Positions 1 to 64,000 of a stretch of DNA of 64,000 nucleotides are shown here, in pieces; position 1 is the first letter of the stretch, and the number at the start of each line of letters is the position of its first letter. This DNA comes from Pontiella desulfatans (GTDB taxonomy: Bacteria; Verrucomicrobiota; Kiritimatiellia; Kiritimatiellales; Pontiellaceae), in NCBI RefSeq assembly GCF_900890425.1, contig NZ_CAAHFG010000002.1:496001-560000 (forward strand), written 5' to 3'. The notes under the pieces are model-generated. The model worked only from the letters and a program-made list of their open reading frames with translations. It searched no databases and was not told where the DNA came from. Both the position numbers and the translations under genes were made by a program.

Positions 1-2
1 GC

Positions 3-902
3 ATCAAACCCCTCGTGTGGGTGCGTGGTGCGCTGGGCGGCGGGCAGCCCGATATCCAGCTGCTGAAGGCCGACGACGATAACCTGCTGGCCTATGGCAC
101 GCGTTCGGGAGGGCCTCTGGCGCCCGGCTATCTCGTGGCCATCAACAACCATCCCCACGAGGTGCGCCATGCAAAAGTGTTCACCCGCAACCGTTTTCTT
201 TGGAACAAGACCCTGGCGTGCCATGCATGGTATTCCTATGCCGAGGGGCGCAACCGGCAGCCGGAAGCGATCCGCTGCAACGATATGGGGTGCGCCATCC
301 TGGAGGTGCCCCCGCGCGGGTATGTGGTCTATTCCGTCGCAACGGAACTTCCGGAGCCCTGGGCGCACCAAGATATTGGAAGAACGGGCGCGCAGGGGAG
401 CGCAATGCAGGTGGACGGCGTCTATACGGTCACCGCTTCCGGCGCGGACATCGAGGGGGGCGAGGATGCCTTCCATTATGCGTCCACGCAGGTGGAGGGC
501 GATGCCGCCCTAATCGCGCGGATTGGCCGGTTGGACCATACCCACCCATGGGCCAAGGCCGGCATCATGATCCGCGATGGGCACCATGCATCCGCGGCGA
601 ACGCCGCCGTGTTGGCCACCCCCGCCAACGGCCTTTGTTTCCAGTGGCGCACCGCCGAAGGAGACCGCACCCATTCGGTGGTTGTCGGTGGCGTGGAAGC
701 CCCATGCTGGGTCGGCCTCAAGCGCATGGGCAATACATTCCTGGCCCACTATTCGCAGGACGGCCGCAAATGGCGGCAGATTGGCGCCGGGCAAACCATC
801 GGCATGGCCCCGCGCGCCACGGCCGGTCTCGCCGTAACCAGCCATGAAAACGGCACCCTCGCAACGGCCATCATCGACAACCTCTCGCTGGCCAGTCCCT
901 AG
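3..902 (+). CDS. C-terminal part of an alpha-amylase-family glycosidase with a DUF1349-like domain (5' truncated)
   Basis: The frame is open from the left edge of the window, so the catalytic barrel lies upstream. The first ~110 visible residues look like the C-terminal beta domain of alpha-amylase-family enzymes (LLAYG, VAINNHPHE, PPRGYVVYS). The remaining ~170 residues match the concanavalin-like DUF1349 type often attached to secreted glycosidases (GADIEGGEDAFHY, PWAKAGIMIRDG, GLAVTSHENGTLATA), probably a carbohydrate-contacting module. Domain assignment is by recalled family motifs. No terminator is obvious after the stop codon; the tRNA-derived repeat begins about 50 bp later. The gene is probably resident chromosome lying just outside the island. 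Confidence 0.8.
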   Translation: MKPLVWVRGALGGGQPDIQLLKADDDNLLAYGTRSGGPLAPGYLVAINNHPHEVRHAKVFTRNRFLWNKTLACHAWYSYAEGRNRQPEAIRCNDMGCAILEVPPRGYVVYSVATELPEPWAHQDIGRTGAQGSAMQVDGVYTVTASGADIEGGEDAFHYASTQVEGDAALIARIGRLDHTHPWAKAGIMIRDGHHASAANAAVLATPANGLCFQWRTAEGDRTHSVVVGGVEAPCWVGLKRMGNTFLAHYSQDGRKWRQIGAGQTIGMAPRATAGLAVTSHENGTLATAIIDNLSLASP

Positions 903-952
903 ATCGGAATGCTGAACCCAAAAAGCACACTCATCATTTCTGGTTTGAGAAA

Positions 953-995
953 AAGGTGGTGGGCTCGGAGGGACTTGAACCCCCGACCAAGAGAT
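953..995 (-). repeat. att-like direct repeat: 3' end of a tRNA-Met gene, left copy
   Basis: Read on the minus strand this is the 3' half of a tRNA: anticodon-stem 3' arm, variable loop, a T-arm with TTCAAGT in the loop, acceptor strand CGAGCCC, discriminator A and an encoded CCA. The same 43 bases recur at 15644-15686. No matching 5' half follows to the right, so this is not a working tRNA gene. Partial tRNA 3' ends of this kind are the usual footprints of tyrosine-recombinase integration. Together the two copies bracket a 14.7-kb island. Confidence 0.85.
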
Positions 996-1080
996 ATCGA
1001 GTAGTATCGCTCAGTTTTTCTTACAATAGCCCTGTAAATATTGGGTGTATGCGTCTTTTCGATCACCTCATTGACAACGG

Positions 1081-2586
1081 CTATGCCGTTTGAGTGCGAG
1101 CGGTGGACCAGCGGGCAGGTGTCCAGTTCGCAGCTTCGGACTGTTGCATGGTCGGCAGGGCGTCGAGTAGGTCTTTGAGATACTCGGCGGGGTTAAGGCC
1201 GAGTTTACGGCAGGTTTCCACCAGGCTGTAGATGACGGCACTGGTCTGCCCGGAGTTCGGGCTGCCGAAGAACAGGAAGTTCTTTTTGCCCAGCGCGGTC
1301 GGACGAATGGCGTTCTCGACCAGGTTGTTGTCGATTTCGAATGTTCCGTGTTCGAGGTAAAGATTAAGCGCTTCCCAGCGATCAAGCGCATAGGTTATGG
1401 CTTTTCCAAAGTTGCTCTTTGGCAACTGGCGCGCCTGTTCTTTATCGAGGATCGTTTTAATTTTATCCAGAACCGGAGCCGCATGTTTCCGGCGGTAGGC
1501 CGCGCGTTCAAGTTCAGGATTGTTTCGAAGTTCTGTTTCAGTGCGGTAGAGTTTGGCGATCAGCTTTACGACTTTCCGGGCGTTCGAGTTGTCAGGCACT
1601 TCCACGAAGTTCCGACGGGTATGCGCCCAGCAGGCGGCGTGAATGATGGTCTCTTTTTCTTTTTGATGTTCCGGACGGTTCAGCCACGCCGGATAGGCGG
1701 CATACCCATCGGTCTGAATATATCCTTCATAATCGGTGAGCATCGGATCCAGGCATTCGGCGGCCCGGCTCGGGAACCATTCAAACAGCACGCCGGCCCC
1801 GGGACTGTGATAGGCCCATAGGTATCCATTGGGACAATGGTCCTTTTCCGTGTCCTGGTATTTTATGAATGTTTCATCGATCTGCATGTATCCGCTTTGC
1901 CGGATTTCATTGCGGAGCGCTTCATAAATCAGAGTCAGCCAATCGGCGACCAGATACATCCAGTTGCCCATGGTTTTGCGGCTGATTTCAATATCGTGGC
2001 GGTATTTCAGCGTCATCTCCTGCCGGTAAAGCGGAAGATGGTCACAGTATTTGTTCAGAATGATGCTCCGGATCAGTCCGGCGGAAGCATAGCTGTTCGG
2101 GATCAGCCGCTTCGGGGCAGGAGCAATGAGCGGTGCGACGTTGCGGTCATCTACTTTGATATATTTTTCGCGGACGATGATGCGGCGGAAGTATTGAGTC
2201 GGCGTAACGTCGAGTTCCTCAACGGTTTCCTCGCCAATCTTTTTATAGCTCTGCGGATCCGCCTGCACTTCATCCGGAACGATAACGACGCGCTCGGTCG
2301 GGAGATCTTCAGGGATACGCTCTTTAAGCGGTTTGCGCTTACCGCGCCGGGATTCCTTTTTTTCGTCGAGCTCTTCGAGTTTTTCTTCGGCTTCGTCGAG
2401 AGCATCCTGCATCTCGCGAAGCTCTTCAAACGCCAGTTCCATCTGGTCCGGGGTCAGTTTTTCACTGCTGCGCCCGAATATCTTATTCATCAGATAACGG
2501 ACCTTCTCATGCAGAAGGCGTATTTCAACCTGCTGATCGGTGTTTTGCGCAAGCAGCTTATCAAAATTTTCCCGGTTGAATTCCAT
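1081..2586 (-). CDS. tnpC: IS66 family transposase TnpC
   Basis: This 501-residue protein has the full IS66 transposase layout. An N-terminal coiled-coil segment carries the family motif YLMNKIFGRSSEKL. A basic/acidic linker follows, then the central DDE region, including MQIDETFIKYQD, YIQTDGYAAYPAW and CWAHTRRNF, and the C-terminal DNNLVENAIRPTALGKKNFLF segment close to the end. The length is normal for the family and no frameshift is visible, so the element may be intact. It is the last gene of the tnpA-tnpB-tnpC set and starts 66 bp after tnpB stops. Confidence 0.95.
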   Translation of the reverse strand: MEFNRENFDKLLAQNTDQQVEIRLLHEKVRYLMNKIFGRSSEKLTPDQMELAFEELREMQDALDEAEEKLEELDEKKESRRGKRKPLKERIPEDLPTERVVIVPDEVQADPQSYKKIGEETVEELDVTPTQYFRRIIVREKYIKVDDRNVAPLIAPAPKRLIPNSYASAGLIRSIILNKYCDHLPLYRQEMTLKYRHDIEISRKTMGNWMYLVADWLTLIYEALRNEIRQSGYMQIDETFIKYQDTEKDHCPNGYLWAYHSPGAGVLFEWFPSRAAECLDPMLTDYEGYIQTDGYAAYPAWLNRPEHQKEKETIIHAACWAHTRRNFVEVPDNSNARKVVKLIAKLYRTETELRNNPELERAAYRRKHAAPVLDKIKTILDKEQARQLPKSNFGKAITYALDRWEALNLYLEHGTFEIDNNLVENAIRPTALGKKNFLFFGSPNSGQTSAVIYSLVETCRKLGLNPAEYLKDLLDALPTMQQSEAANWTPARWSTARTQTA

Positions 2587-2652
2587 GCCGTATATTATAC
2601 CAAAACCGACCGGAAAATGGCGGCATCAAGCGCAGGCAAAATGCAAAAAAAA

Positions 2653-3000
2653 TCAGCGCTGATACCCCGGCTTAAACGATCCCTGTTTCAGATCGACTCC
2701 ATCGAGCAGCAGCGCCAGCGCCTCGGGCGCGAGATCAAGCTTCTCGTTCGCGGCAACGCCCTTCGGCCAGCTAAAGCATCCTTTCTCCAGCCGCTTGATG
2801 GCCACCCACATACCGGTGCCGTCCCAGTACAGCGTCTTGATCCGGTTCCGACGACGATTCGTAAACACATACAACGCCCCTGAACACGGATCTTCATTCA
2901 ACCGATCCAGCACAACGCCATGAAGGCCGTTAAAACTTTTTCGCAGGTCCACCGGCTCCACCGCCAGGTACACCCGGATAGAGTTGCTTAATCCAAACAT
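2653..3000 (-). CDS. tnpB: IS66 family accessory protein TnpB (Orf2)
   Basis: This 115-residue protein begins MFGLSNSIRVYLAVEPVDLR, which with KSFNGLH and YVFTNRRRNRIKTLYWDGTG is the signature of the IS66 Orf2 (TnpB) family. It is needed with TnpC for transposition of IS66-type elements, but its biochemical role is not settled. Its start overlaps the end of tnpA by 13 bp, which suggests translational coupling. Length is normal for the family. Confidence 0.93.
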   Translation of the reverse strand: MFGLSNSIRVYLAVEPVDLRKSFNGLHGVVLDRLNEDPCSGALYVFTNRRRNRIKTLYWDGTGMWVAIKRLEKGCFSWPKGVAANEKLDLAPEALALLLDGVDLKQGSFKPGYQR

Positions 3001-3317
3001 CCGGCCGCCTCCCGCAGAACAGCACCGAGTTCTTTCGGCGATGCAACCGGCACCATCACCTCAATCCGGTTCGGCAGACAGATCCGCACCTCATCCGGCT
3101 CGGCGGCATCAGGCCGCAACTCCACCTCGTAAAAAGCAGGTTCCTGCTCCTGTCGTTCAAGGCGCAACCAACGAGCCAGCGTTTTCGGATTAATATTCCA
3201 TTCCCGGCAGAATGCCGCCTGAGTTAGCCCGGCACCATTGAACTCTTCGATCAACTCCCGGCGTTCCTCCTCTGTATAAGAGGCTCGCCCCATTCCATTG
3301 CTTTCATTCGTATCCAT
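2988..3317 (-). CDS. tnpA: IS66 family accessory protein TnpA (HTH)
   Basis: This ~109-residue protein carries an N-terminal helix-turn-helix of transposase type (YTEEERRELIEEF, LTQAAFCREWNINPKTLARWL). A C-terminal segment (IEVMVPVASPKELGAVLREA) resembles the TnpA proteins that head IS66 operons. The ATG at 3317 is preferred; an in-frame TTG lies three codons upstream. It overlaps tnpB by 13 bp. It is probably the DNA-binding partner for the element ends. Confidence 0.88.
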   Translation of the reverse strand: MDTNESNGMGRASYTEEERRELIEEFNGAGLTQAAFCREWNINPKTLARWLRLERQEQEPAFYEVELRPDAAEPDEVRICLPNRIEVMVPVASPKELGAVLREAAGCLD

Positions 3318-3350
3318 GCCCGACAAATTATCAGGCTTCCCCCGAGCTGA

Positions 3351-3512
3351 CTACGGGGAGGAGGAAGAGGCGTATACAATGATTTTGGAGTGCACGGTTT
3401 CGTCCGCCGCCATTCGCGTCAAGAGCTTCTGTACCTTCCGCTCGAAACGTTCGGAATTCTCAATACAGGTGAGTATTGCCTGATCCGGTATGTCCATGTT
3501 GTGCCAGCGCAT
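3351..3512 (-). pseudogene. Small gene apparently cut by the IS66 element
   Basis: A 53-codon frame starts with ATG after a very good ribosome site (GGAGG, 7 nt spacing), so it looks like a real gene start. It runs MRWHNMDIPDQAILTCIENS and then a charged helical stretch (ERFERKVQKLLTRMAADE). It stops exactly where the IS66 end is expected, and its last residues are low-complexity serines. The likely reading is a host or island gene whose 3' part was removed when IS66 inserted. I do not recognise the family. Confidence 0.4.
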
Positions 3513-3598
3513 AGCTGAACCTCCATTCAATCGCAACGCGGCTGGAAGCACGCGTCTACATTATGGCTCCGACGGCGCGTCGCCCTTCGGCGGGATTC

Positions 3599-3880
3599 CT
3601 AAACCGCGATGGGGTGAATCTTGCTGAGTTCAGCCGCTAGCTTGTGTTCGGTTTCGTTGATGTCGTAAAGCTCCTGGAGACCGAGCCAGAAGCTAGGGCG
3701 GTTGTTGAAAAAACGGGCAAGACGTACTGCTGTATCAGCGGTAATTCCTCGTTCGCCGCGCACGATGGTATTGATCCGGCGCACGGGAACGCGGATTTCC
3801 TGTGCCAGTTTGCTCTGGCTTAGGTTGTAGTCTTCCAAGAATTCCTGCAACGCTTCGCCGGGGTGTACATTGATGCTCAT
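3599..3880 (-). CDS. higA: HigA-family antitoxin (XRE-type HTH)
   Basis: This protein of about 93 residues opens with the HigA signature (VHPGEALQEFLEDYNLSQSKLA). A helix-turn-helix follows (RRINTIVRGERGITADTAVRLARFF), then the family tail SFWLGLQ..YDI. HigA neutralises the HigB ribonuclease and represses the pair's own promoter. The ATG at 3880 has AGGAGA 7 nt upstream; an ATG two codons earlier is too close to that site. It lies 49 bp downstream of higB in the toxin-first order typical of higBA. Its role may include stabilising the island. Confidence 0.92.
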   Translation of the reverse strand: MSINVHPGEALQEFLEDYNLSQSKLAQEIRVPVRRINTIVRGERGITADTAVRLARFFNNRPSFWLGLQELYDINETEHKLAAELSKIHPIAV

Positions 3881-3928
3881 GGGCATTCTCCTAGTAATTA
3901 AAAAGTGTCTTGGTGTGGTATCTGATAA

Positions 3929-4207
3929 TTAATGGTAGTCTGTAAATTCAACCTCCTTGGCTCCTTGCGGAGTCCAGCGGAAACAGCTGCGGTATTGCTG
4001 GTTGACCCGGATGGAATAGGTTCCCTTCCGGTCGCCTGTCAGTTTCTCCAATCGATTGCCAGGCGGGGATCGCAAGTCGTTCACATCGATCGCCACCGCG
4101 ATGTAGCGTAGCTTCAACTGCGCCTTCCGTTGCAGGGCGGCATCCATGCGCGTTGCCCGCCCTTCCCTGATTTGTTCCGTCCGCTTGTCCTTGAATGATA
4201 AAATCAC
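3929..4207 (-). CDS. higB: HigB-family toxin (RelE-like mRNA interferase)
   Basis: This 92-residue protein shows HigB/RelE features: MILSFKDKRTEQI, the central ALQRKAQLKLRYI...DLRSPPGNRLEKL, and the C-terminal YSIRVNQQYRSCFRW segment containing the basic residues of the active site in this fold. The family cleaves mRNA on the ribosome. It forms a two-gene unit with higA, upstream and on the same strand. Length and motifs look intact, so the pair is probably functional. Confidence 0.92.
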   Translation of the reverse strand: MILSFKDKRTEQIREGRATRMDAALQRKAQLKLRYIAVAIDVNDLRSPPGNRLEKLTGDRKGTYSIRVNQQYRSCFRWTPQGAKEVEFTDYH

Positions 4208-4547
4208 AAATCGCCTTTCATGGTTACACCTTTAGGGTTTAGCGTCGGATGGGGTTGATTGCCACCAAAAAATCAGTCGAATTGATCCCACCCTTGACAC
4301 ACCCCCGCCCCCTATGTTGCCGACTCAATGGCCGGGTGGCCGTTGCGGGTTTAGCCGCATTATTGGCCAGCATGGAAAAACGCCATAAACTTCGCTTAAA
4401 ATGATGCATCTTACTCGCATTGCGCATATTGCAAAACAACCTGCTGTGCTTTCTTAAAATGTCGGTTTTCCACGGTTCCGGTACACGAGAGGTATCAATG
4501 TTACGTTTTGGAGTGGGTCATGGGGAATACTCTTCAGGCTTTTAGCG
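4208..4547. other. Intergenic region between higB and hsdR
   Basis: This stretch of about 340 bp holds no convincing gene. A 66-codon minus-strand frame (4239-4439) has no good ribosome site and no recognisable motif, so I leave it out. The higBA promoter should lie in the part next to 4207. No terminator hairpin was identified after hsdR. Confidence 0.5.
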
Positions 4548-7500
4548 TTATGCAATCGCCTGCTCGTTTATTTGGTCAAGGAGAGCAACGATGTCATCGA
4601 TCTGCGCCGTAGTGAACAGCCCTTCCGGCCCTTGTGGTGCGAGGTCGGTGAAGGGCGATGCATAAAGGCAGGCCGCATCCATCACCCCATGATCGGTCAG
4701 GTGGTTGATGATGAGGTTGCAGAACTCGATCTGGTTCGCACCATAGGTTGTGCCCACCAAAAATTCCCCGAAGACGGCTTTCGCGGCCTCACGGTCGAGT
4801 CCGACCAGCGAGCGCACGAAGAGGCCAAGGCCATTCGCCTCCTGCTTTGCCAGCTCGATGTCTTCCGTAGTGCCGACCCCGCTCTCCGCAAGCATGCGCT
4901 CTAGCTCTTCGAGATCGCTAGGGGTCAGCGATTTATTCATCCGCAGTTTGTGGATGGTGAGATGGTCTTGATGCTCCCGGAGGAAAACCCGCGCCTTTTC
5001 CCGGAACCGTTCAAAATCGTTGGACGAAGAATTAACACCGGGTAAGTCAACGCCCTCACCATCACCCATTTCATCTTCGAAGTCGGAATAGATGGGTTTC
5101 CGCTGTTTCTTTTCGATCAGTTTGATGAGATCGCGCAAATGCTTGCGTACACGCTCCAGCATCCCGACCGTAACATTCTGCCACCATTCCGCCGTCTGGA
5201 TTTCCTGAATCAACGGCATCTGACTACGAACCATGGGGATCGCATCTTTCTCCTCCAGCAATCCGGCAATGGCCATGACCTGCTCCTGCAATCGCTGGAA
5301 AACGGGCTCGCTTCGTAGCAGTGCCAACTGGAGATAGAGGATCAAAAGATCAAACCGTTTGGCTTCCTCGCCTTCAGCCGGAAGCTCGTTGGGCAAGCCA
5401 GCCACCTCATTGGCCAGCTCGGCGTAATCGTCGTCCGATAACACACCCCAGTTTTCCCGCTTGGAATATTTCTCGATCAACCGGCGTTTTAGGCGCACAA
5501 CGAAATTATCCACGTTCATGGCCGTCACTTCGGCATAAAGTTTAACCGCCAAATCACGACGGAGGTCAACGGGCACCAACGCCCCTTCATATTCAGCGAG
5601 GTCTTCCATGATGATTTCGCCGGATGTAGAGACGTCCTCCAAACAGGACAGTTCCTGAATCAGTTCCAGCCGCGAGCGAAACAACCTTTCGCCAAGGGTT
5701 GCGCCTGTCGAGCCGTCGGACGCATCGGGATTCAGGCTGAAATATTCCAGGTTCTGGCAAAAATCGAAAATGTAAAACTCCTGCTTGTCCTCCCCAGGCG
5801 CAAAGAGACCGGGGCACAACCGCGTCCCGCGCCCCAGCATCTGCCAAAACTTGGTCTTCGAGCGCACCAGCTTGAAGAACACCAGGTTGACCACCTCCGG
5901 CACGTCGATGCCGGTATCCAGCATGTCCACCGAGATGGCGATGTGCGGATTTTTTTCCTTACCCGAAAAATCATCGATCAAGCTTTGGGCATACTCGGTC
6001 TTGAAGGTGATGGTTCGGGCGAAGCTGCCCTTGAGGTGCGGATAGTTCTTATCGAACCGCTCCTGTATGAAATCGGCGTGGGCCTGGTTCTTCGCGAAAA
6101 CGATGGTCTTGCCGAGTCGGTCGCCTCCCGCAACCTTCAAGCCACGGGTCATCAGATACGCGAGAACCTTGTCCACGGTATCCTTGTTGAAGAGCCATTG
6201 GTTGATGGACGCCGCATCCACCCGATCCGGGATTTCATCTTCCGCGTCCCAGTCGAGCTCCTCCCACTGCTCCTGCTCGTCCTCGGAAAGATCGTCATAG
6301 CGGATGCCCTCCCGCTGAAACTTTAACGGAACGGATACCGCCTTTGGAGGAACGAGGAATCCATCGGACACCGCCTCCTCAAGCGAATAGGCATCGGTCG
6401 GGACGCCATCCTCCAGATCAAACAGGCTGTAGGTGTTCCGATCCACTTCATCCTTCGGTGTGGCCGTCAGCCCCACCAGCAGCGAATCGAAATATTCAAA
6501 GATCGCCCGGTATTTCTCAAACACCGAACGGTGCGCCTCATCGATAACCACCAAATCGAAGTGCCCGACCCCGAACCGGCGCTGTCCGTCGCTGGATTCA
6601 TCGATCAGCCCCATCATCGTCGGATAGGTCGAAACGAAGACCCGGCCCTCCTGCCCCTTTTCCGTAACAAGGTTCACCGGCGAGGAATCCGGCAAATGCT
6701 GCTTGAAGGCGTTCACCGCCTGGTTGACCAGCGCCACGCGGTCGGCCAGAAACAGGACGCGCTTCGCCCGGTTGCAGCGCATCAACAAATCCGCAAACGC
6801 AATAACCGTTCGAGTTTTTCCCGCACCTGTCGCCATCACCAGCAGGCTCTTGCGATCCTTGTCCTGCTCGAACGCCTCGGCAATGCGGCGTATCGCCCGC
6901 TTCTGGTAGTAGCGGCCAGCAATATCCTCGTTGATCGTTGCCTGGCCCAGCGGCTTCATGCTCGTCCGCCGCTGGATCATCAGTTCCAGCTCGGCCTTTT
7001 TGTAGAAACCCTGCACGGGTCGGGGCGGATAGTTCACATCGTCCCACATCCAATGCTCATAGCCGTTGGAATAAAAGATGATCGGGCGCTGACCGTACAT
7101 CGCCTCAAGGCAGTCGGCATAGAGCTTCGCCTGCTGCTGGCCGACCCGCGCATCGCGCCGGGTGCGCTTTGCCTCCACCAAGCCCAGCGGTTTCCCGTCG
7201 TCGCCCCACAGCACATAATCCACAAAGCCATCGCCGGAATTGTTCGGCATTCCAACCACTGGAAATTCGGTGTCGCGCCCCGGCAGGTCGATGCTCCACC
7301 CTGTTTCCCGCAAAAGCAGATCGATAAAATAGTCGCGGGTTTCCTCCTCGGAATAATCGTGGTCGTCCTGCTGGCCCGCCGCCTCCTTCTTCGCCTCGGC
7401 CACCTCCGCCCGCAGACGCTTCAGCTCCGCGTCCATCGCCTCCTTGTCCGCCAGCAGGGTCGAGAGCTTCTCATCCCGCTCATGGAGTTCCTTCGCCAGA

Positions 7501-7970
7501 TCCTTGAGCTGCTCCGCCGTTTGGAAGGGAACAGGAACCTCTCGTTGGAGCAATTCCTGATCGAACGCCAGCCCTGGGGCTGGCTTATCTCCACGCGCAT
7601 AGGTAAAGGCCAGCCAATAGCCCGCATGGAAAAGTTCCCTCACCGCCGTCAGCGCATCGTACTGCCGGATCGGCTTGCGGCTGTGCACCGCCTGATTCCC
7701 CAGCCGCACAATCAGCGTCAGCTTGCTGAACACCGCCTGTCCCGTGACTTCCCGGAATGTCGGTTCATGGATCAGTGCGCTCAGGTTATCCTGATACGGC
7801 AGTTTCAGGGAGGGATCGTGTTTGAACGCCCACTGCACCAGCAGCTCCACCGCCCGCCGCGCATAAAAGCAGGCAGCACGCGGATCGGCATGGACGGCGT
7901 TTTCCGCCTTGGCCGCCGCTTCGGTGACCTCCGGCCACTCTCCTCTCAGGAATGTGAAATTACTGTTCAT
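4548..7970 (-). CDS. hsdR: Type I restriction enzyme R subunit (HsdR, EcoEI-like)
   Basis: This 1140-residue motor/nuclease subunit has an N-terminal DUF4145-like helical domain (residues ~1-130) and a coiled-coil linker rich in E/K/A. The HSDR_N nuclease domain follows, with the D...E-x-K core seen in DGFVDYVLWGDDGKPLGLVEAKR. Next is a superfamily 2 helicase with Walker A ATGAGKT, DEAH box VVIDEAHRS, GLTATP, and the C-terminal motif VI region QMLGRGTRL. The EcoEI R-type C-terminal domain completes it. The family cleaves unmethylated DNA after ATP-driven translocation. A second truncated copy of its first 20 codons lies at 8766-8825, and hsdS/hsdM are separated from it by an AlbA gene and gene debris. 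Confidence 0.95.
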   Translation of the reverse strand: MNSNFTFLRGEWPEVTEAAAKAENAVHADPRAACFYARRAVELLVQWAFKHDPSLKLPYQDNLSALIHEPTFREVTGQAVFSKLTLIVRLGNQAVHSRKPIRQYDALTAVRELFHAGYWLAFTYARGDKPAPGLAFDQELLQREVPVPFQTAEQLKDLAKELHERDEKLSTLLADKEAMDAELKRLRAEVAEAKKEAAGQQDDHDYSEEETRDYFIDLLLRETGWSIDLPGRDTEFPVVGMPNNSGDGFVDYVLWGDDGKPLGLVEAKRTRRDARVGQQQAKLYADCLEAMYGQRPIIFYSNGYEHWMWDDVNYPPRPVQGFYKKAELELMIQRRTSMKPLGQATINEDIAGRYYQKRAIRRIAEAFEQDKDRKSLLVMATGAGKTRTVIAFADLLMRCNRAKRVLFLADRVALVNQAVNAFKQHLPDSSPVNLVTEKGQEGRVFVSTYPTMMGLIDESSDGQRRFGVGHFDLVVIDEAHRSVFEKYRAIFEYFDSLLVGLTATPKDEVDRNTYSLFDLEDGVPTDAYSLEEAVSDGFLVPPKAVSVPLKFQREGIRYDDLSEDEQEQWEELDWDAEDEIPDRVDAASINQWLFNKDTVDKVLAYLMTRGLKVAGGDRLGKTIVFAKNQAHADFIQERFDKNYPHLKGSFARTITFKTEYAQSLIDDFSGKEKNPHIAISVDMLDTGIDVPEVVNLVFFKLVRSKTKFWQMLGRGTRLCPGLFAPGEDKQEFYIFDFCQNLEYFSLNPDASDGSTGATLGERLFRSRLELIQELSCLEDVSTSGEIIMEDLAEYEGALVPVDLRRDLAVKLYAEVTAMNVDNFVVRLKRRLIEKYSKRENWGVLSDDDYAELANEVAGLPNELPAEGEEAKRFDLLILYLQLALLRSEPVFQRLQEQVMAIAGLLEEKDAIPMVRSQMPLIQEIQTAEWWQNVTVGMLERVRKHLRDLIKLIEKKQRKPIYSDFEDEMGDGEGVDLPGVNSSSNDFERFREKARVFLREHQDHLTIHKLRMNKSLTPSDLEELERMLAESGVGTTEDIELAKQEANGLGLFVRSLVGLDREAAKAVFGEFLVGTTYGANQIEFCNLIINHLTDHGVMDAACLYASPFTDLAPQGPEGLFTTAQIDDIVALLDQINEQAIA

Positions 7971-8369
7971 TTGTTAAATCCCCTGATTTCACCCGCAAAA
8001 TATCAAACTAAACAAAACGCAATACCAACGACTTACGCAAATTACCGACCTGTTTCTTTGTTAAAACCACCAATTCCTTTGTTAAAACCACTGCAAAACA
8101 CTCCACGTTCATTTGATAAAACCATTGATTCACTTTGGTTAACCGCGCCCTTAACCCTCGCTCTGCACAAATAAACAAATCGACATACCAAGGACTTACG
8201 AAAATTTCTTTTGTGCAAATTTTATCATTTTTGTGCAATTTCCCACGAGGGGACTCCCCAGATTACGATGCGTTTCTATAACTCTGTTTAGAACGCTGAA
8301 ACTGAGTCACAATCATCCATATCTAAATGTTATCGATCAAAAGTGAGATATGGATTTCTATATCTCATC

Positions 8370-8570
8370 TTATTTGTCTGAACCCTGATCCTGCATCTGC
8401 ACTTTATGATCCCTGAAAATGTCCATATATCGCCTGAAAATGAACAACCGATTACGCTTAAAACCGGTAATCTCCTCCAAAACATTGATTTGCTCCAGCG
8501 CAGCAATCAACTCCCGGGCTGGATTGTTATTAATCCCTAATATTTTCTCCGCCATTGAAATGGAAACCAC
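8370..8570 (-). pseudogene. C-terminal fragment of a Fic-family protein
   Basis: The 66-codon frame reads as the winged-helix tail of Fic/DOC proteins: MAEKILGINNNPARELIAAL, then a conserved ITGFKRNRLFIFRRYMDIF stretch. The catalytic HPFxxGNG motif is absent, and the upstream sequence shows no Fic core, so this is a remnant. Fic genes are commonly carried inside type I restriction loci, which fits its place between hsdR and hsdM/hsdS. The assignment rests on the recalled C-terminal pattern only. Confidence 0.6.
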
Positions 8571-8723
8571 CGGGGCTCCGTATATTCACAGGGGCAGGAA
8601 AAAAACTTTTATACTGGAACTGCTGTTTCCAACTTCCGGATTTAAAATCTTCAAACCGCATCACAACTCTCCCGCATTTTCCCATTTAACCGTTCATAAA
8701 AACAGAACGCGCGTCCCGCTCGT

Positions 8724-8825
8724 TCAGGCAGTTTCTTCAATTCCGCTCCACCGAGTAGTCGGCGAGGCCGCCGCCTCATGGAACTCCGGCCACTCGTGTT
8801 GCAAAAAGGTGAAGTTGCTGTTCAT
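8724..8825 (-). pseudogene. Decayed 5' end of a second hsdR gene
   Basis: From the ATG at 8825 the frame begins MNSNFTFLQHEWPEFHEAAA. This matches the first 20 residues of the intact HsdR at 7970 (MNSNFTFLRGEWPEVTEAAA) with five substitutions. Similarity then stops and the frame ends at 8724. A duplicated hsdR start without its body indicates replacement or recombination inside the restriction locus. The Fic fragment lies just beyond it. Confidence 0.8.
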
Positions 8826-8851
8826 ATTTTTCTCTTTGAGCCTATTTGAGC

Positions 8852-8903
8852 CCCGCTCGTATCCGCTCGTAAATACGTGCGCCCGCTCGTATCCGCTCGT
8901 AAA
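8852..8903. repeat. Two 22-bp direct repeats, period 30 bp
   Basis: The 22-mer CCCGCTCGTATCCGCTCGTAAA occurs at 8852-8873 and again at 8882-8903, and it contains an internal CCGCTCGTA repeat. It sits immediately after the stop codon of the AlbA gene and before the truncated hsdR copy. Only two units are present and there is no spacer variety. It looks like local duplication at a recombination scar rather than an array. Confidence 0.8.
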
Positions 8904-8907
8904 CACC

Positions 8908-10575
8908 CTATCCCCGCTCATAATACGTACCCTTGCCCTGTCCTTTGGCAACGATGCTTCCTTCATCTGAAAGTTTCTTTAACAGCCGAGTGGATTGAAA
9001 AGGGCTGATTCGGCACAGATCAGCCACCTCTGCCCGCCGGATTGAGCCGTGGGCGTTAATATAGCTCAGCACCATCTGCTCCTGCTGGATGCGGTCAAAC
9101 CCGCTCTGTCGTACGTATGCCGCCTTCTGTCCGGCATGACGGTATACTTTCGCGCTGAGGGTATAGGTGCGCCCTCGGCCCGTTCCGTGCGCGTCAACCA
9201 CCCCGGACTCCATCAACCGCTCTAAAACGGATCGCACAGCACCTTCCGGTTTCTGAACGGCACCTGCCAGCTCCGTACAGGCCATGCGCCGCCCCTCGCG
9301 CAGGCTGGAGAGAATAATCAGACTATCGACCGGTAGCGCCCCGCCCGCCTTCTCTTCATGAGTCAAAATCATCTTGAGAAATTCAATGTCGGCATCGGCA
9401 TTTGTCAGCTGAACCGAAACGGTTACCGCGTTCGACATACTGTAATCCGGAAGGGCTCGGCCATAGCGGAGCATTCCCTCAAAAATACGGTCAATACCGC
9501 GCCCGGTGCGTTCTGCCAAACCAATCCGTTTAACAATGTCCGCCAGCAAGGGGTTGCGAGAGCGAGGTGCCGTGGTCAACAGGTTTTCCAAAGTCACCCC
9601 TTCAACAAAACCACCGGGGCTGGAAATCGTCATGCCGTCATCATCCAGCCGAACATGTACGGCACCCAAGCGGGAATAATCGCGATGAACCAGCGAGTTT
9701 ACAAACGCCTCGCGGAATCCCCGACGGTCATAGTTTGGAACCGGCACCCGGAACAAGCCGATATCGACCTCCTGTTCCTCCACCCGCGCCAGAAACAGGC
9801 TTTCGATTTCCTTGAAGGTTTGTAACAGGGGCTTGCGGAAGAATTCGTTCACCCGGACATCTGTCCCATGCAACACCTGGAACGCCACCTCATGAGCAGG
9901 AAGATGACGGCGCAATTCCGCCTCCTTTCCGAGGAGCAGCAAACCCGCCACCGTCGGGCAGTACACGCCTTCATGCCGGGTGGTTAATCCTAACGCTCCA
10001 TCAAGCTCAGGGTCATCAAGGGCCAAAAGCGACTGGTCTCCACCATAAAGCCGGATAGCCTCCCGAATGCGCTCGCGCTCCAAAGCACTTAACTGTTTAA
10101 CATCCAGCTCCACGACCGGCGCGGCACTCGGATCGACCAATCCCAAGCTCGACTGGCGCTGTATAAATTCATGCGGAAGAAAGGGAATGGATTCCGGGGT
10201 ACCGTTCGCCATTAAACGCCGCCGTTGTAACAACCCTTCCGATGTCGCAACCAGTTGCCGGGATTTCGGGACATCGATCACACCGACTGGCGTTCCATCA
10301 ATCAATACGGATTCGGCAGTAACACCCAAAGCAGGAATAGTTCTATTGGCAACCAGTGCAGACAATCCGGAAAGTTCACGATGAGCTTGGTGCAGTCCCG
10401 TCACATCGCCATCATCCTCGACGCCCAAAAGCAGCGCGCCACCGTCCGTGTTTGCCAGACCAACCAGAGCCGCAATCAGCTCGCGATCCGGCAGACGGTT
10501 CCTATCGCTCTTGAACTCCAGCGTCAGGCTTTCACCCTCGGCAATGAGCTTCCTGATTTCCGCTTCCGTTTTCAT
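8908..10575 (-). CDS. AlbA_2/Schlafen-type DNA-binding protein with GHKL ATPase and winged-helix tail
   Basis: This protein of 555 residues belongs to the COG2865-like group. The N-terminal AlbA_2 domain is clear (ESLTLEFKSD, ELIAALVGLANTDGGALLLG). The middle has a HATPase-type segment (FREAFVNSLVHRDYS, ISSPGGFVEGVTLENLL, LAERTGRGIDRI). The C-terminus has two winged-helix stretches (AEVADLCRISPFQSTRLLKKL). The ATG at 10575 with GAGG upstream is preferred to an upstream start. Such proteins are often found in restriction and other defence loci; a regulatory or accessory defence role is inferred. It lies between hsdS and the damaged fic/hsdR region on the same strand. Confidence 0.85.
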   Translation of the reverse strand: MKTEAEIRKLIAEGESLTLEFKSDRNRLPDRELIAALVGLANTDGGALLLGVEDDGDVTGLHQAHRELSGLSALVANRTIPALGVTAESVLIDGTPVGVIDVPKSRQLVATSEGLLQRRRLMANGTPESIPFLPHEFIQRQSSLGLVDPSAAPVVELDVKQLSALERERIREAIRLYGGDQSLLALDDPELDGALGLTTRHEGVYCPTVAGLLLLGKEAELRRHLPAHEVAFQVLHGTDVRVNEFFRKPLLQTFKEIESLFLARVEEQEVDIGLFRVPVPNYDRRGFREAFVNSLVHRDYSRLGAVHVRLDDDGMTISSPGGFVEGVTLENLLTTAPRSRNPLLADIVKRIGLAERTGRGIDRIFEGMLRYGRALPDYSMSNAVTVSVQLTNADADIEFLKMILTHEEKAGGALPVDSLIILSSLREGRRMACTELAGAVQKPEGAVRSVLERLMESGVVDAHGTGRGRTYTLSAKVYRHAGQKAAYVRQSGFDRIQQEQMVLSYINAHGSIRRAEVADLCRISPFQSTRLLKKLSDEGSIVAKGQGKGTYYERG

Positions 10576-10781
10576 TGACAAAACCTCAATACGATATAGT
10601 TTCCATCCCGACCCTACCGAGCCGAAGGCCAACGCCCCGCGTCGGTTATAACATTAGGCGAGGCGGGGTTGCTTTTTCAATCCGTTCCACCGAACGGTCG
10701 GCGGGCCGCCGACCCTCCACCCATCGGAAGGCGGCTGCGCCGCAACCCTTCTGCCCGCCTTCGGCATTCATCATTCCTTGT

Positions 10782-11951
10782 TCATGATTCGATATTCCCC
10801 AGCTCCCCCTTGAACGCCCGATCCTGCAACGACGCAAACAGCGCATCCAGTTCCGCCAGTGATTTACGGTGCGCCGCCTTCAGCTTTTCCAAGGAGAGGA
10901 TGCGGTCGGCGAATTGTTGCTGGAGCTTTAGCGGGGGGACTGGGATTTTCAGCGACGCGGCTTGTTTAGCATTGATGTTGAATTGAACAGCGGTGGCTCC
11001 TCCCGCTTTTTGCAAAATCAATTTCCCTCGATCCGATGACAGGAAAGAATAAAACCATACTGGATCACACTCCGTTTTGTCGGGGCGCATACGCATTACA
11101 TGTGAATCAATCACCACAGGCTCCCCATGTCCTAAAAAAAGCGATGCCTTCCCCAGTTGGTTTTTGGAACCGATAGCTCGGGCTATAATAACGTCACCCT
11201 CTTCGAGTTTAAATTTCTCAAAGTCCTTGTCAGGGATTTCCACTCGTCCACATTTTCCAAATGCAATTTGGGAGGATCCAACCTCACCGACTCTCACAAC
11301 AAGAACTCCAGTTCCTCTAGCTGGAATAGTAGTACCTATTCGTGGAGGAACGGCAAAAAGGCTTCCGCTATTTTTAACTGGCCACTCCATCGGGTTCGCA
11401 ACCGGATCACCGAACATTTCGAGGAAGATGGATTGGGAGAGGGAGGCGAGGAGGTTGAGGGCGGCGCGGCGCTTCGCCCGCAACGCCTCCGCCTTGTCCA
11501 GTATCCCCGCAATCCGCCGCTGCTCTTCCAAGGACGGGAGGGGGATTTCAATATCACGAATCTTCTTTACTGAAAGGTGCTTTACAGTAACGAAAGGTGT
11601 TTCATCCTCAATTTTTTTCAGAGCAGGTGGCAGGAAGTGAAACAGATAAGAACTATCTAACTGATCGGTGTTGGATGAAATACGGCATACCCGCTGATTT
11701 AAGAGGGCCTCTCCTCCCTTCCACTTTGCGCGGTTAAACTCACCGTCCATTCCGATTAAGATATCTCCATCATAAATGGTGAACTTTGGGTCGAAATCAC
11801 CGTTGTAAAAAGTTTCAGAATATCCCCTGACAATATCCCTGATTCGGATAATTGGCAGGTCTCCACCGTCGCCAAATTGCTTTGAGTTAAATGCAAATCC
11901 TGAAAGGATTTCCGTGCATTCTCCAACGGATGCTTTGGCGGTGCCGCTCAC
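10782..11951 (-). CDS. hsdS: Type I restriction-modification specificity subunit HsdS
   Basis: The 389-residue protein has two target-recognition domains. Each is followed by a conserved helical region with the usual HsdS wording: IPLPSLEEQRRIAGILDKAEAL in the middle and IPVPPLKLQQQFADRI near the end. These spacer helices set the distance between the two half-sites of the DNA target. The start is GTG at 11951, overlapping the hsdM stop by 4 bp (GTGA). A much longer upstream frame read through hsdM is spurious. The target sequence cannot be predicted by reading. Confidence 0.93.
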   Translation of the reverse strand: MSGTAKASVGECTEILSGFAFNSKQFGDGGDLPIIRIRDIVRGYSETFYNGDFDPKFTIYDGDILIGMDGEFNRAKWKGGEALLNQRVCRISSNTDQLDSSYLFHFLPPALKKIEDETPFVTVKHLSVKKIRDIEIPLPSLEEQRRIAGILDKAEALRAKRRAALNLLASLSQSIFLEMFGDPVANPMEWPVKNSGSLFAVPPRIGTTIPARGTGVLVVRVGEVGSSQIAFGKCGRVEIPDKDFEKFKLEEGDVIIARAIGSKNQLGKASLFLGHGEPVVIDSHVMRMRPDKTECDPVWFYSFLSSDRGKLILQKAGGATAVQFNINAKQAASLKIPVPPLKLQQQFADRILSLEKLKAAHRKSLAELDALFASLQDRAFKGELGNIES

Positions 11952-13507
11952 TTTAACAGCCCTTCCAGTTCCTGCATCCCGCTTTGAATCTCGCCTTCGA
12001 TCTGGTTGAGTTCGGCGAGGATGTCCTGCGGCGGGCGGTGGTCGATTTGTTCGTGGACGACTTCCTTGTAGCGGTTGAGGGAGAGGTCGTAGCCCTCGGC
12101 GGCAATGTCGGCCTTCGGAACGCAGAAGCTCTGGGCGGTGCGCTCCCTCGCAAGCTCGGGATTTGAAATGCCCGATTTGAAATCTGAAATGCTCCGCCAA
12201 CGGCGAAGCACATCGGGCAGGTTGTTTTTGGCGTGTTCGGCCTCGGTCAGTGGTTGCTTCGGCACGCAACCGAGCTTTTCTTCGGGCAGGAGCGGGGTGC
12301 GCTTGTCGTCGAGGCTCTGGCCATCGGCCTGCACGTCGTAGAACCAGACGTGGTCGGTTCCGCCAGAGTTGGTTTTGGTGAAGAACAGGATGGCGGTGCT
12401 GACCCCGGCATAGGGCTTGAACACGCCGCCGGGCAGGGAAACCACGGCATCGAGCTTTTGCTCCTCCACCAGCATCCGTCGCAGTTCCTTGTGCGCCTTG
12501 GACGAGCCGAACAGCACGCCGTCGGGCACAATCACCGCCGCGCGTCCGCCGGGCTTGAGCAGGCGCAGAAAAAGGGCGAGGAACAGCAGTTCGGTTTTCT
12601 TGGTCTTCACGATCTGAAGCAGATCCTTGGCGGTGTTTTCGTAGTCGAGGCTTCCGGCGAAGGGCGGATTGGCCAGCACGAGGGAATATTTTTCGGCCTC
12701 GCCTGCATGATCCTGCGCCAGCGAGTCGCGGTAGCGCACATCGGGATTCTCCACCCCGTGCAGCAGCATGTTCATGGAACCGATGCGCAGCATGGTGCTG
12801 TCGAAATCAAACCCGTGGAACATGCCGTGATGAAAGTGTTGTTTCAGCTTGGCATCGGTCAGCACTTCGGGATGGTGTTCCCGCAAATATTCGTTGGCCG
12901 CCACAAGGAAGCCACAGGTGCCGCTGGCCGGATCGCAGATGACATCCTTGGTTTGCGGGGCGGTCATTTCGACCATCAGCTGGATCATGTGGCGCGGGGT
13001 GCGGAACTGGCCGTTCTGCCCGGCGGAAGCAATCTTGCCGAGCATGTATTCATAGATGTCGCCCTTGGTGTCGCGATCCTCCATCGGCACCCCGCTGATC
13101 AGATCAACCACCTTGGCCAGCAGGGCGGGCGTGGGGATCGTGAACCGCGCATCCTTCATGTGGTGCGCATAGGTTGAATCATCCCCGCCCAACGTCCGCA
13201 GAAAAGGAAAGACGTGCTCCGCCACCACCGTAAACATGTCCGACGGGGCAAAGTGGCAGAACCGCGACCAGCGGAAGTCCTCGTAGTTCCGGCCCCGGTC
13301 GTCCTTTCCTTCCGGAAAGACGCGCTTCTCCATCGGACGCTTCAGGCGGTTGGCCTTGTTTTCCTCCAAGGTATGGAGATCGTCCAGGCGGCGCAGGAAC
13401 AGCAGATAGGTAATCTGCTCCATCACCTCCAGCGGATTCGCAATGCCCCCCGACCAAAACGCATCCCAAATCCTGTCAATCTTGCCCCGCAGTTCCCCAG
13501 TAATCAT
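11948..13507 (-). CDS. hsdM: Type I restriction-modification DNA methyltransferase subunit HsdM
   Basis: This ~519-residue adenine-N6 methyltransferase has an N-terminal HsdM helical domain (IWDAFWSGGIANPLEVMEQI), SAM-binding motif I (DPASGTCGFL) and catalytic motif IV NPPF. With HsdS it methylates the recognition site; with HsdR it forms the restriction complex. The ATG at 13507 follows GGAAGGA. It is translationally coupled to hsdS. The sequence is intact, so modification is likely functional. Confidence 0.95.
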   Translation of the reverse strand: MITGELRGKIDRIWDAFWSGGIANPLEVMEQITYLLFLRRLDDLHTLEENKANRLKRPMEKRVFPEGKDDRGRNYEDFRWSRFCHFAPSDMFTVVAEHVFPFLRTLGGDDSTYAHHMKDARFTIPTPALLAKVVDLISGVPMEDRDTKGDIYEYMLGKIASAGQNGQFRTPRHMIQLMVEMTAPQTKDVICDPASGTCGFLVAANEYLREHHPEVLTDAKLKQHFHHGMFHGFDFDSTMLRIGSMNMLLHGVENPDVRYRDSLAQDHAGEAEKYSLVLANPPFAGSLDYENTAKDLLQIVKTKKTELLFLALFLRLLKPGGRAAVIVPDGVLFGSSKAHKELRRMLVEEQKLDAVVSLPGGVFKPYAGVSTAILFFTKTNSGGTDHVWFYDVQADGQSLDDKRTPLLPEEKLGCVPKQPLTEAEHAKNNLPDVLRRWRSISDFKSGISNPELARERTAQSFCVPKADIAAEGYDLSLNRYKEVVHEQIDHRPPQDILAELNQIEGEIQSGMQELEGLLK

Positions 13508-13597
13508 GTCGTGTCCTTCCAAAAATCAAAACAGCCCATATTGAAGCAGGATAGAATATGCCTGTCCTCCAGCAACAACAAGAACAAGCCTGTAAGA

Positions 13598-15064
13598 TTA
13601 TGGGGCGAGAATGATCCTGAAATATTTCTGGGCTTCGTTGGTGCGCGTCGAAAAGATCATCGTATTGATCGACCCATTTCCAATAATCGCGTCGCCGACA
13701 TTCTCCCAGCCGTTGCTGTCGGAAAGATCGGTCGTGGATTGGATCTGGTAATTGGTTCCGGCCACCGACTTCCACCCCACCTCAACCGCCGTCCACAGCA
13801 TGGCAGAACCTATGTCGAACTGATGCGGCTGGGTGTCGTTGATGTATTCTTCGTAATTCGTATACCTGTCCCCATCGGAATCGTCGGTCGGCACACAGTT
13901 CGTGATACTGCCAAAGTGCTCGATCTCCCAATCGTCCTTAATGCCGTCTTCGTCATCGTCGATTTCCAACCACGCAATCCAACCCTCCCAATCTCCATCG
14001 GGATTTGTTCCAAATCCAACTATGACCTTTCCGTTATCTGAAACGGCCAATCCATATGTCAAAGACCATCCCGTCAGATCAAGCCCATGCTCATGAACAA
14101 GAACATCCTGGAGGTTCATCAGTCCACTGGATTCATCCCAGATAAAAGCTTCCGGGCCTTCATCAGAGTTGGAGTACCCGACGATTACGGAACCATCGGC
14201 GCTCGCATCCTCGGCAATAGAAATTTCACTTCCACCTGCAAAATCCCCCAATCCGATCAAGCCTTCCGAAGCCGTCCACCGAAAAGCCTCATGCCTGCCG
14301 CTGGAATTTTGGCTATAACCAACGATTGTTGATCCGTCGGCACTTATGCCTTTAGCCTCGCTCCTATCATCTCCCGATAATCGGCCGAGACCAACGCATC
14401 CGGTCGCCTCTGTCCAACGAAATGCTTCTCTTTCGCTTAAGCCGTTTTTATAATCCGGATATGCATACCCCACTACAATATCACCATTGGCACTTACGGC
14501 AGTAGCGACACTTTCAGCAGTCCCCGTCAAGAAACCTAATCCCTGTGCTCCGCCTTCTAAAGTCCATCTGAAGGCCTCACTGATGCTTTCTGATGGATAA
14601 TACAACCCTACAATGACATCACCGCCTGAGTTTACATCATAAGCAGTACTGGTCGGCTCTCCGCCTAAATGGGTTCCCAAGCCCTCCATGCCATCAGCCA
14701 CGGACCACCGATACGCTTCTTGTTGTCCCGCGACAGGCAAGTCGGCATAACCAACGATCACTGAACCATCAGCATTAACACCATTCCCTCGGTTTTCAAA
14801 AATATATGTCGCCAATGTGTTCGTTAGCTCTTCCATTCCACCATTTTGTGTCCACCTATATGTGGCTGTGTAGCTGGTCTCCACGCTGTTGCTTGCCCAG
14901 CTATTGCCAACCACCACTCTACCATCGGCACTTATGTCCCACGCTTCGCTTCGATACATTCCGCCCGGTAGATCACCAAGCCCCTGAAAAGCCGCCGTAC
15001 TGGCGAAAACACAGTTTGCCGATATGAATATAGCTACTCCGGTAGTTATGCCCTTAATGCCCAT
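13598..15064 (-). CDS. Secreted HAF-repeat protein with calcium-binding type-3 linker
   Basis: This 488-residue protein starts with a signal peptide (hydrophobic VAIFISANCVFA). It then has about six to seven repeats of ~50 residues with the HAF pattern: GLGDLPGG, ...ISADGRVVVG, ...EAFRWT. A DxDxDGxxDxWE / DSDGDRYTNYEEY calcium-binding linker follows. The C-terminal ~70-residue domain has the YQIQSTTDLS wording common in Verrucomicrobiota secreted proteins. HAF repeats probably form a beta-propeller, possibly an adhesin; the function is unknown. It is the only non-defence cargo recognised in this island. Confidence 0.85.
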   Translation of the reverse strand: MGIKGITTGVAIFISANCVFASTAAFQGLGDLPGGMYRSEAWDISADGRVVVGNSWASNSVETSYTATYRWTQNGGMEELTNTLATYIFENRGNGVNADGSVIVGYADLPVAGQQEAYRWSVADGMEGLGTHLGGEPTSTAYDVNSGGDVIVGLYYPSESISEAFRWTLEGGAQGLGFLTGTAESVATAVSANGDIVVGYAYPDYKNGLSEREAFRWTEATGCVGLGRLSGDDRSEAKGISADGSTIVGYSQNSSGRHEAFRWTASEGLIGLGDFAGGSEISIAEDASADGSVIVGYSNSDEGPEAFIWDESSGLMNLQDVLVHEHGLDLTGWSLTYGLAVSDNGKVIVGFGTNPDGDWEGWIAWLEIDDDEDGIKDDWEIEHFGSITNCVPTDDSDGDRYTNYEEYINDTQPHQFDIGSAMLWTAVEVGWKSVAGTNYQIQSTTDLSDSNGWENVGDAIIGNGSINTMIFSTRTNEAQKYFRIILAP

Positions 15065-15450
15065 GTCACCAACCCCGTTCAGTTGTTAACCTCCCCCCAT
15101 TTCACATCCGAAATGTCGTACAATATAGTAAGGATTTAAACTTTTTTCTTTATTTTTTTATTTCTTCCAACATGCACAGGAGACTCCTGGACGCAACGAT
15201 CCACTAGGCCATCCCCCATCGTATGGAACCAAAAGGGAGGGGCGGGGGAGGGGCCAGTCTTCGTCCCCGATCCGACAATCGCCATATTTCCGCATCCAAA
15301 TCACAGTCGAAAATCCAGATCCGGAAAGGGATTGATGAGCAGATACGAATACCTCCAGAAATCTTGTGGTATTTCTGTGGTACTTCAGGGGGTCAGACAG
15401 ATGCCTCCGGAACGAACCCAAACAAACAGACCCGAGCAGCGGAACAAAAC
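15065..15450. other. Non-coding right margin of the first island
   Basis: The first ~80 bp are AT-rich and probably hold the promoter of the HAF-repeat gene (TATATT upstream of its start on the minus strand). The rest contains only short overlapping frames on both strands with no ribosome site or motif. The stretch 15330-15420, if translated, gives no recognisable protein. I see nothing further supportable here. Confidence 0.45.
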
Positions 15451-15481
15451 AAAAACCCCGCTATCATTGGTTATAGCGAGG
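15451..15481 (-). terminator. Hairpin terminator linked to a tRNA 3' end
   Basis: CCCCGCTAT and ATAGCGAGG form a 9-bp stem with one G-T type mismatch and an 8-nt loop, flanked by A5 and T4. On the minus strand it ends in TTTTTG and directly follows the truncated tRNA 3' end at 15486-15507. That is the normal arrangement for a tRNA gene terminator. It could also act on the plus strand. Confidence 0.6.
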
Positions 15482-15485
15482 TTTT

Positions 15486-15507
15486 AAGGTGGTGGGCTCG
15501 GAGGGAG
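15486..15507 (-). repeat. Truncated third copy of the tRNA 3' end
   Basis: These 22 bases repeat the first half of the 43-bp att sequence (CCA, discriminator, acceptor strand, part of the T-stem). The sequence then diverges into a GC-rich segment with several small inverted repeats. It suggests an older or failed integration scar next to the intact att copy 137 bp further on. Confidence 0.7.
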
Positions 15508-15613
15508 TTGATGCTACGCACCCTTCGGGCAGCACTACGTGCTGTCTCTCTGCGCTGCGCTCCGAGTGAACCCCGCTTCGGGGGTTCGGCGTCTCCCACT
15601 CACCGCACCACGC

Positions 15614-15640
15614 AAAAAAAGCCAGCCGTTGGCTGACCTT
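15614..15640 (-). terminator. Rho-independent terminator next to the att site
   Basis: GTCAGCC and GGCTGGC-type arms (15621-15637) form a 7-bp hairpin with a CAA loop, followed on the minus strand by TTTTTTT. It lies immediately after the CCA end of the tRNA-derived repeat at 15644. As with the upstream copy, this matches a terminator that once followed a tRNA gene. Confidence 0.7.
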
Positions 15641-15643
15641 TTT

Positions 15644-15686
15644 AAGGTGGTGGGCTCGGAGGGACTTGAACCCCCGACCAAGAGAT
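15644..15686 (-). repeat. att-like direct repeat: 3' part of a tRNA-Met gene, integrase-proximal copy
   Basis: This is identical over 43 bp to 953-995. On the minus strand the tRNA likeness continues rightward to about 15691, where CTCATAA matches the anticodon loop of elongator tRNA-Met (CAT). Beyond that, no 5' tRNA half pairs with it, so the gene is incomplete here. An integrase gene begins about 140 bp downstream, so this is the attachment site of the element to the right as well as the right boundary of the island to the left. An intact tRNA-Met would be expected at the far end of the right-hand element; none is seen in the window. Confidence 0.85.
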
Positions 15687-15827
15687 TATGAGGCTATTTG
15701 TTTTTGGATTATTTCTTAGCTTTATTCGATATTTGGCAATATTTGTTGTGTTTCGGATGTATTTCAGTTGATTTGCCGCACCCTTCTGCTAGCGTTTACG
15801 AACATTAGGAAGCAAAAGGGTACGCCG

Positions 15828-17291
15828 ATGAAAACTACCAAAAAACGAGATTATTCCAAGCGCGGGAATGGCCGACTCTATATTCGCACGAAAGAAGGCA
15901 AAGAGAAAAAGCCAGGCCCTGGCGTTAAAGGAAACTACTATCTTGAATACAACCTCCCTACGGGAGAGGTCAACCCGGATACCGGCAAACCGATCACCAA
16001 GCGTAAAAAAGTTCGGTTGAATCATGCCGACGGCTCGCCGATCACCACCAAAGAGGATGCTGAAAAAGCTCGCGAGCGAATTGTCAGCCAGTATGTGGTC
16101 GGAGAGAAAAAAGAGCGTCTGCAGCGACTGAAAGCCGAGCTTGAGCTCGCTGAGCAGGAAGAGGCTCAGGTTTTTGAGGATCAAAACCCACCGCTGAAGG
16201 TTGCCACAGCATGGGAAACTTATCTTGCCAGCAATGATGCGCCGGAAACGGGAGAGGATACTCTGAAATATTATGCAGGCTACTGGAATAAATTCTCTCA
16301 ATGGATTGGGGGGAAATTCCCGGACGTTATCTTTCTGCGGGACATTTCTCCCGAAATGGCCAATGGCTACGTTTCTGAATTGAATCGACGGAAGATTAGT
16401 CCGAATACATTCAACAAACACATTGGCTTCATGAAGCTCTTCTTTCGTGTATTGGAAGAGCCGGCACGCCTAGAGGGAAATCCATTCGAGAAAGTCAAAA
16501 AGAAGAAACTGAAAACCAACGTTCGACGGGAGCTTAAAATCGAGGAGTTGAAAACCATCCTCGATAATGCCGAGGGACAATTAAAAACCCTGCTTTGTCT
16601 AGGGACCTTCACCGGGTTGCGTCTTGGTGATTGCTGTACCCTGAGATGGACAGAAGTGGATATGGATCGACGGCAGATTCGGCGTATTCCAAATAAGCTG
16701 AGCCACAACGACAATGCCCGCCCTGTGGTTGTCGGGATACCGATCGCTCTTTATCAAAATCTGAGAGAGACGCCCGTTCGAAAAAGAAAGGGTTATATCG
16801 TTCCTGAGTTCGCCGACCTCTACATGTACCGGAATGAAAGCGGACGGCCAACGCGGCAACCAGAGATCACCAAACAAATACAGGCACATTTCATCGATCA
16901 CGGGATTCAAACCCACAGAGAAGGGACGGGCTTCAAGTTGCTGCCTGATCCGAACCGTCCGGGAAAATTTAAGAAAGAACACACGGGGAAACGGGCGGTT
17001 GTTGAAGTCGGATTTCATTCATTGCGTCATACCTTCGTATCTCTTCAGGCGGAGCGAGGAACCCCGCAAAGTACCGTCCAGGCCATTGTCGGACACGGGA
17101 GTCCCGCTATGACCCAGCATTACACCCACATCACAAACGAAGCCGCTCAGCAGGCTGCAAAGGCTTTAGACTCGGGCATCATCGATGCTGAATATGAAAT
17201 TATAAAAAAAGTGCCAAGTTGGATACGGGATAAGCTTGTACAGATGACTGCTGATAATTGGGAATCCATACGCGACCAATTGTTAAGCTGA
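15828..17291 (+). CDS. Tyrosine recombinase / integrase
   Basis: This 487-residue phage-type integrase has an N-terminal arm-binding part, a SAM-like core-binding domain (around residues 125-220) and a catalytic domain. The catalytic residues are visible: Arg in TGLRLGDCCTLRW (near residue 263), HSLRH (near 397-401), GHGS, and the nucleophile Tyr in QHYTH (near 430). The ATG at 15828 is preferred over an upstream in-frame start because it opens the conserved basic N-terminus. It catalyses integration and excision at the adjacent tRNA-Met site. It converges with the excisionase-like gene, overlapping by 9 bp. Confidence 0.92.
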   Translation: MKTTKKRDYSKRGNGRLYIRTKEGKEKKPGPGVKGNYYLEYNLPTGEVNPDTGKPITKRKKVRLNHADGSPITTKEDAEKARERIVSQYVVGEKKERLQRLKAELELAEQEEAQVFEDQNPPLKVATAWETYLASNDAPETGEDTLKYYAGYWNKFSQWIGGKFPDVIFLRDISPEMANGYVSELNRRKISPNTFNKHIGFMKLFFRVLEEPARLEGNPFEKVKKKKLKTNVRRELKIEELKTILDNAEGQLKTLLCLGTFTGLRLGDCCTLRWTEVDMDRRQIRRIPNKLSHNDNARPVVVGIPIALYQNLRETPVRKRKGYIVPEFADLYMYRNESGRPTRQPEITKQIQAHFIDHGIQTHREGTGFKLLPDPNRPGKFKKEHTGKRAVVEVGFHSLRHTFVSLQAERGTPQSTVQAIVGHGSPAMTQHYTHITNEAAQQAAKALDSGIIDAEYEIIKKVPSWIRDKLVQMTADNWESIRDQLLS

Positions 17292-17588
17292 GTTCTGCGG
17301 GAGGTCTTTCGTTCCGGCTTGAGCTAGGTGTTCAACCTCATTCAGATTATAGCGCACTTTGCGGGATGAAATGCGGATTGGGTTTAAGAGGCCGGCGTTG
17401 GCGTAGCGCCGAACAGTAACCGGATGGACATCAAGAATTTTTGCTGCTTCCCTGATGGTGCCGGGGCGTGGTTTCTTTTCGATATTCACTGCGGCCAGTT
17501 GCTTTAAGATTTTCTGTGCATCTTCCGGCAAAACAGTTTCATCGGTAGAAAGAACATTTTTTATAAGCTCTATGGTTGTCCTTTTCAT
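17283..17588 (-). CDS. Excisionase-like small DNA-binding protein (MerR/HTH_17 type)
   Basis: This 101-residue protein has a central helix-turn-helix: TIREAAKILDVHPVTVRRYA, followed by GLLNPIRISSRKVRYNLNEV. That is the winged-helix pattern of excisionases and MerR-type regulators. The ATG at 17588 with AAGGAG upstream is preferred over an earlier in-frame start. Its position beside the integrase, in convergent orientation, fits a directionality factor. A plain transcription regulator is the alternative. A GTGTGAC motif (17617-17623) lies ~30 bp upstream of the start. Confidence 0.75.
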   Translation of the reverse strand: MKRTTIELIKNVLSTDETVLPEDAQKILKQLAAVNIEKKPRPGTIREAAKILDVHPVTVRRYANAGLLNPIRISSRKVRYNLNEVEHLAQAGTKDLPQNSA

Positions 17589-17616
17589 GATGCTACTCCT
17601 TGAAAATGCATGCGGC

Positions 17617-17623
17617 GTCACAC
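17617..17623 (-). promoter_or_regulatory. GTGTGAC motif, copy 1
   Basis: GTGTGAC on the minus strand, followed by GC and about ten bases later by the ribosome site of the excisionase-like gene. The same heptamer occurs in four other intergenic stretches of this element (22727, 22969, 27227, 29911). It overlaps the stop codon of the upstream gene. Confidence 0.45.
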
Positions 17624-17995
17624 TATTGCCGGATGGAAGTGGTCCACTACGGAGCGAAGACCGGATTGACTGTCACAAACATTGTTGACTGAAATTCGCA
17701 CTTCAATTCCTTTTAGTTCACCAGGATCAAAATCGACCGGGTTACGGAAGATTCCGATGGCTTTGAAAAACTTGATTAAAGGGCTGTTATGCGATGTGGT
17801 CGATGTTATCGGGAAGCCACCGCACAGGATTCCTAGAAAATTTTGCGAGTTATCAAATATCTCCAGTTCATAATTGAATGCCCTGTAGTTCTGGCTACGG
17901 GTATTGGCTCCGCGCCCTTTGTGACCGCATGCAGTGACGATGGCGGTGTTTTTGAAACGTGCGGCGTAGGTGTTTTCTGTGTTTAGTAAGATCAT
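17618..17995 (-). CDS. Unknown small element protein (125 aa)
   Basis: The start ATG at 17995 follows AAAGGAG, so the gene is well supported, but I do not recognise the family. It looks like a compact beta-rich protein (TYAARFKNTAIVTACGHKGRG near the N-terminus, KGIEVRISVNNVCD near the C-terminus), without signal peptide or membrane segment. It has a GRGANT loop and several cysteines without a clear zinc pattern. It is the middle gene of a three-gene minus-strand run ending in the excisionase-like gene, so an element-maintenance or regulatory role is possible but unproven. Confidence 0.65.
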   Translation of the reverse strand: MILLNTENTYAARFKNTAIVTACGHKGRGANTRSQNYRAFNYELEIFDNSQNFLGILCGGFPITSTTSHNSPLIKFFKAIGIFRNPVDFDPGELKGIEVRISVNNVCDSQSGLRSVVDHFHPAIV

Positions 17996-18009
17996 GGCGG
18001 TCTCCTTTT

Positions 18010-18639
18010 TTACAGCAGAGCAGAGATATTGATGGGGCAGACATCCGATTTTTGAAAAAGTGATGGGGTTGCGTAAACTTCGACGTTTTTCTGACTAAAC
18101 TCCTCCGCGGCTGTATGCAGACTAAAAAACAGATCTGTCAATTGCTGGCGAAACTCATCGAGTACATCAGCGAGAGGGAGAGAATCCGTTGCTTGTTCCG
18201 TGCAGATTTCTATGACGGCTTCGGGGGTGTAAGCCGTAAGGAGTTCCTGGCACTTGTCTGCGCACCATGAAACAAAGCGTTTGCTATAGCGAGAGGGGCC
18301 TTGTCGATGTCCAATATTGAGATACTGGCCTATTTCTTCAAATGTTTCGCCTTTGGAGTAGTGTCCGACAGCCGCTGCGATTTTCTGGCTTGCACAAGCA
18401 TTTTCACGATGAATACCTCCCGGTAAAGATGCCTTTTTGGCAATCATCAAAAAATTAAGTTTGCGTGCGCAGTCAATGGCGTCTTCCCGAATTGTTTCTG
18501 CTATCTCATGTTTAGAGCTTTCCTTGTCAGCCATAGCACGGGCCGGAGAGAAAAAATCGATCGCTCCGATGCAACGTTGTTGGACTTCAGTGCTGTTATG
18601 AGTAAGGTTGTGCTGCATAAGATTTTCGTTTGGTGTCAT
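18010..18639 (-). CDS. Unknown protein with possible helix-turn-helix (209 aa)
   Basis: The ATG at 18639 sits behind a perfect AGGAGG, which fixes the start and removes a long spurious upstream extension. The protein is mostly helical and soluble. Residues around GETFEEIGQYLNIGHRQGPSRYSKRF resemble a helix-turn-helix reading head, so DNA binding is possible. It is divergent from the gene at 18829, and the space between them carries two pairs of an ATGTCGG/CCGACAT inverted motif. It may therefore be the local repressor. Family not recognised. Confidence 0.65.
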   Translation of the reverse strand: MTPNENLMQHNLTHNSTEVQQRCIGAIDFFSPARAMADKESSKHEIAETIREDAIDCARKLNFLMIAKKASLPGGIHRENACASQKIAAAVGHYSKGETFEEIGQYLNIGHRQGPSRYSKRFVSWCADKCQELLTAYTPEAVIEICTEQATDSLPLADVLDEFRQQLTDLFFSLHTAAEEFSQKNVEVYATPSLFQKSDVCPINISALL

Positions 18640-18702
18640 TTGTTTCCTCCTGTTTGGTTGTGATGAGGCCTTAATGCCAGCGGAGGAGGAAAAACTCAGT
18701 TG

Positions 18703-18804
18703 ATGTCGAATGCGCCGCATGCCGGGAATCCGACATGAACGAAACAAAATGCCGCAAATATTGGTTAATAGTGATGTCGGGAAGAGATTTACAAAATCCG
18801 ACAT
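18703..18804. promoter_or_regulatory. Operator-like cluster of ATGTCGG half-sites
   Basis: Four half-sites lie in the divergent promoter region: ATGTCG at 18703, CCGACAT at 18730, ATGTCGG at 18774 and CCGACAT at 18798. They form two inverted pairs with inner spacings of about 20 bp. The last is 24 bp before the GTG start at 18829. The layout suggests a repressor controlling both directions, possibly the HTH-like protein encoded at 18010-18639. Confidence 0.6.
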
Positions 18805-18828
18805 AGTGACTTGTTTAAGGAGGACCTT

Positions 18829-19701
18829 GTGAGCAAAGCGATACAAATTAGAACACTGGATGACATTGAAGCCTTGTTGGTTTGGATAGAGGAAGAGGCA
18901 CAGAAACCCAACCTCAGATTCTATCGCTTTGTGCTTCAGCGACTGTTTGATGGAGGTGAGTTCAGTGCAATCCATGTTGACACACTGATCAAGCTGATTT
19001 CAAAAAATAAGCTTTGGAGTGATCAGTTGAATCAGGAGACTAATACTGCTCCTGAAGTTCTCCGGGATCGTTTTTCCCGCCGTATACGTTGGCTAAACAA
19101 GCTCGTATGGAATGCAGATGACTCTCCGTACGCAACCACTTTGGCGATTGTCTATGACCGAGCCAGTTCGAAATACCAAATGGTTTCTGACTCTGAGCGT
19201 GTACAGATTGCTCGGGTCGGTCGACCGCCGCGTCGACAAACAGAAGTGAGTGTTGATTTCCATACGGATGATTTATTACAAGGGATGCCATGCCTCTCGG
19301 CTGACAGTGAGCTTGAATTCAGCATTCGTTCATCGATCAGCGGCTATATCCACATTTTTCATCGGGATGGGGACGGCTGTATTGACAAGCTCTTTCCTGA
19401 ACACGGGAGTGAATTATTTTTACGGATTGATCGAGGTAAAGACCTGTATTTCCCAGATGCAATTAGCGATCTGTGTAAGCTCAAATGCTGGAAGATTGGT
19501 GCGCCGGATGTAGAGACTCCGGTTCAGCAACAGCTCTTAGTTGTGGTGACGGCTCGGAATGTTGATGTTGCAGTGGAAGATATTATCGAAGAATTCGGCG
19601 GAGTTCGTGCGCGACCGATCAATATCCAGCACATGCAGGTAGACGATCTGACTGAGCGCCAAAAGCTATCAACTCTTGCAGAATACCAACTCAATCGTTA
19701 A
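18829..19701 (+). CDS. DUF4384-like domain protein (290 aa)
   Basis: Start GTG at 18829 follows AAGGAGG by 5 nt. The N-terminal 110 residues are helical and unfamiliar. The C-terminal half resembles DUF4384: SELEFSIRSSISGYIHIFHR with DGDGCIDKLFP, then LYFPDA. This domain is usually found in proteins that handle ligands or signals, often beside caspase-like or kinase domains, which are absent here. No membrane segment is visible. It is the only plus-strand gene between 17.3 and 23.0 kb, so it is separately expressed and probably controlled by the half-site cluster just upstream. Confidence 0.65.
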   Translation: MSKAIQIRTLDDIEALLVWIEEEAQKPNLRFYRFVLQRLFDGGEFSAIHVDTLIKLISKNKLWSDQLNQETNTAPEVLRDRFSRRIRWLNKLVWNADDSPYATTLAIVYDRASSKYQMVSDSERVQIARVGRPPRRQTEVSVDFHTDDLLQGMPCLSADSELEFSIRSSISGYIHIFHRDGDGCIDKLFPEHGSELFLRIDRGKDLYFPDAISDLCKLKCWKIGAPDVETPVQQQLLVVVTARNVDVAVEDIIEEFGGVRARPINIQHMQVDDLTERQKLSTLAEYQLNR

Positions 19702-19901
19702 AGCGCCTTGCGGATCTCGTGGATGAGGAGCCCGGTCACGATAATGATGCCGAGCACGACAAGATTGCGCTGATCCATCGGCAGATTGTTTAGATCGGCA
19801 AATGGGCTGGAGACACGGACATATTCTTTAACGCTTGCAAAATTGATGAGCAGCAGAAGGATGCCGGCGAGTGCAATAAAATTTTTCCAGTCGATTCTCA
19901 T
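19698..19901 (-). CDS. Small two-span membrane protein (67 aa)
   Basis: This frame encodes two hydrophobic spans (FIALAGILLLLINFA and LVVLGIIIVTGLLIHEI) joined by a short polar loop. It begins with an ATG that overlaps the stop of the preceding gene (4 bp, ATGA), so it is translationally coupled. It is the last gene of the HerA operon. By analogy with conjugation and packaging systems, tiny membrane proteins after an ATPase may anchor it to the envelope; this is inference only. Confidence 0.65.
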   Translation of the reverse strand: MRIDWKNFIALAGILLLLINFASVKEYVRVSSPFADLNNLPMDQRNLVVLGIIIVTGLLIHEIRKAL

Positions 19902-20101
19902 GGTTTGTTCTCCCGGTTACGGCTTCCAAGCAGTGCAAAAATGCCGATTAAAACCATAATCAGAAATGCGAGGTTGTATTGCGGGGCATGCCCAGACCCG
20001 GGTATAGCGTTCAAAACGGAAACGCCAAGGCCGGGCAGTCCGTCAAGCAGCATGATCCCTGTCAGGGCCAACAGCAGTATCTGAATCAATCGTGTGTACA
20101 T
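19898..20101 (-). CDS. Small two-span membrane protein (67 aa)
   Basis: The ATG at 20101 follows GGAGAG and lies just after the HerA stop codon. Two hydrophobic segments (LIQILLLALTGIMLLDGL and LAFLIMVLIGIFALLG) flank a short glycine/proline loop. A positively charged tail (SRNRENKP) ends the protein. It is coupled to the next small membrane protein by a 4-bp overlap. No family recognised; a membrane partner of the HerA ATPase is a reasonable guess from the operon. Confidence 0.65.
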   Translation of the reverse strand: MYTRLIQILLLALTGIMLLDGLPGLGVSVLNAIPGSGHAPQYNLAFLIMVLIGIFALLGSRNRENKP

Positions 20102-20102
20102 G

Positions 20103-22142
20103 TCAGCTCTCCATGTATTTCCAGAGTCTTTCGATCTCAATCGGCTTTCTCTTCCGTAACCCGGCTTTTGTCACAAGTTTTTCCACGACCCGGCGCTCCG
20201 GTTCTTTCGGAACCAGGCAGAGAATCCGGTCGATAAAGTCGGTGTTGGCAGCTTTTTTGAGGTTTTCAACCACATGCGAAGGGTTGGCGGAGCTGTTGAG
20301 TTCGATCTCAACTGCGACGCATTCTCCGGAAGGCTGTTTGCGGGCAATCAGATCGATATTTTTACCCAAAGCAGTGCCCTCAATATCGACGTGATACCCT
20401 TTACTTTTGAACCAGTTGGCTGTGCATTTCTGATAAAAGCAGTGCAGATAGCTCCCTTTGCCTTTCATCTTTTTGGGAGGCAGGCTGATCATGCGACAGC
20501 CGCTCTCGGTTAACTCATACAAGTCGCGCGGTGCTCCGGACCGACCATGAACTTTATGAATCAGAATCAGACCGTTTGATTGAAGCTCATCAATTTTCTT
20601 TTTCAGTGTCGATGATGGGACTTTTAGCTGTTTAGCGCGTTCTGAGAGTTTAACAAAATGGTGTTCATACATGCTGTTGAGCGTGCGAATTTCAAGCGAA
20701 ACCGTTTCGGGTTCCGGTGTTGGCTTCGGTGAAACAGGTTGTTTGGGACCTTCCGCAGGTACGGGTGGTGCGAATGTTGCCATCCGGAAGAAAGAATCCT
20801 GAATTCTCTGATTTAACTCATCCGGAGTCAGCCTGGGCGATAGAGCCGGGTTGTCCATATTACATTCCACAATATGCGGCCATCGGTTGTCGGCAATAAA
20901 TGCCTTTCCAATGACTGGATGACGGATTACGTAGTCACGCAGATCGGGGGTGCAGCTGCGAAGTCGGAGAAATTCATCCGTATCGCGTGAGCGGCCGAAT
21001 CCGCCCACCATCATGCGGGTGTTGGTATTGGCTAACAGGCTGTGGCTTAAATCGGTGGACAGCTGACTGGCGGCAATCAGGCCAATCCCGTATCCGCGCG
21101 CTGTGCGTACGACATCAGAAATAAATGAAGGATGACCTTTTAGCTCATCCTGTCTTCGAAACAACGATGATGCCTCATCAATTACAATCAGATTTTTGAG
21201 TCCACCTTGCAGTCCGGCAGTAACTTTCCGGTGTAGAAACATCTGGGCCATAAGCAGGCTGATTAAAAAGTTCTGGATTCCGATATGAGGCACATCGTGG
21301 AGAAGAATCAGGCAGTGATCGTTGAGCAGTTCACTGATTCCAATGTGCCGGGAGGTGTTAAACATGCCAGGCAGACTGTGAAGCAGATTGGTCAGGCGGT
21401 TGATGACGGTTTGCTGCTGCTGGCCGTTTTTTGACATGGGTGAGTATTTGGTAGCCTTAATAAAGGAGAGCAGGTCGTTGAGGTTCGGGTATGTTCCCTC
21501 CTTCTTTCGGATATCAATCAACCTCAGCGCGTGATCCATCAAGAAGCCCGAACTGGCTTCCAGGATATCCAGGTAATTAATCATGCATTCAGTAAAAACT
21601 CCGATCCAGACCTCGGTTTTAATTCCTTCAGGAGGAAGCAGAGGATTAAACGAGAGATGATTTACATCCAGCACGTTGAATTCAGGATACTTCGCGAGCA
21701 ACTCTGTAAACTCCTGCTTGCGTTCCAGAATCATAATCCGGGGAGCATCGGCCACCTGAAGGATCTGCAGCAGCAGATTTTTAATCACCGTTGTCTTGCC
21801 GCCGCCGGTCTGTCCCATCACCAGCAGATGCCGAATCAGACTTATAATATCGATTCCATACATGAATCCGTGATGAGGCATTACGCCCAGCCGGATTGCA
21901 CCGCCCAGATATACCTCATCGCGGGGTGCGGTTTTGCGGAACGGATCCGGATCAAGCCGCTGCAGTTTGATTTCTTCAAGCAGAGTTTCCCGTAGGTCAC
22001 GGATAACGGTTTGATCCCGGGGATCTTCCTCGACCCATTTCATGAGGAGTTTGATGCGGGGTACGGTATCGAGTCCATGTCGGCGAATCGTATGGAACAG
22101 GTGGCGGTAATCCCCGTTCGGGGAGGGAGATGAACGTTTCAT
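20103..22142 (-). CDS. HerA/VirD4-like ATPase with winged helix and PD-(D/E)XK-like nuclease domain (copy 1)
   Basis: This ~679-residue protein has an N-terminal helical region, then a HerA/FtsK-superfamily motor with Walker A GQTGGGKTT (near residues 110-118) and Walker B LIVIDEASSL. A proline-rich linker leads to a winged helix (HFVKLSERAKQLKVPSSTLK). The C-terminal nuclease-like domain has D and E-I-E in NIDLIARK...CVAVEIEL. Such motors pump or unwind DNA; the nuclease may act at the end of a translocated strand. The ATG at 22142 (CGAGGAAC upstream) is chosen; a TTG lies 11 codons earlier. Its 5' end overlaps the zinc-finger gene by 146 bp in another frame. A paralogue lies at 36288. Confidence 0.8.
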   Translation of the reverse strand: MKRSSPSPNGDYRHLFHTIRRHGLDTVPRIKLLMKWVEEDPRDQTVIRDLRETLLEEIKLQRLDPDPFRKTAPRDEVYLGGAIRLGVMPHHGFMYGIDIISLIRHLLVMGQTGGGKTTVIKNLLLQILQVADAPRIMILERKQEFTELLAKYPEFNVLDVNHLSFNPLLPPEGIKTEVWIGVFTECMINYLDILEASSGFLMDHALRLIDIRKKEGTYPNLNDLLSFIKATKYSPMSKNGQQQQTVINRLTNLLHSLPGMFNTSRHIGISELLNDHCLILLHDVPHIGIQNFLISLLMAQMFLHRKVTAGLQGGLKNLIVIDEASSLFRRQDELKGHPSFISDVVRTARGYGIGLIAASQLSTDLSHSLLANTNTRMMVGGFGRSRDTDEFLRLRSCTPDLRDYVIRHPVIGKAFIADNRWPHIVECNMDNPALSPRLTPDELNQRIQDSFFRMATFAPPVPAEGPKQPVSPKPTPEPETVSLEIRTLNSMYEHHFVKLSERAKQLKVPSSTLKKKIDELQSNGLILIHKVHGRSGAPRDLYELTESGCRMISLPPKKMKGKGSYLHCFYQKCTANWFKSKGYHVDIEGTALGKNIDLIARKQPSGECVAVEIELNSSANPSHVVENLKKAANTDFIDRILCLVPKEPERRVVEKLVTKAGLRKRKPIEIERLWKYMES

Positions 22143-22698
22143 GCGGTTCCTCGCTTTTTTGTGAAGGTTCTTCAATGATCAGGGGTTTTAGAAAAAGGCC
22201 CAGCAAACACCCGATAGCTTTCAGTGGCTTGCGGCGATCCATTTTCTTTTTGCACTTTTTGCAGACAAACCCTTTTCCATCGACGTGCTTTAATTCGAAC
22301 GGTGCGACGAGATGTCGGCACACGCAGTCTTCATTTCGGGTGTCATTGCGCATGCGTCGGTATTCCCGTTCGCAGGTCTTGCAGACGGGCTTTCCTGAGA
22401 TGTAAGAGGTAAACGCAATATCTTCGGTTTTACTCACGTTATGGCCGCATCCGGAAACATGCACATTGTTTTTAAACGTACGCCTGAACTTTCGACCGGT
22501 TGAGTCGGTATACACCTGTACGCCGCGACTGAACCGGGTTGCCGGCTGTCCGATCACTTCGGCATGGTTGATTTCGTCAATGATGCCGGTTGCCCCCGGC
22601 GGAAGCTCGGGCAACTCAAACGGAAGCTCCGGCTCGTCCGATTCCTCTCTGCGATCAATGATGTCTGCCAGCCAGCGAAAAAACGTTGCCCATTCCAT
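21997..22698 (-). CDS. Zinc-finger protein overlapping the HerA gene (233 aa)
   Basis: The ATG at 22698 follows AGGAGG. After an acidic N-terminal third the protein has a cysteine-rich region: GCGHN, KPVCKTCEREYRR, EDCVCRHL and GFVCKKCKKKMDRR. That gives at least two CxxC knuckles plus further Cys/His, which suggests one or two treble-clef or ribbon zinc sites. The proline-rich C-terminus lies over the start of the HerA gene in a different frame. Function unknown; position suggests an accessory to the HerA motor. A GTGTGAC motif lies ~30 bp upstream of the start. Confidence 0.65.
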   Translation of the reverse strand: MEWATFFRWLADIIDRREESDEPELPFELPELPPGATGIIDEINHAEVIGQPATRFSRGVQVYTDSTGRKFRRTFKNNVHVSGCGHNVSKTEDIAFTSYISGKPVCKTCEREYRRMRNDTRNEDCVCRHLVAPFELKHVDGKGFVCKKCKKKMDRRKPLKAIGCLLGLFLKPLIIEEPSQKSEEPHETFISLPERGLPPPVPYDSPTWTRYRTPHQTPHEMGRGRSPGSNRYP

Positions 22699-22726
22699 AA
22701 AAACACCTCCTGAACAAACAGGAGGC

Positions 22727-22733
22727 GTCACAC
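22727..22733 (-). promoter_or_regulatory. GTGTGAC motif, copy 2
   Basis: GTGTGAC on the minus strand followed by GCC, 29 bp before the ATG of the zinc-finger/HerA operon. Its flanks (TAATGTGTGACGCC) resemble copies 1, 3 and 4. Confidence 0.45.
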
Positions 22734-22764
22734 ATTATGGGTTCAGGCCTGGTCATTCTGCTGT

Positions 22765-22911
22765 TTAACCGGGCATCGGTTTGCTCCAGCGCCGGCTACA
22801 GCTTTTGCACTGGCGGATTTTTGAATCGGTGCCTCTGTTTCTCCGGATTCCTTTTGAAATGCTTTTTGTTGACCCGCAATACGGGCATTTGTGCGGTCTG
22901 CCTCTTGGCAT
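22765..22911 (-). CDS. 48-residue zinc-ribbon protein
   Basis: A short frame starts at ATG 22911 with GGAGGTGATC directly upstream, one of the best ribosome sites in the region. It encodes a basic peptide with two CxxC knuckles, CPYCGS near residue 9 and CKSCSRRW near residue 35. This is a complete minimal zinc ribbon like those at the N-terminus of some transposases and in transcription-factor ribbons. It probably binds nucleic acid. It is divergent from the gene at 23041. It stands 67 bp upstream of the zinc-finger/HerA operon on the same strand. Confidence 0.75.
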   Translation of the reverse strand: MPRGRPHKCPYCGSTKSISKGIRRNRGTDSKIRQCKSCSRRWSKPMPG

Positions 22912-22968
22912 AAAGATCACCTCCATAGGCAGAAAAGCTCCGGGTCTTTATATGTTTTTCGGTAAAAA

Positions 22969-22975
22969 GTGTGAC
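22969..22975 (+). promoter_or_regulatory. GTGTGAC motif, copy 3
   Basis: GTGTGAC on the plus strand followed by AGCGTCAGGT and TCTATGCA. The latter octamer also follows copy 4 at the same distance. It lies ~65 bp before the small gene at 23041. A small hairpin CGGGAT/GTCCCG lies between motif and gene. Confidence 0.45.
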
Positions 22976-23040
22976 AGCGTCAGGTTCTATGCACGGGATG
23001 TGTGTCCCGGTTGTTGAAAAACCATAACGGAGAACAAAAA

Positions 23041-23208
23041 TGAACCAGCAGGCCATCATGAACCCGACCATCCATCAGCAGATCAACCATCACCACCAGC
23101 AGATGCATTTGCCGCCCGTTTTTGAGCAGCGGCAGTTTATGCAGCCGACCATTCGGGAGCAGATTCAGATGGCTCCGCCGTTGAGATATGGATCCCGGAT
23201 GTATTAGC
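23041..23208 (+). CDS. 55-residue His/Gln/Met-rich peptide with its own terminator
   Basis: ATG at 23041 is preceded by GGAGAAC. The peptide begins MNQQAIMNPTIHQQINHHHQ, is rich in glutamine, histidine and methionine, and ends PPLRYGSRMY. A strong terminator follows the stop by 12 bp. The combination of ribosome site, GTGTGAC motif upstream and dedicated terminator makes a real small gene likely. Composition suggests metal binding or a disordered adaptor; no family recognised. An opposite-strand frame of similar span lacks these signals. Confidence 0.6.
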
Positions 23209-23220
23209 CGCATCTTCTTC

Positions 23221-23246
23221 AGCCCCCGGTTTCGGGGGCTTTTTTG
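23221..23246 (+). terminator. Rho-independent terminator
   Basis: AGCCCCCG / CGGGGGCT forms an 8-bp perfect stem with a GTTT loop, followed by TTTTTT. It closes the small plus-strand gene at 23041-23208 and separates it from the convergent AAA+ gene. Confidence 0.9.
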
Positions 23247-23263
23247 CGTTTGCGGTTAAACGG

Positions 23264-24643
23264 TCACGACTCACCTGACGGCTTCTGATCATCCTCTTCC
23301 ACAGCCTGCTGCCGGCATTGATACGGAGGCCCGCTGATACAGGCCGGCTCTTTCATCCCGCTCTTTGCCGCTTCCGCCAGTGCCGGGCCAAGCAGATCGT
23401 CAATCAGATATTTTTCAGGACGAATACCAAAGCCGGTTGAGCGAACCTGTTTCATAATCTCAATGATTACATTCGGTTTCACGTAGCCCACATCAATGCC
23501 GTATTCCTTCGCAACTTCAGCAATGGCGAGTGTGATGATTTCTGCACGGGTTTTGGGTTCAAGCGGTCTGTAAACCAGGAAACGGCTGATACGGCCGATA
23601 ATTTCCGGGGCCAGACCTGCGGCGTTGAGCCGGCGTCGGCACACTTCGTCCTCGACAGAACGGTTTCCAAACGCGTTGCGGCTGTCGAGCTCATCGAGAA
23701 TCGCTTTTGCATCCAGATTGCTGGTGAACATAAAAACGGCATATCGGCAATCAATCTCATGACTACCCTTGGCACCGGATGCCGACGAGATGCGTCCTGC
23801 ATCCATAGCGTTCATCAGAGTCCGGAGAATGGCGGGATGAGCTTTTTCGATCTCATCAAACAGCACAATCGTGCGTGGGTTGGCTCGCAGTGCATCGATC
23901 AGCTGACTGCCATCGCCATGGCCAAGATATCCCTGTGGAGCCCCGAGCAGCTGGCTGACACGGTGCGCCTCCTGATACTCCGACATATCCAGGCGCAGGT
24001 ACTGATATCCTGTGCACTGATCGTCAAACTCCCGCAGTCTTTTGGCGAGCACTTCTGCCGAGCGTGTTTTGCCGATCCCGGTCGGTCCCACAGCAAATGC
24101 GACAGCCGGACGCGACGGTTCTTTGCGTGCCAGATGCCGAACCATAATGGCTGAAAGAGCATCAATGGCATCATCCTGACCGAGTACACTGGCTTTCAGC
24201 TTCGCGGCCAACGCATTCTCATCAAGATAAAGCGGTTTGTTCGGATCGGGAATTCCTGCTTCGACGGAAGCCATGTCGGTAATTGCTCCTGATGAAGCTT
24301 CCCGGGGCGTTAGTTCAGAAGGGGCAGGGCTTTCATCGGTCTGATCGAATGCCGCAGCGATCGGACCCTGCAGCCAGGAGACCATCTCCGCAAACGAAGG
24401 AAGCTCAATCATGCCCGCAGAGAACCATCCGGCGATTGATGCGTCTGCGCCTTGATATTGCACTCCGCGCGACACCAGAAGCTTTGCACTGCCTGTGTTG
24501 GAATCGACTTCAAATCCGAGGTCGGCCTGTGCCGGGGTGCAGCCCGAAGGCAATTCCACATGTTGAAACCGAATACAGGCATTTTGAGCTCTCTGCTCCA
24601 GATCCGAAAAAGCCGCATTATTCTGATTCAGAAACCGTCTCAT
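23264..24643 (-). CDS. Single-module Clp/HslU-type AAA+ ATPase with unique N-terminal domain
   Basis: This 459-residue protein has an N-terminal domain of ~130 residues of unknown type, then one ClpB-D2-like AAA+ module. It shows LGQDDAIDAL, Walker A GPTGIGKT (186-193), the pore-like loop GYLGHGDG (238-245), Walker B VLFDEIEKAHP (260-270), sensor 1 FTSNL and a GIRP sensor-2 motif near the C-terminus. Such motors unfold or remodel proteins. The ATG at 24643 (GAAGGA upstream) overlaps the end of the JAMM-E1 gene by 26 bp, so the two are co-expressed. That pairing suggests an unfoldase acting on proteins modified or trimmed by the JAMM-E1 protein. Confidence 0.85.
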   Translation of the reverse strand: MRRFLNQNNAAFSDLEQRAQNACIRFQHVELPSGCTPAQADLGFEVDSNTGSAKLLVSRGVQYQGADASIAGWFSAGMIELPSFAEMVSWLQGPIAAAFDQTDESPAPSELTPREASSGAITDMASVEAGIPDPNKPLYLDENALAAKLKASVLGQDDAIDALSAIMVRHLARKEPSRPAVAFAVGPTGIGKTRSAEVLAKRLREFDDQCTGYQYLRLDMSEYQEAHRVSQLLGAPQGYLGHGDGSQLIDALRANPRTIVLFDEIEKAHPAILRTLMNAMDAGRISSASGAKGSHEIDCRYAVFMFTSNLDAKAILDELDSRNAFGNRSVEDEVCRRRLNAAGLAPEIIGRISRFLVYRPLEPKTRAEIITLAIAEVAKEYGIDVGYVKPNVIIEIMKQVRSTGFGIRPEKYLIDDLLGPALAEAAKSGMKEPACISGPPYQCRQQAVEEDDQKPSGES

Positions 24644-26141
24644 TGTTTTTTCCTTCGGTGTTGATGGTTGTTTTGTTGCGATCACTCAATGTGCCGATGG
24701 CGTTACGGAGGTCGCCGGTACCGCCGCAGTCCGGACAGGATGGATACCCGGTTTCGAGACATTCCTGCTGCTGCGGAAGCCACACCGGCTCGCCGAAAAA
24801 CAGGCGTGTTTTGTCGGCACCTTCAAAAACGCGGTCAAAAACCTTCAGCCCCATGGTATCTGAAAAATCCGGATCCAGCCGCAACTGGATCAGGTTGCGG
24901 TTACCAATCTGTTTCAGCGTATTGCCCCAGCGGGGGTGATCTGATCCATGATGAATCATCGCCAGCGCAAGGAAGCCTTTAACGGCATTGAGTTGTGCGG
25001 TGGCAAAGATCGGTGTTCCGTGCGATGTCACATCGTTCTCATTGTGTTCTTCGAGAAAATACCGGTAGCGGGAACTCAGAATACAGCGGTGACAGGCCGG
25101 GGTGACGCCGGGATAGGTGAATGTAATCTCCGCCCCGCGTCCTTCCTTGTAGACCTGAGCGCAGAGGCTGGGAATGCCGTAGTTCAGCGCAATCTCATTG
25201 ATGCGAGCCTGTGCAAAAAAGTTGTCGGTCAGGCCGCAGAGTATCGTTTGGCTGTTTCCTGCAATCAGTTTTTCAATTTGATCGGCTTCCAGATCTTCCA
25301 GTTTTTTTTGGAGGGGGATGACATACGCTTGAGGGTTGATATCGCGAATGCGTTCAGCAATACAGTCCACCTTGGGCCGTCCGATATCTTTGCGATACAC
25401 TTGTTGGGTTGCCAGATTGGTTTCTGAAACAAAGTCAGGGTCAATCAGTACAAACTGGCTGATTCCGGCTCGTGCAAGCTGTTCGAGCCACTCGGCAGCA
25501 CCGCCGGCGCCGGCCGCGATGATCCGGGTGTTGTACATTCGACTCAGATCATAGGCATCTTTGACCCGATCAAAGGTTTTTGTCTCAACGGGCTCCTTTT
25601 TACCGAGCGTAATGCGATCGAGCGGCACATCGGGCTGCAACGTTTCAAGCGGTCCGGTTTTCTTTTCCGAGGAAATAATTTCAACCTGCCCGCGTCTTAT
25701 AACAACACCTTCCTCGGTTTTGCAGGCGAACCATGGAGTAAGAATAAATTCTCTAGTATCGGCTACGGTGTTGATGATCGGAAGCCACAGATGGTCCAGA
25801 TCGTCAATGGCGTTCAGAATTTTTTCCGCATAGAACCGGTCTCCAGCAGACGGCATACATCCTTTTCCGGGATGACTGTGTGCAAAACCGACCAGACGGA
25901 TTCCGGCAGGATTCCATTCCTCCTTAAGAAGGGTATTCAAGGCCATGTGATCCGGAGAATAGGTCACGGCTGATGTGCTGCTGCTTTTGTCGAAGTGATA
26001 ATGGGTCACTGTGCCGTCTTTTCCTCCGAGCATCCCGCCCGATTCTGCCTTTTGGATTCCGATGCTGGCAAAGATGGATTGGAGTACCTTCTGCGTCATG
26101 CGCAGAATGAGACGGGGATCTTTATTTTCATAAGCGTTCAT
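24618..26141 (-). CDS. JAMM (JAB/MPN+) isopeptidase fused to an E1/ThiF-like adenylating domain
   Basis: This 507-residue protein has an N-terminal JAB domain with all metal-site residues: Glu33, His88-x-His90, Ser98 and Asp101 (HSHPGKGCMPSAGD). The C-terminal ThiF/E1-like domain has AGAGGAAEW (from 210), the acidic DPDFVSETNL pair, and two CxxC pairs (350-353, 469-472) for structural zinc. The usual Arg after NLxx is replaced (NLATQQ). E1/JAMM pairs process ubiquitin-like proteins. The start ATG at 26141 follows AAGGAA; a longer upstream reading overlaps the preceding gene and is rejected. It is followed by the AAA+ gene. Confidence 0.88.
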   Translation of the reverse strand: MNAYENKDPRLILRMTQKVLQSIFASIGIQKAESGGMLGGKDGTVTHYHFDKSSSTSAVTYSPDHMALNTLLKEEWNPAGIRLVGFAHSHPGKGCMPSAGDRFYAEKILNAIDDLDHLWLPIINTVADTREFILTPWFACKTEEGVVIRRGQVEIISSEKKTGPLETLQPDVPLDRITLGKKEPVETKTFDRVKDAYDLSRMYNTRIIAAGAGGAAEWLEQLARAGISQFVLIDPDFVSETNLATQQVYRKDIGRPKVDCIAERIRDINPQAYVIPLQKKLEDLEADQIEKLIAGNSQTILCGLTDNFFAQARINEIALNYGIPSLCAQVYKEGRGAEITFTYPGVTPACHRCILSSRYRYFLEEHNENDVTSHGTPIFATAQLNAVKGFLALAMIHHGSDHPRWGNTLKQIGNRNLIQLRLDPDFSDTMGLKVFDRVFEGADKTRLFFGEPVWLPQQQECLETGYPSCPDCGGTGDLRNAIGTLSDRNKTTINTEGKNNETVSESE

Positions 26142-26154
26142 AGGGGTTCCTTTC

Positions 26155-26430
26155 TTAAAATTTTTGTCCAGTTCGGATATATTTTTGGGTGTTGTCAGCC
26201 CACAGTGCGGCGACTTTTTTTGCTTCTTCAAGCGACTTAAGCGGATGGTTCCAGCAGACATATTTTCGGTTGCCGTCTGAGCGGCGGTGAGTCGAATGGG
26301 CGTCGGTGGCTCGGTTGTTATAGGATGGTTGCCACTCAATATATGCACGCCACTCACGGCCCTTTTGTTCAAAACTGAAAAAGTAATCCGTTGATCTGTC
26401 TTTGGTTCGGTATTTCAAACGATAAGCCAT
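26155..26430 (-). CDS. 91-residue protein upstream of JAMM-E1, possible E2-like fold
   Basis: ATG at 26430 follows GGAGAAC. The protein ends 13 bp before the JAMM-E1 gene, so they are almost certainly co-transcribed. Visible features are YFFSFEQKGREWRAYIEWQP, then His45/His48, a D-G turn and a single cysteine in KYVCWNHP (Cys59), and a C-terminal helix with LWADNTQKYI. His...DG...C followed by P is reminiscent of the short prokaryotic E2-like proteins that accompany E1/JAMM genes. The protein is small for an E2, so this is a hypothesis; otherwise unknown. Confidence 0.7.
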   Translation of the reverse strand: MAYRLKYRTKDRSTDYFFSFEQKGREWRAYIEWQPSYNNRATDAHSTHRRSDGNRKYVCWNHPLKSLEEAKKVAALWADNTQKYIRTGQKF

Positions 26431-26447
26431 TGTTGTTCTCCTAAGTT

Positions 26448-26472
26448 CGCCCCTTCCAAAATGGAAGGGGCG
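26448..26472 (-). other. Perfect 10-bp intercistronic hairpin
   Basis: CGCCCCTTCC and GGAAGGGGCG pair perfectly around an AAAAT loop in the 50-bp gap between the 32-codon gene and the 91-codon gene. No T-run follows on either strand, so it is not a standard terminator. It may protect or process the mRNA or attenuate the downstream JAMM-E1 genes. Confidence 0.7.
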
Positions 26473-26480
26473 GTTAAGGG

Positions 26481-26579
26481 TTAATGAAATGTCCCTGCGG
26501 GGATTTCATCCCCGCCGCAGAAAGTGCCTGCGGGGAGCCGGTCGGCAGCTATACAGCTGCGTGTTGCTTTTGTCTTCAT
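26481..26579 (-). CDS. 32-residue peptide in the JAMM-E1 operon
   Basis: ATG at 26579 follows a strong GGAAAGGAG site. The peptide opens MKTKATRSCIAADRL and contains a near repeat, LPAGTF and IPAGTF, around CGGDE, ending FH. The DNA mirrors this as a repeated CCTGCGGGGA. It is too short to assign and could be a leader peptide. Good ribosome site and operon position are the only support. Confidence 0.4.
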   Translation of the reverse strand: MKTKATRSCIAADRLPAGTFCGGDEIPAGTFH

Positions 26580-26653
26580 TGGTTCTCTCCTTTCCGGGTT
26601 TGGGTTTCATGGGCACGCCGTGTGCCCTTATGTATACTTCAGGTGGAACATGT

Positions 26654-26812
26654 TTATCTGAGGTGCGGGCGGTGGCCGTCGCGAACGCGATAATAGCGAT
26701 CAAACTCCTGAGCAAGGCGAAGATCTTCTTCAATGCGCCGACGCTGATCGTCAAGGAGCCCGATGCCTGTCGTACACGGATTACAGGGGTTGTTGTATTG
26801 CGAATAACTCAT
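26654..26812 (-). CDS. 52-residue peptide in the JAMM-E1 operon
   Basis: The ATG at 26812 overlaps the stop of the previous gene (ATGA) and is preceded by AAAGGAAAGAG, so initiation is well supported. The peptide starts MSYSQYNNPCNPC, has a CNPC knuckle, then a helical charged part (DDQRRRIEEDLRLAQEFDRY) ending in RPHLR. No family recognised. A GGGCAC/GTGCCC hairpin lies between it and the 32-codon gene. Confidence 0.55.
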   Translation of the reverse strand: MSYSQYNNPCNPCTTGIGLLDDQRRRIEEDLRLAQEFDRYYRVRDGHRPHLR

Positions 26813-26976
26813 GGCTCTTTCCTTTCATCTTGGTTGGTGTCTATAGAGTTTGGCCGTGACACAGTTTTATGTCTGAGAGTCGGGCGCTCTGTTTGAGGTA
26901 AGGGAGTCAGATTCAGCATCAACTGTTCTGGACAATCTTTTTTGGGTTCCGGTTTTCTGTTGCGCGGACGTGTCAT
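26809..26976 (-). CDS. 55-residue basic peptide in the JAMM-E1 operon
   Basis: ATG at 26976 has AGAGG 4 nt upstream. The peptide begins MTRPRNRKPEPKKDCPEQ, with a PxxP-rich basic N-terminus and no clear fold. It is coupled to the next gene by a 4-bp overlap. It lies 13 bp after the 66-codon gene, so it belongs to the same transcript. Confidence 0.5.
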   Translation of the reverse strand: MTRPRNRKPEPKKDCPEQLMLNLTPLPQTERPTLRHKTVSRPNSIDTNQDERKEP

Positions 26977-26989
26977 TCGGCCTCTTTTT

Positions 26990-27190
26990 TTAATGAATTT
27001 CTGTCACAGCTTTGTGCTGAGCCTCTTTTGAATTTCTCAAAGGCCATTTTCCTGCCTTGATGGCAGCCTCTCTGCGGGCCGTCCATGACTCGCCTCTTGC
27101 TTTTCCCCGGCTGAAGCGGGTTTTTCCGCTTCCGTAACGCGGCGTCCATTCCCGGCGCAGAATTTCTATGTCTGTTCTTGCTGTTTTCAT
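26990..27190 (-). CDS. 66-residue basic protein, first gene of the JAMM-E1 operon
   Basis: ATG at 27190 follows AAGGAG. The sequence begins MKTARTDIEILRREWTPRYG and is rich in Arg/Lys with repeated aromatic-basic steps (RFSRGKARGESWTARREAAI), which points to nucleic-acid binding. A GTGTGAC motif with a TCTATGCA box lies directly upstream, marking the probable promoter of the whole operon down to 23264. Family not recognised. Confidence 0.6.
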   Translation of the reverse strand: MKTARTDIEILRREWTPRYGSGKTRFSRGKARGESWTARREAAIKAGKWPLRNSKEAQHKAVTEIH

Positions 27191-27226
27191 TTCCAGATCT
27201 CCTTGCATTGCATAGACTCTGAGCGC

Positions 27227-27233
27227 GTCACAC
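27227..27233 (-). promoter_or_regulatory. GTGTGAC motif, copy 4 (JAMM-E1 operon promoter region)
   Basis: GTGTGACGC on the minus strand, then ten bases and TCTATGCA, then AAGGAG and the ATG at 27190. The motif plus TCTATGCA at the same distance is shared with copy 3 at 22969. The spacing is too short for an ordinary sigma-70 -35/-10 pair. Confidence 0.5.
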
Positions 27234-27275
27234 TTTCAGCAGTTGTTCTGCAGAAAGCCCATAAGGCCGATGTTT

Positions 27276-27337
27276 GGATTTGCCCCGGAGCGGGCATGGT
27301 GCAAATCCGCGAGAAGACGGGTTTGCGAGGTGAATAA
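27276..27337 (+). ncRNA. Hairpin 5' leader, copy 1 (ahead of the SprT-like gene)
   Basis: GGATTTGC (27276-27283) pairs with GCAAATCC (27301-27308) around an inner CCCG/CGGG stem. The downstream stretch carries AGAAGACGGGTTTGCGAGG and an A/T-rich spacer to the ATG at 27338. The same design, hairpin then AAGAYG...GAGGT-AT-rich-ATG, precedes the genes at 33923 and 34642. TTTGCG can pair back to CGCGAG, close to the ribosome site, so translational control is plausible. Confidence 0.5.
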
Positions 27338-28051
27338 ATGACAGAAGCAATACAGAGAGATATGCGATCAAGGACGGAGCCGCTGATTCACGCGGTCCGA
27401 GCGCATGAACAGGGTGCGAAAAGCTGGAGTTTTTCTGGCATCGCGGCGCGGATGAACCGTTTGTACGACCAACTCAACAACGATTTTTTTAGGGGCAAAT
27501 TGCCGAAGGCACTGATTTCTATCGGGCCGGATCTGATCATGCGTTACGGATACTACCATGTCGGCCGGGACGGAATCGGCGCGAAGCACAGGATTCACCT
27601 GAACTCGCGGCATTTTGGGCGGAGCGAGTCCGATGTGGGGGTGACGCTGCTGCATGAAATGATTCATGTATACCAGCACCTGTTCGGGAACGTGGGTCAC
27701 CGACATCGATACCACAACCGGGAGTTCGCGGATATTGCCGGAACACTGGGGTTTGAAGCGCAGGTCGGTACCGGGGTGACGAAACAGGTGAGCGGATGGT
27801 TGCGAACCAAACTCGATCAGCTGGGATTTTCCGCGTTTGAGAAAATGATTCCCGATCAGCAGGCAGAACCGATCCGAAAGCCGCTTCGAAAAGTGATGTG
27901 GAAATGCATCTGCGGGCAGGAGGTTTGGGCCGAGCGGGGGTATGCGCTGGAGGCCGTTTGCAAAGTGTGTCATGGTGCGTTTGAGCGACCGGATGAACTG
28001 ACCGAGCCGGACGAGGAAATAGATCTTGCCGTAGCTCAGGCTGCCGCCTGA
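27338..28051 (+). CDS. SprT-like zinc metalloprotease
   Basis: This 237-residue protein has a SprT/Spartan-type domain: DQLNNDFFRGKLPKA, then the HExxH zinc site in LLHEMIHVYQHLFG, and the third ligand region NREFADIAGTLGF. A C-terminal zinc ribbon is formed by CICG and CKVC. Spartan-type proteases cut DNA-bound proteins, including DNA-protein crosslinks; the bacterial SprT family is less well defined. The ATG at 27338 has GAGGTG upstream inside the conserved leader. In this element it may clear protein from DNA during replication or transfer. Confidence 0.88.
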   Translation: MTEAIQRDMRSRTEPLIHAVRAHEQGAKSWSFSGIAARMNRLYDQLNNDFFRGKLPKALISIGPDLIMRYGYYHVGRDGIGAKHRIHLNSRHFGRSESDVGVTLLHEMIHVYQHLFGNVGHRHRYHNREFADIAGTLGFEAQVGTGVTKQVSGWLRTKLDQLGFSAFEKMIPDQQAEPIRKPLRKVMWKCICGQEVWAERGYALEAVCKVCHGAFERPDELTEPDEEIDLAVAQAAA

Positions 28052-28059
28052 GCGCAATC

Positions 28060-28067
28060 TTTATATA
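28060..28067 (+). promoter_or_regulatory. TTTATATA box 27 nt before a start codon
   Basis: TTTATATA is centred 26-27 nt upstream of the ATG at 28090. In archaeal promoters this would place transcription start at or next to the start codon. The preceding bases are CGCAATC. A similar box is found before the paralogue at 28332. Confidence 0.4.
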
Positions 28068-28089
28068 CCTGTGCACTTAGGACTGTACT

Positions 28090-28290
28090 ATGAACATAAA
28101 AGTTTCTGAACGGGACAGGCTATGTAAATTACTGGATGAGAAACACGATGAGTTGGTGATGCGGTTCCCCGGCAGCTGGATGCATCGCCATGTTTTGGGA
28201 GAAATTGCCGAAATCCGCAGTTGGTTATATGCAGCTGTGCCCAAGGCATCAGCTTCCCGGATTTGTTTTCGGGTAAGCCACTGGAATTGA
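28090..28290 (+). CDS. Small paralogous helical protein A (66 aa)
   Basis: The N-terminal 45 residues carry the motif ERDRLCKLLDEKHDEL...PGSWMHRHV, EIAEIRSWL, which is shared with the protein at 28332. The motif predicts two amphipathic helices joined by a P-G-S-W-M-H-R turn. The C-terminal 15 residues look unrelated. The start has AGGA 7 nt upstream and a TTTATATA box 27 nt upstream. Function unknown. Confidence 0.6.
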   Translation: MNIKVSERDRLCKLLDEKHDELVMRFPGSWMHRHVLGEIAEIRSWLYAAVPKASASRICFRVSHWN

Positions 28291-28298
28291 CCGAAACA

Positions 28299-28306
28299 TT
28301 TATATA
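28299..28306 (+). promoter_or_regulatory. TTTATATA box with CGAAA upstream (archaeal BRE/TATA-like)
   Basis: CCGAAACA is followed directly by TTTATATA, centred about 29 nt before the ATG at 28332. CGAAA next to TTTATATA is the textbook archaeal BRE-TATA arrangement. No good Shine-Dalgarno lies before that ATG, which would fit a leaderless or very short leader. In AT-rich DNA such boxes also arise by chance. Confidence 0.4.
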
Positions 28307-28331
28307 GTTCAGCCCATATCCTTATCTCAAG

Positions 28332-28586
28332 ATGCGGAAAAAATTTCAGTACACCGGACTCAATCTTCAGGAGAATCACTGTGAATTGTCTCACATGGGG
28401 TTGGGTTCGGCTTTGGCTGAAAATCCATCTTTTTCTTATGACCGGGTGATTCTGGAGCGCGAACGGTTATGCAACCTGCTCGACTCCAAAAAAGAGGAGC
28501 TTGCGATGTGTAAACCCGGCTCATGGATGCACCGTGAAGTTCAGGTGGAAATCGACGAGATCCGTCGACGACTCAATATGAGCTGA
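28332..28586 (+). CDS. Small paralogous helical protein B (84 aa)
   Basis: The C-terminal half repeats the motif of the gene just upstream: ERERLCNLLDSKKEEL...PGSWMHREV, EIDEIRRRL. The two are clearly duplicates, with about 60 percent identity over ~38 residues. The N-terminal ~45 residues are unrelated. The start has no clear ribosome site but a BRE/TATA-like box 29 nt upstream; ATGs further in are possible. Function unknown. Confidence 0.6.
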   Translation: MRKKFQYTGLNLQENHCELSHMGLGSALAENPSFSYDRVILERERLCNLLDSKKEELAMCKPGSWMHREVQVEIDEIRRRLNMS

Positions 28587-28608
28587 ATTCTATAGTCCGA
28601 AAAACTTT

Positions 28609-29883
28609 TTAGCCCGGCTCACAAATCCGCTGTTTTTTTTGTTTGGGAGTGCCAGACAAGCTGTTTGTTGGTCGCGCGGCCATCGTCATGATGTGGCAGG
28701 CCTGTGAACGATCCAATAATCCTTCGTCAACGGCCTCATCAATCAGTTGGTCTGCGACTTCGCGTGGCAGCTGGCTGATAAAATCGCGCATGTCCTGAAG
28801 TGTATCCGGGTCGCCGGAGAGTGCGTCATCGAGCAGGTTGTTCCAGCGATCCATGATTCCGCCGACATCATCAAACATGGATACCCCTCCGCTAATAGCT
28901 TTGTATTCATTGCCGGTCAGGCGGCGCTGGAGCCGGCAATCCAGAGCAATCGATTGATCCTGATATTGCATATCCGAAAGTTCTCCTGCTTCGTGCATTT
29001 CTTCCAACTCCTCCTTTCGTTCCCGGTTCTGTGCATAGAGATGGTTGGCATCGTCAATTGCTTCCATGGCTCCGAGAACATGAGGAAGATAGAGGTCATT
29101 ATCATGTGGTGAGTTCGCCGTACGATCTTCATACAGTTCCAGCTTATTTATCAATTCGCGGTGTAGGTCGTAGTATTCGCGGTCGGCGCTGGATACATAG
29201 CGGCTGTCTTCGCGCAGTCTGCGGAAATGCTCTTCTTCTTTTCCGTCGGCAAAAAACTCCAGAATGCGGTCTTCTGCCTTGGCAATGATGTCATCTTCAT
29301 AATCCGTTAACTGCTCATGCGCTTCCGGCTCCTCCCGGTCTTCTTTTTCTTCCCGGCTGCTTAACAGACTGGATTCCACCCAGTCGTCAAAACAGGTCCG
29401 TTCGTCGTCATCAGACTCAGTCTCACCGCCGGGGCCGGAGTTCCTTTCATATTTCTGCGCAATGCGATCCATTTTCCGGAAGTGACGTTCGTCTGCAGAT
29501 TCCGGTTTTCTGAACACCTTTTCATCGTCATCTGTTTCAAAAGCGGTTAACTGCGGGACGCTGATGCCGTGACCGTCATCCGGTTCCATATGAGCATAAT
29601 CATAGAAATCGCCGGCGTGTTGTTCGGCCTGCCGCAGGCCGTGATTGCTGTTGGTTCCGCTGCTGTCTTTCCGGGTGTGCTGTTCATGATCTTCTTCTGC
29701 CCATGGGTCTTCGGCATCAGTGGTATCCTTTTCGGTGAAATCATATTCATCATCAAAAGATGAGCGATGCTCTTCGAGCCACTCATCCTCATCGAATTCT
29801 TCGCCGTTTTCTTCGGCCTCCAGTCGGGCTTCTTCCAGTTCGGCTTCTAATCCCTCATCCCAGTTGTCCATATATTCGCGCAT
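28609..29883 (-). CDS. Large acidic protein of unknown function (424 aa)
   Basis: ATG at 29883 follows AGGAGG. The first ~250 residues are extremely acidic (DEGLEAELEEARLEAEENG, EFDEDEWLEEH), apparently a disordered or coiled region with tracts resembling DNA mimics. The last ~170 residues are more ordered and helical (LPHVLGAMEAIDDANHLYAQ, REVADQLIDEAVDEGLL). No membrane segment or enzyme motif is visible. Acidic proteins in mobile elements can act as DNA-mimic anti-defence factors or chaperones; neither is shown here. Its promoter region carries a GTGTGAC motif shared back-to-back with the gene at 29959. Confidence 0.7.
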   Translation of the reverse strand: MREYMDNWDEGLEAELEEARLEAEENGEEFDEDEWLEEHRSSFDDEYDFTEKDTTDAEDPWAEEDHEQHTRKDSSGTNSNHGLRQAEQHAGDFYDYAHMEPDDGHGISVPQLTAFETDDDEKVFRKPESADERHFRKMDRIAQKYERNSGPGGETESDDDERTCFDDWVESSLLSSREEKEDREEPEAHEQLTDYEDDIIAKAEDRILEFFADGKEEEHFRRLREDSRYVSSADREYYDLHRELINKLELYEDRTANSPHDNDLYLPHVLGAMEAIDDANHLYAQNRERKEELEEMHEAGELSDMQYQDQSIALDCRLQRRLTGNEYKAISGGVSMFDDVGGIMDRWNNLLDDALSGDPDTLQDMRDFISQLPREVADQLIDEAVDEGLLDRSQACHIMTMAARPTNSLSGTPKQKKQRICEPG

Positions 29884-29910
29884 ACAAAACCTCCTATATG
29901 AAAATTCCCT

Positions 29911-29929
29911 GTCACACTTAAACTGTGAC
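29911..29929. promoter_or_regulatory. Palindromic GTCACAC/CTGTGAC motif between divergent genes
   Basis: GTCACA at 29911-29916 and TGTGAC at 29924-29929 are inverted around CTTAAAC. Each arm faces one of the divergent genes (28609-29883 minus, 29959 plus) and each is followed by an AT-rich box ending in TATAGG. This is copy 5/6 of the GTGTGAC element and the only palindromic instance. Confidence 0.55.
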
Positions 29930-29958
29930 GCGATCCTGTATAGGCAAGGAGGTATGTT

Positions 29959-30636
29959 ATGAAAAAAGTTATTATGTCTGTACTGCTGGGGATTGGCTGG
30001 GGCCTGGTCATTTACTTGGTTCAAAATCCCCCGACAACCCGGGTTTACATTTATTATCCCGAAGTGGATTTTGGTGAAACATATACAGTTAACTTGGGGG
30101 ATGGTGTTTCATTGGTCTTTCGTAAACATACTAATCAGTATGATCGAGTTGCCTGGGTTTCAGAGTGTAAAGTTACCATAGAGCAAGTTGAGCAATATGA
30201 GCAGAACTCGCTTGAATACATGTATTACCAAGAAAGTGAAGACTGCGGGACGAATGACACCGCCACCATGGTTTATAAAAATGAAGCACGTAAGCTGTGT
30301 GATTGGCTGACTCAGCGGGAAACGCTGAAGAACCGCCTGCCAAATGGATATTATTATTCCGTCGTTCCGATGGAAAATTACCACGATTATGTTGTTCGTG
30401 GTGATGATATTCAGATGCTGAATGGTTTTTACGTGAAGTTGAGTAATAAACAGCACGAAGTGGTTTCATCGCCCCTCCTTGATAAACTTGTAAAGGACGG
30501 GGCCGGGGTCGCACATCGTATCGAGGACCATCTGGGTCTCTGCATCTTTTTGCTTATAGCGGGCATCATTATTATGGGCTTGGTTCTCTTTTGTTGGAAC
30601 GTTTGTCGACACAAAGATATTACCGACGAAACTTAA
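29959..30636 (+). CDS. Membrane-anchored protein with an FGE-sulfatase-like fragment (225 aa)
   Basis: ATG at 29959 follows AAGGAGG. The N-terminus has a transmembrane span (VIMSVLLGIGWGLVIYLV) and the C-terminus a second (LCIFLLIAGIIIMGLVLFCW). Between them lies a ~130-residue domain resembling the front of formylglycine-generating-enzyme/SUMF1 folds: ECKVTIEQVEQYEQ, then NEARKLCDWLTQRETLKNRLPNGY. The distal catalytic cysteines are not present, so it is unlikely to be an active FGE and may be a binding module. It converges with the next gene, overlapping by 17 bp. Confidence 0.65.
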   Translation: MKKVIMSVLLGIGWGLVIYLVQNPPTTRVYIYYPEVDFGETYTVNLGDGVSLVFRKHTNQYDRVAWVSECKVTIEQVEQYEQNSLEYMYYQESEDCGTNDTATMVYKNEARKLCDWLTQRETLKNRLPNGYYYSVVPMENYHDYVVRGDDIQMLNGFYVKLSNKQHEVVSSPLLDKLVKDGAGVAHRIEDHLGLCIFLLIAGIIIMGLVLFCWNVCRHKDITDET

Positions 30637-31771
30637 ACTCCTTCTGCTGGATTTTCTTTTCGTCCTTCAACTTATATTGCGTCAACGCTTTCAGCTTTTG
30701 TTCGGCTTTTTTGATCTGTTTGAGGTCGTGCTTCAGTTGCGACTCCATCCGCAGAGCAGTTTCGGTTGCAGCAAGCGATTGGTCCTTTTGTTTAGCCATC
30801 GCGTGCGTGGCAATCACATCAATCTGCCGCCGCAGTTCCTGATGCCGGGTCTCGGCACTTTTGAGCATCTGCTCAATCGCATGTTCTTCGAGGATTTTCT
30901 TTCGTTCGAGCAGGATCTGTTGCTGGAGTTTTTTCCGATCCTCATCACCCAGCTCTTTGCAATATTCCCGCAGTTGCTGAAGCTCTGACCAGTCAAAGTT
31001 TCGGAGCCGTCGATCCATGATCCGGACTCGATCCAGCGTTTGGATGACATAGTCGGTCTGGTGTGAAATTTCCACCGTGGCTTGTGACACAGCTTTATAA
31101 TCCGGCATTGGGTGATTCAACTCTGTTTTGATGCCCAGCAGCGTCTTCGTGACCTTGCGGTCTTGCTTCTGCGCAACAGGGATTTCCCTGCCTTGAATCT
31201 TATTCACCTGCTTGAGTTCGCTCTTTTCACGTTTCTGGTTGAGTCGGGCGACGAACCCGGCGTCGCTGCCATCCTCCGGCTTGGCATGCGGCCAAAGGCG
31301 CATGAAGAACTTCCAGGCACAGATTAGGAACGCTATCGCCGCGATCAGCACCAATGCCGGCGCATCCCGCAGTACCTGCGGCAGGATGCCTGCCGCGAGC
31401 AGGTAAATGATGAGGTAGGCGCAAAGCGCGGCGGTATCCCACTTCATACCCAGCTGATGCAGGAGGTGAAAGAGCAGCAGGCCGAACAGGATCAACATGA
31501 TGATGGCTGTGAGGCCTCCGGCCATTCGCAGGTTCCAACCAAACTGAGCCTCGGAAATCGCTAACGCTGTTCCGAGAGAAATGCCCAGTGCTGTCGCCAG
31601 GGCCTTGCCCGGTCGCCCCCGGAACCGGGTTCCAAAGATTGCCTGGCACAAAGCAATAAATATAGTGCAGTAGATAATGAGGTCAAACAGAGCGTAGTAT
31701 TTGTCATAGGTCGCAGCCAGGTTCCAGTTGGCAAACGGAGCCAGCGCATCTGCAAAAGGGTCAACACTCAT
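30620..31771 (-). CDS. Polytopic membrane protein with long coiled-coil tail (383 aa)
   Basis: The first ~160 residues contain about five hydrophobic spans (LIIYCTIFIALCQAIF, GLTAIIMLILFGLLLFHLL, ALCAYLIIYLLAAGIL, ALVLIAAIAFLICAW). The remaining ~220 residues are charged and helical, with coiled-coil heptads and many Gln/Lys/Glu. It starts with an ATG overlapping the Cdc6 stop by 4 bp, so it is translated with the initiator. A membrane-tethered partner for replication or transfer is possible; no family recognised. Confidence 0.75.
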   Translation of the reverse strand: MSVDPFADALAPFANWNLAATYDKYYALFDLIIYCTIFIALCQAIFGTRFRGRPGKALATALGISLGTALAISEAQFGWNLRMAGGLTAIIMLILFGLLLFHLLHQLGMKWDTAALCAYLIIYLLAAGILPQVLRDAPALVLIAAIAFLICAWKFFMRLWPHAKPEDGSDAGFVARLNQKREKSELKQVNKIQGREIPVAQKQDRKVTKTLLGIKTELNHPMPDYKAVSQATVEISHQTDYVIQTLDRVRIMDRRLRNFDWSELQQLREYCKELGDEDRKKLQQQILLERKKILEEHAIEQMLKSAETRHQELRRQIDVIATHAMAKQKDQSLAATETALRMESQLKHDLKQIKKAEQKLKALTQYKLKDEKKIQQKEFKFRR

Positions 31772-33018
31772 GCAAGCATCACCTCATCTAAGTCAAAGCT
31801 GTTGAGGATGGATCGCTTCATCGCCCGCAGGATTTCCGGAGGAGCGGAGAGATAGATCTCCTTGGTTCGGCCATACCGGCCGCGCGAAACCGTTCGCGCC
31901 CGGATGAAGCCATACATATCGAGCTCGCTGAGCAGATCGGTAAACGCCCGCTGCGTCAGTGGCGGCAGGCCGGCTGTGTGGCAAAAGTTTTCATAAACGA
32001 TGTAGGCATCGCCGGTGTGCAGTGCCCGGCCCCGCGCCTTGCCGGTCAGTGCGGCATACAGTGCCGCCTGCAACTGCTTGGGACAGGTTCGGATCATGGC
32101 AAGGTATTTGTCCTTCTCAATCTCGCCGTAGGCTTCGTCCACGCAGTCTAGCGTGATCTTCTCGCCCTTCTTTTCCGCGAGCTGCGCGGAGCGCGTCAAA
32201 AGGTCTACGGCTTTCCGGGCGTCGCCGTGGGTTCGCGATGCATACGCCGCGATCTTTGGCACGACACCTTCGTCAACCATGCCCGGTCGCAACGCCTTTT
32301 CGACCCGGATGTTGAGAATGTGCTGAAGGTCATTCGCGTTATAGGGATCAAAGATCAGTTCCCGCATTTTCAGGCAGCTTTTGATTCGCGGATCAAGGTT
32401 TTCTGTCCAGCTCAGACGGTTGGACGAAAACAGCAGGATCAGCTTCGCTTCAATTTTCTGTGGAAGGCGTTTGATCAAGAATTTGTAGAACGAATCCGGA
32501 TCGGTCCGGACGTTATCGGCCTCGTCGATAAATACGACGATATATCCTTTTGCTTTTCTCAGCTTCGTTTCGATGGAGCGCATCAGGTCATCAAGGCTGA
32601 TGCCTCTCTTGTAGTATTTGCTCGCGCCCATCAAACAACCGAGGTTGTTGAGTGCACGAAAGCAAGGAGCGGCGCAGCACAAGTCGAGGTGATATTGCCG
32701 AAATGAAATGCTTTGCTCTTTGCAGAGCTGGGCAATTTCGTGAAGCAGATACAGCAGAGTAATGGTTTTGCCTGTGCCGGTTTTCCCCAGCACCGACAAA
32801 TGAACCGGATGCCCGCCCTGAAAGACCGGGGCGAAGTGGCGGGTGATTTCACCAATCTCTCGGTTCCGGACGTTGGCATTAAATATTTCTGTCAGGACGT
32901 CAAACTGTCCCTCCCGCGAGAGCTGTTCGTCATCGAGATATTGTGGAGATTGAACAATCGCGTTTTTGAACGCTTCATACAGTTGTTCCCTGATGTGGGA
33001 TTGAATTTTGGTTTGCAT
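31768..33018 (-). CDS. cdc6: Archaeal-type Orc1/Cdc6 replication initiator
   Basis: This 416-residue protein has the Orc1/Cdc6 layout. An AAA+ core shows Walker A GKTGTGKT (78-85), Walker B VFIDEAD (161-167) and sensor 1 SSNR (197-200). Next come DPRIKSCLK (208-216) and FDPYNANDLQHIL, the family phrase IAAYASRTHGDARKAVDLL with the sensor-2 arginine, and a C-terminal winged helix from about residue 330 (GFIRARTVSRGRYGRTKEIYL). Archaeal homologues bind ORB repeats and load MCM. Length is normal for the family. ORB-like inverted repeats lie just upstream of its start. Bacterial initiation normally uses DnaA, so this gene is likely to be foreign. Confidence 0.88.
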   Translation of the reverse strand: MQTKIQSHIREQLYEAFKNAIVQSPQYLDDEQLSREGQFDVLTEIFNANVRNREIGEITRHFAPVFQGGHPVHLSVLGKTGTGKTITLLYLLHEIAQLCKEQSISFRQYHLDLCCAAPCFRALNNLGCLMGASKYYKRGISLDDLMRSIETKLRKAKGYIVVFIDEADNVRTDPDSFYKFLIKRLPQKIEAKLILLFSSNRLSWTENLDPRIKSCLKMRELIFDPYNANDLQHILNIRVEKALRPGMVDEGVVPKIAAYASRTHGDARKAVDLLTRSAQLAEKKGEKITLDCVDEAYGEIEKDKYLAMIRTCPKQLQAALYAALTGKARGRALHTGDAYIVYENFCHTAGLPPLTQRAFTDLLSELDMYGFIRARTVSRGRYGRTKEIYLSAPPEILRAMKRSILNSFDLDEVMLA

Positions 33019-33030
33019 CTGAAAATCACC

Positions 33031-33169
33031 TTCCAGAGGAAAGGAGGTGAGCTGATCTATTTAAACTTTTCCGACCCCTGGGAGGTGGTGACACGGTTTT
33101 TTCCAAGGGTTGGAATCAAGTTTTCCAATGTCTGGAAAATGAACAGGCTTGCTCCGTTGGAGCCTGTTC
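33031..33169. other. Candidate replication origin: ORB-like inverted repeats beside cdc6
   Basis: Three TTCCA/TGGAA-type elements occur within 110 bp between cdc6 and the divergent gene: TTCCAGAGGAAAGG (33031-33044), TTCCAAGGGTTGGAA (33101-33115, preceded by TTTT) and TTTTCCAATGTCTGGAAAA (33121-33139). They recall the core of archaeal ORB/mini-ORB sites (TTCCA-n-GGAAA). A short AT-rich stretch (33057-33070) lies between the first two. A 9-bp inverted repeat, GAACAGGCT/AGCCTGTTC, follows at 33141-33169. Confidence 0.5.
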
Positions 33170-33192
33170 AGGCTGCCGGAGGTGCGAAGAAA

Positions 33193-33528
33193 ATGAGCGA
33201 ATGCTTTGGAGTGAAGATAGAGGCGGAGGGGCTGAACGAAGCCCGCCTGGAAGATGTGCGCGATGCGTTGTGCGCAGAATGGGATATTGAAGAGGATGAA
33301 ATCCACTTTGAGCCCCGACCCAAACGAACCGCAAATATGGTCGCGATGACCACCGGCGGACCGTGCGCAATGGAAACCGAAATCGAGTTTACGGATCGGA
33401 TTGCGCAGGCCATCTGGGAAGCGAACGGTAGATATTGCCCCGTGCGAATCAGCATCGAAGAGGATGCGAATGTACGCGTGTTTTGTGAGCGCGATTACCA
33501 GCGCATCTTCAACCGAAACGCCACATGA
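33193..33528 (+). CDS. Unknown 111-aa protein next to cdc6
   Basis: The ATG at 33193 has GGAGGT upstream, and the longer frame to its left runs antisense to cdc6, so the short form is chosen. The protein is acidic and mixed alpha/beta (RLEDVRDALCAEWDIEEDEI, TDRIAQAIWEANGRYCPVRI). No signal peptide or known motif is visible. It is divergent from cdc6, with the ORB-like repeats in the shared region, so its expression may be tied to replication. Confidence 0.65.
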   Translation: MSECFGVKIEAEGLNEARLEDVRDALCAEWDIEEDEIHFEPRPKRTANMVAMTTGGPCAMETEIEFTDRIAQAIWEANGRYCPVRISIEEDANVRVFCERDYQRIFNRNAT

Positions 33529-33860
33529 CATCGGGAAGAGATGCTGGTGAGATGCAAGTCGATGGCAATGAAGCTGTAGAAGTCTACCGCGAATTGTCAC
33601 CGGCGAAGCAGATTGCCGGCTGCTCTTTTCGAGAGTGGGAGTAAATTTCCGGTGCGGCCTATATATATACCTATCTCTATCTAAAAGAAGTAAGTAGTAA
33701 GTACTGTAGAGAGGTGACGCTTATAAAGCAGCGTCGGCTGCCGCCCTGCCGCTGTGGTTATCAGTTAGCGGTTAATGGTTGCGGGTCGTTTTGAATGAAT
33801 GGCCATGAGAAAAGCATCCTTGATGCTCCAGTGGAAACTCACTCTCGCCGATCATCGCGA
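33529..33860. other. Intergenic region with TATA-rich stretch
   Basis: No gene is supported here. The stretch holds an alternating TATATATA run (33660-33668), a purine-rich AAGAAGTAAGTAGTAAG tract (33694-33710), GGTGACGCTTATAAAG (33714-33729), and several short inverted repeats. It could contain promoters for the small genes to the right or part of an origin region. The hairpin leader of the next gene begins at 33861. Confidence 0.4.
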
Positions 33861-33922
33861 GATTGTCTTGGGTGCCCGTAGACAATCTGCGCAAAAGATG
33901 CAGGTTGCGAGGTAAATGAAAA
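33861..33922 (+). ncRNA. Hairpin 5' leader, copy 2
   Basis: GATTGTCT (33861-33868) pairs perfectly with AGACAATC (33880-33887) around an inner GGG/CCC. The tail AAAAGATGCAGGTTGCGAGG then leads through an A-rich spacer to the ATG at 33923. The stem differs in sequence from copy 1 but is conserved in length and position, while the tail is nearly the same. CGCAA and TTGCG in the tail can form a second hairpin touching the GAGG ribosome site. Confidence 0.5.
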
Positions 33923-34177
33923 ATGAGTGAGAACAAACCGATTAAGAAATTTGGAGCAGGCGCAATCTCAGCGTCTGTCTGGAAGAATGAATTGAAGGAT
34001 GGAACCGAAATCAATGCGGTGACTATCGAACGTCGATATCAGAACAAAGACGGCGAATGGCAGAGCACAACCAACCTGAGGGTGAATGATCTTCCACGGG
34101 TTGGGTTGCTGGCTCAGAAAGCATACGAATTTCTGGTATGCGCGAAACACGACGATGTCAAGGCGGCGGAAGAATGA
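33923..34177 (+). CDS. Small conserved protein of the 'KFGAGAISASVW' type (84 aa)
   Basis: The sequence opens MSENKPIKKFGAGAISASVW, followed by VTIERRYQNKDGEWQST and LRVNDLPRVGLLAQKAYEFL. From memory, short proteins with this wording are widespread in archaea, their mobile elements and candidate-phylum bacteria, but have no assigned role. The compact beta-strand-helix pattern without cysteines suggests a small single-domain binding protein. It is coupled by a 4-bp overlap to the next gene and preceded by leader copy 2. Confidence 0.75.
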   Translation: MSENKPIKKFGAGAISASVWKNELKDGTEINAVTIERRYQNKDGEWQSTTNLRVNDLPRVGLLAQKAYEFLVCAKHDDVKAAEE

Positions 34178-34329
34178 GGGGACTCCCTCATGTCCAACTC
34201 CACGGTCGGGAATACCTGCTGGATGTTGCGGCAAGTGAGCTGCAAAATCCGAAACATCCATGGGACGTCGTGCCGCTGAATGAAGCGGAGCTGGAATACT
34301 ACAAGGCGCTGGCCGGAGGCGCCGCTTAG
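34174..34329 (+). CDS. Small coupled protein (51 aa)
   Basis: The ATG at 34174 overlaps the stop of the 84-residue gene (ATGA), so coupling fixes the start. The protein begins MRGLPHVQLHGREYLLDVAA and ends YYKALAGGAA. The Gly-Gly near the C-terminus is noteworthy beside an element that carries an E1/JAMM gene, but 51 residues are short for a beta-grasp ubiquitin-like fold. Function unknown. Confidence 0.6.
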   Translation: MRGLPHVQLHGREYLLDVAASELQNPKHPWDVVPLNEAELEYYKALAGGAA

Positions 34330-34517
34330 GCGCTTTGTGCGCCCCTTAAAAAAACGATGAAAAGCATTGGCCGGCCGGGCGCGGCGGGTCAAATAAATAT
34401 CGGGTTTCACGCCTAAACGCATAAAAGCCGTTCGCTCTTCGCGAGCGTCATTTTAAGCGATTCCCCCGAGGGGTCGGCTGCCCGAAGATGCCGCTCGAAA
34501 AAAGAGGCAGATGACCG
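34330..34517. other. Intergenic region with GC-rich hairpins
   Basis: The stretch contains GGCGCCGC-TTAGGCGC near its start, GGCCGGCCGGGCGCGGCG around 34370, and a CGCTC-TTCG-GAGCG hairpin near 34430. No gene is supported. The hairpins may end the 33923-34329 transcript, but no clean T-run follows. Confidence 0.4.
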
Positions 34518-34694
34518 ATGAATCAGACAGGTGAAGAAGTAACTTTCGAATGGTTCATAACCGACCTCACGACATCGGCGGGTATCTCTTTTACGGGGGT
34601 AAAAGATACCCGCAAAGACGGGCGTCGAAGAGGTATAAATAATGAACCAAACGAAAGTGAATCAAATCATCAGCTACATCAAAGTGCAGGATGA
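34518..34694 (+). CDS. Possible 58-residue overlapping gene
   Basis: A frame from ATG 34518 runs for 58 codons (opening MNQTGEEVTFEWFITDLTTS) and overlaps the first 53 bp of the gene at 34642 in another frame. Its second half is encoded by the leader hairpin, which makes chance coding more likely. The opening MNQT recurs at the start of the next gene, hinting at a local duplication. Ribosome site is weak (AGAGGCAG). Confidence 0.25.
   Translation: MNQTGEEVTFEWFITDLTTSAGISFTGVKDTRKDGRRRGINNEPNESESNHQLHQSAG
34578..34641 (+). ncRNA. Hairpin 5' leader, copy 3
   Basis: GCGGGTATC (34578-34586) pairs with GATACCCGC (34605-34613), and after a 2-nt bulge TTTTAC pairs with GTAAAA around a GGGG loop. 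This 15-bp hairpin is the strongest in the element. The tail AAAGACGGGCGTCGAAGAGG then reaches an AT-rich spacer and the ATG at 34642. The tail matches that of copy 1 (AGAAGACGGG...GAGG...AATAA-ATG). Confidence 0.55.
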
Positions 34695-34983
34695 ATTTCC
34701 GTTTGATGTTTTCGATGTGGAAGATCAGGAGTCCGTACTTGGATACTTTGGCTTCCACCCCAGACTGGATGATGAAGAACGGAAAATAATACAGGCCGAG
34801 CTGATGAAAATGGCGGAAGCAGCGCAGACCGCAGAAATGGCTCGAATCATGTGTGCTGAGCCGGTGCCGCAGAGATTGTACCGAAGAAAATACTGCACAA
34901 GAATGGAGCAGTCAGTCAGTGCAAAAGAATGGTTGAAAACGCTGCCCGAAGAACTTCGGGGCAGTCTGGCCAGCCAGGTTTAG
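34642..34983 (+). CDS. Unknown helical protein (113 aa)
   Basis: The ATG has AAGAGG about 9 nt upstream within leader copy 3. The protein begins MNQTKVNQIISYIKVQDEFP and is helical and charged (DDEERKIIQAELMKMAEAAQ), with a basic middle (VPQRLYRRKYCTRM). No domain recognised. It is the last small gene before the 750-bp non-coding stretch. Confidence 0.6.
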   Translation: MNQTKVNQIISYIKVQDEFPFDVFDVEDQESVLGYFGFHPRLDDEERKIIQAELMKMAEAAQTAEMARIMCAEPVPQRLYRRKYCTRMEQSVSAKEWLKTLPEELRGSLASQV

Positions 34984-35697
34984 GCGAAGGCCTTTGGCCT
35001 ATTGGGCGGCCACTGCCGCAGGCTGGGGAATAGCATGAAAATGACGGAGTAAAAAGTGAGGATTGATTCCGATGTAGCTCCAGAAGTTAGGAACATTGGA
35101 GCGGAAACTTAGGCACTATGAGGTTGAGTCAAATGTGCCGGATGAGGATGAAAAATAGTTAGAAGAATACAAGTCGGGTAATGCGAGTCAGAGAGGGCAT
35201 CAGTATGTGGGAAGAAAGTAAATAAGGCGGGTTGCCCGTTGGGCAAGGGTCGCCACCCCTGCGGGACGGCTCCAACTCCCTTCGGTCGTAAATGAATCAC
35301 CGCTGACGCGGTATATGGATCTATCGATCACATGAGCAAAGCTCATGAGATCGGGGAGGTGGGATAAGAGGGGAACTCCCGCCTCCGGCGGGATGATGGA
35401 TGGGTGTAAGCTGAAGCATGGAAAGGGACGGAGTCCCGGGGCTTCGCCCCGGGGGAAAGAGTGTTGCATGGCAGAGCATGAGCAGGAAGGAAAATGGGGG
35501 ATTCCAGAAGAAATCCAGAGAGGAAAGTGATGAAAATCAGGTGAGGGGTTTGTTCAGGTGTGAACATGTTGGTAATGAGGAAGTTAAGTTGGAATGTGAA
35601 TTAAAATAAAGTCGTGAACAAACCCGTGAACAAACTATGCATGTGCGCAACTGTTCCAATGGCCGTTGCCGGTCTTTCAGGAGGGAAAAGCGAAAGG
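34984..35697. other. Long non-coding stretch with serial hairpins
   Basis: About 710 bp carry no convincing gene, though many short frames run on both strands. Perfect small hairpins recur: CATGAGC-AA-GCTCATG (35330-35347), TCCCGCC-TCC-GGCGGGA (35377-35393) and a TCCCCGGGG-type stem with a CTTCG loop (35432-35454). The base composition is unusually purine-rich (runs of GGAGG, GGAAAG, GAGAGG). It may be a transfer origin, a structured RNA or a degenerated region; I cannot tell which. Confidence 0.45.
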
Positions 35698-35705
35698 TTT
35701 ATAAA
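35698..35705 (+). promoter_or_regulatory. TTTATAAA box with GCGAAAGG upstream
   Basis: AAAGCGAAAGG lies directly before TTTATAAA, again a BRE/TATA-like arrangement. It is centred 27 nt before an in-frame GTG at 35729 and 39 nt before the ATG at 35741. Confidence 0.4.
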
Positions 35706-35740
35706 GTCCGGATGATTTCTGTCTACTGGTGAGTAGTAAA

Positions 35741-36298
35741 ATGACAGGAAACTATAACTGGTATTTCCCGGGGTATGCTCCGGAGAAACCCAATCAAAAA
35801 GATGCGTATCAGTATCACGTTGAACCCGGCCGACCGGCCTTCGAAATCATCCGGGATATCCCGCCTCCGAAACAGCCGTTCGGGAAACCGGACGGGCTGG
35901 CCGAGAAGATTTTCAATAGTCATAATGCCAGCCAGATTGAGCCACTGGATTTTGGTGCGGACCGGATGCTGTTGCATGGCGATCACATCGACTGCCTGAT
36001 GAAACAGTTGCAAGCACGCCATACGATCTCATACAGCATTTTGAATGATGTTCAGTTTCAGGAAACCCGGATTCAAGCCGCGCTTCATGATCTGGACGGC
36101 TTGCCGGTGATGGCCGGACGATGTTCCAAAACAGGAATCGATTTGGAGAAGCAATTAGCACGATGTGGCCAGGAGCGAAGAGCGGAAGAAGTTGCCTGCT
36201 GGCGGGACACCAACCGGTTGCTGGGTAGTATCTTTGATTCATGGACCGGTTACGCCGATGAACGACGGAAAAAGAGGCTGATGGACGATGACCTTTGA
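35741..36298 (+). CDS. Unknown protein coupled to the second HerA gene (185 aa)
   Basis: The start is ATG 35741 (GGTGAG 7 nt upstream) or the in-frame GTG at 35729, 27 nt from a TATA-like box. The protein begins MTGNYNWYFPGYAPEKPNQK, has a proline-rich front half and a helical back half (ETRIQAALHDLDGLPVMAGR, CGQERRAEEVACWRDTNRLL). No known motif. Its end overlaps the HerA gene by 11 bp, so the two form an operon and probably one machine. Confidence 0.7.
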   Translation: MTGNYNWYFPGYAPEKPNQKDAYQYHVEPGRPAFEIIRDIPPPKQPFGKPDGLAEKIFNSHNASQIEPLDFGADRMLLHGDHIDCLMKQLQARHTISYSILNDVQFQETRIQAALHDLDGLPVMAGRCSKTGIDLEKQLARCGQERRAEEVACWRDTNRLLGSIFDSWTGYADERRKKRLMDDDL

Positions 36299-38309
36299 GG
36301 AGTCGATCAAAAAGATTGCTGTCCATATCGGCCAGATTAAGGCGCTGAAATTATGGCGGCAGTATCAGCTATCGGACGGCATTGGAAAGCGTGAGCTGGA
36401 GTCGCTGATCGAGCTGCAGCTCCAGCAGAAATATGGAGAAGATCCGCTTCGTGATGAGAACGGATTGCAGGTTCCCCCTGAACAGGATGCTGCCGGGCCA
36501 TATGAGCTTGGCAACGTTCTTTCCTATGATCGGATCATGCATCCTTTTGGAATTCGGGAGGATGAGTTCATCCAGCACATGGCCATCTTCGGGCGGAGCG
36601 GTGCCGGGAAAACCAACACGGTTGCATTGCTCATTAAAGAGTTGGTGCGGCACAAAAAACCGTTCCTGATTTTCGACTGGAAACGGAACTACCGGGATCT
36701 GCTGGCGCACGGTGTTCCACTGGAAGTTTACACCGTCGGGAGACCCGCTCATCCACTCCACTTCAACCCGCTGATCCCGCCACCGGGAACCGACATGAAA
36801 GTGTGGCTGAAAAAGCTGATTGAGATCATCTCACATGCCTACTTTCTGGGAGAAGGGGTTATGTTCATTCTTCTGGAAGCCATCGACGCAGTCTATTCAA
36901 AATTCGGGTGCTATACGAATGAGCCGGAACGCTATCCGACCCTGCAGGATGTTCTTGAATTTTTGGAGAAGATGCCGGTGAAAGGCCGGAAGGCCATGTG
37001 GCTGGATTCCACCATGCGGGCGGTACAGAGTTTATGTTTCGGACAGATCTCCGATGTGATCAACACCAATTCCCAAACCGGTATCCAGGAACTGTTGGAT
37101 AAAAATATTTGCCTGGAACTCAACTCGCTGGCGCAAAACGAAAAAACCTTTCTGATCGAAACCATCATGGTCTGGATCCATCACTGCCGGATGCTCGAAC
37201 CCGACCGGGAAACCTTTAAGCACTGCATCATTATCGAAGAGGCGCACAACATTCTCAGCAACGCAGCCAAAGAAACCGTCATTGATCTGCTAATGCGAGA
37301 AATCCGGGAGCTGGGGGAATCCATTGTATTGGTCGATCAGCATCCCAGTCAGATCTCCGTGCCGGCGCTGGGAAACACCTACTGCACCATCGCGCTGAAT
37401 ATGAAGCACAGCAAAGATATCAACTCGCTGGCTGAGATGATGCGAATCCCCAAAGAGAATCGCGAGACGCTTGGGCTTTTACCAATCGGCCATGCCGTCG
37501 TAAAACTCCAGTCGAGATTTATCCATCCCTTTGAAATTCAGATTCCAAAAGTTGATCTCAACAAAGGATCAGTTACCGACACAACCCTCTCACAAATCTA
37601 TGTGCCCCATTCCACTGATTCCGCACCGGAACCGGATGACACTGCCGGTTCCGATCAAACAGAGGTTGTTCCTGAAAACCATAGAATAGAGAAACATTCT
37701 ACTGGAACAGGCCTTTCTGAAACCGAAGAGATCCTGCTCAAAGATATTCATAAACATCCGTTTGATGGAGTGGTAAAACGGTACTCAAGAATGGGCATCA
37801 GCCGACGGCGGGGAAACCACGCCAAACAAAACCTGACCGAAAAAGGCATCATCCACTCGGTTGATATCCCAACCCGAACAGGAAAAGTCGTACTGCTGGA
37901 TCTTACACCAATCATGCGCGAAGCCATGAAACGCAACGGAATTGACGTACCCAAGCGCAAAGAAGGCGGCCTTGTCCACAACTACTGGAAAAACGAAATC
38001 CGCAAGCAGCTTGAAAAAGACGGATGGGCCGTCGAACTCGAAAAACCCATGGGCAATAATATGGCGATCGACCTCTATGCAGAAAAAGACGGCAAACGCA
38101 TCGCCGTCGAAGTCGAAACCGGCACCCGCGGTGCGGAAAACATCAAAAAGCTCATCCCTCTAAACCTCGACCACATCATCAGCTTCAGCACGACCCATGA
38201 AGTGAAGCTAAAAACACTTCGAGACTTTGGCGCAGGGACGATTCATGTGAACAATCTTAATGTTATGGATCCCAGTTCATGGGATCGGCTGGATGAATAT
38301 TTCAAATAG
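36288..38309 (+). CDS. HerA/VirD4-like ATPase with winged helix and PD-(D/E)XK-like nuclease domain (copy 2)
   Basis: This 673-residue paralogue of the protein at 20103 has a helical N-terminus, a motor with Walker A GRSGAGKT (102-109) and Walker B CIIIEEAHNIL, and a HerA-like glutamine/arginine region (VDQHPSQISVPAL). A winged helix follows (GVVKRYSRMGISRRRGNHAK). The C-terminal nuclease-like domain has D and E-V-E in AIDLYAEKDGKRIAVEVETG. Both copies have E-x-E where PD-(D/E)XK enzymes usually have E-x-K, so catalysis is uncertain. The two genes lie near opposite ends of the recognisable element, on opposite strands. The role may be DNA transfer, segregation or end processing. Confidence 0.8.
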   Translation: MTFEESIKKIAVHIGQIKALKLWRQYQLSDGIGKRELESLIELQLQQKYGEDPLRDENGLQVPPEQDAAGPYELGNVLSYDRIMHPFGIREDEFIQHMAIFGRSGAGKTNTVALLIKELVRHKKPFLIFDWKRNYRDLLAHGVPLEVYTVGRPAHPLHFNPLIPPPGTDMKVWLKKLIEIISHAYFLGEGVMFILLEAIDAVYSKFGCYTNEPERYPTLQDVLEFLEKMPVKGRKAMWLDSTMRAVQSLCFGQISDVINTNSQTGIQELLDKNICLELNSLAQNEKTFLIETIMVWIHHCRMLEPDRETFKHCIIIEEAHNILSNAAKETVIDLLMREIRELGESIVLVDQHPSQISVPALGNTYCTIALNMKHSKDINSLAEMMRIPKENRETLGLLPIGHAVVKLQSRFIHPFEIQIPKVDLNKGSVTDTTLSQIYVPHSTDSAPEPDDTAGSDQTEVVPENHRIEKHSTGTGLSETEEILLKDIHKHPFDGVVKRYSRMGISRRRGNHAKQNLTEKGIIHSVDIPTRTGKVVLLDLTPIMREAMKRNGIDVPKRKEGGLVHNYWKNEIRKQLEKDGWAVELEKPMGNNMAIDLYAEKDGKRIAVEVETGTRGAENIKKLIPLNLDHIISFSTTHEVKLKTLRDFGAGTIHVNNLNVMDPSSWDRLDEYFK

Positions 38310-38405
38310 CGGCGATTGGTTCAACGCCCGTCAGCGGCGTTTCGTGGAGTGTAGGTGATCCAGATTGATCAACAGGGGACGAAGGCTCCGCGTTAATTCT
38401 GAACG

Positions 38406-38421
38406 ATTGAATCGTTTCAAT
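38406..38421 (+). promoter_or_regulatory. LacI-type operator 1
   Basis: ATTGAATCGTTTCAAT is a near-perfect palindrome with a central CG, the form bound by LacI/PurR-family repressors. It lies 34 bp upstream of the regulator gene at 38455, suggesting autoregulation. A second copy precedes the rhamnosidase gene. Confidence 0.7.
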
Positions 38422-38454
38422 TATAGGTTGTTGCAGGAAGAGTCTGGCGGTAGC

Positions 38455-39468
38455 ATGGCAACCATGAGTGTGATTCGACTGAAAGAGGTGGCTGCGGAGG
38501 CCGGGGTTTCAATTGCGACTACCTCTATGGCGTTGAACGGGTCTTCGGCGGTGAAACCAGACACACGAATCAGGGTGGAGGCTGCCGCTCGCAAGCTGGG
38601 CTATCAGAAAAATTCGGCGGCGGCGGTGCTTTCTTCGAGTCAAAACCGCAACAGCCGGAAGTCGGTGTTTATTGCATGGTTAACCGCAGGGACGCTGTCG
38701 AGCAGCGGCAGGCTTGAGGGGGCCTTTCGCGAAGCCGAAAAACTTGGCGTACAGATGGAGTTTTGCAATATCCGTCGGTCAAATGATTTGAAGGCTGTCA
38801 TCCGTTCGCTCTATGCGCGCGGGTGCGATGGGGTGGTTCTCGGGCGGGGCATGGCTCTGATTGCAGGTCAGGAAGATTGGTCCCGTTTCTGTATCGTTTC
38901 CGTTGAAGAGGGTCTTTTTGAGGAAGGCGTGGATGTTGTACGTAGCAGTCTGTTTCGAAGCACCTATGAACTGCTTTGGCGGGTGAGGGAGGTTGGGTAT
39001 AAACGAGTCGGGGTCTGTTTGCGGGAGCATGATCCGCTGCATCCGGACGACGCCACACGCCTGGGTGCAACGTTGGCATTCCAAACGGCCGAGATGGCGC
39101 ATGCCGAGCGCATTCCTCCCAAGAGGATATCCCTGATGCACTGCAAGATAGCGGAGGAGCTGATCCCCTGGGTGAGGAAATATCAACCGGATGTGGTGAT
39201 CGGATTTTCGGGCGCGGAGCTGTGGGCGTTGCGTGATGGCGGGTTCCCGGTTCCGGAAGGCCTGGCATATGTTGCGCTGCATGTACTGGCAGCGGAGCGG
39301 GGTCCGCTAGCGGGGTATCAGGATAATCTGGAAGTCTATCCGCCCTACGCCGTTCGGGTTCTGTTTGAGAAAATACGACATGGTGTTCGCGGGCTATCTG
39401 ATCATCCGCAGCAGACACTTGTCTTGCCGCCGCTGCTTCAAGGGGAAAGCTGTCCTCGATTGAATTGA
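38455..39468 (+). CDS. LacI-family transcription regulator
   Basis: The ~337-residue protein has the LacI N-terminal helix-turn-helix (IRLKEVAAEAGVSIATTSMAL), the hinge (RIRVEAAARKLGYQKNSAAAVL) and a periplasmic-binding-protein-like sensor domain (GCDGVVLGRGMAL, SLFRSTYELLWRVREVGYKR). The start at ATG 38455 is preferred; an ATG three codons on is possible, and the ribosome site is weak. It heads the carbohydrate cluster on the same strand. The two TTGAA-CG-TTCA operators flank it, so it probably represses both itself and the cluster until a sugar effector binds. Confidence 0.9.
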   Translation: MATMSVIRLKEVAAEAGVSIATTSMALNGSSAVKPDTRIRVEAAARKLGYQKNSAAAVLSSSQNRNSRKSVFIAWLTAGTLSSSGRLEGAFREAEKLGVQMEFCNIRRSNDLKAVIRSLYARGCDGVVLGRGMALIAGQEDWSRFCIVSVEEGLFEEGVDVVRSSLFRSTYELLWRVREVGYKRVGVCLREHDPLHPDDATRLGATLAFQTAEMAHAERIPPKRISLMHCKIAEELIPWVRKYQPDVVIGFSGAELWALRDGGFPVPEGLAYVALHVLAAERGPLAGYQDNLEVYPPYAVRVLFEKIRHGVRGLSDHPQQTLVLPPLLQGESCPRLN

Positions 39469-39478
39469 AACGGTTCAG
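39465..39478 (+). promoter_or_regulatory. LacI-type operator 2
   Basis: TTGAAACGGTTCAG matches operator 1 (TTGAA-w-CG-k-TTCA). It overlaps the regulator's stop codon and lies ~60 bp before the start of the GH78-like gene, in the only gap large enough for a promoter before the seven-gene cluster. Confidence 0.65.
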
Positions 39479-39537
39479 AAAGCCGGAGGGGCAAAGGGAG
39501 TGAAAAGAACAGGGACCCTTGATATGTTTGTCTCTGT

Positions 39538-42282
39538 ATGACGAACATTGCAAAATTTATATGGCGGGCTGAGCAAAACGCTGAAACCAATTATACACTG
39601 TTCCACCGTTCGTTTGAACTGACCGGGCGGGCGGCAACATTTGAACTGCATCTATTTGCCGACTCGCGTTACCGCCTGTGGATGAACGATCAGGTGATCG
39701 GCTATGGTCCGGCTCGTTTCCATGCATCCCGTCCAGAGTTTGATAGCTATGACCTCGTGGAACATTTGCAGGCGGGATCGAACCGGATTGTGGTTGAGGT
39801 TTGCGATGTCCGGGATACAAATTTTCAGATCGATATCAATCCCGGCGGGTTTATTGCCTGGGGTGGAGGGGCCGGAATTGATTTGTCGACGCCGGGGGAA
39901 TGGGTTTGCCGAAAATCGGATGCGCGCTCGGCGACTGCGCCGCTTTACAGTTTCGCCCTGCCGCGCACGGAAATTCTGAATTTGAAGAAGCTGGAGGCGG
40001 AATTTTTTGGTGATGAGTGGGAGCCTCCGACCGTGATGGCCGATCCGGTCTGGGCCGAACCCACCCCGCGATCCGTTCCGATGCTTCCCTTTAATGTGGT
40101 TTCATTTTCTAAGGGCAAAGCCGGCGCGCTGGCCGATGACGAGCTGGTTTGCGGATTTCACTGCCAGTTTGATCCGCCGCAAAACGGGGTGAAAACATGG
40201 ATATCTGTTGCCTGCACACTGAATTCGTCGGCAGAGCAAACCATTGAGCTCGCCTTGTTTTGGGGGCGAAACTGGTTGAACGGCAAGCCGCTGAAGATGG
40301 AGGCAGATCAGAGATTCGGCAATCGCGAATCGGTTCAGGTTACGCTGAAGCCGGGCGTCAACGTGCTCTACAGTGAGATTGAATGTTGTTTGGAATCATG
40401 GGGTTATCAGATCGGCATTCCCAAACAGGCCGGAATTGAATTGCGCGCCCTTCCGGGCCTCGAGGAGCGCCTGCTTGTTTCCGATGAAATGGATGCGGTT
40501 GACTGTCCCTCGAAGCACAACCTTGTTCCTTTTACGCAGGATGGGTTAAGGGAACTTTCGATCCTGAAGCCGTTTAGAAACGGATGGGACTCGCAGTTTC
40601 CGGCCCGCGAAAACGGTTGGGCGAAACCGCTGACAAAATTTGAGCCGGTTGATTTATCGAATGGATACACCTTTCCGCTGGAATCCACCGGCAAGGCCGC
40701 TTTGGTGATGGATTATAACACGGTGTATACCGGCCACCCTGTGATTGAGGTAGAGTGCGGCGAGGACACGACCCTCGACATCAGTTACTCTGAGACGCTT
40801 CGCCTGTGCGGGCTAAGTGACAGCTATCGCTGCCACCATGCGGTCAACTCAACCGACCGCTATTTCGTGACGGCGGGACGGCATGCCATCGAGGTGTTTC
40901 CGGAGCGGGGCGGGCGCTATCTTCAAATTACCGCCGAGTCAACGGGAACGGTGCGCCTTGAAAAAGCTGTGGTTCGGCTGACCACTCAGTCCCCTGAGCG
41001 GGTTGTTCCGCTGGAGGACGCTCCGGAGAATTATAAAAAAATTGTAAAACTGTGTGAGCGCACCCTGCTGGCTGGCTATGCCGAATGCTTCACCGATTCT
41101 CCCTGGCGCGAGCAGGGGATGTATCTGGGCGATCACTATGTTCAATATTTGGCGATGCGCGGCCTGTGCGCCGACGAAAAAGTGATTCATCGTTCCTTGC
41201 GTTTGTATGCGGATTGCCGGCTGAAAAACGGCCTGCTGCCTGCGGTTTGTCCCGGCACCTACCAGAATGCATTGTGCGATTTTGTGCTGATTTGGATTCT
41301 GCTGTTAGAAGAGTGGGCAATCCGTTCAGGAGACATGAGCGGGCTTGAAGAGCTGTGGCCGGAGGTGGAAAAAACGCTCGATGCCGAAGGGTTCATTCGT
41401 CAGGGGACGCTGCTCGGCGGAGAGAAGATGTTCTTATGCTGGGGCGTTCTGATTCCGGCCCGAGGGAACGGCGGAATTTCAGCCGCGTTGAGTGCCCTTT
41501 ATGCCGGCGCACTTGATGCGGCGGCCCGCATGGCCCTGATGCTGGGAAAAGCCGAACGTGCCAGTCAGTTGGCCGCCGAACGCGCCGCGTTGCAGCGTGA
41601 CTATGCCGCGGCGTTTTGGAACCATTCTCTGAACGCGGTTGCCCCGGTGACTGAAGCCGGTGACGCGCGCAATCTCTATTCGTGTCATGTCAACATCCTC
41701 GCACTGCTCTATAATCTGGTTCCGAACGATCACAAATCGGCGTTGCTTGAGCGGATCGAGGCGGATCTTCGCGCGCAACTGGTTGATCCGGGCGCTGCAG
41801 AGCTGTTTGATAATCATGTGGAAACCTATTTCCTTTTCTACACCTTCCGCCTGCTGGCCCGTGAGGGACGCCATGCGCTGATCGAGGATGTTATCGATGT
41901 GCTGTATGGCCTGATGATTGACTGGGACGAGCCGACGCTGTGGGAAAACTACTGCACCGGGCTGATTGGCATTGAGAGCCGGTGCCACGGGTGGTCTGCC
42001 GCGCCGCTGGTCTATTTTTCCGAAGAGCTGCTTGGGGTGAAACATCCCGACCTGCGGCATCCGGAGCGGATTGCGATCCGCCCTGCCTCTGGGAAACTGA
42101 CTGCCTGTTCGGGTGTTTATCCGCATGCCAAAGGAGACATCCGGATTTCCTGGAAAGTCGAGGGCGGGAGCTTCCGGCTCGATATTTCTGTGCCGTCTGG
42201 TGTGGAGGTGGTTGATGCAGGACCCGGATTGCCGTTTGCGAACTTTGACACCCAAGTGACGTTAAATAACAAGACGTATTGA
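39538..42282 (+). CDS. GH78-like alpha-L-rhamnosidase
   Basis: This 914-residue enzyme has N-terminal beta-sandwich domains (FRLFADSRYRLWMN-type motif near residues 40-50) and a central (alpha/alpha)6 barrel. The barrel carries a variant of the GH78 catalytic motif: DSPWREQGMYLGD, where the classical form is DxPxRxExxxWxGD. A C-terminal beta domain follows (HPERIAIRPASGKLTACSG). No signal peptide is seen, so it would be cytoplasmic, consistent with uptake by the symporter downstream. The family releases terminal rhamnose from glycosides and pectic or algal glycans. The changes in the catalytic motif leave the exact substrate open. Confidence 0.8.
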   Translation: MTNIAKFIWRAEQNAETNYTLFHRSFELTGRAATFELHLFADSRYRLWMNDQVIGYGPARFHASRPEFDSYDLVEHLQAGSNRIVVEVCDVRDTNFQIDINPGGFIAWGGGAGIDLSTPGEWVCRKSDARSATAPLYSFALPRTEILNLKKLEAEFFGDEWEPPTVMADPVWAEPTPRSVPMLPFNVVSFSKGKAGALADDELVCGFHCQFDPPQNGVKTWISVACTLNSSAEQTIELALFWGRNWLNGKPLKMEADQRFGNRESVQVTLKPGVNVLYSEIECCLESWGYQIGIPKQAGIELRALPGLEERLLVSDEMDAVDCPSKHNLVPFTQDGLRELSILKPFRNGWDSQFPARENGWAKPLTKFEPVDLSNGYTFPLESTGKAALVMDYNTVYTGHPVIEVECGEDTTLDISYSETLRLCGLSDSYRCHHAVNSTDRYFVTAGRHAIEVFPERGGRYLQITAESTGTVRLEKAVVRLTTQSPERVVPLEDAPENYKKIVKLCERTLLAGYAECFTDSPWREQGMYLGDHYVQYLAMRGLCADEKVIHRSLRLYADCRLKNGLLPAVCPGTYQNALCDFVLIWILLLEEWAIRSGDMSGLEELWPEVEKTLDAEGFIRQGTLLGGEKMFLCWGVLIPARGNGGISAALSALYAGALDAAARMALMLGKAERASQLAAERAALQRDYAAAFWNHSLNAVAPVTEAGDARNLYSCHVNILALLYNLVPNDHKSALLERIEADLRAQLVDPGAAELFDNHVETYFLFYTFRLLAREGRHALIEDVIDVLYGLMIDWDEPTLWENYCTGLIGIESRCHGWSAAPLVYFSEELLGVKHPDLRHPERIAIRPASGKLTACSGVYPHAKGDIRISWKVEGGSFRLDISVPSGVEVVDAGPGLPFANFDTQVTLNNKTY

Positions 42283-42314
42283 ATTTAGAAGAAGTTGAAA
42301 CCAAGGAGACTCTA

Positions 42315-43871
42315 ATGAACAAGTATGTGGCCATTTTTCACGCGAACCTGAACTACGCCTTCCTGATTCCGGAAAGTTACGAGCGGGTGATTCGCTCTTC
42401 TTACGAAGTCATCATCGACGGGTTTGATAAGTACCCGGATGAAAAATATGTGTTTGAAGCCTCCGGCTACACGATTGAGCAGATGGCGGAAATCACGCCG
42501 GATGTGCTTGAAAAGCTGAAGGCCGCCATTAGTCGCGGGCAGTGCGACTTCATGGGCGCACCGTACTCGCACCCAATCATGGCTAACATTCCAGAGGAAG
42601 ACGGCTACTGGTCTTGTGAGTTTGCGCAGCGTGTTTACGAAAAACATCTTGGAATGCGCGCCGAAAGTTTTTGGAATCCTGAATGCACATGGATGCAGTA
42701 TGTTCCGAACGCCTTCGCCCGCGCGGGCATCAAATATCTTACGCTCGACTTTGAGTCCTACATGACCTGCACCGATAAGGACTACAGCTGGACCGAGCGC
42801 AATCGAACTCACGACATGAACTGGGGCGGGCATCTGCCGTGGTACGACCTCGACCCGAACTGTAAATTCCTGCATCGTCCGTTCAAAAACATCGTTCCCG
42901 GTCTTGCCGGGTTCTGCCGCTCCGACCGTCTGATCGGGAAGTACCTTTCTTACTTCCGGGGCAATACCACTGTAGAAGAGTATGTCGAAAACGTCAAAAA
43001 ATGGAGCGGCGATGGGCAGGGTGCCACGATCATCATCGCCGACGACGCTGAATATTGCGGAACCACCGGGTACTATTTCATCAAATACAAGGGCGACTAC
43101 TCGCAGACCTTTCTGACCGACCCGACCGCAGCAGAAAAACTGGATGCGCTGATTCGCGGCGTTCAAAAAATCGGTTCGCTGGTTGGCTTTAAAGAAGCCT
43201 GCACCGAAATCGAACCGGTCGAAGAACCCTTTTTTGTAGAAGATCGATTTGCGTGGCACCGCACCTACGCTGACGCATGGGCCAACACCCCGGAAGCGCG
43301 GGCGTGGGAACCGCTCCTGCAGGCCAATCGCGATGAGTATAAAGAAAAATATCAACCCATCGTTGAGGCCGAAGAGAACAAGGAAAAGTTCAAAGAGCTG
43401 GTCGAAAAATTCTGGTTCCACATGACTAATTCCGCCAACTCCGACGGACGCTGGCCGCCCCCGCCGCAGGTCACCTGTGAGTTCAACCGCGACTGGTGCC
43501 TCCATGAGATCGAAGAAGCCAGAAACGTGCTCGTTGAGCTGGCCGAAGCCGTCAAAGGTTATAAATTACCGGAGTCGGAAGAGGTGGTCATGCCGGCCAA
43601 AAACGATTGGCGCTACGGCTTCCGCTTCACCGATAAAGATCCGGAGGATATCAAACACCTTAACAGCTATGAGATTCAGCACGCCATTTACTATGCTCAC
43701 AAAATGGTCGATAGTGATAACGCTGAACGGGTTCAGCACGGCAAAAAACTGCTCGTTCAAATCTTTGATGAACTCGATTCGCGCGGAATGAAGGGCATCC
43801 GCCCCGGCAGCATTTCCGGCGGGAAAGCACACGGAACCGTGTCTGCAAAGGTTGCCACCAATAAAGATTAA
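42315..43871 (+). CDS. GH57-like glycoside hydrolase
   Basis: This 518-residue protein starts at ATG 42315 behind AAGGAG. It has the GH57/GH38-like (beta/alpha)7 features: FHANLNYAFLIP at the N-terminus, the nucleophile region SFWNPECTWMQYVPNAFARA with a conserved Glu, and IIADDAEYCG as the probable acid segment. No signal peptide is visible. GH57 enzymes act on alpha-glucans or alpha-galactosides; the substrate here is unknown. It follows the rhamnosidase by 32 bp and precedes an SGNH hydrolase by 17 bp, so it is part of the operon. Confidence 0.75.
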   Translation: MNKYVAIFHANLNYAFLIPESYERVIRSSYEVIIDGFDKYPDEKYVFEASGYTIEQMAEITPDVLEKLKAAISRGQCDFMGAPYSHPIMANIPEEDGYWSCEFAQRVYEKHLGMRAESFWNPECTWMQYVPNAFARAGIKYLTLDFESYMTCTDKDYSWTERNRTHDMNWGGHLPWYDLDPNCKFLHRPFKNIVPGLAGFCRSDRLIGKYLSYFRGNTTVEEYVENVKKWSGDGQGATIIIADDAEYCGTTGYYFIKYKGDYSQTFLTDPTAAEKLDALIRGVQKIGSLVGFKEACTEIEPVEEPFFVEDRFAWHRTYADAWANTPEARAWEPLLQANRDEYKEKYQPIVEAEENKEKFKELVEKFWFHMTNSANSDGRWPPPPQVTCEFNRDWCLHEIEEARNVLVELAEAVKGYKLPESEEVVMPAKNDWRYGFRFTDKDPEDIKHLNSYEIQHAIYYAHKMVDSDNAERVQHGKKLLVQIFDELDSRGMKGIRPGSISGGKAHGTVSAKVATNKD

Positions 43872-43888
43872 CCGGAGGAGGGGGACTG

Positions 43889-44551
43889 GTGAAAACACAG
43901 TTGAAAAGTGGTCAAATCATTCTGTTCATCGGCGACAGCATCACCGACTGCGGGCGGCTCGAGCCACAGCATCGTCCGCTTGGATGCGGCTATGTGCAGA
44001 TGATTGCCGACATGCTCGCGGTTCGGGATCCGGAAAAGCAGGTTCACGTCATCAACACAGGCATTGGCGGGAACACGCTGGAGGATCTGCGCTCGTGCTG
44101 GATTGATGATGCGCTCTCCTACCGTCCGGACTGGCTGTCGATCAAAATCGGCATCAACGATTGTAACCGCTGGCTCAGTAACGAGAGTGTACTGCAATCC
44201 CCCGAAAAATTTGCTGAATACTATGACGAATTGCTGGCGCTGACCGTGAAAAGCCTGCCTGACACAAAGCTGCTTTTTATTGATCCGTTTTTTGCCGGAC
44301 TGGACGAAGGGCAGGATCTGCCGGACTCTTACCGGAGCCGGGTACTTAAGACCCTGCCGCGCTATCTGGAAACGGTGAACGCGATGAGTGCAAAATACAA
44401 CACCCTGCATGTTCGTATGCATGCGGGTTTCCAAGAGCACTTCAAGCTTCAGCATCCCTCCCGGTTTTTTCCGAACGAACCGGTACATCCCAATTCCGCC
44501 GGACAGATGCTGATCGCAGAATCGGTTTATACGGCGCTATCGGCTAATTAA
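43889..44551 (+). CDS. SGNH/GDSL-type esterase
   Basis: This 220-residue protein has block I GDSITDCGR with the nucleophile Ser, the Gly in GIGGNTLEDL, the Asn block KIGINDCNRW and block V HPNSAGQ with the catalytic His. The GTG start at 43889 lies 7 nt after GGAGGAGG. There is no signal peptide. Such enzymes remove acetyl or other acyl groups; within this cluster it probably deacetylates the imported oligosaccharide. Confidence 0.9.
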   Translation: MKTQLKSGQIILFIGDSITDCGRLEPQHRPLGCGYVQMIADMLAVRDPEKQVHVINTGIGGNTLEDLRSCWIDDALSYRPDWLSIKIGINDCNRWLSNESVLQSPEKFAEYYDELLALTVKSLPDTKLLFIDPFFAGLDEGQDLPDSYRSRVLKTLPRYLETVNAMSAKYNTLHVRMHAGFQEHFKLQHPSRFFPNEPVHPNSAGQMLIAESVYTALSAN

Positions 44552-44573
44552 AAAACGAAAAAAGTGTGACCCT

Positions 44574-46709
44574 ATGACGAAAAAAACCCCCCAGACTAAC
44601 GAGGTGCACAGAGAGAGGAACGCTCTGAAGGATGAGCCCGGTCTTCCCGAAGGATGTGTAGGACCGCAGGATGCCAAGCGGGGCGAGGTGGCTATTTATG
44701 CATTCGGCAATATCGAAGAGTCTGCTTCCAATCAGTTCTTTATCTATTTCCAGCAGATCCTGACCATCGCCATGCATGTGCATCCGATGTTGCTCGGACT
44801 GATTCTGGGCGTTCGCACCCTGATCGATGCGGTTACCGATCCGATCATGGCCTATATCACCGACAATGCCCGCACGCGCTGGGGCCGCCGCCGCCCCTTT
44901 ATTCTGGTCGGCGGGGTGCTTCGCATGCTGCTTCTGATCGCGATTTGCGTCTTTATCCCCCGAGGAGGGCATTTGTCGAGCAATTCGGTAATGGAGGCTC
45001 AGAAATTCGCGAATGAGGCGGTCGTGACTGCCGGCAAGGCGCAAGAGTCCGCCGTAAAGATTCGGGAGCAAATCGAGACGGCTGAACCCGAAATACGTTT
45101 AAAAATGCTAGGGATTCTGTCAGAAAGAGAAGTGGCTTGTGCAGAAGCCATTCAGAAGATGGAGCAGAACCGGGATGCGCTGGTGGAAGATGTCGCCCGA
45201 CGCAAGGGTGAGGTCGAGGACAAGCAGGCGGAACTGGATACGATCCGTACGGAGTTTGCCGAGTCTCCGGAACTCGAAGAAAAATTGATTGCGGCTCAGG
45301 GACGGGTGGATTTTGCGGAGGGTAAATTCACCACCGCCGACCAGCTGCTGAAAAAAATGAACAAGGCGCATCGCCAGGCGATTGCCACCGTTGAATTGTC
45401 GCGCTATATGCTGGATGCCTTTGCCGCAGACTCCACAGCCCCGCAGTGGGGCGATATCGCAGCGGCGCAGGCTCGGGCCGATATTCTGTGCGCGACGGCA
45501 GGTCTGGAGCCCTTGAGTCTGTTCGAGATTGATCCGCCTCCGCCTCCGCAACGATCCGCAAAGAAAAAAGGCTCCTGGGCAAAAATTACGGACGGAATTG
45601 CTGCCTTCAAGGCACCGGAGAATGCGGCGCAGCAAAAGCTTGTTGTTTTTATCCTGATTGTATTTGTCCTGTTCGCGCTCTTTACCACCGTCAATTCGGT
45701 TCCCTACTATGCGCTGGGGATTGAACTCTGTCCCTCATACGACGGGCGCACTCGGGTGGTCGCCTATCGCGGCTTTATCGATCAGGCTACACGCCTGCTG
45801 ATGCCATGGATTCCCGCGCTTTGCTTTTCCCTCTGGTTTGCGAATGCCATTGACGGGCTGTTCTGGGTCGCGGCGGCGATTGGATCTGTCGGAATCTGCA
45901 CGACCGTTCTGCTCTTCTGGAAAGTTCGCGAGCGAACCGAAATCAGCACCGTGAAAAAGGAAAAGATCAACATTTTCGTCACCATGTGGCAGCTGGCAAA
46001 AAACCCTCATTTCCTCCGGATATTCGCGCTCTATGCACTGGTGATGCTGACGACCGGAATGTTTCAGCTCATCAACTTCTATCTCAATGTCTACTGGGTG
46101 ATGGGCTCCGCGCTTTCCGGTGCAAAGATCGTTGGAGCCATCTCCATGATCGCCTCCGTTCTGGGCATGGCCTGTATTCCGCTCATCAATACGGCCTGCC
46201 GTCGTTTTGAAAAACACCGCGCATTGCGTTTCGGCATTATCTGGATGGCGGCGGGCGCGGCGCTTAAGTGGTGGTGCATGAATCCGGATCATCCGGAATA
46301 CCAGATTGTGCTTCCCTTCTTTTACAGCGTGGGGATCATCTCGGTTTACACCATCCTGCCGACGTTAATGGCTGACGTGACGGATATGGACGAACTGGAG
46401 AACGGCTTTCGACGTGAGGGCATGTTCGGCGCGGTCATGTCCTTTATGAATAAAATTGTAGGAACCTTCGTTCCAATTCTTGCTGGTGTGGCCCTGGCGA
46501 TTGCCGGCATCGATCCTTCCCTTGAGTATCGGCAACTGCCCGACACGATCTTCCGCCTGCGCCTAATGGATTCGTTCATCCCGGCCGGCATGTTGCTCAT
46601 CTGCCTGGTCGTATTGTGGAAATATCCGCTCACTCGCAGAAAAGTGGAAGAAGTCAAATCGGAGCTGCATCGCCGCCATCAGGCCGAAAGAGCAGGAGCT
46701 AATGAATGA
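44574..46709 (+). CDS. GPH-type sugar:cation symporter with a ~220-residue coiled-coil insert
   Basis: This 711-residue transporter shows GPH/MFS_2 features: EESASNQFFIYFQQIL, the loop TRWGRRRPFILVGG (101-114), PYYALGIELCPSYDGRTR, and several later spans ending in a basic tail. Normal members have about 450-500 residues. Here the third and fourth visible spans are separated by residues ~131-353, which are charged, helical and end in a PPPPP stretch. The insert carries no known enzyme motif. The protein probably imports the glycoside processed by the neighbouring enzymes. It overlaps the next gene by 4 bp. Confidence 0.85.
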   Translation: MTKKTPQTNEVHRERNALKDEPGLPEGCVGPQDAKRGEVAIYAFGNIEESASNQFFIYFQQILTIAMHVHPMLLGLILGVRTLIDAVTDPIMAYITDNARTRWGRRRPFILVGGVLRMLLLIAICVFIPRGGHLSSNSVMEAQKFANEAVVTAGKAQESAVKIREQIETAEPEIRLKMLGILSEREVACAEAIQKMEQNRDALVEDVARRKGEVEDKQAELDTIRTEFAESPELEEKLIAAQGRVDFAEGKFTTADQLLKKMNKAHRQAIATVELSRYMLDAFAADSTAPQWGDIAAAQARADILCATAGLEPLSLFEIDPPPPPQRSAKKKGSWAKITDGIAAFKAPENAAQQKLVVFILIVFVLFALFTTVNSVPYYALGIELCPSYDGRTRVVAYRGFIDQATRLLMPWIPALCFSLWFANAIDGLFWVAAAIGSVGICTTVLLFWKVRERTEISTVKKEKINIFVTMWQLAKNPHFLRIFALYALVMLTTGMFQLINFYLNVYWVMGSALSGAKIVGAISMIASVLGMACIPLINTACRRFEKHRALRFGIIWMAAGAALKWWCMNPDHPEYQIVLPFFYSVGIISVYTILPTLMADVTDMDELENGFRREGMFGAVMSFMNKIVGTFVPILAGVALAIAGIDPSLEYRQLPDTIFRLRLMDSFIPAGMLLICLVVLWKYPLTRRKVEEVKSELHRRHQAERAGANE

Positions 46710-48985
46710 GTACAATTGGGAAATATGGACGATTTATCGAAGAGGATACGTGTTTTGAGCTGACCGCCACGCCGCCTCGCAAGTGGGTGAACCTGCACTG
46801 TAATGAAATCGGCGAGCACGAGATCTATTCCGAAATCACCAACATCGGTGACGGACTGACATGGTGCCGTGACGGGCAGGGCAACACCTGCACGCTGGTC
46901 AAGCATGACGACAAATATCTCTACATTCGCGATGAGGAGTCCGGCGCGGTCTTCTGTCCTGGTGGTGAACCCGCCCCGCAAACGGTCGATAACGTTGTTA
47001 CGCGCTACTATCCTGCTAAAACTGTCACGACGGGCGAGTGCGCGGGGCTCAAGGTGGAGCAACGCGTCTTTGTGCCGAGAAAACATGCGATGGAGGCGCG
47101 CACCGTCTGGATCGAGAACACCACCGATAAAGACAAAGAGATTTCTATCTTCATGTACGCCCGGTTCCAGCTTGATGGCTGCGATTCCGAGGGGCGCAAG
47201 GTTTGGAGCGACAACTATTCTGAAATCCATCCCGAGATTAACGGGGTTCTGGTGATCAACCGCAATGCCGACGTGCCGACGGACCGGTTCAAGGGATTTG
47301 TCCTGACACTCAACAACTATCATGGAGCCAGCGGCTACCGCGACTACTTCACCCGCTCTGATTTTTCCTTGAGCACCCCGAAAATTATCTGGGGATGGAA
47401 TGCTGATAACCGGTCGGGCATCGGTCCTGATTGTGCCGGTCTGGTGCAGGTGAAAATCAACGTCCTGGCGGGGGGCAAAGGGCGCGCCGACTTTCTGCTC
47501 GGGCAGGCTGCCTCGACCGACGAAGTGAGATCTATTCTTGCCGAGGCCTCCGAGGAAACGCTCGATTGCTGGTGCATAGAGCAGGAAGCTGCCGAGGAAA
47601 AACGGACGAACGCCTTCACGGTGAAGACCGGCAATGAAAACTGGGACGGCCTGCTGAACATTTTTGTTAAAAAGCAACTCTACTCGTATCTGATTAACAA
47701 GTCCGGATTCCGTGACAACCTGCAGTGCGACTGCGCGCTGGCGCTGTGTGATTACGAAGCCGCCGAAGCCAATCTGCTGCGCTCGCTCGCCTCGCAATAT
47801 GCTAACGGCTGCGTGCCGCATGGTTTTCGCCCGCTTAACCGGCTGGTTTATTCCGACAAGCCTGCCTGGATTTTTCTGGCGGTTTCCTGGCTCATCAAGG
47901 AGAGCGGCAACATGGAGCTGCTAGACGCCGTGGTGCCCTATTTTGAGTCCGATGAATCCGGAACCGTGTGGGATCATATGCTGCGCGCCATGCGCTATCT
48001 TTCCACTGATCTCGGTGCCAACGGCTTGTGCGACCAGCATCACGCCGACTGGAACGACGGGCTGGAGGCCACCAAAGAGGCGGGCGACCGTGAGTCGGTA
48101 ATGGTCACCATGCAGCTCTGTTTCGGCATGAAGGAATTCGCCGAGCTGGCTGAGCGCAAAGGCGACGACGCGACGGCCGCCTTTGCGCAGGCAGTTTACG
48201 ACACCTTTGCCGCGCGACTCAATAAGGTTGCCTGGGACGGGGAATGGTACGCGCGCACCCTCTGCGCCGACGGCTATGTCATCGGCTCTTCCGAGAGTGA
48301 AGAGGGGCGTATTTTTATGAATACCCAGAGCTGGGCTGTGCTTTCCGGAATCGCCCCCGAAGACCGCGCCCGGCAGTGTATGGAATCGGTTGACAAGCTG
48401 ATTGAAACGGAGCGGGGTTTTCAGATCTGCGCGCCGGGATTCAGCCGGTACGATCCGCGTATTGGGCAGATGTCCAACAGCATGTCTGGTTGTGCTGAAA
48501 ACGGCGGTTGCTATAATCACGGGGCAGGCTTTAAAGGCGTGGCTGATTGCATGATGGGGCGGGCCGACGATGCCTGGCGCACCTTTGAAAAGGTCACGCC
48601 CGACAATCCGTACAATCCGGTTTCCAATTCTGAGTGCGAACCGTTTTCCTATAACAACTACTACAGCCAGGTTCCGTTCGTTAAGGGGCGTTCCGGCTAC
48701 CCGTGGCGCACCGGCACTGCCGGCTGGTTCACCATGCTGATGGTGGAGTGGATCCTAGGCGCACGCCGTCACTACGATGGCCTGCTGGTCGACCCATGCC
48801 TGCCTGCTAAAATTAAAGCAGCATCGGTCAAGCGCACCTTCCGCGGCACCGTGTTCCACATCACGCTCGATAACAGTGCCGGTCGCTGCAAGGGCGCGAC
48901 CGAGATTACCGTGGATGGCAAACAGACGGATGGGAACGTTCTTACTGCCGATGGCGGGAGCCATCAAGTTAATGTGATAATCTAG
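46706..48985 (+). CDS. GH94-like glycoside phosphorylase/hydrolase
   Basis: This 759-residue protein has the GH94 layout. An N-terminal beta-sandwich (CRDGQGNTCTLVKHDDKY) is followed by an (alpha/alpha)6 barrel with the catalytic Asp in HHADWNDGLEATKE (near residue 448), and then the C-terminal RTGTAGWFTMLMVEWILG segment and a small beta domain. GH94 enzymes cleave beta-glucosidic bonds with phosphate. The exact bond is not predictable. It is cytoplasmic by lack of a signal and is coupled to the symporter by ATGA. Confidence 0.85.
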   Translation: MSTIGKYGRFIEEDTCFELTATPPRKWVNLHCNEIGEHEIYSEITNIGDGLTWCRDGQGNTCTLVKHDDKYLYIRDEESGAVFCPGGEPAPQTVDNVVTRYYPAKTVTTGECAGLKVEQRVFVPRKHAMEARTVWIENTTDKDKEISIFMYARFQLDGCDSEGRKVWSDNYSEIHPEINGVLVINRNADVPTDRFKGFVLTLNNYHGASGYRDYFTRSDFSLSTPKIIWGWNADNRSGIGPDCAGLVQVKINVLAGGKGRADFLLGQAASTDEVRSILAEASEETLDCWCIEQEAAEEKRTNAFTVKTGNENWDGLLNIFVKKQLYSYLINKSGFRDNLQCDCALALCDYEAAEANLLRSLASQYANGCVPHGFRPLNRLVYSDKPAWIFLAVSWLIKESGNMELLDAVVPYFESDESGTVWDHMLRAMRYLSTDLGANGLCDQHHADWNDGLEATKEAGDRESVMVTMQLCFGMKEFAELAERKGDDATAAFAQAVYDTFAARLNKVAWDGEWYARTLCADGYVIGSSESEEGRIFMNTQSWAVLSGIAPEDRARQCMESVDKLIETERGFQICAPGFSRYDPRIGQMSNSMSGCAENGGCYNHGAGFKGVADCMMGRADDAWRTFEKVTPDNPYNPVSNSECEPFSYNNYYSQVPFVKGRSGYPWRTGTAGWFTMLMVEWILGARRHYDGLLVDPCLPAKIKAASVKRTFRGTVFHITLDNSAGRCKGATEITVDGKQTDGNVLTADGGSHQVNVII

Positions 48986-49009
48986 ATAAATTACAGGAGA
49001 ACCCGTATT

Positions 49010-50356
49010 ATGAAACCGATGAATATTCTTTACCTTCACGCGCACGATGCTGGCCGCTATGTGCAGCCTTATGGGTTTCCGTTTGAGACTCCGAATCTGA
49101 TGGCGTTCGCCCGCGAAAGTGTCCTTTTTCGCAAAGCCTTCTGCGTTGCGCCAACCTGCGGGCCGAGCCGAGCCGCGCTTCTTTCCGGCCAGTATCCTCA
49201 TCAGATCGGAATGTATGGACTTCCGGGCAATCATCAGGGCTGGGTGTTTGATGACTACGGCAAGCATCTGGTCAATCAGCTGAACAAACAGGGTTACCAA
49301 ACCGTGCTCGCCGGTGCGCAGCACGAGGGCAATCATGCGGAGCATTTCCCTGAGATCGAATATGAGCGCGTACTGGAACGTGAGGAACCCGTTCGCGAAC
49401 AGGACGGGGAGTTTTATCCAGAAACTATCAATAAGGTTGAAGCGTTTCTAGCCACTCGAAAGGATGAGCGCCCGTTCTTCCTTTCCGTCGGTATCGACGA
49501 GCCGCATCGCGACAACATTCCTCGCCCGGAACTCAACCTCCACGGCGCCGGCGACCGCTTTTCCAAAACCCGTTATTACGATCCCGACAAACTGGATTAC
49601 CGCTATACGGCACCGCCGCCGTGGCTCCCCGACCTGCCGGAATTGCGCAAAGACATGGAAAGTTACCGCGAAGGCGTACAGATCATGGACGAATACATGG
49701 GCCGGGTTCTCTACGCACTTAAGCATAACGGGCTGGAGGAAAACACGCTGGTGATCATAACAACGGATCATGGAATTGAATTTGCCGGCGGTAAAAAGAC
49801 GCTATCGGAGCAAGGGACTCAGGTGATGTTGATGATTCGCGGGCCGAAGGGTGCGGATACACCGTTCACCGGAGGGAAAGTGGTGGAGCCCATGGTTACG
49901 CAACTGGATATCTATCCGACCCTGTGTGAGCTGCTGGGGATGAAGGTTCCGCAGAAACTGGAAGGCGACAGCCTGCTGCCGCTCATTGCCGGGCAGGTCG
50001 AGGCGCTGCATGAGGCTGTGTTTATGGAGCAGACCTATCACGGGAATTTAGAACCGTTGCGTGCGGTCCGCACTGAGCGCTATAAATATGTTCGCCGTCA
50101 TCTGCCCGTCGGCCCGCTTATGCGGGCAGACGGACCCAGTTCTCGGGTGATGGAAAAGATCGGCTGGTTTGATCGTCCGCTTGGGCACGAGGAGCTGTTC
50201 GATTTGTATCTTGACCCGTGGGAAGCCTGCAACCGCGTAGCTGATCCGGACTATGCCGAAATCAAAGTGGAACTGTCCGCCAGATTGGATGCATGGATGC
50301 AGGAGACCGGCGACCCGTTCCCGACCGGAATATTTCCGACTCCTCCGAATGAATGA
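49010..50356 (+). CDS. Type I sulfatase (formylglycine-dependent)
   Basis: This 448-residue enzyme carries the sulfatase signature C-x-P-S-R (Cys50 in TCGPSRAALLSG), metal-site residues in ILYLHAHDAGR and TDHGIEFAGG, and the usual C-terminal subdomain. The cysteine must be oxidised to formylglycine by an FGE or anSME encoded elsewhere. No signal peptide is seen, so it would act in the cytoplasm on imported sulfated sugars, which is unusual as many homologues are exported. It follows the GH94-like gene by 24 bp with AGGAGA upstream. Confidence 0.92.
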   Translation: MKPMNILYLHAHDAGRYVQPYGFPFETPNLMAFARESVLFRKAFCVAPTCGPSRAALLSGQYPHQIGMYGLPGNHQGWVFDDYGKHLVNQLNKQGYQTVLAGAQHEGNHAEHFPEIEYERVLEREEPVREQDGEFYPETINKVEAFLATRKDERPFFLSVGIDEPHRDNIPRPELNLHGAGDRFSKTRYYDPDKLDYRYTAPPPWLPDLPELRKDMESYREGVQIMDEYMGRVLYALKHNGLEENTLVIITTDHGIEFAGGKKTLSEQGTQVMLMIRGPKGADTPFTGGKVVEPMVTQLDIYPTLCELLGMKVPQKLEGDSLLPLIAGQVEALHEAVFMEQTYHGNLEPLRAVRTERYKYVRRHLPVGPLMRADGPSSRVMEKIGWFDRPLGHEELFDLYLDPWEACNRVADPDYAEIKVELSARLDAWMQETGDPFPTGIFPTPPNE

Positions 50357-50484
50357 TATACTGTTGATACACAGCGATCATCACCGATATGACCGCATCG
50401 GGTGAACGCGATGACGTGTTCTATTCTTTCCGCAGTCGGCTCCCGGGGATTGTTCGCCGGGAGGGGTTCAAAAAAGGAGTTTCC

Positions 50485-51408
50485 ATGAAGGTTTTTATTG
50501 TTGGCGGAACCGGATTGCTTGGCTCGCATATCACAACGCAGCTGCTTGAAAAGGGTCACGAGGTGACGCTGTTCAGCCGCCATGCAGATGCGATCCCGGC
50601 GTACAGAACCATGTCCGGTGTCCAGCTGGTGAACGGCAGCTATTATGACGAAGAAGCGCTTAAAAAGGCGCTTCCCGGCCACGATGCCTGCATCAATATC
50701 GTACTCACATGGGGAGACTCCGCTCGGACGATGCTCGACAATGATACGCGCCCGTGTGTGATGCTGATGGAACTTGCCGCACAAGTCGGCATCAAATCGT
50801 TTGTGTTTGTATCATCCACCGCGGCGCTTGGTGAGTATCGCCGCGATATGGATGAGGGGATGATCTCGAAGCCGATGGAGCCGCCGTTTGACTTTTATTG
50901 TGCGTCAAAACGAGCCACAGAACTTTTCCTTCTCGCCCAGACGTATCGCTGTGACATGCGCTGCAATATCGTCCGCCCCGGTGCCTTTTTCGGCAGGCCG
51001 GCGGTGAAGGGAGTGCGCATGCACGGGAACGATATTTTTACGAAGCTTGCGCGCAGTATTCGGGACAATGAGCCGGTCGAAATTGTGGAGAACACGGGCA
51101 CGCAGTATCTCGCGGTTCAGGATCTGGCGTGCGTCGTCAACGCCTGCCTGTACGGTTCAATGAACCGGGAGATCTACTTTGTGCTGTCAAAGATCTGGTA
51201 TACACACGAACAGATTGCCAAAGCGGCGATCCGTATCGCCGGATCAAAGTGCGATCTAGTGCTTCTTCCGAATCCGGAGAAGGACGAACCCAAACTTTAC
51301 AAACTCGACAAAATTAAAAACCACTTCGGGTTCGAATTCGATGCCTGGCCGGAAATACAGGGAACGCTGGAGTATCTGATCACCGTTCCGGAATCATCCG
51401 ATCTTTAA
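50485..51408 (+). CDS. NAD(P)-dependent epimerase/dehydratase (extended SDR)
   Basis: This ~307-residue protein has the nucleotide-binding motif GGTGLLGSH near the start and the catalytic YCASK pair (Y-x3-K). It is of the extended short-chain dehydrogenase type that acts on sugars or nucleotide sugars. The ATG at 50485 follows AAGGAG; an in-frame upstream start is rejected. It probably converts the released sugar in the pathway of this cluster. About 130 bp separate it from the sulfatase. Confidence 0.85.
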   Translation: MKVFIVGGTGLLGSHITTQLLEKGHEVTLFSRHADAIPAYRTMSGVQLVNGSYYDEEALKKALPGHDACINIVLTWGDSARTMLDNDTRPCVMLMELAAQVGIKSFVFVSSTAALGEYRRDMDEGMISKPMEPPFDFYCASKRATELFLLAQTYRCDMRCNIVRPGAFFGRPAVKGVRMHGNDIFTKLARSIRDNEPVEIVENTGTQYLAVQDLACVVNACLYGSMNREIYFVLSKIWYTHEQIAKAAIRIAGSKCDLVLLPNPEKDEPKLYKLDKIKNHFGFEFDAWPEIQGTLEYLITVPESSDL

Positions 51409-51434
51409 GAAGGGCTTGACTGAGGGCTGCTGCC

Positions 51435-51452
51435 GGTGCATGTGCTTGCAGG
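51435..51452 (+). promoter_or_regulatory. 18-bp motif shared with the 60939 site (GH51 gene leader)
   Basis: GGTGCATGTGCTTGCAGG is found here, 63 bp before the GH51-like start, and again at 60939, 66 bp before the PQQ protein start. Both are followed by a G-rich run. The similar spacing suggests a common promoter or regulator site for these two exported proteins. Confidence 0.5.
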
Positions 51453-51497
51453 GAGGGGCTTTTGATTTTCAGCGGGGGGATGTGATTAAATACAGAA

Positions 51498-53183
51498 GTG
51501 AAAAGGACCTTTTTTGTTTGTCTGATGAGTTTGCTTGTGAATTCCTGCGCCGGATTCCCTTCTCAGGAAGGGGGTGTAATCGGTGGTGTGACGGTGGTTC
51601 GGATTTATAACGAAACACTGAACGAGGTGGATCATCGCCTGTTCGGCCAGTTTATGGAGCGTCCTGCGTCAGGGGAACCGGGCCCTGAAGCGGGGTTGAT
51701 TCCGGGCACCCATTCCCTGCAGCCCGAAGTCTTGCGCCTGTTGGATGAGATGAACATTCCAATCATTCGCTTTCCAGGCGGGTCAGCCATTCAGCACTGC
51801 GAACGACACTGGCCTGATTTTATCGATAATGTTCCCGGACAGGATGAAGAACGGCCCATTGGAAGATTCTACGGGTTCTATGAATTCCTGACGGACTGTG
51901 AAACCCTGAAGGCCGAGCCGATGCTGGTGGTGAACTTTCGAGCAGCAGTTTGGAAGGAATATTCTCTGGAAAAAGCTGCGCAGCTGGCCGCCGGTCTGGT
52001 GGCCTACGCCAATGCGCCGGTTGGTGCCGACCTTCCTTGTGGCATGCCTGACTGGCCGGCGGCGCGCGCCGCCAGCGGACACCCCGAACCGTTCGGAGTC
52101 AGAATTTTTCAACTCGGCAATGAATGGGCCGGATGGACCGGATCCATCGCGAAACAGACCGGCATCATCAATACGCCAGAGCAGGTCGAGTGGACTAAGC
52201 AGTGCATCAGAGCTTTCGCCATAGCTATGAGGCAGGTCGATCCATCCATTGAACTGATTATAGACGGTCAGGTCTGGGATGATGACGATTTTGTTTTCGT
52301 CGATATGCTGCTCGCGGATCAGAGCCTGAAGGAGGTCGTGCAGTACGTTGCAGTTCACTACTACCGCCCGTGGGGTGTGAAAAGCATCTCGAAGAACGGT
52401 GAGGAATGCGGATGGGAAGATCTGACTGATTTAGATGTCTGGCGTGCCTGCATCAGTGTGCCCGATATTGACAGCAACGGCGTATCGGTCTTTAACGATC
52501 GTGCCTTTTCTCTGTCGGTAGGGCACGGTTGGCCGATTGCCATGACCGAATGGAACTGGAACGGTTGGGGCGATGAAACCGGCAATCCGGTGTTTAGATC
52601 CGCCTATATGCGCGGCGTGGGTGCCGCAGGTATGCTGAACGCCATGTTGCGCAGCGGCGGAGAACTTAAGATGGGATTCCAGTCCATGCTGGTCGGCAGC
52701 GAGTGGGGAATCATGGCAGTTCGCGTTGATCCCGAAGCCAAACACAAAGCGGTTATGACTCCCACCGGACAGATGACGGCGTTCTATGGACGCTGCCACG
52801 GCAGTCGGCGCCTGCGGGTGGAAATGGACGGCCTTGAATATTTCAACCAGCCGGTTCGTCTCGAAAACATCCAGCCGGCAGAACAGGTCGCCCTGCTTGA
52901 TATTGTAGCAACTGCAACTGGCGACCGAATTTATATGCATGTGATCAACCGCGATTTTGAAAACGACCGACGGATCACAATCGACCTGCAGGGAATGACA
53001 GTCGGAGGGAATGCCGTGAGTCATTGTATGCAGGGCCGGATCGAATCAGGCGGCATCTGGGAAATTGTGGCTCAGGAGATAGACCGGGAAGTAAGCGCAG
53101 AAGATGACCGGTTGCAAACCACGCTGCCTCCGCGCTCGGTTTCGATCGTCGAAATCCCGCTGGTCAAATTATTTGCAGACTAA
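51498..53183 (+). CDS. GH51-like alpha-L-arabinofuranosidase lipoprotein
   Basis: This 561-residue protein has a lipobox (LVNSC, Cys17), so it is an exported lipoprotein. The catalytic barrel shows the family acid/base in FQLGNEWAGW (Glu209), the nucleophile in MTEWNWNGW (Glu351), and RFPGGSAIQH near the N-terminus. A C-terminal beta domain follows, ending in PPRSVSIVEIPL. The family removes arabinofuranose from plant or algal glycans. The exported site contrasts with the cytoplasmic enzymes upstream. It has its own leader with the 18-bp motif. Confidence 0.85.
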   Translation: MKRTFFVCLMSLLVNSCAGFPSQEGGVIGGVTVVRIYNETLNEVDHRLFGQFMERPASGEPGPEAGLIPGTHSLQPEVLRLLDEMNIPIIRFPGGSAIQHCERHWPDFIDNVPGQDEERPIGRFYGFYEFLTDCETLKAEPMLVVNFRAAVWKEYSLEKAAQLAAGLVAYANAPVGADLPCGMPDWPAARAASGHPEPFGVRIFQLGNEWAGWTGSIAKQTGIINTPEQVEWTKQCIRAFAIAMRQVDPSIELIIDGQVWDDDDFVFVDMLLADQSLKEVVQYVAVHYYRPWGVKSISKNGEECGWEDLTDLDVWRACISVPDIDSNGVSVFNDRAFSLSVGHGWPIAMTEWNWNGWGDETGNPVFRSAYMRGVGAAGMLNAMLRSGGELKMGFQSMLVGSEWGIMAVRVDPEAKHKAVMTPTGQMTAFYGRCHGSRRLRVEMDGLEYFNQPVRLENIQPAEQVALLDIVATATGDRIYMHVINRDFENDRRITIDLQGMTVGGNAVSHCMQGRIESGGIWEIVAQEIDREVSAEDDRLQTTLPPRSVSIVEIPLVKLFAD

Positions 53184-53297
53184 TATTTATCGGGATCTGG
53201 TGCCATAGTGCCATGTTATCTTGAAACCAATTGGGTTTTTAGCGAAGGATCAAAAAAGTTTAATTGTGAGCAAAGAAATCCTGGGTGGAGGGCGCAT

Positions 53298-54053
53298 ATG
53301 AAAATGCAGGCAGGAATTTTGATTTTGGTGATGCTGAGCGCGGGGTGCGATTCCTCGAAGCCGAAGACGGTGTCACTGTATGCGGCGGCGGGTCTGCGCG
53401 ATGCCGTTGAAGTGTTGAGAGCCGGATTCTCTCGACAGACGGGCATGGAGATCGAGGTGGATTATGCCGGAAGCGGCGTGGTTCTTGCCCGTGTTCAGAA
53501 AGATCCTTCAGCCGATCTATTCCTGCCCGCCGATGTCTGGTATGTTGATCGCTTGAATGAGTTGGCGGGGCTGGTCGAAGAGTCAGTTCCGGTTGCTCAG
53601 CTGATTCCTGTTTTGATTGTTGCCAAGGGCAACCCGAAGGACATCACGAGCGTGGTTGACCTGACTCGCCCTGATGTGAAAACCGCAATGGGTAATCCCA
53701 AGGCTTGTCAGATTGGACGACTCAGTAAACTGATGCTGGATCGCGCCGGACTGGATTGGGAGCATGTGGTGGACGAGGAGTCATTGACCGTCAATGAGCT
53801 GGCGATTTGGGTGAAGATGAATGCCGCAGATGCGGCAGTGGTTTGGGCTTCTACGGCGGCGACTGTGGCCGATAGCGTAGAGGTGATTGAACTGGAGGCC
53901 AAGCCCGATGAAATTTCGATGGTCAATTGTGCGCTAATCAAAACCGCCCCGAATGCGGCGGCGGCTCAGGCGTTTATTCAGTTTATGGCCGGACCGGAAG
54001 GTCAGCAGATTTTTGTGCAGACGGGATTTGCGGGAGTTGAAAAAACAAAGTGA
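53298..54053 (+). CDS. modA: ModA-like substrate-binding lipoprotein (copy 1)
   Basis: This ~251-residue protein starts at ATG 53298 behind GGAGGG and has a lipobox (LSAGC). The body matches molybdate/tungstate-type binding proteins: LYAAAGLRDAVEVL, GSGVVLARVQKDPSADLFLPAD, and VWASTA near the end. It would capture an oxyanion at the outer face of the inner membrane and pass it to the permease downstream. It overlaps the permease by 4 bp (GTGA). The exact anion is inferred, not shown. Confidence 0.85.
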   Translation: MKMQAGILILVMLSAGCDSSKPKTVSLYAAAGLRDAVEVLRAGFSRQTGMEIEVDYAGSGVVLARVQKDPSADLFLPADVWYVDRLNELAGLVEESVPVAQLIPVLIVAKGNPKDITSVVDLTRPDVKTAMGNPKACQIGRLSKLMLDRAGLDWEHVVDEESLTVNELAIWVKMNAADAAVVWASTAATVADSVEVIELEAKPDEISMVNCALIKTAPNAAAAQAFIQFMAGPEGQQIFVQTGFAGVEKTK

Positions 54054-54904
54054 AGAAAAAACCGTCAGTTCGAATGCGGGAGGAACGGCTGAAAATGGTC
54101 GGTCCGCGCGTCAATCTGCTATCCGTGCTGTGTATGGGAATGCTTTTGTTTTGCGTGGTGATTGTGGCCGGGCTGGTTGCCGCTGACGTGATATATCTGG
54201 CGGAACAAAAGTTTTCGGTGGGCGAAATCTGGACACTGTTTACCGCCAAATCCATTCTGCGCGCGCTGCGGCTGAGCTTGATTACATCGCTTACGACGCT
54301 GGCACTGGTGATTGTGACCGCCCTGCCCGCAGGCTACGCCTTGAGCCGTTACCGCTTCCCCGGCCACTCGCTTTGCAACACGCTGGTCGATGTTCCAATT
54401 TTTCTGCCGCCGATAGTGATTGGCATTTCCCTGTTGGCCTTTTTCGGTTTTGGTGTTGGGAATGCGCTGAAACAGGCGCTCAGCGGGGGCGGCATTTCGC
54501 TGGTCTCGTGGATTGGTATTGTGCTTTGCCAGTATGTCATTTCCATGTCGTACGGCATTCGCTCCGTGAAGGCCGCGTTCGACACAGGCCTGCGTGAATT
54601 AGAGCAGGTGGCCTGCACGCTCGGTTGCTCGCAATGGCAGGCGTTTTGGAAAGTATCGCTGCCGCTGGCGCGCCCCGGTGTGATGGCGGGGTGCATCCTG
54701 GTTTGGGCGCGCGGGATCGGCGTGTTCGGCCCGCTAATGGTTTTTGTCGGCACCGGCTCGCGTGTGCAGGTGATGCCGACGATGATGTGGCTTGAACTGA
54801 GCGTCGGTAACATCGAGGTCTCGCTGGCGATTGCGCTGATCATGCTTGTGCTCATCGGCATCGGGCTTGGCGCAATCCACTTTCTGGAAAGGGATCGCTC
54901 ATGA
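54050..54904 (+). CDS. modB: ModB-like ABC permease
   Basis: This 284-residue inner-membrane protein has about six spans and the EAA-type loop CTLGCSQWQAFWKVSLPLAR-PG that contacts the ATPase. It also shows LVDVPIFLPPIVIGISLL, typical of molybdate/sulfate permeases. The start is GTG, coupled to the upstream modA. It is coupled to the ATPase by ATGA at 54901. Confidence 0.88.
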   Translation: MKKKPSVRMREERLKMVGPRVNLLSVLCMGMLLFCVVIVAGLVAADVIYLAEQKFSVGEIWTLFTAKSILRALRLSLITSLTTLALVIVTALPAGYALSRYRFPGHSLCNTLVDVPIFLPPIVIGISLLAFFGFGVGNALKQALSGGGISLVSWIGIVLCQYVISMSYGIRSVKAAFDTGLRELEQVACTLGCSQWQAFWKVSLPLARPGVMAGCILVWARGIGVFGPLMVFVGTGSRVQVMPTMMWLELSVGNIEVSLAIALIMLVLIGIGLGAIHFLERDRS

Positions 54905-55635
54905 ACGCGCTTGAAATCAACGGACTTTCGATGCATGCGGGTATGTTCCGCGTCGGCGAACTTTCGTTGACCATCGCCGAAGGAGAATATTTCACCCTGA
55001 TGGGTCGCACCGGCTCCGGAAAAAGCCTGCTGCTCAAAGCGGTTTGCGGATTGGCGCGAATCGAAACGGGACGTATATACATTTGCGGAGATGATGTCAC
55101 CGCGCTCGAACCGCGATTTCGCGGGATCGGTTATGTTCCGCAAGACGGCGGACTTTTTCCGCATCTCAACGTACGCTGCAATATTGCTTTTCCACTGACC
55201 GTGCGCGGCACGCCGCTCAACCGGGTGGCGGCGGAGATGGCCGAAGCGGTTGAAACACTGGGGCTGACACCACTGCTCGACCGGGCAATCCGCGGACTCA
55301 GCGGCGGCGAACGGCAGAAAGTGGCGCTTGCCCGCGCACTGGCCTGCCGTCCGCGGTTGCTGATTCTTGACGAGCCGGTCTGCGCACTGGACGAACCTGC
55401 CCGCTACGAAATTTGCGCGGAACTCTGCCGTGTGCAGAAGAAGTTTAATGTCGCCACGCTGCATGTCTGCCACAGTCGGGCCGAAGCCGAGCAGGTTTCC
55501 GACCGTGTCGGAGTGATGCACGAAGGGCAGCTGATTGAATCCGGCGTTCTCAGTAAACTGCTCAGCGAAAGCGGCCACGAAGCCGTGCAACGATTATTTA
55601 AAACGAATGGAAAGAGGCTGAACCATGAAATATAA
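54901..55635 (+). CDS. ABC transporter ATPase of molybdate/sulfate type
   Basis: This 244-residue ATPase has Walker A GRTGSGKS, Q-loop PQDGGLFPHLNVRCNIAF, signature LSGGERQK, Walker B LLILDEPVCALDE and the H-loop in HVCHSR. It lacks the C-terminal TOBE anion sensor seen in ModC, so it is a short form. Start overlaps modB by 4 bp; the end overlaps the second binding protein by 11 bp, tying all four genes together. Confidence 0.9.
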   Translation: MNALEINGLSMHAGMFRVGELSLTIAEGEYFTLMGRTGSGKSLLLKAVCGLARIETGRIYICGDDVTALEPRFRGIGYVPQDGGLFPHLNVRCNIAFPLTVRGTPLNRVAAEMAEAVETLGLTPLLDRAIRGLSGGERQKVALARALACRPRLLILDEPVCALDEPARYEICAELCRVQKKFNVATLHVCHSRAEAEQVSDRVGVMHEGQLIESGVLSKLLSESGHEAVQRLFKTNGKRLNHEI

Positions 55636-56482
55636 AGTGGGAATACTGTTGCTCGCAGCCCTTATTCTGGCGGGCTGTTCACCGAAAGAAAAAACGGAAT
55701 CGCCTCTGCTCTGCCATGTCGGTGGAACCATGCGCCCGGTTTTTGAAAAACTGACTAAGGCCTATGAAGCCGAAACCGGGAAGAAAGTGGAAATTAACTC
55801 TGCGGGCTCCGGTGAACTGCTGGCCAATATCGAGATGCAAGCCGAAGGCGATCTCTATGTCAGCCACGATCCGTTCCTCGACATCATCATGAGCAAAGGG
55901 CTGGCCGTAAACGGCTGGACCCTCGGCGAAATTTATCCCGTCATTATCGTTCAGAAGGGCAACCCGAAAAATATTCAGACACTAAACGACCTTGCCCGTG
56001 ACGATGTGGAACTGGCTTTGACCGATTACAAGCTTTCCACCCTCGGCCGCCTGTTGCCCACTATCTTCAGGACCGCCGGGATGAGTTTGAACGCATTGAC
56101 CCAACAGAAAAACATCGTCATTCATCGCAGTGGATCCTATGTTGCCAATCTGGTGGCTATGAAAAGTGCCGACGCCGCACTGGTTTGGGAGGCCGTGGCC
56201 GTTCTGCGCCGCGACAAGCTCGACAGTATTCCGATCACAGAAAATCTACCGGTTCCGTATGTCGATGCGGTTACCAGTGCCACCGGAAAATCCTACAAGC
56301 TCACGCCCGTCCGGGTGACTATCTGCTCGCTGAAATGCTCCAAACAACTTGAAGCGGTGGACAAATTCATGCGATTTGTCAGTTCTTTCCGGGCTAAAAG
56401 AATTCTTGAAGAATATGGCTTTGGTGTTTCTGCAGACTTACGCAAACAGGAATATAAAGAGGGAAAAAGGGTCAATTTGTAA
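55625..56482 (+). CDS. ModA-like substrate-binding lipoprotein (copy 2)
   Basis: This 285-residue protein has a lipobox (LILAGC) and the same fold wording as copy 1: VGGTMRPVFEKLTKAYEAET, GSGELLANIEMQAEGDLYVS, VIIVQKGNPKN. It ends with a longer C-terminal tail (RKQEYKEGKRVNL). Two binding proteins in one operon could widen ligand range. It overlaps the ATPase by 11 bp. It is followed by a 114-bp gap with a short possible peptide. Confidence 0.85.
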   Translation: MKYKVGILLLAALILAGCSPKEKTESPLLCHVGGTMRPVFEKLTKAYEAETGKKVEINSAGSGELLANIEMQAEGDLYVSHDPFLDIIMSKGLAVNGWTLGEIYPVIIVQKGNPKNIQTLNDLARDDVELALTDYKLSTLGRLLPTIFRTAGMSLNALTQQKNIVIHRSGSYVANLVAMKSADAALVWEAVAVLRRDKLDSIPITENLPVPYVDAVTSATGKSYKLTPVRVTICSLKCSKQLEAVDKFMRFVSSFRAKRILEEYGFGVSADLRKQEYKEGKRVNL

Positions 56483-56509
56483 TTTTTTAGAGGAGTGCGA
56501 GGTGTGGAA

Positions 56510-56569
56510 ATGTGGGTCTGGTATGTGCTCGGCACATTTTCGTCTGGCACCGTCCAGACTGCTTCGTAG
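56510..56569 (+). CDS. Possible 19-residue hydrophobic peptide
   Basis: ATG at 56510 follows GAGGT and opens a 19-codon frame, MWVWYVLGTFSSGTVQTAS, in the only gap of the transport cluster. Such a Trp-rich peptide could be a leader or a tiny membrane component. The same DNA can also fold (ATGTGC-TCG-GCACAT and GTCTGG/CCAGAC), so it may instead be a structured leader. Weak evidence. Confidence 0.25.
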   Translation: MWVWYVLGTFSSGTVQTAS

Positions 56570-56596
56570 GCAGGCAAATGAAAGACAAATAGAGCA

Positions 56597-57703
56597 ATGC
56601 CTTTACCAATGAAAATTCTACTTGCAGTCCTGCTGTCCGGCGCGGCATCGGCTGCTGTTGCTTGCAGTACGCCTATGTTCCGTTTCGCGCTTGAGCGATG
56701 GGAGGCCGATCCGTATCGTCTGATCATTTTTACGGACGAAGAGCTGACTGCAGATCAACAGCAGGCCGTCACGGCATTCAGGCAATACGAACGCTATGGG
56801 TTCCGAAATCCTCCGCTTGTTGTTGAACAAGTTGAAGTTTCAAAAGTCACTAATTTATCCGCACTTGTCTGGGCTGAGATTTCGACCTGTCGCGGTGCCC
56901 CGTCTGTCGCCCTTCTTTATCCATCTGTTACGCGTAACAATGAGGCAGTGTGGAATGATAAACTTTCAGTAAACGCCTTTAACCGGATTATAATGTCGCC
57001 CGCCCGCCTCGAAACCGCCACCCGTCTGCTTGGCGGAGATGCCGCAGTCTGGCTGTTGTTTCGCGGGAAGTATCCGGAGGAAAACAGGGCGGTTCGCGAT
57101 CTGCTGGATGAAGAATTGAGTGCGCTGGGAAAAAGCATCGTTTATAATGAGGATTTTCTTCAGCTGGCGAAAGAGGCAGGGGTCGAAGTCCCGGCACTTA
57201 TGTTTTCTGTGCTTGAAGTGGATCCTGATGATCCGCAAGAGGCGGTTTTGATGGCTATACTCACTCGTCTTTTTCCGGAAGCGGCGGCGCAATCCGGTCC
57301 GGTTGTTGTTCCCGTTTTTGGGCAGGGACGCGGTGCAGTTTTGATGATGGATGAACTGATTGCCGGGGAATATATCAGGGATGTTGCAGAGTTTCTAATC
57401 GGGGCTTGTTCCTGCGAGGTCAAAGAGCTCAACCCCGGGTTTGACTTGTTTATTCCGGTTGATTGGATTGGCGGCATTACTCAGGAGTATGTTTTTGATG
57501 CTGAACTGCCGCCGCTCACGAGTCCGTCCGCCGGGATGGGTGCTCTGCCGGGAGCGGCCAACCGCACTTTTGGAACAGCCGAACAAGCGGGGCATCGTCT
57601 CTTCGGAGCGGTTCTCGGTATATCTATTGTAATCGTGCTGGGTGGCCTTGTCGGCGCCACATGGATGCTGCTGCGTAAAAACCGTAATCATGAATCTTTT
57701 TAA
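56597..57703 (+). CDS. Unknown secreted, C-terminally anchored protein of the transport cluster (368 aa)
   Basis: The N-terminus is a signal peptide (MKILLAVLLSGAASAAVACS) and a single span lies near the C-terminus (GAVLGISIVIVLGGLVGATWML), followed by a short basic tail. The body starts CSTPMFRFALERWEADPYRL and is rich in short alpha/beta steps; two Cys pairs (AVAC, GACSC) may matter. It shares its last 14 bp with the start of the first FtsX-type permease. No family recognised. The context suggests a periplasmic partner linking the binding proteins to the MacB-like exporter. Confidence 0.75.
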   Translation: MPLPMKILLAVLLSGAASAAVACSTPMFRFALERWEADPYRLIIFTDEELTADQQQAVTAFRQYERYGFRNPPLVVEQVEVSKVTNLSALVWAEISTCRGAPSVALLYPSVTRNNEAVWNDKLSVNAFNRIIMSPARLETATRLLGGDAAVWLLFRGKYPEENRAVRDLLDEELSALGKSIVYNEDFLQLAKEAGVEVPALMFSVLEVDPDDPQEAVLMAILTRLFPEAAAQSGPVVVPVFGQGRGAVLMMDELIAGEYIRDVAEFLIGACSCEVKELNPGFDLFIPVDWIGGITQEYVFDAELPPLTSPSAGMGALPGAANRTFGTAEQAGHRLFGAVLGISIVIVLGGLVGATWMLLRKNRNHESF

Positions 57704-58889
57704 ACTGACTGTCTGTGAGCTGCTGCACCGCCGGGGGAACTTTCTGCTGGGCGTGCTTTCCGTGCTATTGGCCACTGCCGTGCTGAGCGGTTCGTTGCTT
57801 CTGCTCGGAGCGTACGACCGGCGTGCCGGCGAAATACTCGCCGCCAGACAGGCGGAACTAGAAACAAAGATTCAGCGGCTTCAGGTTGATACCGTCAGCG
57901 CGATGGGGCACCTCGGGTTCAATATCATCATTCTGCCTGCCGGGCAGAATCTTGCCGACTGGTACGGTGATGATTACGCCTCGCGCACCATGCCCGAATC
58001 CTATGTCCAGACATTGGAAAAAAGCGGATTGGTCACTATCGAGAAACTGACCCCGATTTTGCGCCAGAAAATCCGCTGGCCCGAAACACTATGGACCGTC
58101 ATTCTCGCCGGAGCCGGCGGAAGTGAGGCTGTTCCTGCCGGGCAGGTTGACATCGGCATCGAAATCTCCCGCGGACTTTCATTGAAAAGTGGTGATACAC
58201 TTCAGCTGATGAGCCAGAGGTTTACCATCCGCAACGTCATGCCTCAGGAAGCTGCTGCAGACGATGTAACATTAACATTGCCGCTGACTGCCGCGCAGGA
58301 AATTCTTGGTAAACCGGGGCAGATTAGTGAAATTCGAGCCCTGCAATGCCGGGCCGCATGGCGCGATATTACACGAATCCGCGAAGAGGTCGGGGGGATT
58401 CTTCCCGGCACGCAGGTTGTTGAAAAAGGCTCCGAAGTGCTCGCGAAAGTTGCTGCGATCCGGCTGGTCGAAGAGAAGGGCGCTGCGCAAATCGCGAATG
58501 AACAGATGATGCGGGAACAGATGCGCCATTCGGTTCAGCGCACACTCGGTATTCTGGTCCCAGTCATTCTTCTGACCTGCATCGCGTGGATTTATCTGCT
58601 GACGTCCGACAACACCGCGCTCCGGATGACGGAAATCGGCACGCTGTGTTCGCTCGGATTTTCGTCCGGCAATGTTGCTGCGGTCTTTTTGATGCGTGCG
58701 GCACTGCTCGGACTGCTGGGCGGGGTGGCCGGTTTGTTGATCAGCACCATTGTGGCGCACGGGATGTCAGTTAAACTTTTTGCTTTGCTGCTTCCGTGTG
58801 CGCTCCTGATTGCACTTGCCGGAAGCTTCCGACCCGTCTGGCGCGCCGTCCACCGTGATCCTGCTGATATTCTGAGAGGTGACCCGTGA
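57690..58889 (+). CDS. FtsX/MacB-type ABC permease A
   Basis: This ~399-residue protein has one N-terminal span, a ~230-residue extracytoplasmic domain and three C-terminal spans (LGILVPVILLTCIAWIYLL, AVFLMRAALLGLLGGVAGLL, LLPCALLIALAGSF). That is the MacB/LolE/FtsX topology. It ends in PADILRGDP, a family C-terminal motif. The ATG at 57690 lies inside the upstream gene, a 14-bp overlap. It is paralogous to the next gene. Such permeases move or hand over envelope substrates by mechanotransmission rather than channel transport. Confidence 0.85.
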   Translation: MNLFKLTVCELLHRRGNFLLGVLSVLLATAVLSGSLLLLGAYDRRAGEILAARQAELETKIQRLQVDTVSAMGHLGFNIIILPAGQNLADWYGDDYASRTMPESYVQTLEKSGLVTIEKLTPILRQKIRWPETLWTVILAGAGGSEAVPAGQVDIGIEISRGLSLKSGDTLQLMSQRFTIRNVMPQEAAADDVTLTLPLTAAQEILGKPGQISEIRALQCRAAWRDITRIREEVGGILPGTQVVEKGSEVLAKVAAIRLVEEKGAAQIANEQMMREQMRHSVQRTLGILVPVILLTCIAWIYLLTSDNTALRMTEIGTLCSLGFSSGNVAAVFLMRAALLGLLGGVAGLLISTIVAHGMSVKLFALLLPCALLIALAGSFRPVWRAVHRDPADILRGDP

Positions 58890-60172
58890 AACTTTTCACA
58901 CTGATCCGCCGTGAGCTTTTTTACCGTCCGCGCCGCACGCTCGCCGCGCTGTTGGCTGTTGCCATTGCCGCCGCTGCGCTGACTGCCGCGTTCACTCTGT
59001 TGCGTCTGCATGATCGCGCGGCCCGTAATCTGCTGGCAGAACGGGAGAAGCAGACCGCCGAAACCGGGGCCGTTCTGCGTGATGAAATGCGCAAGGCCAC
59101 ACTGAAGCTGGGTTTTAATCTGCTCATTCTGCCGGAACAGGTTGATCTAAAGCAGTGGCACATTGACCAGGAGAGCCGCTTCACATTGCCAGAATCGTAC
59201 GGCGAAAAGCTGGTTAAATCCGGCATAGTCAGCGTTCGGCACATTCTGCCGATGCTGCAGAAGAGGATTGTCTGGCCCGAAACCGGACGCACGATTGTGC
59301 TGATCGGCACGCGTGGTGAAGCAACCGCCCTTTTCAAAAATCCGCGTGCGTCGCTGATTCAACCGGTGCCGGAGGGAAGCATTGTCCTCGGTTATGAACT
59401 GCACCATTCTCTCGGCATTTCCAGTAACCGGACTGTTAAACTGATGGGGCGTGAATTTAAGACTTACCGCCTGCACAAAGAGCGCGGAAGCAAAGATGAC
59501 ATCACGGCCTGGATTCACCTGAAAGACGCGCAGGAACTGCTTGGGATGCAGGGCAAAATCTCCTCCCTGCTGGCGCTTGAATGTCTTTGTATCGGTGCGA
59601 ATATGCTGGATCAGGTTCGCAGTGAAGTCGTCAGTATTCTGCCCGGCACGCAGGTTGTTGAGATGGGCGCCAAGGTAATTGCCCGCGCTGAAGCACGTAT
59701 TCGCGCCGGAGAAGAAACTGCCCGGCAGCTTGATGCGGAAACAGAGAAACAGCGCCAGCTTCAGCTTCAGCGCCAGCGCTTCGCCGCACTTCTTAGTCCG
59801 CTTATGCTTCTGCTGTGCGGCGGCTGGATCAGCCTGCTCACCTTCAGCGACGTACGCGACCGGCGCATTGAAATCGGCATGCTTCGCACTATCGGTTTCC
59901 GCACACATTCAATTTTATTTTTGTTTCTCGGTAAGAGCCTGATGGTCGGCACCGCAGGCGGAGCGATTGGTTATGTTGCTGCGGCGCTACTGTGCGACGC
60001 GAGGACCACCGGTATGGCCGGTTTTCCAACGGATGATGCAGCCTCTGTCTGGAGTTTATCCAGTTTACTGATTTCAATGGTCGGCGCGGTTGTGCTGATG
60101 ATGGTTGCCGGCTGGATTCCCGCGCTTATTGCCGCGCAGACCGATCCTGCCGATGTTTTAAGAGAGGAGTGA
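58886..60172 (+). CDS. FtsX/MacB-type ABC permease B
   Basis: This 428-residue paralogue of the previous gene has the same single-span plus periplasmic-domain plus three-span topology. Shared phrases include LPGTQVVE and the C-terminal DPADVLREE. A charged helical segment (EETARQLDAETEKQRQLQLQ) precedes the second span, as in permease A. The start is GTG, overlapping the previous stop (GTGA). Two different permeases with one ATPase indicate a heterodimer like LolC/LolE. Confidence 0.85.
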   Translation: MKLFTLIRRELFYRPRRTLAALLAVAIAAAALTAAFTLLRLHDRAARNLLAEREKQTAETGAVLRDEMRKATLKLGFNLLILPEQVDLKQWHIDQESRFTLPESYGEKLVKSGIVSVRHILPMLQKRIVWPETGRTIVLIGTRGEATALFKNPRASLIQPVPEGSIVLGYELHHSLGISSNRTVKLMGREFKTYRLHKERGSKDDITAWIHLKDAQELLGMQGKISSLLALECLCIGANMLDQVRSEVVSILPGTQVVEMGAKVIARAEARIRAGEETARQLDAETEKQRQLQLQRQRFAALLSPLMLLLCGGWISLLTFSDVRDRRIEIGMLRTIGFRTHSILFLFLGKSLMVGTAGGAIGYVAAALLCDARTTGMAGFPTDDAASVWSLSSLLISMVGAVVLMMVAGWIPALIAAQTDPADVLREE

Positions 60173-60176
60173 CTCC

Positions 60177-60851
60177 ATGCTGAAATTTGAGAATGTCACC
60201 AAGGTGTTCAATGGACCGCAGGGTGAGGTGGTTGCGCTGAATGATGTGTCGTTCGCCGTTGAGTCCGGAGAGATGGTTGTTGTTCGGGGGCCGAGCGGGT
60301 GCGGCAAGAGCACGCTGCTGCTAACCGCCGGAACGCTTTTACGTCCGACGCAGGGCGCCGTATCTATCGGCGGAACAGACCCGTACGCATCCACCCCGTC
60401 CCTTCGCAGTGCGCTGCGCGCGTCAACCATCGGGTTTGTTTTTCAGCAATTTCACCTCGTACCTTATCTGAGCGTGCTTGAAAATGTCATGCTTCCATCG
60501 GTCGTTCAATTTGCCGATGATGCCGCCCTGCGAGCTCAGGATCTACTGGCTCGTTTTGGATTGGAGCATCGCGCTCACCATGTTCCGGCCCAGCTCAGCG
60601 TCGGAGAGCGCCAGCGCACCGCGATGGCCCGTGCGTTGTTCAGCCGCCCTAAACTTTTGCTGGCTGATGAGCCGACCGGCAATCTCGATTCCGAAAACGG
60701 CGGGATTGTTTTAAAGGCCCTCAACGCCTTTGCTGCGGAGGGCGGGTCGGTGTTGTTGGTGACTCACGATAGCGCGAAGGGTATTGGCTCAGCCCGGACA
60801 CTGCAAATGATCAACGGCGGCCTTGTATCGCAAAACGGCGGCCAGTTGTAA
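60177..60851 (+). CDS. LolD/MacB-type ABC ATPase
   Basis: This 224-residue ATPase has Walker A GPSGCGKST, Q-loop FVFQQFHLVPYLSVLENV, signature LSVGERQRTAMARAL (LSVGE instead of LSGGQ), Walker B LLLADEPTGNLDS and H-loop VTHDS. The LVPYLSVLENV and NLDS wording marks the LolD/MacB/FtsE group. It starts 5 bp after permease B, completing a three-gene heteromeric transporter. Confidence 0.92.
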   Translation: MLKFENVTKVFNGPQGEVVALNDVSFAVESGEMVVVRGPSGCGKSTLLLTAGTLLRPTQGAVSIGGTDPYASTPSLRSALRASTIGFVFQQFHLVPYLSVLENVMLPSVVQFADDAALRAQDLLARFGLEHRAHHVPAQLSVGERQRTAMARALFSRPKLLLADEPTGNLDSENGGIVLKALNAFAAEGGSVLLVTHDSAKGIGSARTLQMINGGLVSQNGGQL

Positions 60852-60862
60852 GCCGCACTGTC

Positions 60863-60884
60863 CCCGCGTTCGCGGTTCTATTAT
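60863..60884 (+). terminator. Weak terminator after the transport cluster
   Basis: CCGCG-TTCG-GG type stem (CCGCGTTCGCGG) followed by TTCTATTATT. The T-run is interrupted, so efficiency is uncertain; position after the last transport gene supports it. Confidence 0.4.
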
Positions 60885-60938
60885 TGAAATTGCGCTGACC
60901 TATCTCAATAACGCATCCGTGAAAGACGGTTTAACTCA

Positions 60939-60956
60939 GGTGCATGTGCTTGCAGG
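60939..60956 (+). promoter_or_regulatory. 18-bp motif, second copy (PQQ protein leader)
   Basis: Identical to 51435-51452 over GGTGCATGTGCTTGCAGG and 66 bp before the start codon at 61005. The next bases (CAGGGGG) are also similar to the first site. Confidence 0.5.
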
Positions 60957-61004
60957 CAGGGGGCGTTTCTATTTACCACAAGGGCGTGGTTTACTTCCGG
61001 GATA

Positions 61005-64000
61005 ATGAATAAGAGACACTTTTTTAATCTGTGCGCTCCACGGACTGTTGTCTGTCCGGTTCGAACCAGTGTAGTGCTGTTTACGGTTTTGTTTGTGTTT
61101 GTTCCGATTCTTCTGCGTGCTGAAGAGTTGTCGCGAGGGATTGCCTGTCTTCTTGAGTGCGGCGACGGAAAACAGGCGATCGAACTGGCAGCGGACAGCG
61201 GCTACCTGATCCTTGCAATGGATGCGAACCCTGAAAATGTTGAAAAGGCAAAAAAGACAGCCATGGAAGCGGGAATACTGGGCAGAACGCTCTATGTTGA
61301 GCAGGGAACACCCGACTCTATTCCTTTTGCAGACAATTATGTGGATTTACTTGTTCTCGACACGGTTACGGCACAGGATTTAACGAAAAGCGTTTCGAAC
61401 GAAATCATGAGAGTACTTGCTCCTCTTCGGGGGCGTGCGATCCTTAAAGATAAGACGATCACCAAACCGGAACGTCCCGGTTCAGACTGGTGGTCCCATA
61501 AACTTCACGGCCCGAATAACAATCCGGTGTCAGAAGATGAAAATTTTGAATTTCCCCCGCTTTTGCAGTTCCGGGCGATGCCGATGTATAACAGCTATAA
61601 CGGTAGCGCGCTCACGTCGGACGGCAAACAGATCCTCATCAATGACTGGACGTATCACGATTTGTTCCGTGGCAGTATGTGCGGCCGTATTTTTGTGCAG
61701 AGTGTTTACAACGGGCAGATTCTTTGGGACGGGATGATCCCGGAAAATATTGAAGCCAACATGCCTGTTTTCGTTGCAACAAAGGACGCACTGCTGATGG
61801 CTTCCGGGCAGGGTGCGGATGTTCTGCGACGCGATTTGACAACCGGTGAAGAACTTGAGCCGATTACTTTGGGTGACGAAAGCCGCCGGATCCGATGGCT
61901 TGCCGTGGATAACGGGGTTCTGTACGCATTGACCGGTGACCCCGCTGACGTCAGAGAGCCCTATAAGTTTTTGGTGCAGAGAACAGTTTATGAGACGCAG
62001 GAGCGCGATCAGACGCTGTTTGGCACGGAGCTTGAAGCCTGGAGCCTGAAAGACCGGCGCAGGATCTGGTCACATAACGAGTCCTGGAAAATCGATTTTC
62101 GAACCGTAGCGATCAATGATCAAAAACTCTATTTCTATGCTGAAGGCCGCCGTCTGGCCTGTCTCGATGCAAAAACCGGCAAGGAACTATGGAGCAATGA
62201 GGGCAAAACCTGGATTGCTCAACTTGTCCGGCCCGTTCACATAAAGAACAACAATATTCGCGGGATGAGCACGCTTAAAGTCGCTGATGGTTTAATTCAT
62301 CTGGCTGTGATGGAGGGTTCCTGTGGATTGTTTTTCCATGAAGAAAACGGCCGTTATATTACATCTTTCACAACGCCTGTAATGAAGCGTCTGGGGTATG
62401 CCGGTCAGCAATCATTAATTCTGAATGGAGAATGCTATAACTCCGGCACCTACATCGATCTGAAATCGGGAAGTCTTCAGCGCGACAATACGATTTCTTC
62501 ATCGGCCGGGACCGCCTGGTGCGGAATCACCACCTATGCGCCGGGAACAGGGGTTCTCGGGCATTCCACGCTCGGCTATAAGACGCCTTGCGGGGTCGGG
62601 GCCTGGGTCGCGGGAGGTGTTTTGCTTTATTCTCCCTCCATTTGCACCTGCGATAACCACATGCCGGGTTCCGGCGCTTACGTCTCCGGCCGTGAAATCT
62701 ATGAGAAGATCAAAAACAAACCGGAACATCCGCTGGTGAAAGGTCCGGAGGGTCAAGGTTCTCCGCCGTCCGGTTCGGAGATAGAAAACGGGGGCTGGAC
62801 AGCTTACCGCGGCGGCAGCCGTCATCAGGGTTCCAGTGCGGCAACGGTCGGACGGTCTGTTAAGACCTTCTGGGTTTCGAAGCCCGAACATCCGTTTTCT
62901 TATACCACAATTTATAATTCACTTGTGGATCAATACGATGAACGTCCGGTGCCTCCGGTTGTCGTTACAAATCTCGTCTACACTGCGGGGAGCGACGGGA
63001 TTGTCACGGCGCTCAACCTATCGGACGGGTCTATCAAATGGAAACAGCAGATAAATGGATCGGTTCTTACATCGATAGCTTATGAAGCCGGAAGACTGTT
63101 TGTCCCCGGGGCCGATGGATGGGTCTATGCGCTTCATGCCGACACCGGGCAGTTGCTCTGGAAACGCCGGGTCGCTCCGCTGGAACGCCGGATCGCTGTT
63201 TTTGACAATCTGATGAGTACCTGGCCGGTATTATCCCTTGCTGTGGATGAGGGAACGGTTTATGCAACCGCCGGGATGTCGATTATCTGCGGAAGCACGA
63301 CGCTGGCTCTGGATACTGAAACCGGAGAAATCCGCTGGCGCCGCGCAATCGACCCGGTACTGGCAGGATCCCATCTGCCGCCGGACGGGGATGCGGTCGG
63401 GCTGGGAGGCGTGACCGCTGTCATCAACGACGCGGTCTGGGTGGCAGGTTACGGATCGATTCCGCTCTGTCTGAACAAAAAGGACGGAACCGTCGTGCCC
63501 CTTCCGTCGCAGACCGAACAATCCCGGAGTGGCGGGAACTATTTTAATTTCCGTGGCATCTATCATATGCAGGGGCAGAATATTATTGCCGTCAACGACC
63601 GCTGTGTTTTGGGAGGGGGCCGGCCCCTGTTTGAGAATCATCAGCTACGGGAGGGGAAATGGAAGAGAGTCGAATTCAAGTTATACCATGCCGATGAAAA
63701 CGGATGGCTGGACCTTACAAAAGCTCCGGCACGCATGTTGAATATTTCCCGCCTGAGTCCGGCGTGTGATCCGGATCTGATTGCCTATGCCGCGCCGCCT
63801 CCAGTATCAAAAAATAATCAGCCGCAAAGAGAATCTGACCGAAGCACGAGTGGGCTCAATGTCTGGAAAGTCGCAGACTTTGTCGAAGAAAACCGCGTGA
63901 TGATGCAGGAAGACCCGGGAATGGCAGTCATAAAGTGGACAAGTGTGCACCGCCCTCTGAATGAATCGAAAGCGTTATGGTCAAGACCGGATCTGGATAT
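61005..64000 (+). CDS. Secreted methyltransferase-PQQ beta-propeller fusion (3' truncated)
   Basis: The frame starts at ATG 61005 and runs open to the window edge (998+ codons). A signal peptide or signal anchor (VVLFTVLFVFVPILLRA) is followed by a class I SAM-methyltransferase-like segment (IACLLECGDGKQAIELAADS, DNYVDLLVLDTV, EIMRVLAPLRGRAILKD). A long series of PQQ-type propeller blades comes next (ACLDAKTGKELWS, TALNLSDGSIKWKQQ, ALHADTGQLLWKRR, LALDTETGEIRWRR). Fusions of this kind are known in PVC bacteria, with unknown role. An exported methyltransferase fold lacking SAM supply may be structural. The ribosome site is weak. Confidence 0.85.
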   Translation, partial: MNKRHFFNLCAPRTVVCPVRTSVVLFTVLFVFVPILLRAEELSRGIACLLECGDGKQAIELAADSGYLILAMDANPENVEKAKKTAMEAGILGRTLYVEQGTPDSIPFADNYVDLLVLDTVTAQDLTKSVSNEIMRVLAPLRGRAILKDKTITKPERPGSDWWSHKLHGPNNNPVSEDENFEFPPLLQFRAMPMYNSYNGSALTSDGKQILINDWTYHDLFRGSMCGRIFVQSVYNGQILWDGMIPENIEANMPVFVATKDALLMASGQGADVLRRDLTTGEELEPITLGDESRRIRWLAVDNGVLYALTGDPADVREPYKFLVQRTVYETQERDQTLFGTELEAWSLKDRRRIWSHNESWKIDFRTVAINDQKLYFYAEGRRLACLDAKTGKELWSNEGKTWIAQLVRPVHIKNNNIRGMSTLKVADGLIHLAVMEGSCGLFFHEENGRYITSFTTPVMKRLGYAGQQSLILNGECYNSGTYIDLKSGSLQRDNTISSSAGTAWCGITTYAPGTGVLGHSTLGYKTPCGVGAWVAGGVLLYSPSICTCDNHMPGSGAYVSGREIYEKIKNKPEHPLVKGPEGQGSPPSGSEIENGGWTAYRGGSRHQGSSAATVGRSVKTFWVSKPEHPFSYTTIYNSLVDQYDERPVPPVVVTNLVYTAGSDGIVTALNLSDGSIKWKQQINGSVLTSIAYEAGRLFVPGADGWVYALHADTGQLLWKRRVAPLERRIAVFDNLMSTWPVLSLAVDEGTVYATAGMSIICGSTTLALDTETGEIRWRRAIDPVLAGSHLPPDGDAVGLGGVTAVINDAVWVAGYGSIPLCLNKKDGTVVPLPSQTEQSRSGGNYFNFRGIYHMQGQNIIAVNDRCVLGGGRPLFENHQLREGKWKRVEFKLYHADENGWLDLTKAPARMLNISRLSPACDPDLIAYAAPPPVSKNNQPQRESDRSTSGLNVWKVADFVEENRVMMQEDPGMAVIKWTSVHRPLNESKALWSRPDLD

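Follow-up and report, generated by a model that had tools for sequence, protein, structure and literature searches.

Archaea and eukaryotes start replication with Orc1/Cdc6, bacteria with DnaA; the two are treated as domain-specific initiators and load unrelated helicases, the one normally loaded by Orc1/Cdc6 being MCM. A gene for an apparent Orc1/Cdc6 protein nevertheless lies in a 64,000-nucleotide stretch of the Pontiella desulfatans genome (contig NZ_CAAHFG010000002.1, positions 496,001 to 560,000), here called the window, which raises the question of what such a protein does in a bacterium. The reading argued for here, to which we give a probability of roughly three in four, is that this Cdc6 would initiate the replication of a family of integrative elements found in bacteria, using the machinery of the host.

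The Cdc6 protein

On profile evidence, the open reading frame at 31768..33018 (minus strand; 416 aa) is a full-length Orc1/Cdc6 protein with an AAA+ core, a lid and a C-terminal winged helix. It matches the NCBIfam model TIGR02928 (orc1/cdc6 family replication initiation protein) at 250.8 bits (E 1.8e-74; cut-off 181.3 bits) and covers profile positions 19 to 365 of 366, along with the Pfam domains Cdc6_C (1e-23) and Cdc6_lid (3.5e-18), each above its cut-off and in canonical spacing. The motifs GKTGTGKT, FIDEAD, SSNR, DPRIKS and GDARKA are all present, as is a winged-helix wing with the sequence RGRYGRTKEI. Residues G78, G81, G83, K84, T85, D165, E166, S199, N200, D266 and R268 are invariant in 12 bacterial homologues, a comparison that takes in a divergent second bacterial lineage. 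Searched with a seven-sequence profile, the nearest solved structures are Cdc6-1 of S. solfataricus (2qby_A, 3.1e-69) and ORC1 of A. pernix (2v1u_A, 4.9e-61); an AlphaFold model from seven sequences was poor (pLDDT 62), and the same two archaeal structures were its top Foldseek matches. The original prediction had described a complete Orc1/Cdc6 motif set in a protein of normal length, and had considered placement among the IstB, TniB or ExeA-type ATPases as the contrary outcome. None of these families is among the Pfam and NCBIfam matches of the window Cdc6, and the profiles, the structure matches and the tree described below all give Orc1/Cdc6, so the assignment holds. The dN/dS ratio of cdc6 is approximately 0.04 between copies A (that of the window) and B of the host and 0.03 between copy C and its relative in isolate B12227, which indicates a protein maintained by purifying selection.

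A bacterial host without MCM

The source genome comprises 8.66 Mb in six contigs, and its four cdc6 copies lie on two contigs of megabase size. It encodes a normal DnaA (237.8 bits) and is congeneric with B12227, an isolate of the Pontiellaceae, a family within the Kiritimatiellota, and itself a cdc6 carrier. An archaeal-bacterial chimeric contig, an artefact considered when the gene was first noticed, is ruled out by the four copies within megabase contigs, by DnaA, and by independent relatives in B12227 and several MAGs; the genome is bacterial.

The usual partner of Orc1/Cdc6 is missing from these hosts. A scan for MCM (PF00493, 1e-15) returned zero matches in nine cdc6-bearing bacterial genomes, and the same scan was positive in five archaeal genomes (four archaeal controls and Haloarcula). 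Weak MCM-profile matches in the host were dismissed because bacterial controls, E. coli among them, reach the same level. Without MCM, the archaeal step that follows origin binding cannot proceed in the usual way, and the elements therefore probably begin replication in a hybrid manner.

Distribution and descent

The four host copies of Cdc6 share 100, 92, 77 and 63% identity with the window protein. Relatives at 76, 72 and 59% occur in B12227, a Lentisphaerae MAG and a deltaproteobacterial MAG, respectively; a Kiritimatiellae MAG has two, at 62 and 54%, and G778, a genome of the same phylum as the deltaproteobacterial MAG, also has two, at 41%. The family is thinly spread among the genomes searched: of the 346 genomes in the host's class, 8 had a cdc6 match (a second lineage and one short fragment being counted among them), and of the 297 in the phylum of the deltaproteobacterial MAG, 2 did. 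That second, more divergent bacterial lineage is represented by G372, G348, G139 and G289, and the member tested, the G372 protein, exceeds the cut-offs of both Cdc6_lid and Cdc6_C.

In an unrooted tree of 56 rows, eleven bacterial sequences form one clade (100/100) on a long branch away from archaeal Orc1. Within it copy D pairs with the Kiritimatiellae MAG and copy C with B12227, groupings which imply that the host acquired its elements separately. Of the two origins that had been put forward, an archaeal replicon that crossed into this lineage or a bacterial family of Cdc6-driven elements, the second is supported by the four host copies, B12227, the several MAGs and the single clade; ultimately the gene probably came from archaea by an ancient transfer, the tree being unrooted as to direction. 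A viral origin was rejected, as the IMG/VR contigs held no relatives of Cdc6 or HerA1 (a neighbouring gene product described below) and phage records none of Cdc6, in a non-exhaustive scan with degenerate patterns.

The region upstream of cdc6

The region upstream of cdc6 resembles an archaeal-style origin, in which inverted ORB-like boxes would surround an AT-rich unwinding region. Box 1, CCGCACCGGAAATTTACTCCCACTC (33633..33657, minus strand), is the top match in the window, at 24.7 bits, to a matrix that was built from the deltaproteobacterial, Lentisphaerae and G778 sites only and scanned over all 64 kb. Box 2, CTCCAGTGGAAACTCACTCTCGCCG (33826..33850, plus strand), is inverted with respect to box 1 and ranks fourth at 16.3 bits; ranks two and three fall inside HerA1 and inside a host gene. 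The peaks of 60 simulated windows averaged 14.0 bits with a maximum of 17.7, and box 2 alone is not significant by score; its candidacy draws on position, inverted orientation and conservation. It also matches 11 of the 12 letters of the archaeal ORB core, TTCCASTGGAAA. Between the boxes, nearest-neighbour energies predict a duplex unwinding element (DUE) at 33658..33720 (TATATATATA...), and the 45-bp window at 33660 is within the most unstable 0.01% of the 64 kb. This AT-rich sequence is part of what the original prediction had taken for BRE/TATA-like boxes, and its identity is corrected to that of the stretch between two origin boxes. The same ORB-DUE-ORB layout has been described for Sulfolobus oriC1 (PMC12141716) and for haloarchaea (PMC3528665).

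Sixteen boxes from eight elements yield the consensus YTCCASYGGAAATYTACTCNCACYG, in which positions C4, A5, G9, A10, A16, C17, C19, C21 and C23 never vary. Archaeal Orc1 loci scanned with TTCCASTGGAAA contain many sites followed by G-strings of the AAGGGGTGGG type, whereas all sixteen boxes of the bacterial clade have ACTCNCACYG in place of the G-string after the core. The G-string flank is common in archaea and not universal. Upstream of cdc6, the box pair is missing in the Kiritimatiellae MAG contig and in G606:C47, and in the second bacterial Cdc6 lineage the upstream region yielded none of these boxes.

Conservation of the protein runs parallel to that of the boxes. The winged-helix recognition region is its best-conserved part, with 51% identity to archaeal Orc1, and the ISM region, the limits of which we take from general knowledge of solved structures, is the least conserved at 15.5%, compared with 58.6% within the archaeal set. 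Contacts to the ORB dyad are made by the winged helix in archaeal complexes, and those to the G-track by the ISM (PMC9738581). An initiator and an origin that function as a pair would be expected to show this pattern, a kept core with a kept reader and an altered flank with an altered reader.

Boxes of this kind could also be operators. Some archaeal Orc1 proteins are transcription regulators and not initiators (PMC9738581), and a protein derived from an archaeal Orc1 might, like Saccharolobus Orc1-2, regulate cdc6 and the operon of the divergent gene p84 from these sites. The boxes do lie between divergent genes, and a further core-like site, TTCCAGAGGAAA (33031..33042), with one mismatch to TTCCASTGGAAA, abuts the cdc6 start codon, as do similar sites in copies B, D and others; autoregulation of cdc6 through this site is possible. 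Non-initiator Orc1 proteins, however, lose the winged-helix arginines that contact the ORB (PMC9738581), whereas Q356-R357 and R381 are invariant across the bacterial clade and the window Cdc6 also has R379, by a residue mapping that is our own. Inverted boxes with an easily melted middle also fit the layout of an origin, and a parA gene follows cdc6 in one element. We consider a purely regulatory role improbable.

Conserved neighbours of cdc6

Several genes recur beside cdc6. Overlapping its stop by 4 nt, p383 (30620..31771, minus strand) encodes a protein with four to five transmembrane helices predicted from hydropathy and a charged C-terminal region, and a homologue directly follows cdc6 in copies B, C, E and D and the Kiritimatiellae MAG (42-80%) and in the Lentisphaerae MAG (30%). 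On the other side, beside the putative origin, p84 (33923..34177, plus strand) encodes a small protein with a predicted beta4-alpha fold (AF2 pLDDT 83.8). Its best structural matches were to PUR-alpha (Z 4.5, weak, and no confident fold match), and it is possibly a single-stranded DNA-binding protein. An initial impression that p84 is of a mainly archaeal kind is not supported: its relatives are mostly found in these bacterial elements (copies B, C, D and E and the Lentisphaerae MAG, and weakly K139 and G778) and in a few bacterial plasmids. Next come p113 (34642..34983, plus strand; 113 aa), with homologues at 46-85% in copies B, C, D and E, and p189 (35729..36298, plus strand; 189 aa), with homologues (28-81%) at the corresponding position in copies B, C, D and E and the Lentisphaerae MAG. 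Immediately downstream of p189 lies the gene of HerA1 (36288..38309, plus strand), a HerA/FtsK-type DNA translocase by its profile matches (DUF87, 5.2e-15; CedD-like, 88 bits). The set of p383, p84, p113, p189 and HerA1 recurs with cdc6 in the host and B12227, and most of it also in the Lentisphaerae MAG.

Farther from cdc6, a second HerA/CedB-like ATPase, HerA2 (20103..22175, minus strand; DUF87; CedB, 46 bits), and a conserved partner reading frame (21997..22731, minus strand) have homologues in copies B, C and E, as does an SprT-like protein (27338..28051, plus strand; PF10263, 2.4e-11; 63-89%). Other carriers have other neighbours: in the deltaproteobacterial MAG it is parA (123.9 bits to ParA_partition) that lies directly after cdc6, and G778 encodes a Replic_Relax protein near it. 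Defence-type cargo (type I RM, NACHT, caspase) is located near several copies. The C-termini of HerA1 and HerA2 contain short VEVETG/VEIELN stretches that are, by eye only, possibly nuclease-like; no Pfam nuclease was found in the core genes scanned.

The company of HerA recalls a defence role that has been proposed for bacterial "HerA/FtsK plus Orc/CDC6" neighbourhoods, where an Orc/Cdc6-family AAA+ protein is likewise found beside HerA/FtsK in mobile DNA (PMC10853773). In such a system the AAA+ protein would place a nuclease on invading DNA and HerA would act as the pump. HerA1 does adjoin cdc6 in both bacterial Cdc6 lineages (for the second, judged on the full G372, G348 and G139 loci), and the defence-type cargo and the HerA termini would fit as well. 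An inactive REase, inserted between AAA+ core and winged helix, defines such systems; the window Cdc6 nonetheless lacks it, and its lid (233-297) directly adjoins the wHTH (309-397) in the standard Orc1 architecture. PF24389 (ORC-CDC6-like) was not matched at E values up to 1, whereas the canonical Orc1/Cdc6 models were, and the deltaproteobacterial, G778 and Kiritimatiellae MAG loci examined have no HerA1 near cdc6. Nor does a defence model predict ORB boxes of archaeal type, and it appears an unlikely account of this family.

Integration at tRNA genes

A tyrosine integrase (15768..17291, plus strand; PF00589, 6e-18; 44% to the copy D integrase) is followed by a MerR/HTH_17 protein, a candidate excisionase or regulator (17283..17621, minus strand; PF12728, 3.7e-10). 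Beside the integrase is a predicted att site, the 3' half of a tRNA-Met(CAT) gene (15648..15692, minus strand), which is a 36-bp exact direct repeat of the intact gene situated 107 kb away and outside the window (G000:C2:618869-618945). All four host elements combine a tyrosine integrase with a tRNA 3' fragment, of tRNA-Met (A), tRNA-Gly-TCC (B), tRNA-Gly-CCC (C) and tRNA-Tyr (D), and each time the intact tRNA is found in matching orientation on the side of the element, 107, 88.6, 348 and 460 kb away, respectively. The exact repeats measure 36 bp in A, 63 bp in B and 45 bp in C, and 23 bp within a longer imperfect repeat in D. The integrase of the Kiritimatiellae MAG similarly lies beside a tRNA-Tyr 3' fragment. 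A second, outer tRNA-Met 3' fragment in the window (953..995, minus strand), a 43-bp exact repeat of 15644-15686, marks, as its sequence is read here, a tandem neighbouring element of about 953-15648. Short direct repeats between the 15-kb and 38-kb regions were also considered as att sites, and none was above chance; the true partner is the distant tRNA gene.

With att-to-tRNA distances of 89-460 kb, the mobile unit is perhaps much larger than the 23-kb core, or has been rearranged. Homology between copies A and B stops just beyond HerA1 (38341), which implies either a very large unit with host-like cargo or islands that were enlarged later. Neither a circular form nor an extrachromosomal copy was observed, and the ends of the 39.7-kb deltaproteobacterial contig, which is complete, do not overlap as those of a circular contig would. 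Counted against Cdc6 as an initiator are this lack of a circle, the large distances, the box pair missing in two loci, the failure to find helicase, primase or polymerase genes near cdc6, and the existence of regulator-type Orc1 in archaea.

The distances and the lack of a circular contig, along with hosts that have no MCM, would also suit a once-functional archaeal-type replicon that is now only an integrated island, in which Cdc6 is kept and replication is minor or absent. Such decay is difficult to reconcile with the strong purifying selection on Cdc6, the retention of box pairs in eight elements, and the recurrence of the family across bacteria and as separately descended copies within one genome, and we regard it as very improbable.

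A proposed mode of replication

Replication initiation by Cdc6 is favoured by the identity of the protein as Orc1/Cdc6, its single bacterial clade, the boxes and the easily melted stretch between them, and the contrasting conservation of the winged helix and ISM. The parA gene after cdc6, the Replic_Relax protein of G778 and the integrase-tRNA layout point the same way, as do separate acquisition, the absence of MCM and purifying selection. As proposed, Orc1/Cdc6 would bind the inverted pair of ORB-like boxes next to the gene that encodes it, the winged helix reading the TTCCASTGGAAA core and the ISM region the lineage-specific flank, and in its ATP-bound form would melt or prepare the AT-rich stretch between them. 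Since the hosts have no MCM, Cdc6 would then recruit the bacterial helicase machinery, most likely DnaB, which is the simplest guess, or use an element-coded factor. The element would replicate as an excised circle, be kept or moved by ParA or HerA-type DNA pumps, and be inserted by the tyrosine integrase into the 3' end of tRNA genes. We lean, by a small measure, towards such a hybrid system, in which Orc1/Cdc6 on ORBs recruits a non-MCM helicase (DnaB or an element factor) and initiates the replication of bacterial integrative replicons.

Recruitment of another helicase, if true, would constitute a new mode of initiation. A maintained Orc1/Cdc6 with its own boxes in bacteria that lack MCM would show either that the initiator works with another replisome or that it can act without its usual helicase, and the contribution of Orc1 beyond MCM loading becomes a directly testable question. 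The family would also give the Kiritimatiellota, for which genetic tools are scarce, a new type of replicon, and would let the co-evolution of initiator and binding site be studied as a natural experiment.

Relation to known replicons and islands

Each part of this system (Orc1/Cdc6, an ORB origin, a tRNA-integrating element) is known, and it is their combination in bacteria without MCM that is new; no description of Orc1/Cdc6 replicons in bacteria of the Kiritimatiellota group was found in the open-access literature. Archaeal chromosomal Orc1-1/Cdc6-1 and oriC1 (2qby_A, 2v1u_A) have in common with the window the AAA+ motifs, lid, winged helix and ORB core, as well as inverted boxes around an AT-rich stretch and an initiator gene beside the origin. 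Unlike them, the window Cdc6 belongs to an integrative element in a bacterial host without MCM, has ACTCNCACYG for the G-string and a divergent ISM region, and shares about 30% protein identity. The orc1/cdc6 plasmids of haloarchaea and methanogens likewise code for their own initiator, sometimes followed by ParA (e.g., a Haladaptatus halobius plasmid), but their hosts are archaea and protein identity is under 32%.

Among bacterial mobile elements, the closest resemblance is to tRNA-integrating islands and ICEs, in which, too, an integrase neighbours a tRNA 3' fragment and the opposite end carries the intact tRNA. The elements described here differ in that their initiator is Orc1/Cdc6 rather than a bacterial Rep or a relaxase-based one, and no relaxase or type IV secretion genes were seen among the proteins scanned within the 89-460-kb islands. 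Tandem arrays and an ArdC-type protein within the island are further features in common; an ArdC-type protein and a DUF2201 metallopeptidase are encoded in a gene block that is found repeatedly near the elements and that, in copy A, lies near the intact tRNA.

Cargo and neighbouring elements

Among the four cdc6-bearing integrative elements of Pontiella desulfatans, a JAB-E1 (ThiF) fusion protein (24618-26372) beside a ClpB-like AAA+ protein (23264-24685) is cargo seen only in the window's own copy, A. A neighbouring element lies in tandem (953-15648), bounded by two tRNA-Met 3' fragments and containing HsdM/HsdS-like type I restriction-modification genes (10782-13522). The segment at 1047-3377 is probably an insertion sequence; a copy 99.8% identical to it occurs in the same genome (C1, about 3.449 Mb), about 1.8 kb outside the region of homology mapped for element C.

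The att fragment of element B adjoins genes for caspase-like proteins of the Peptidase_C14 type (L054, 12617-15988), one of which carries pentapeptide repeats. The second of these proteins has a 38% relative close to the intact tRNA-Met of island A. In a deltaproteobacterial MAG, the cdc6-parA contig (L123/L124) also has long ORFs of efflux and P-type ATPase size, which may be candidates for metal resistance.

Box-like sites and other bacterial cdc6 loci

HerA1, the HerA/FtsK-type translocase, contains a 25-mer (36715-36739) resembling the inverted ORB-like boxes upstream of cdc6. This sequence, which encodes PLEVYTVG and is kept in all P. desulfatans copies, may reflect protein constraint or a genuine additional site. 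The boxes were not found at the loci of another bacterial Orc1/Cdc6 lineage, of the host's own class (L048-L052), which adjoin HerA1 homologues. The box pair is likewise absent from the cdc6 locus of a Kiritimatiellae MAG, where a 1373-aa NACHT/HEAT protein is encoded immediately upstream of cdc6 (L007, 5581-9699).
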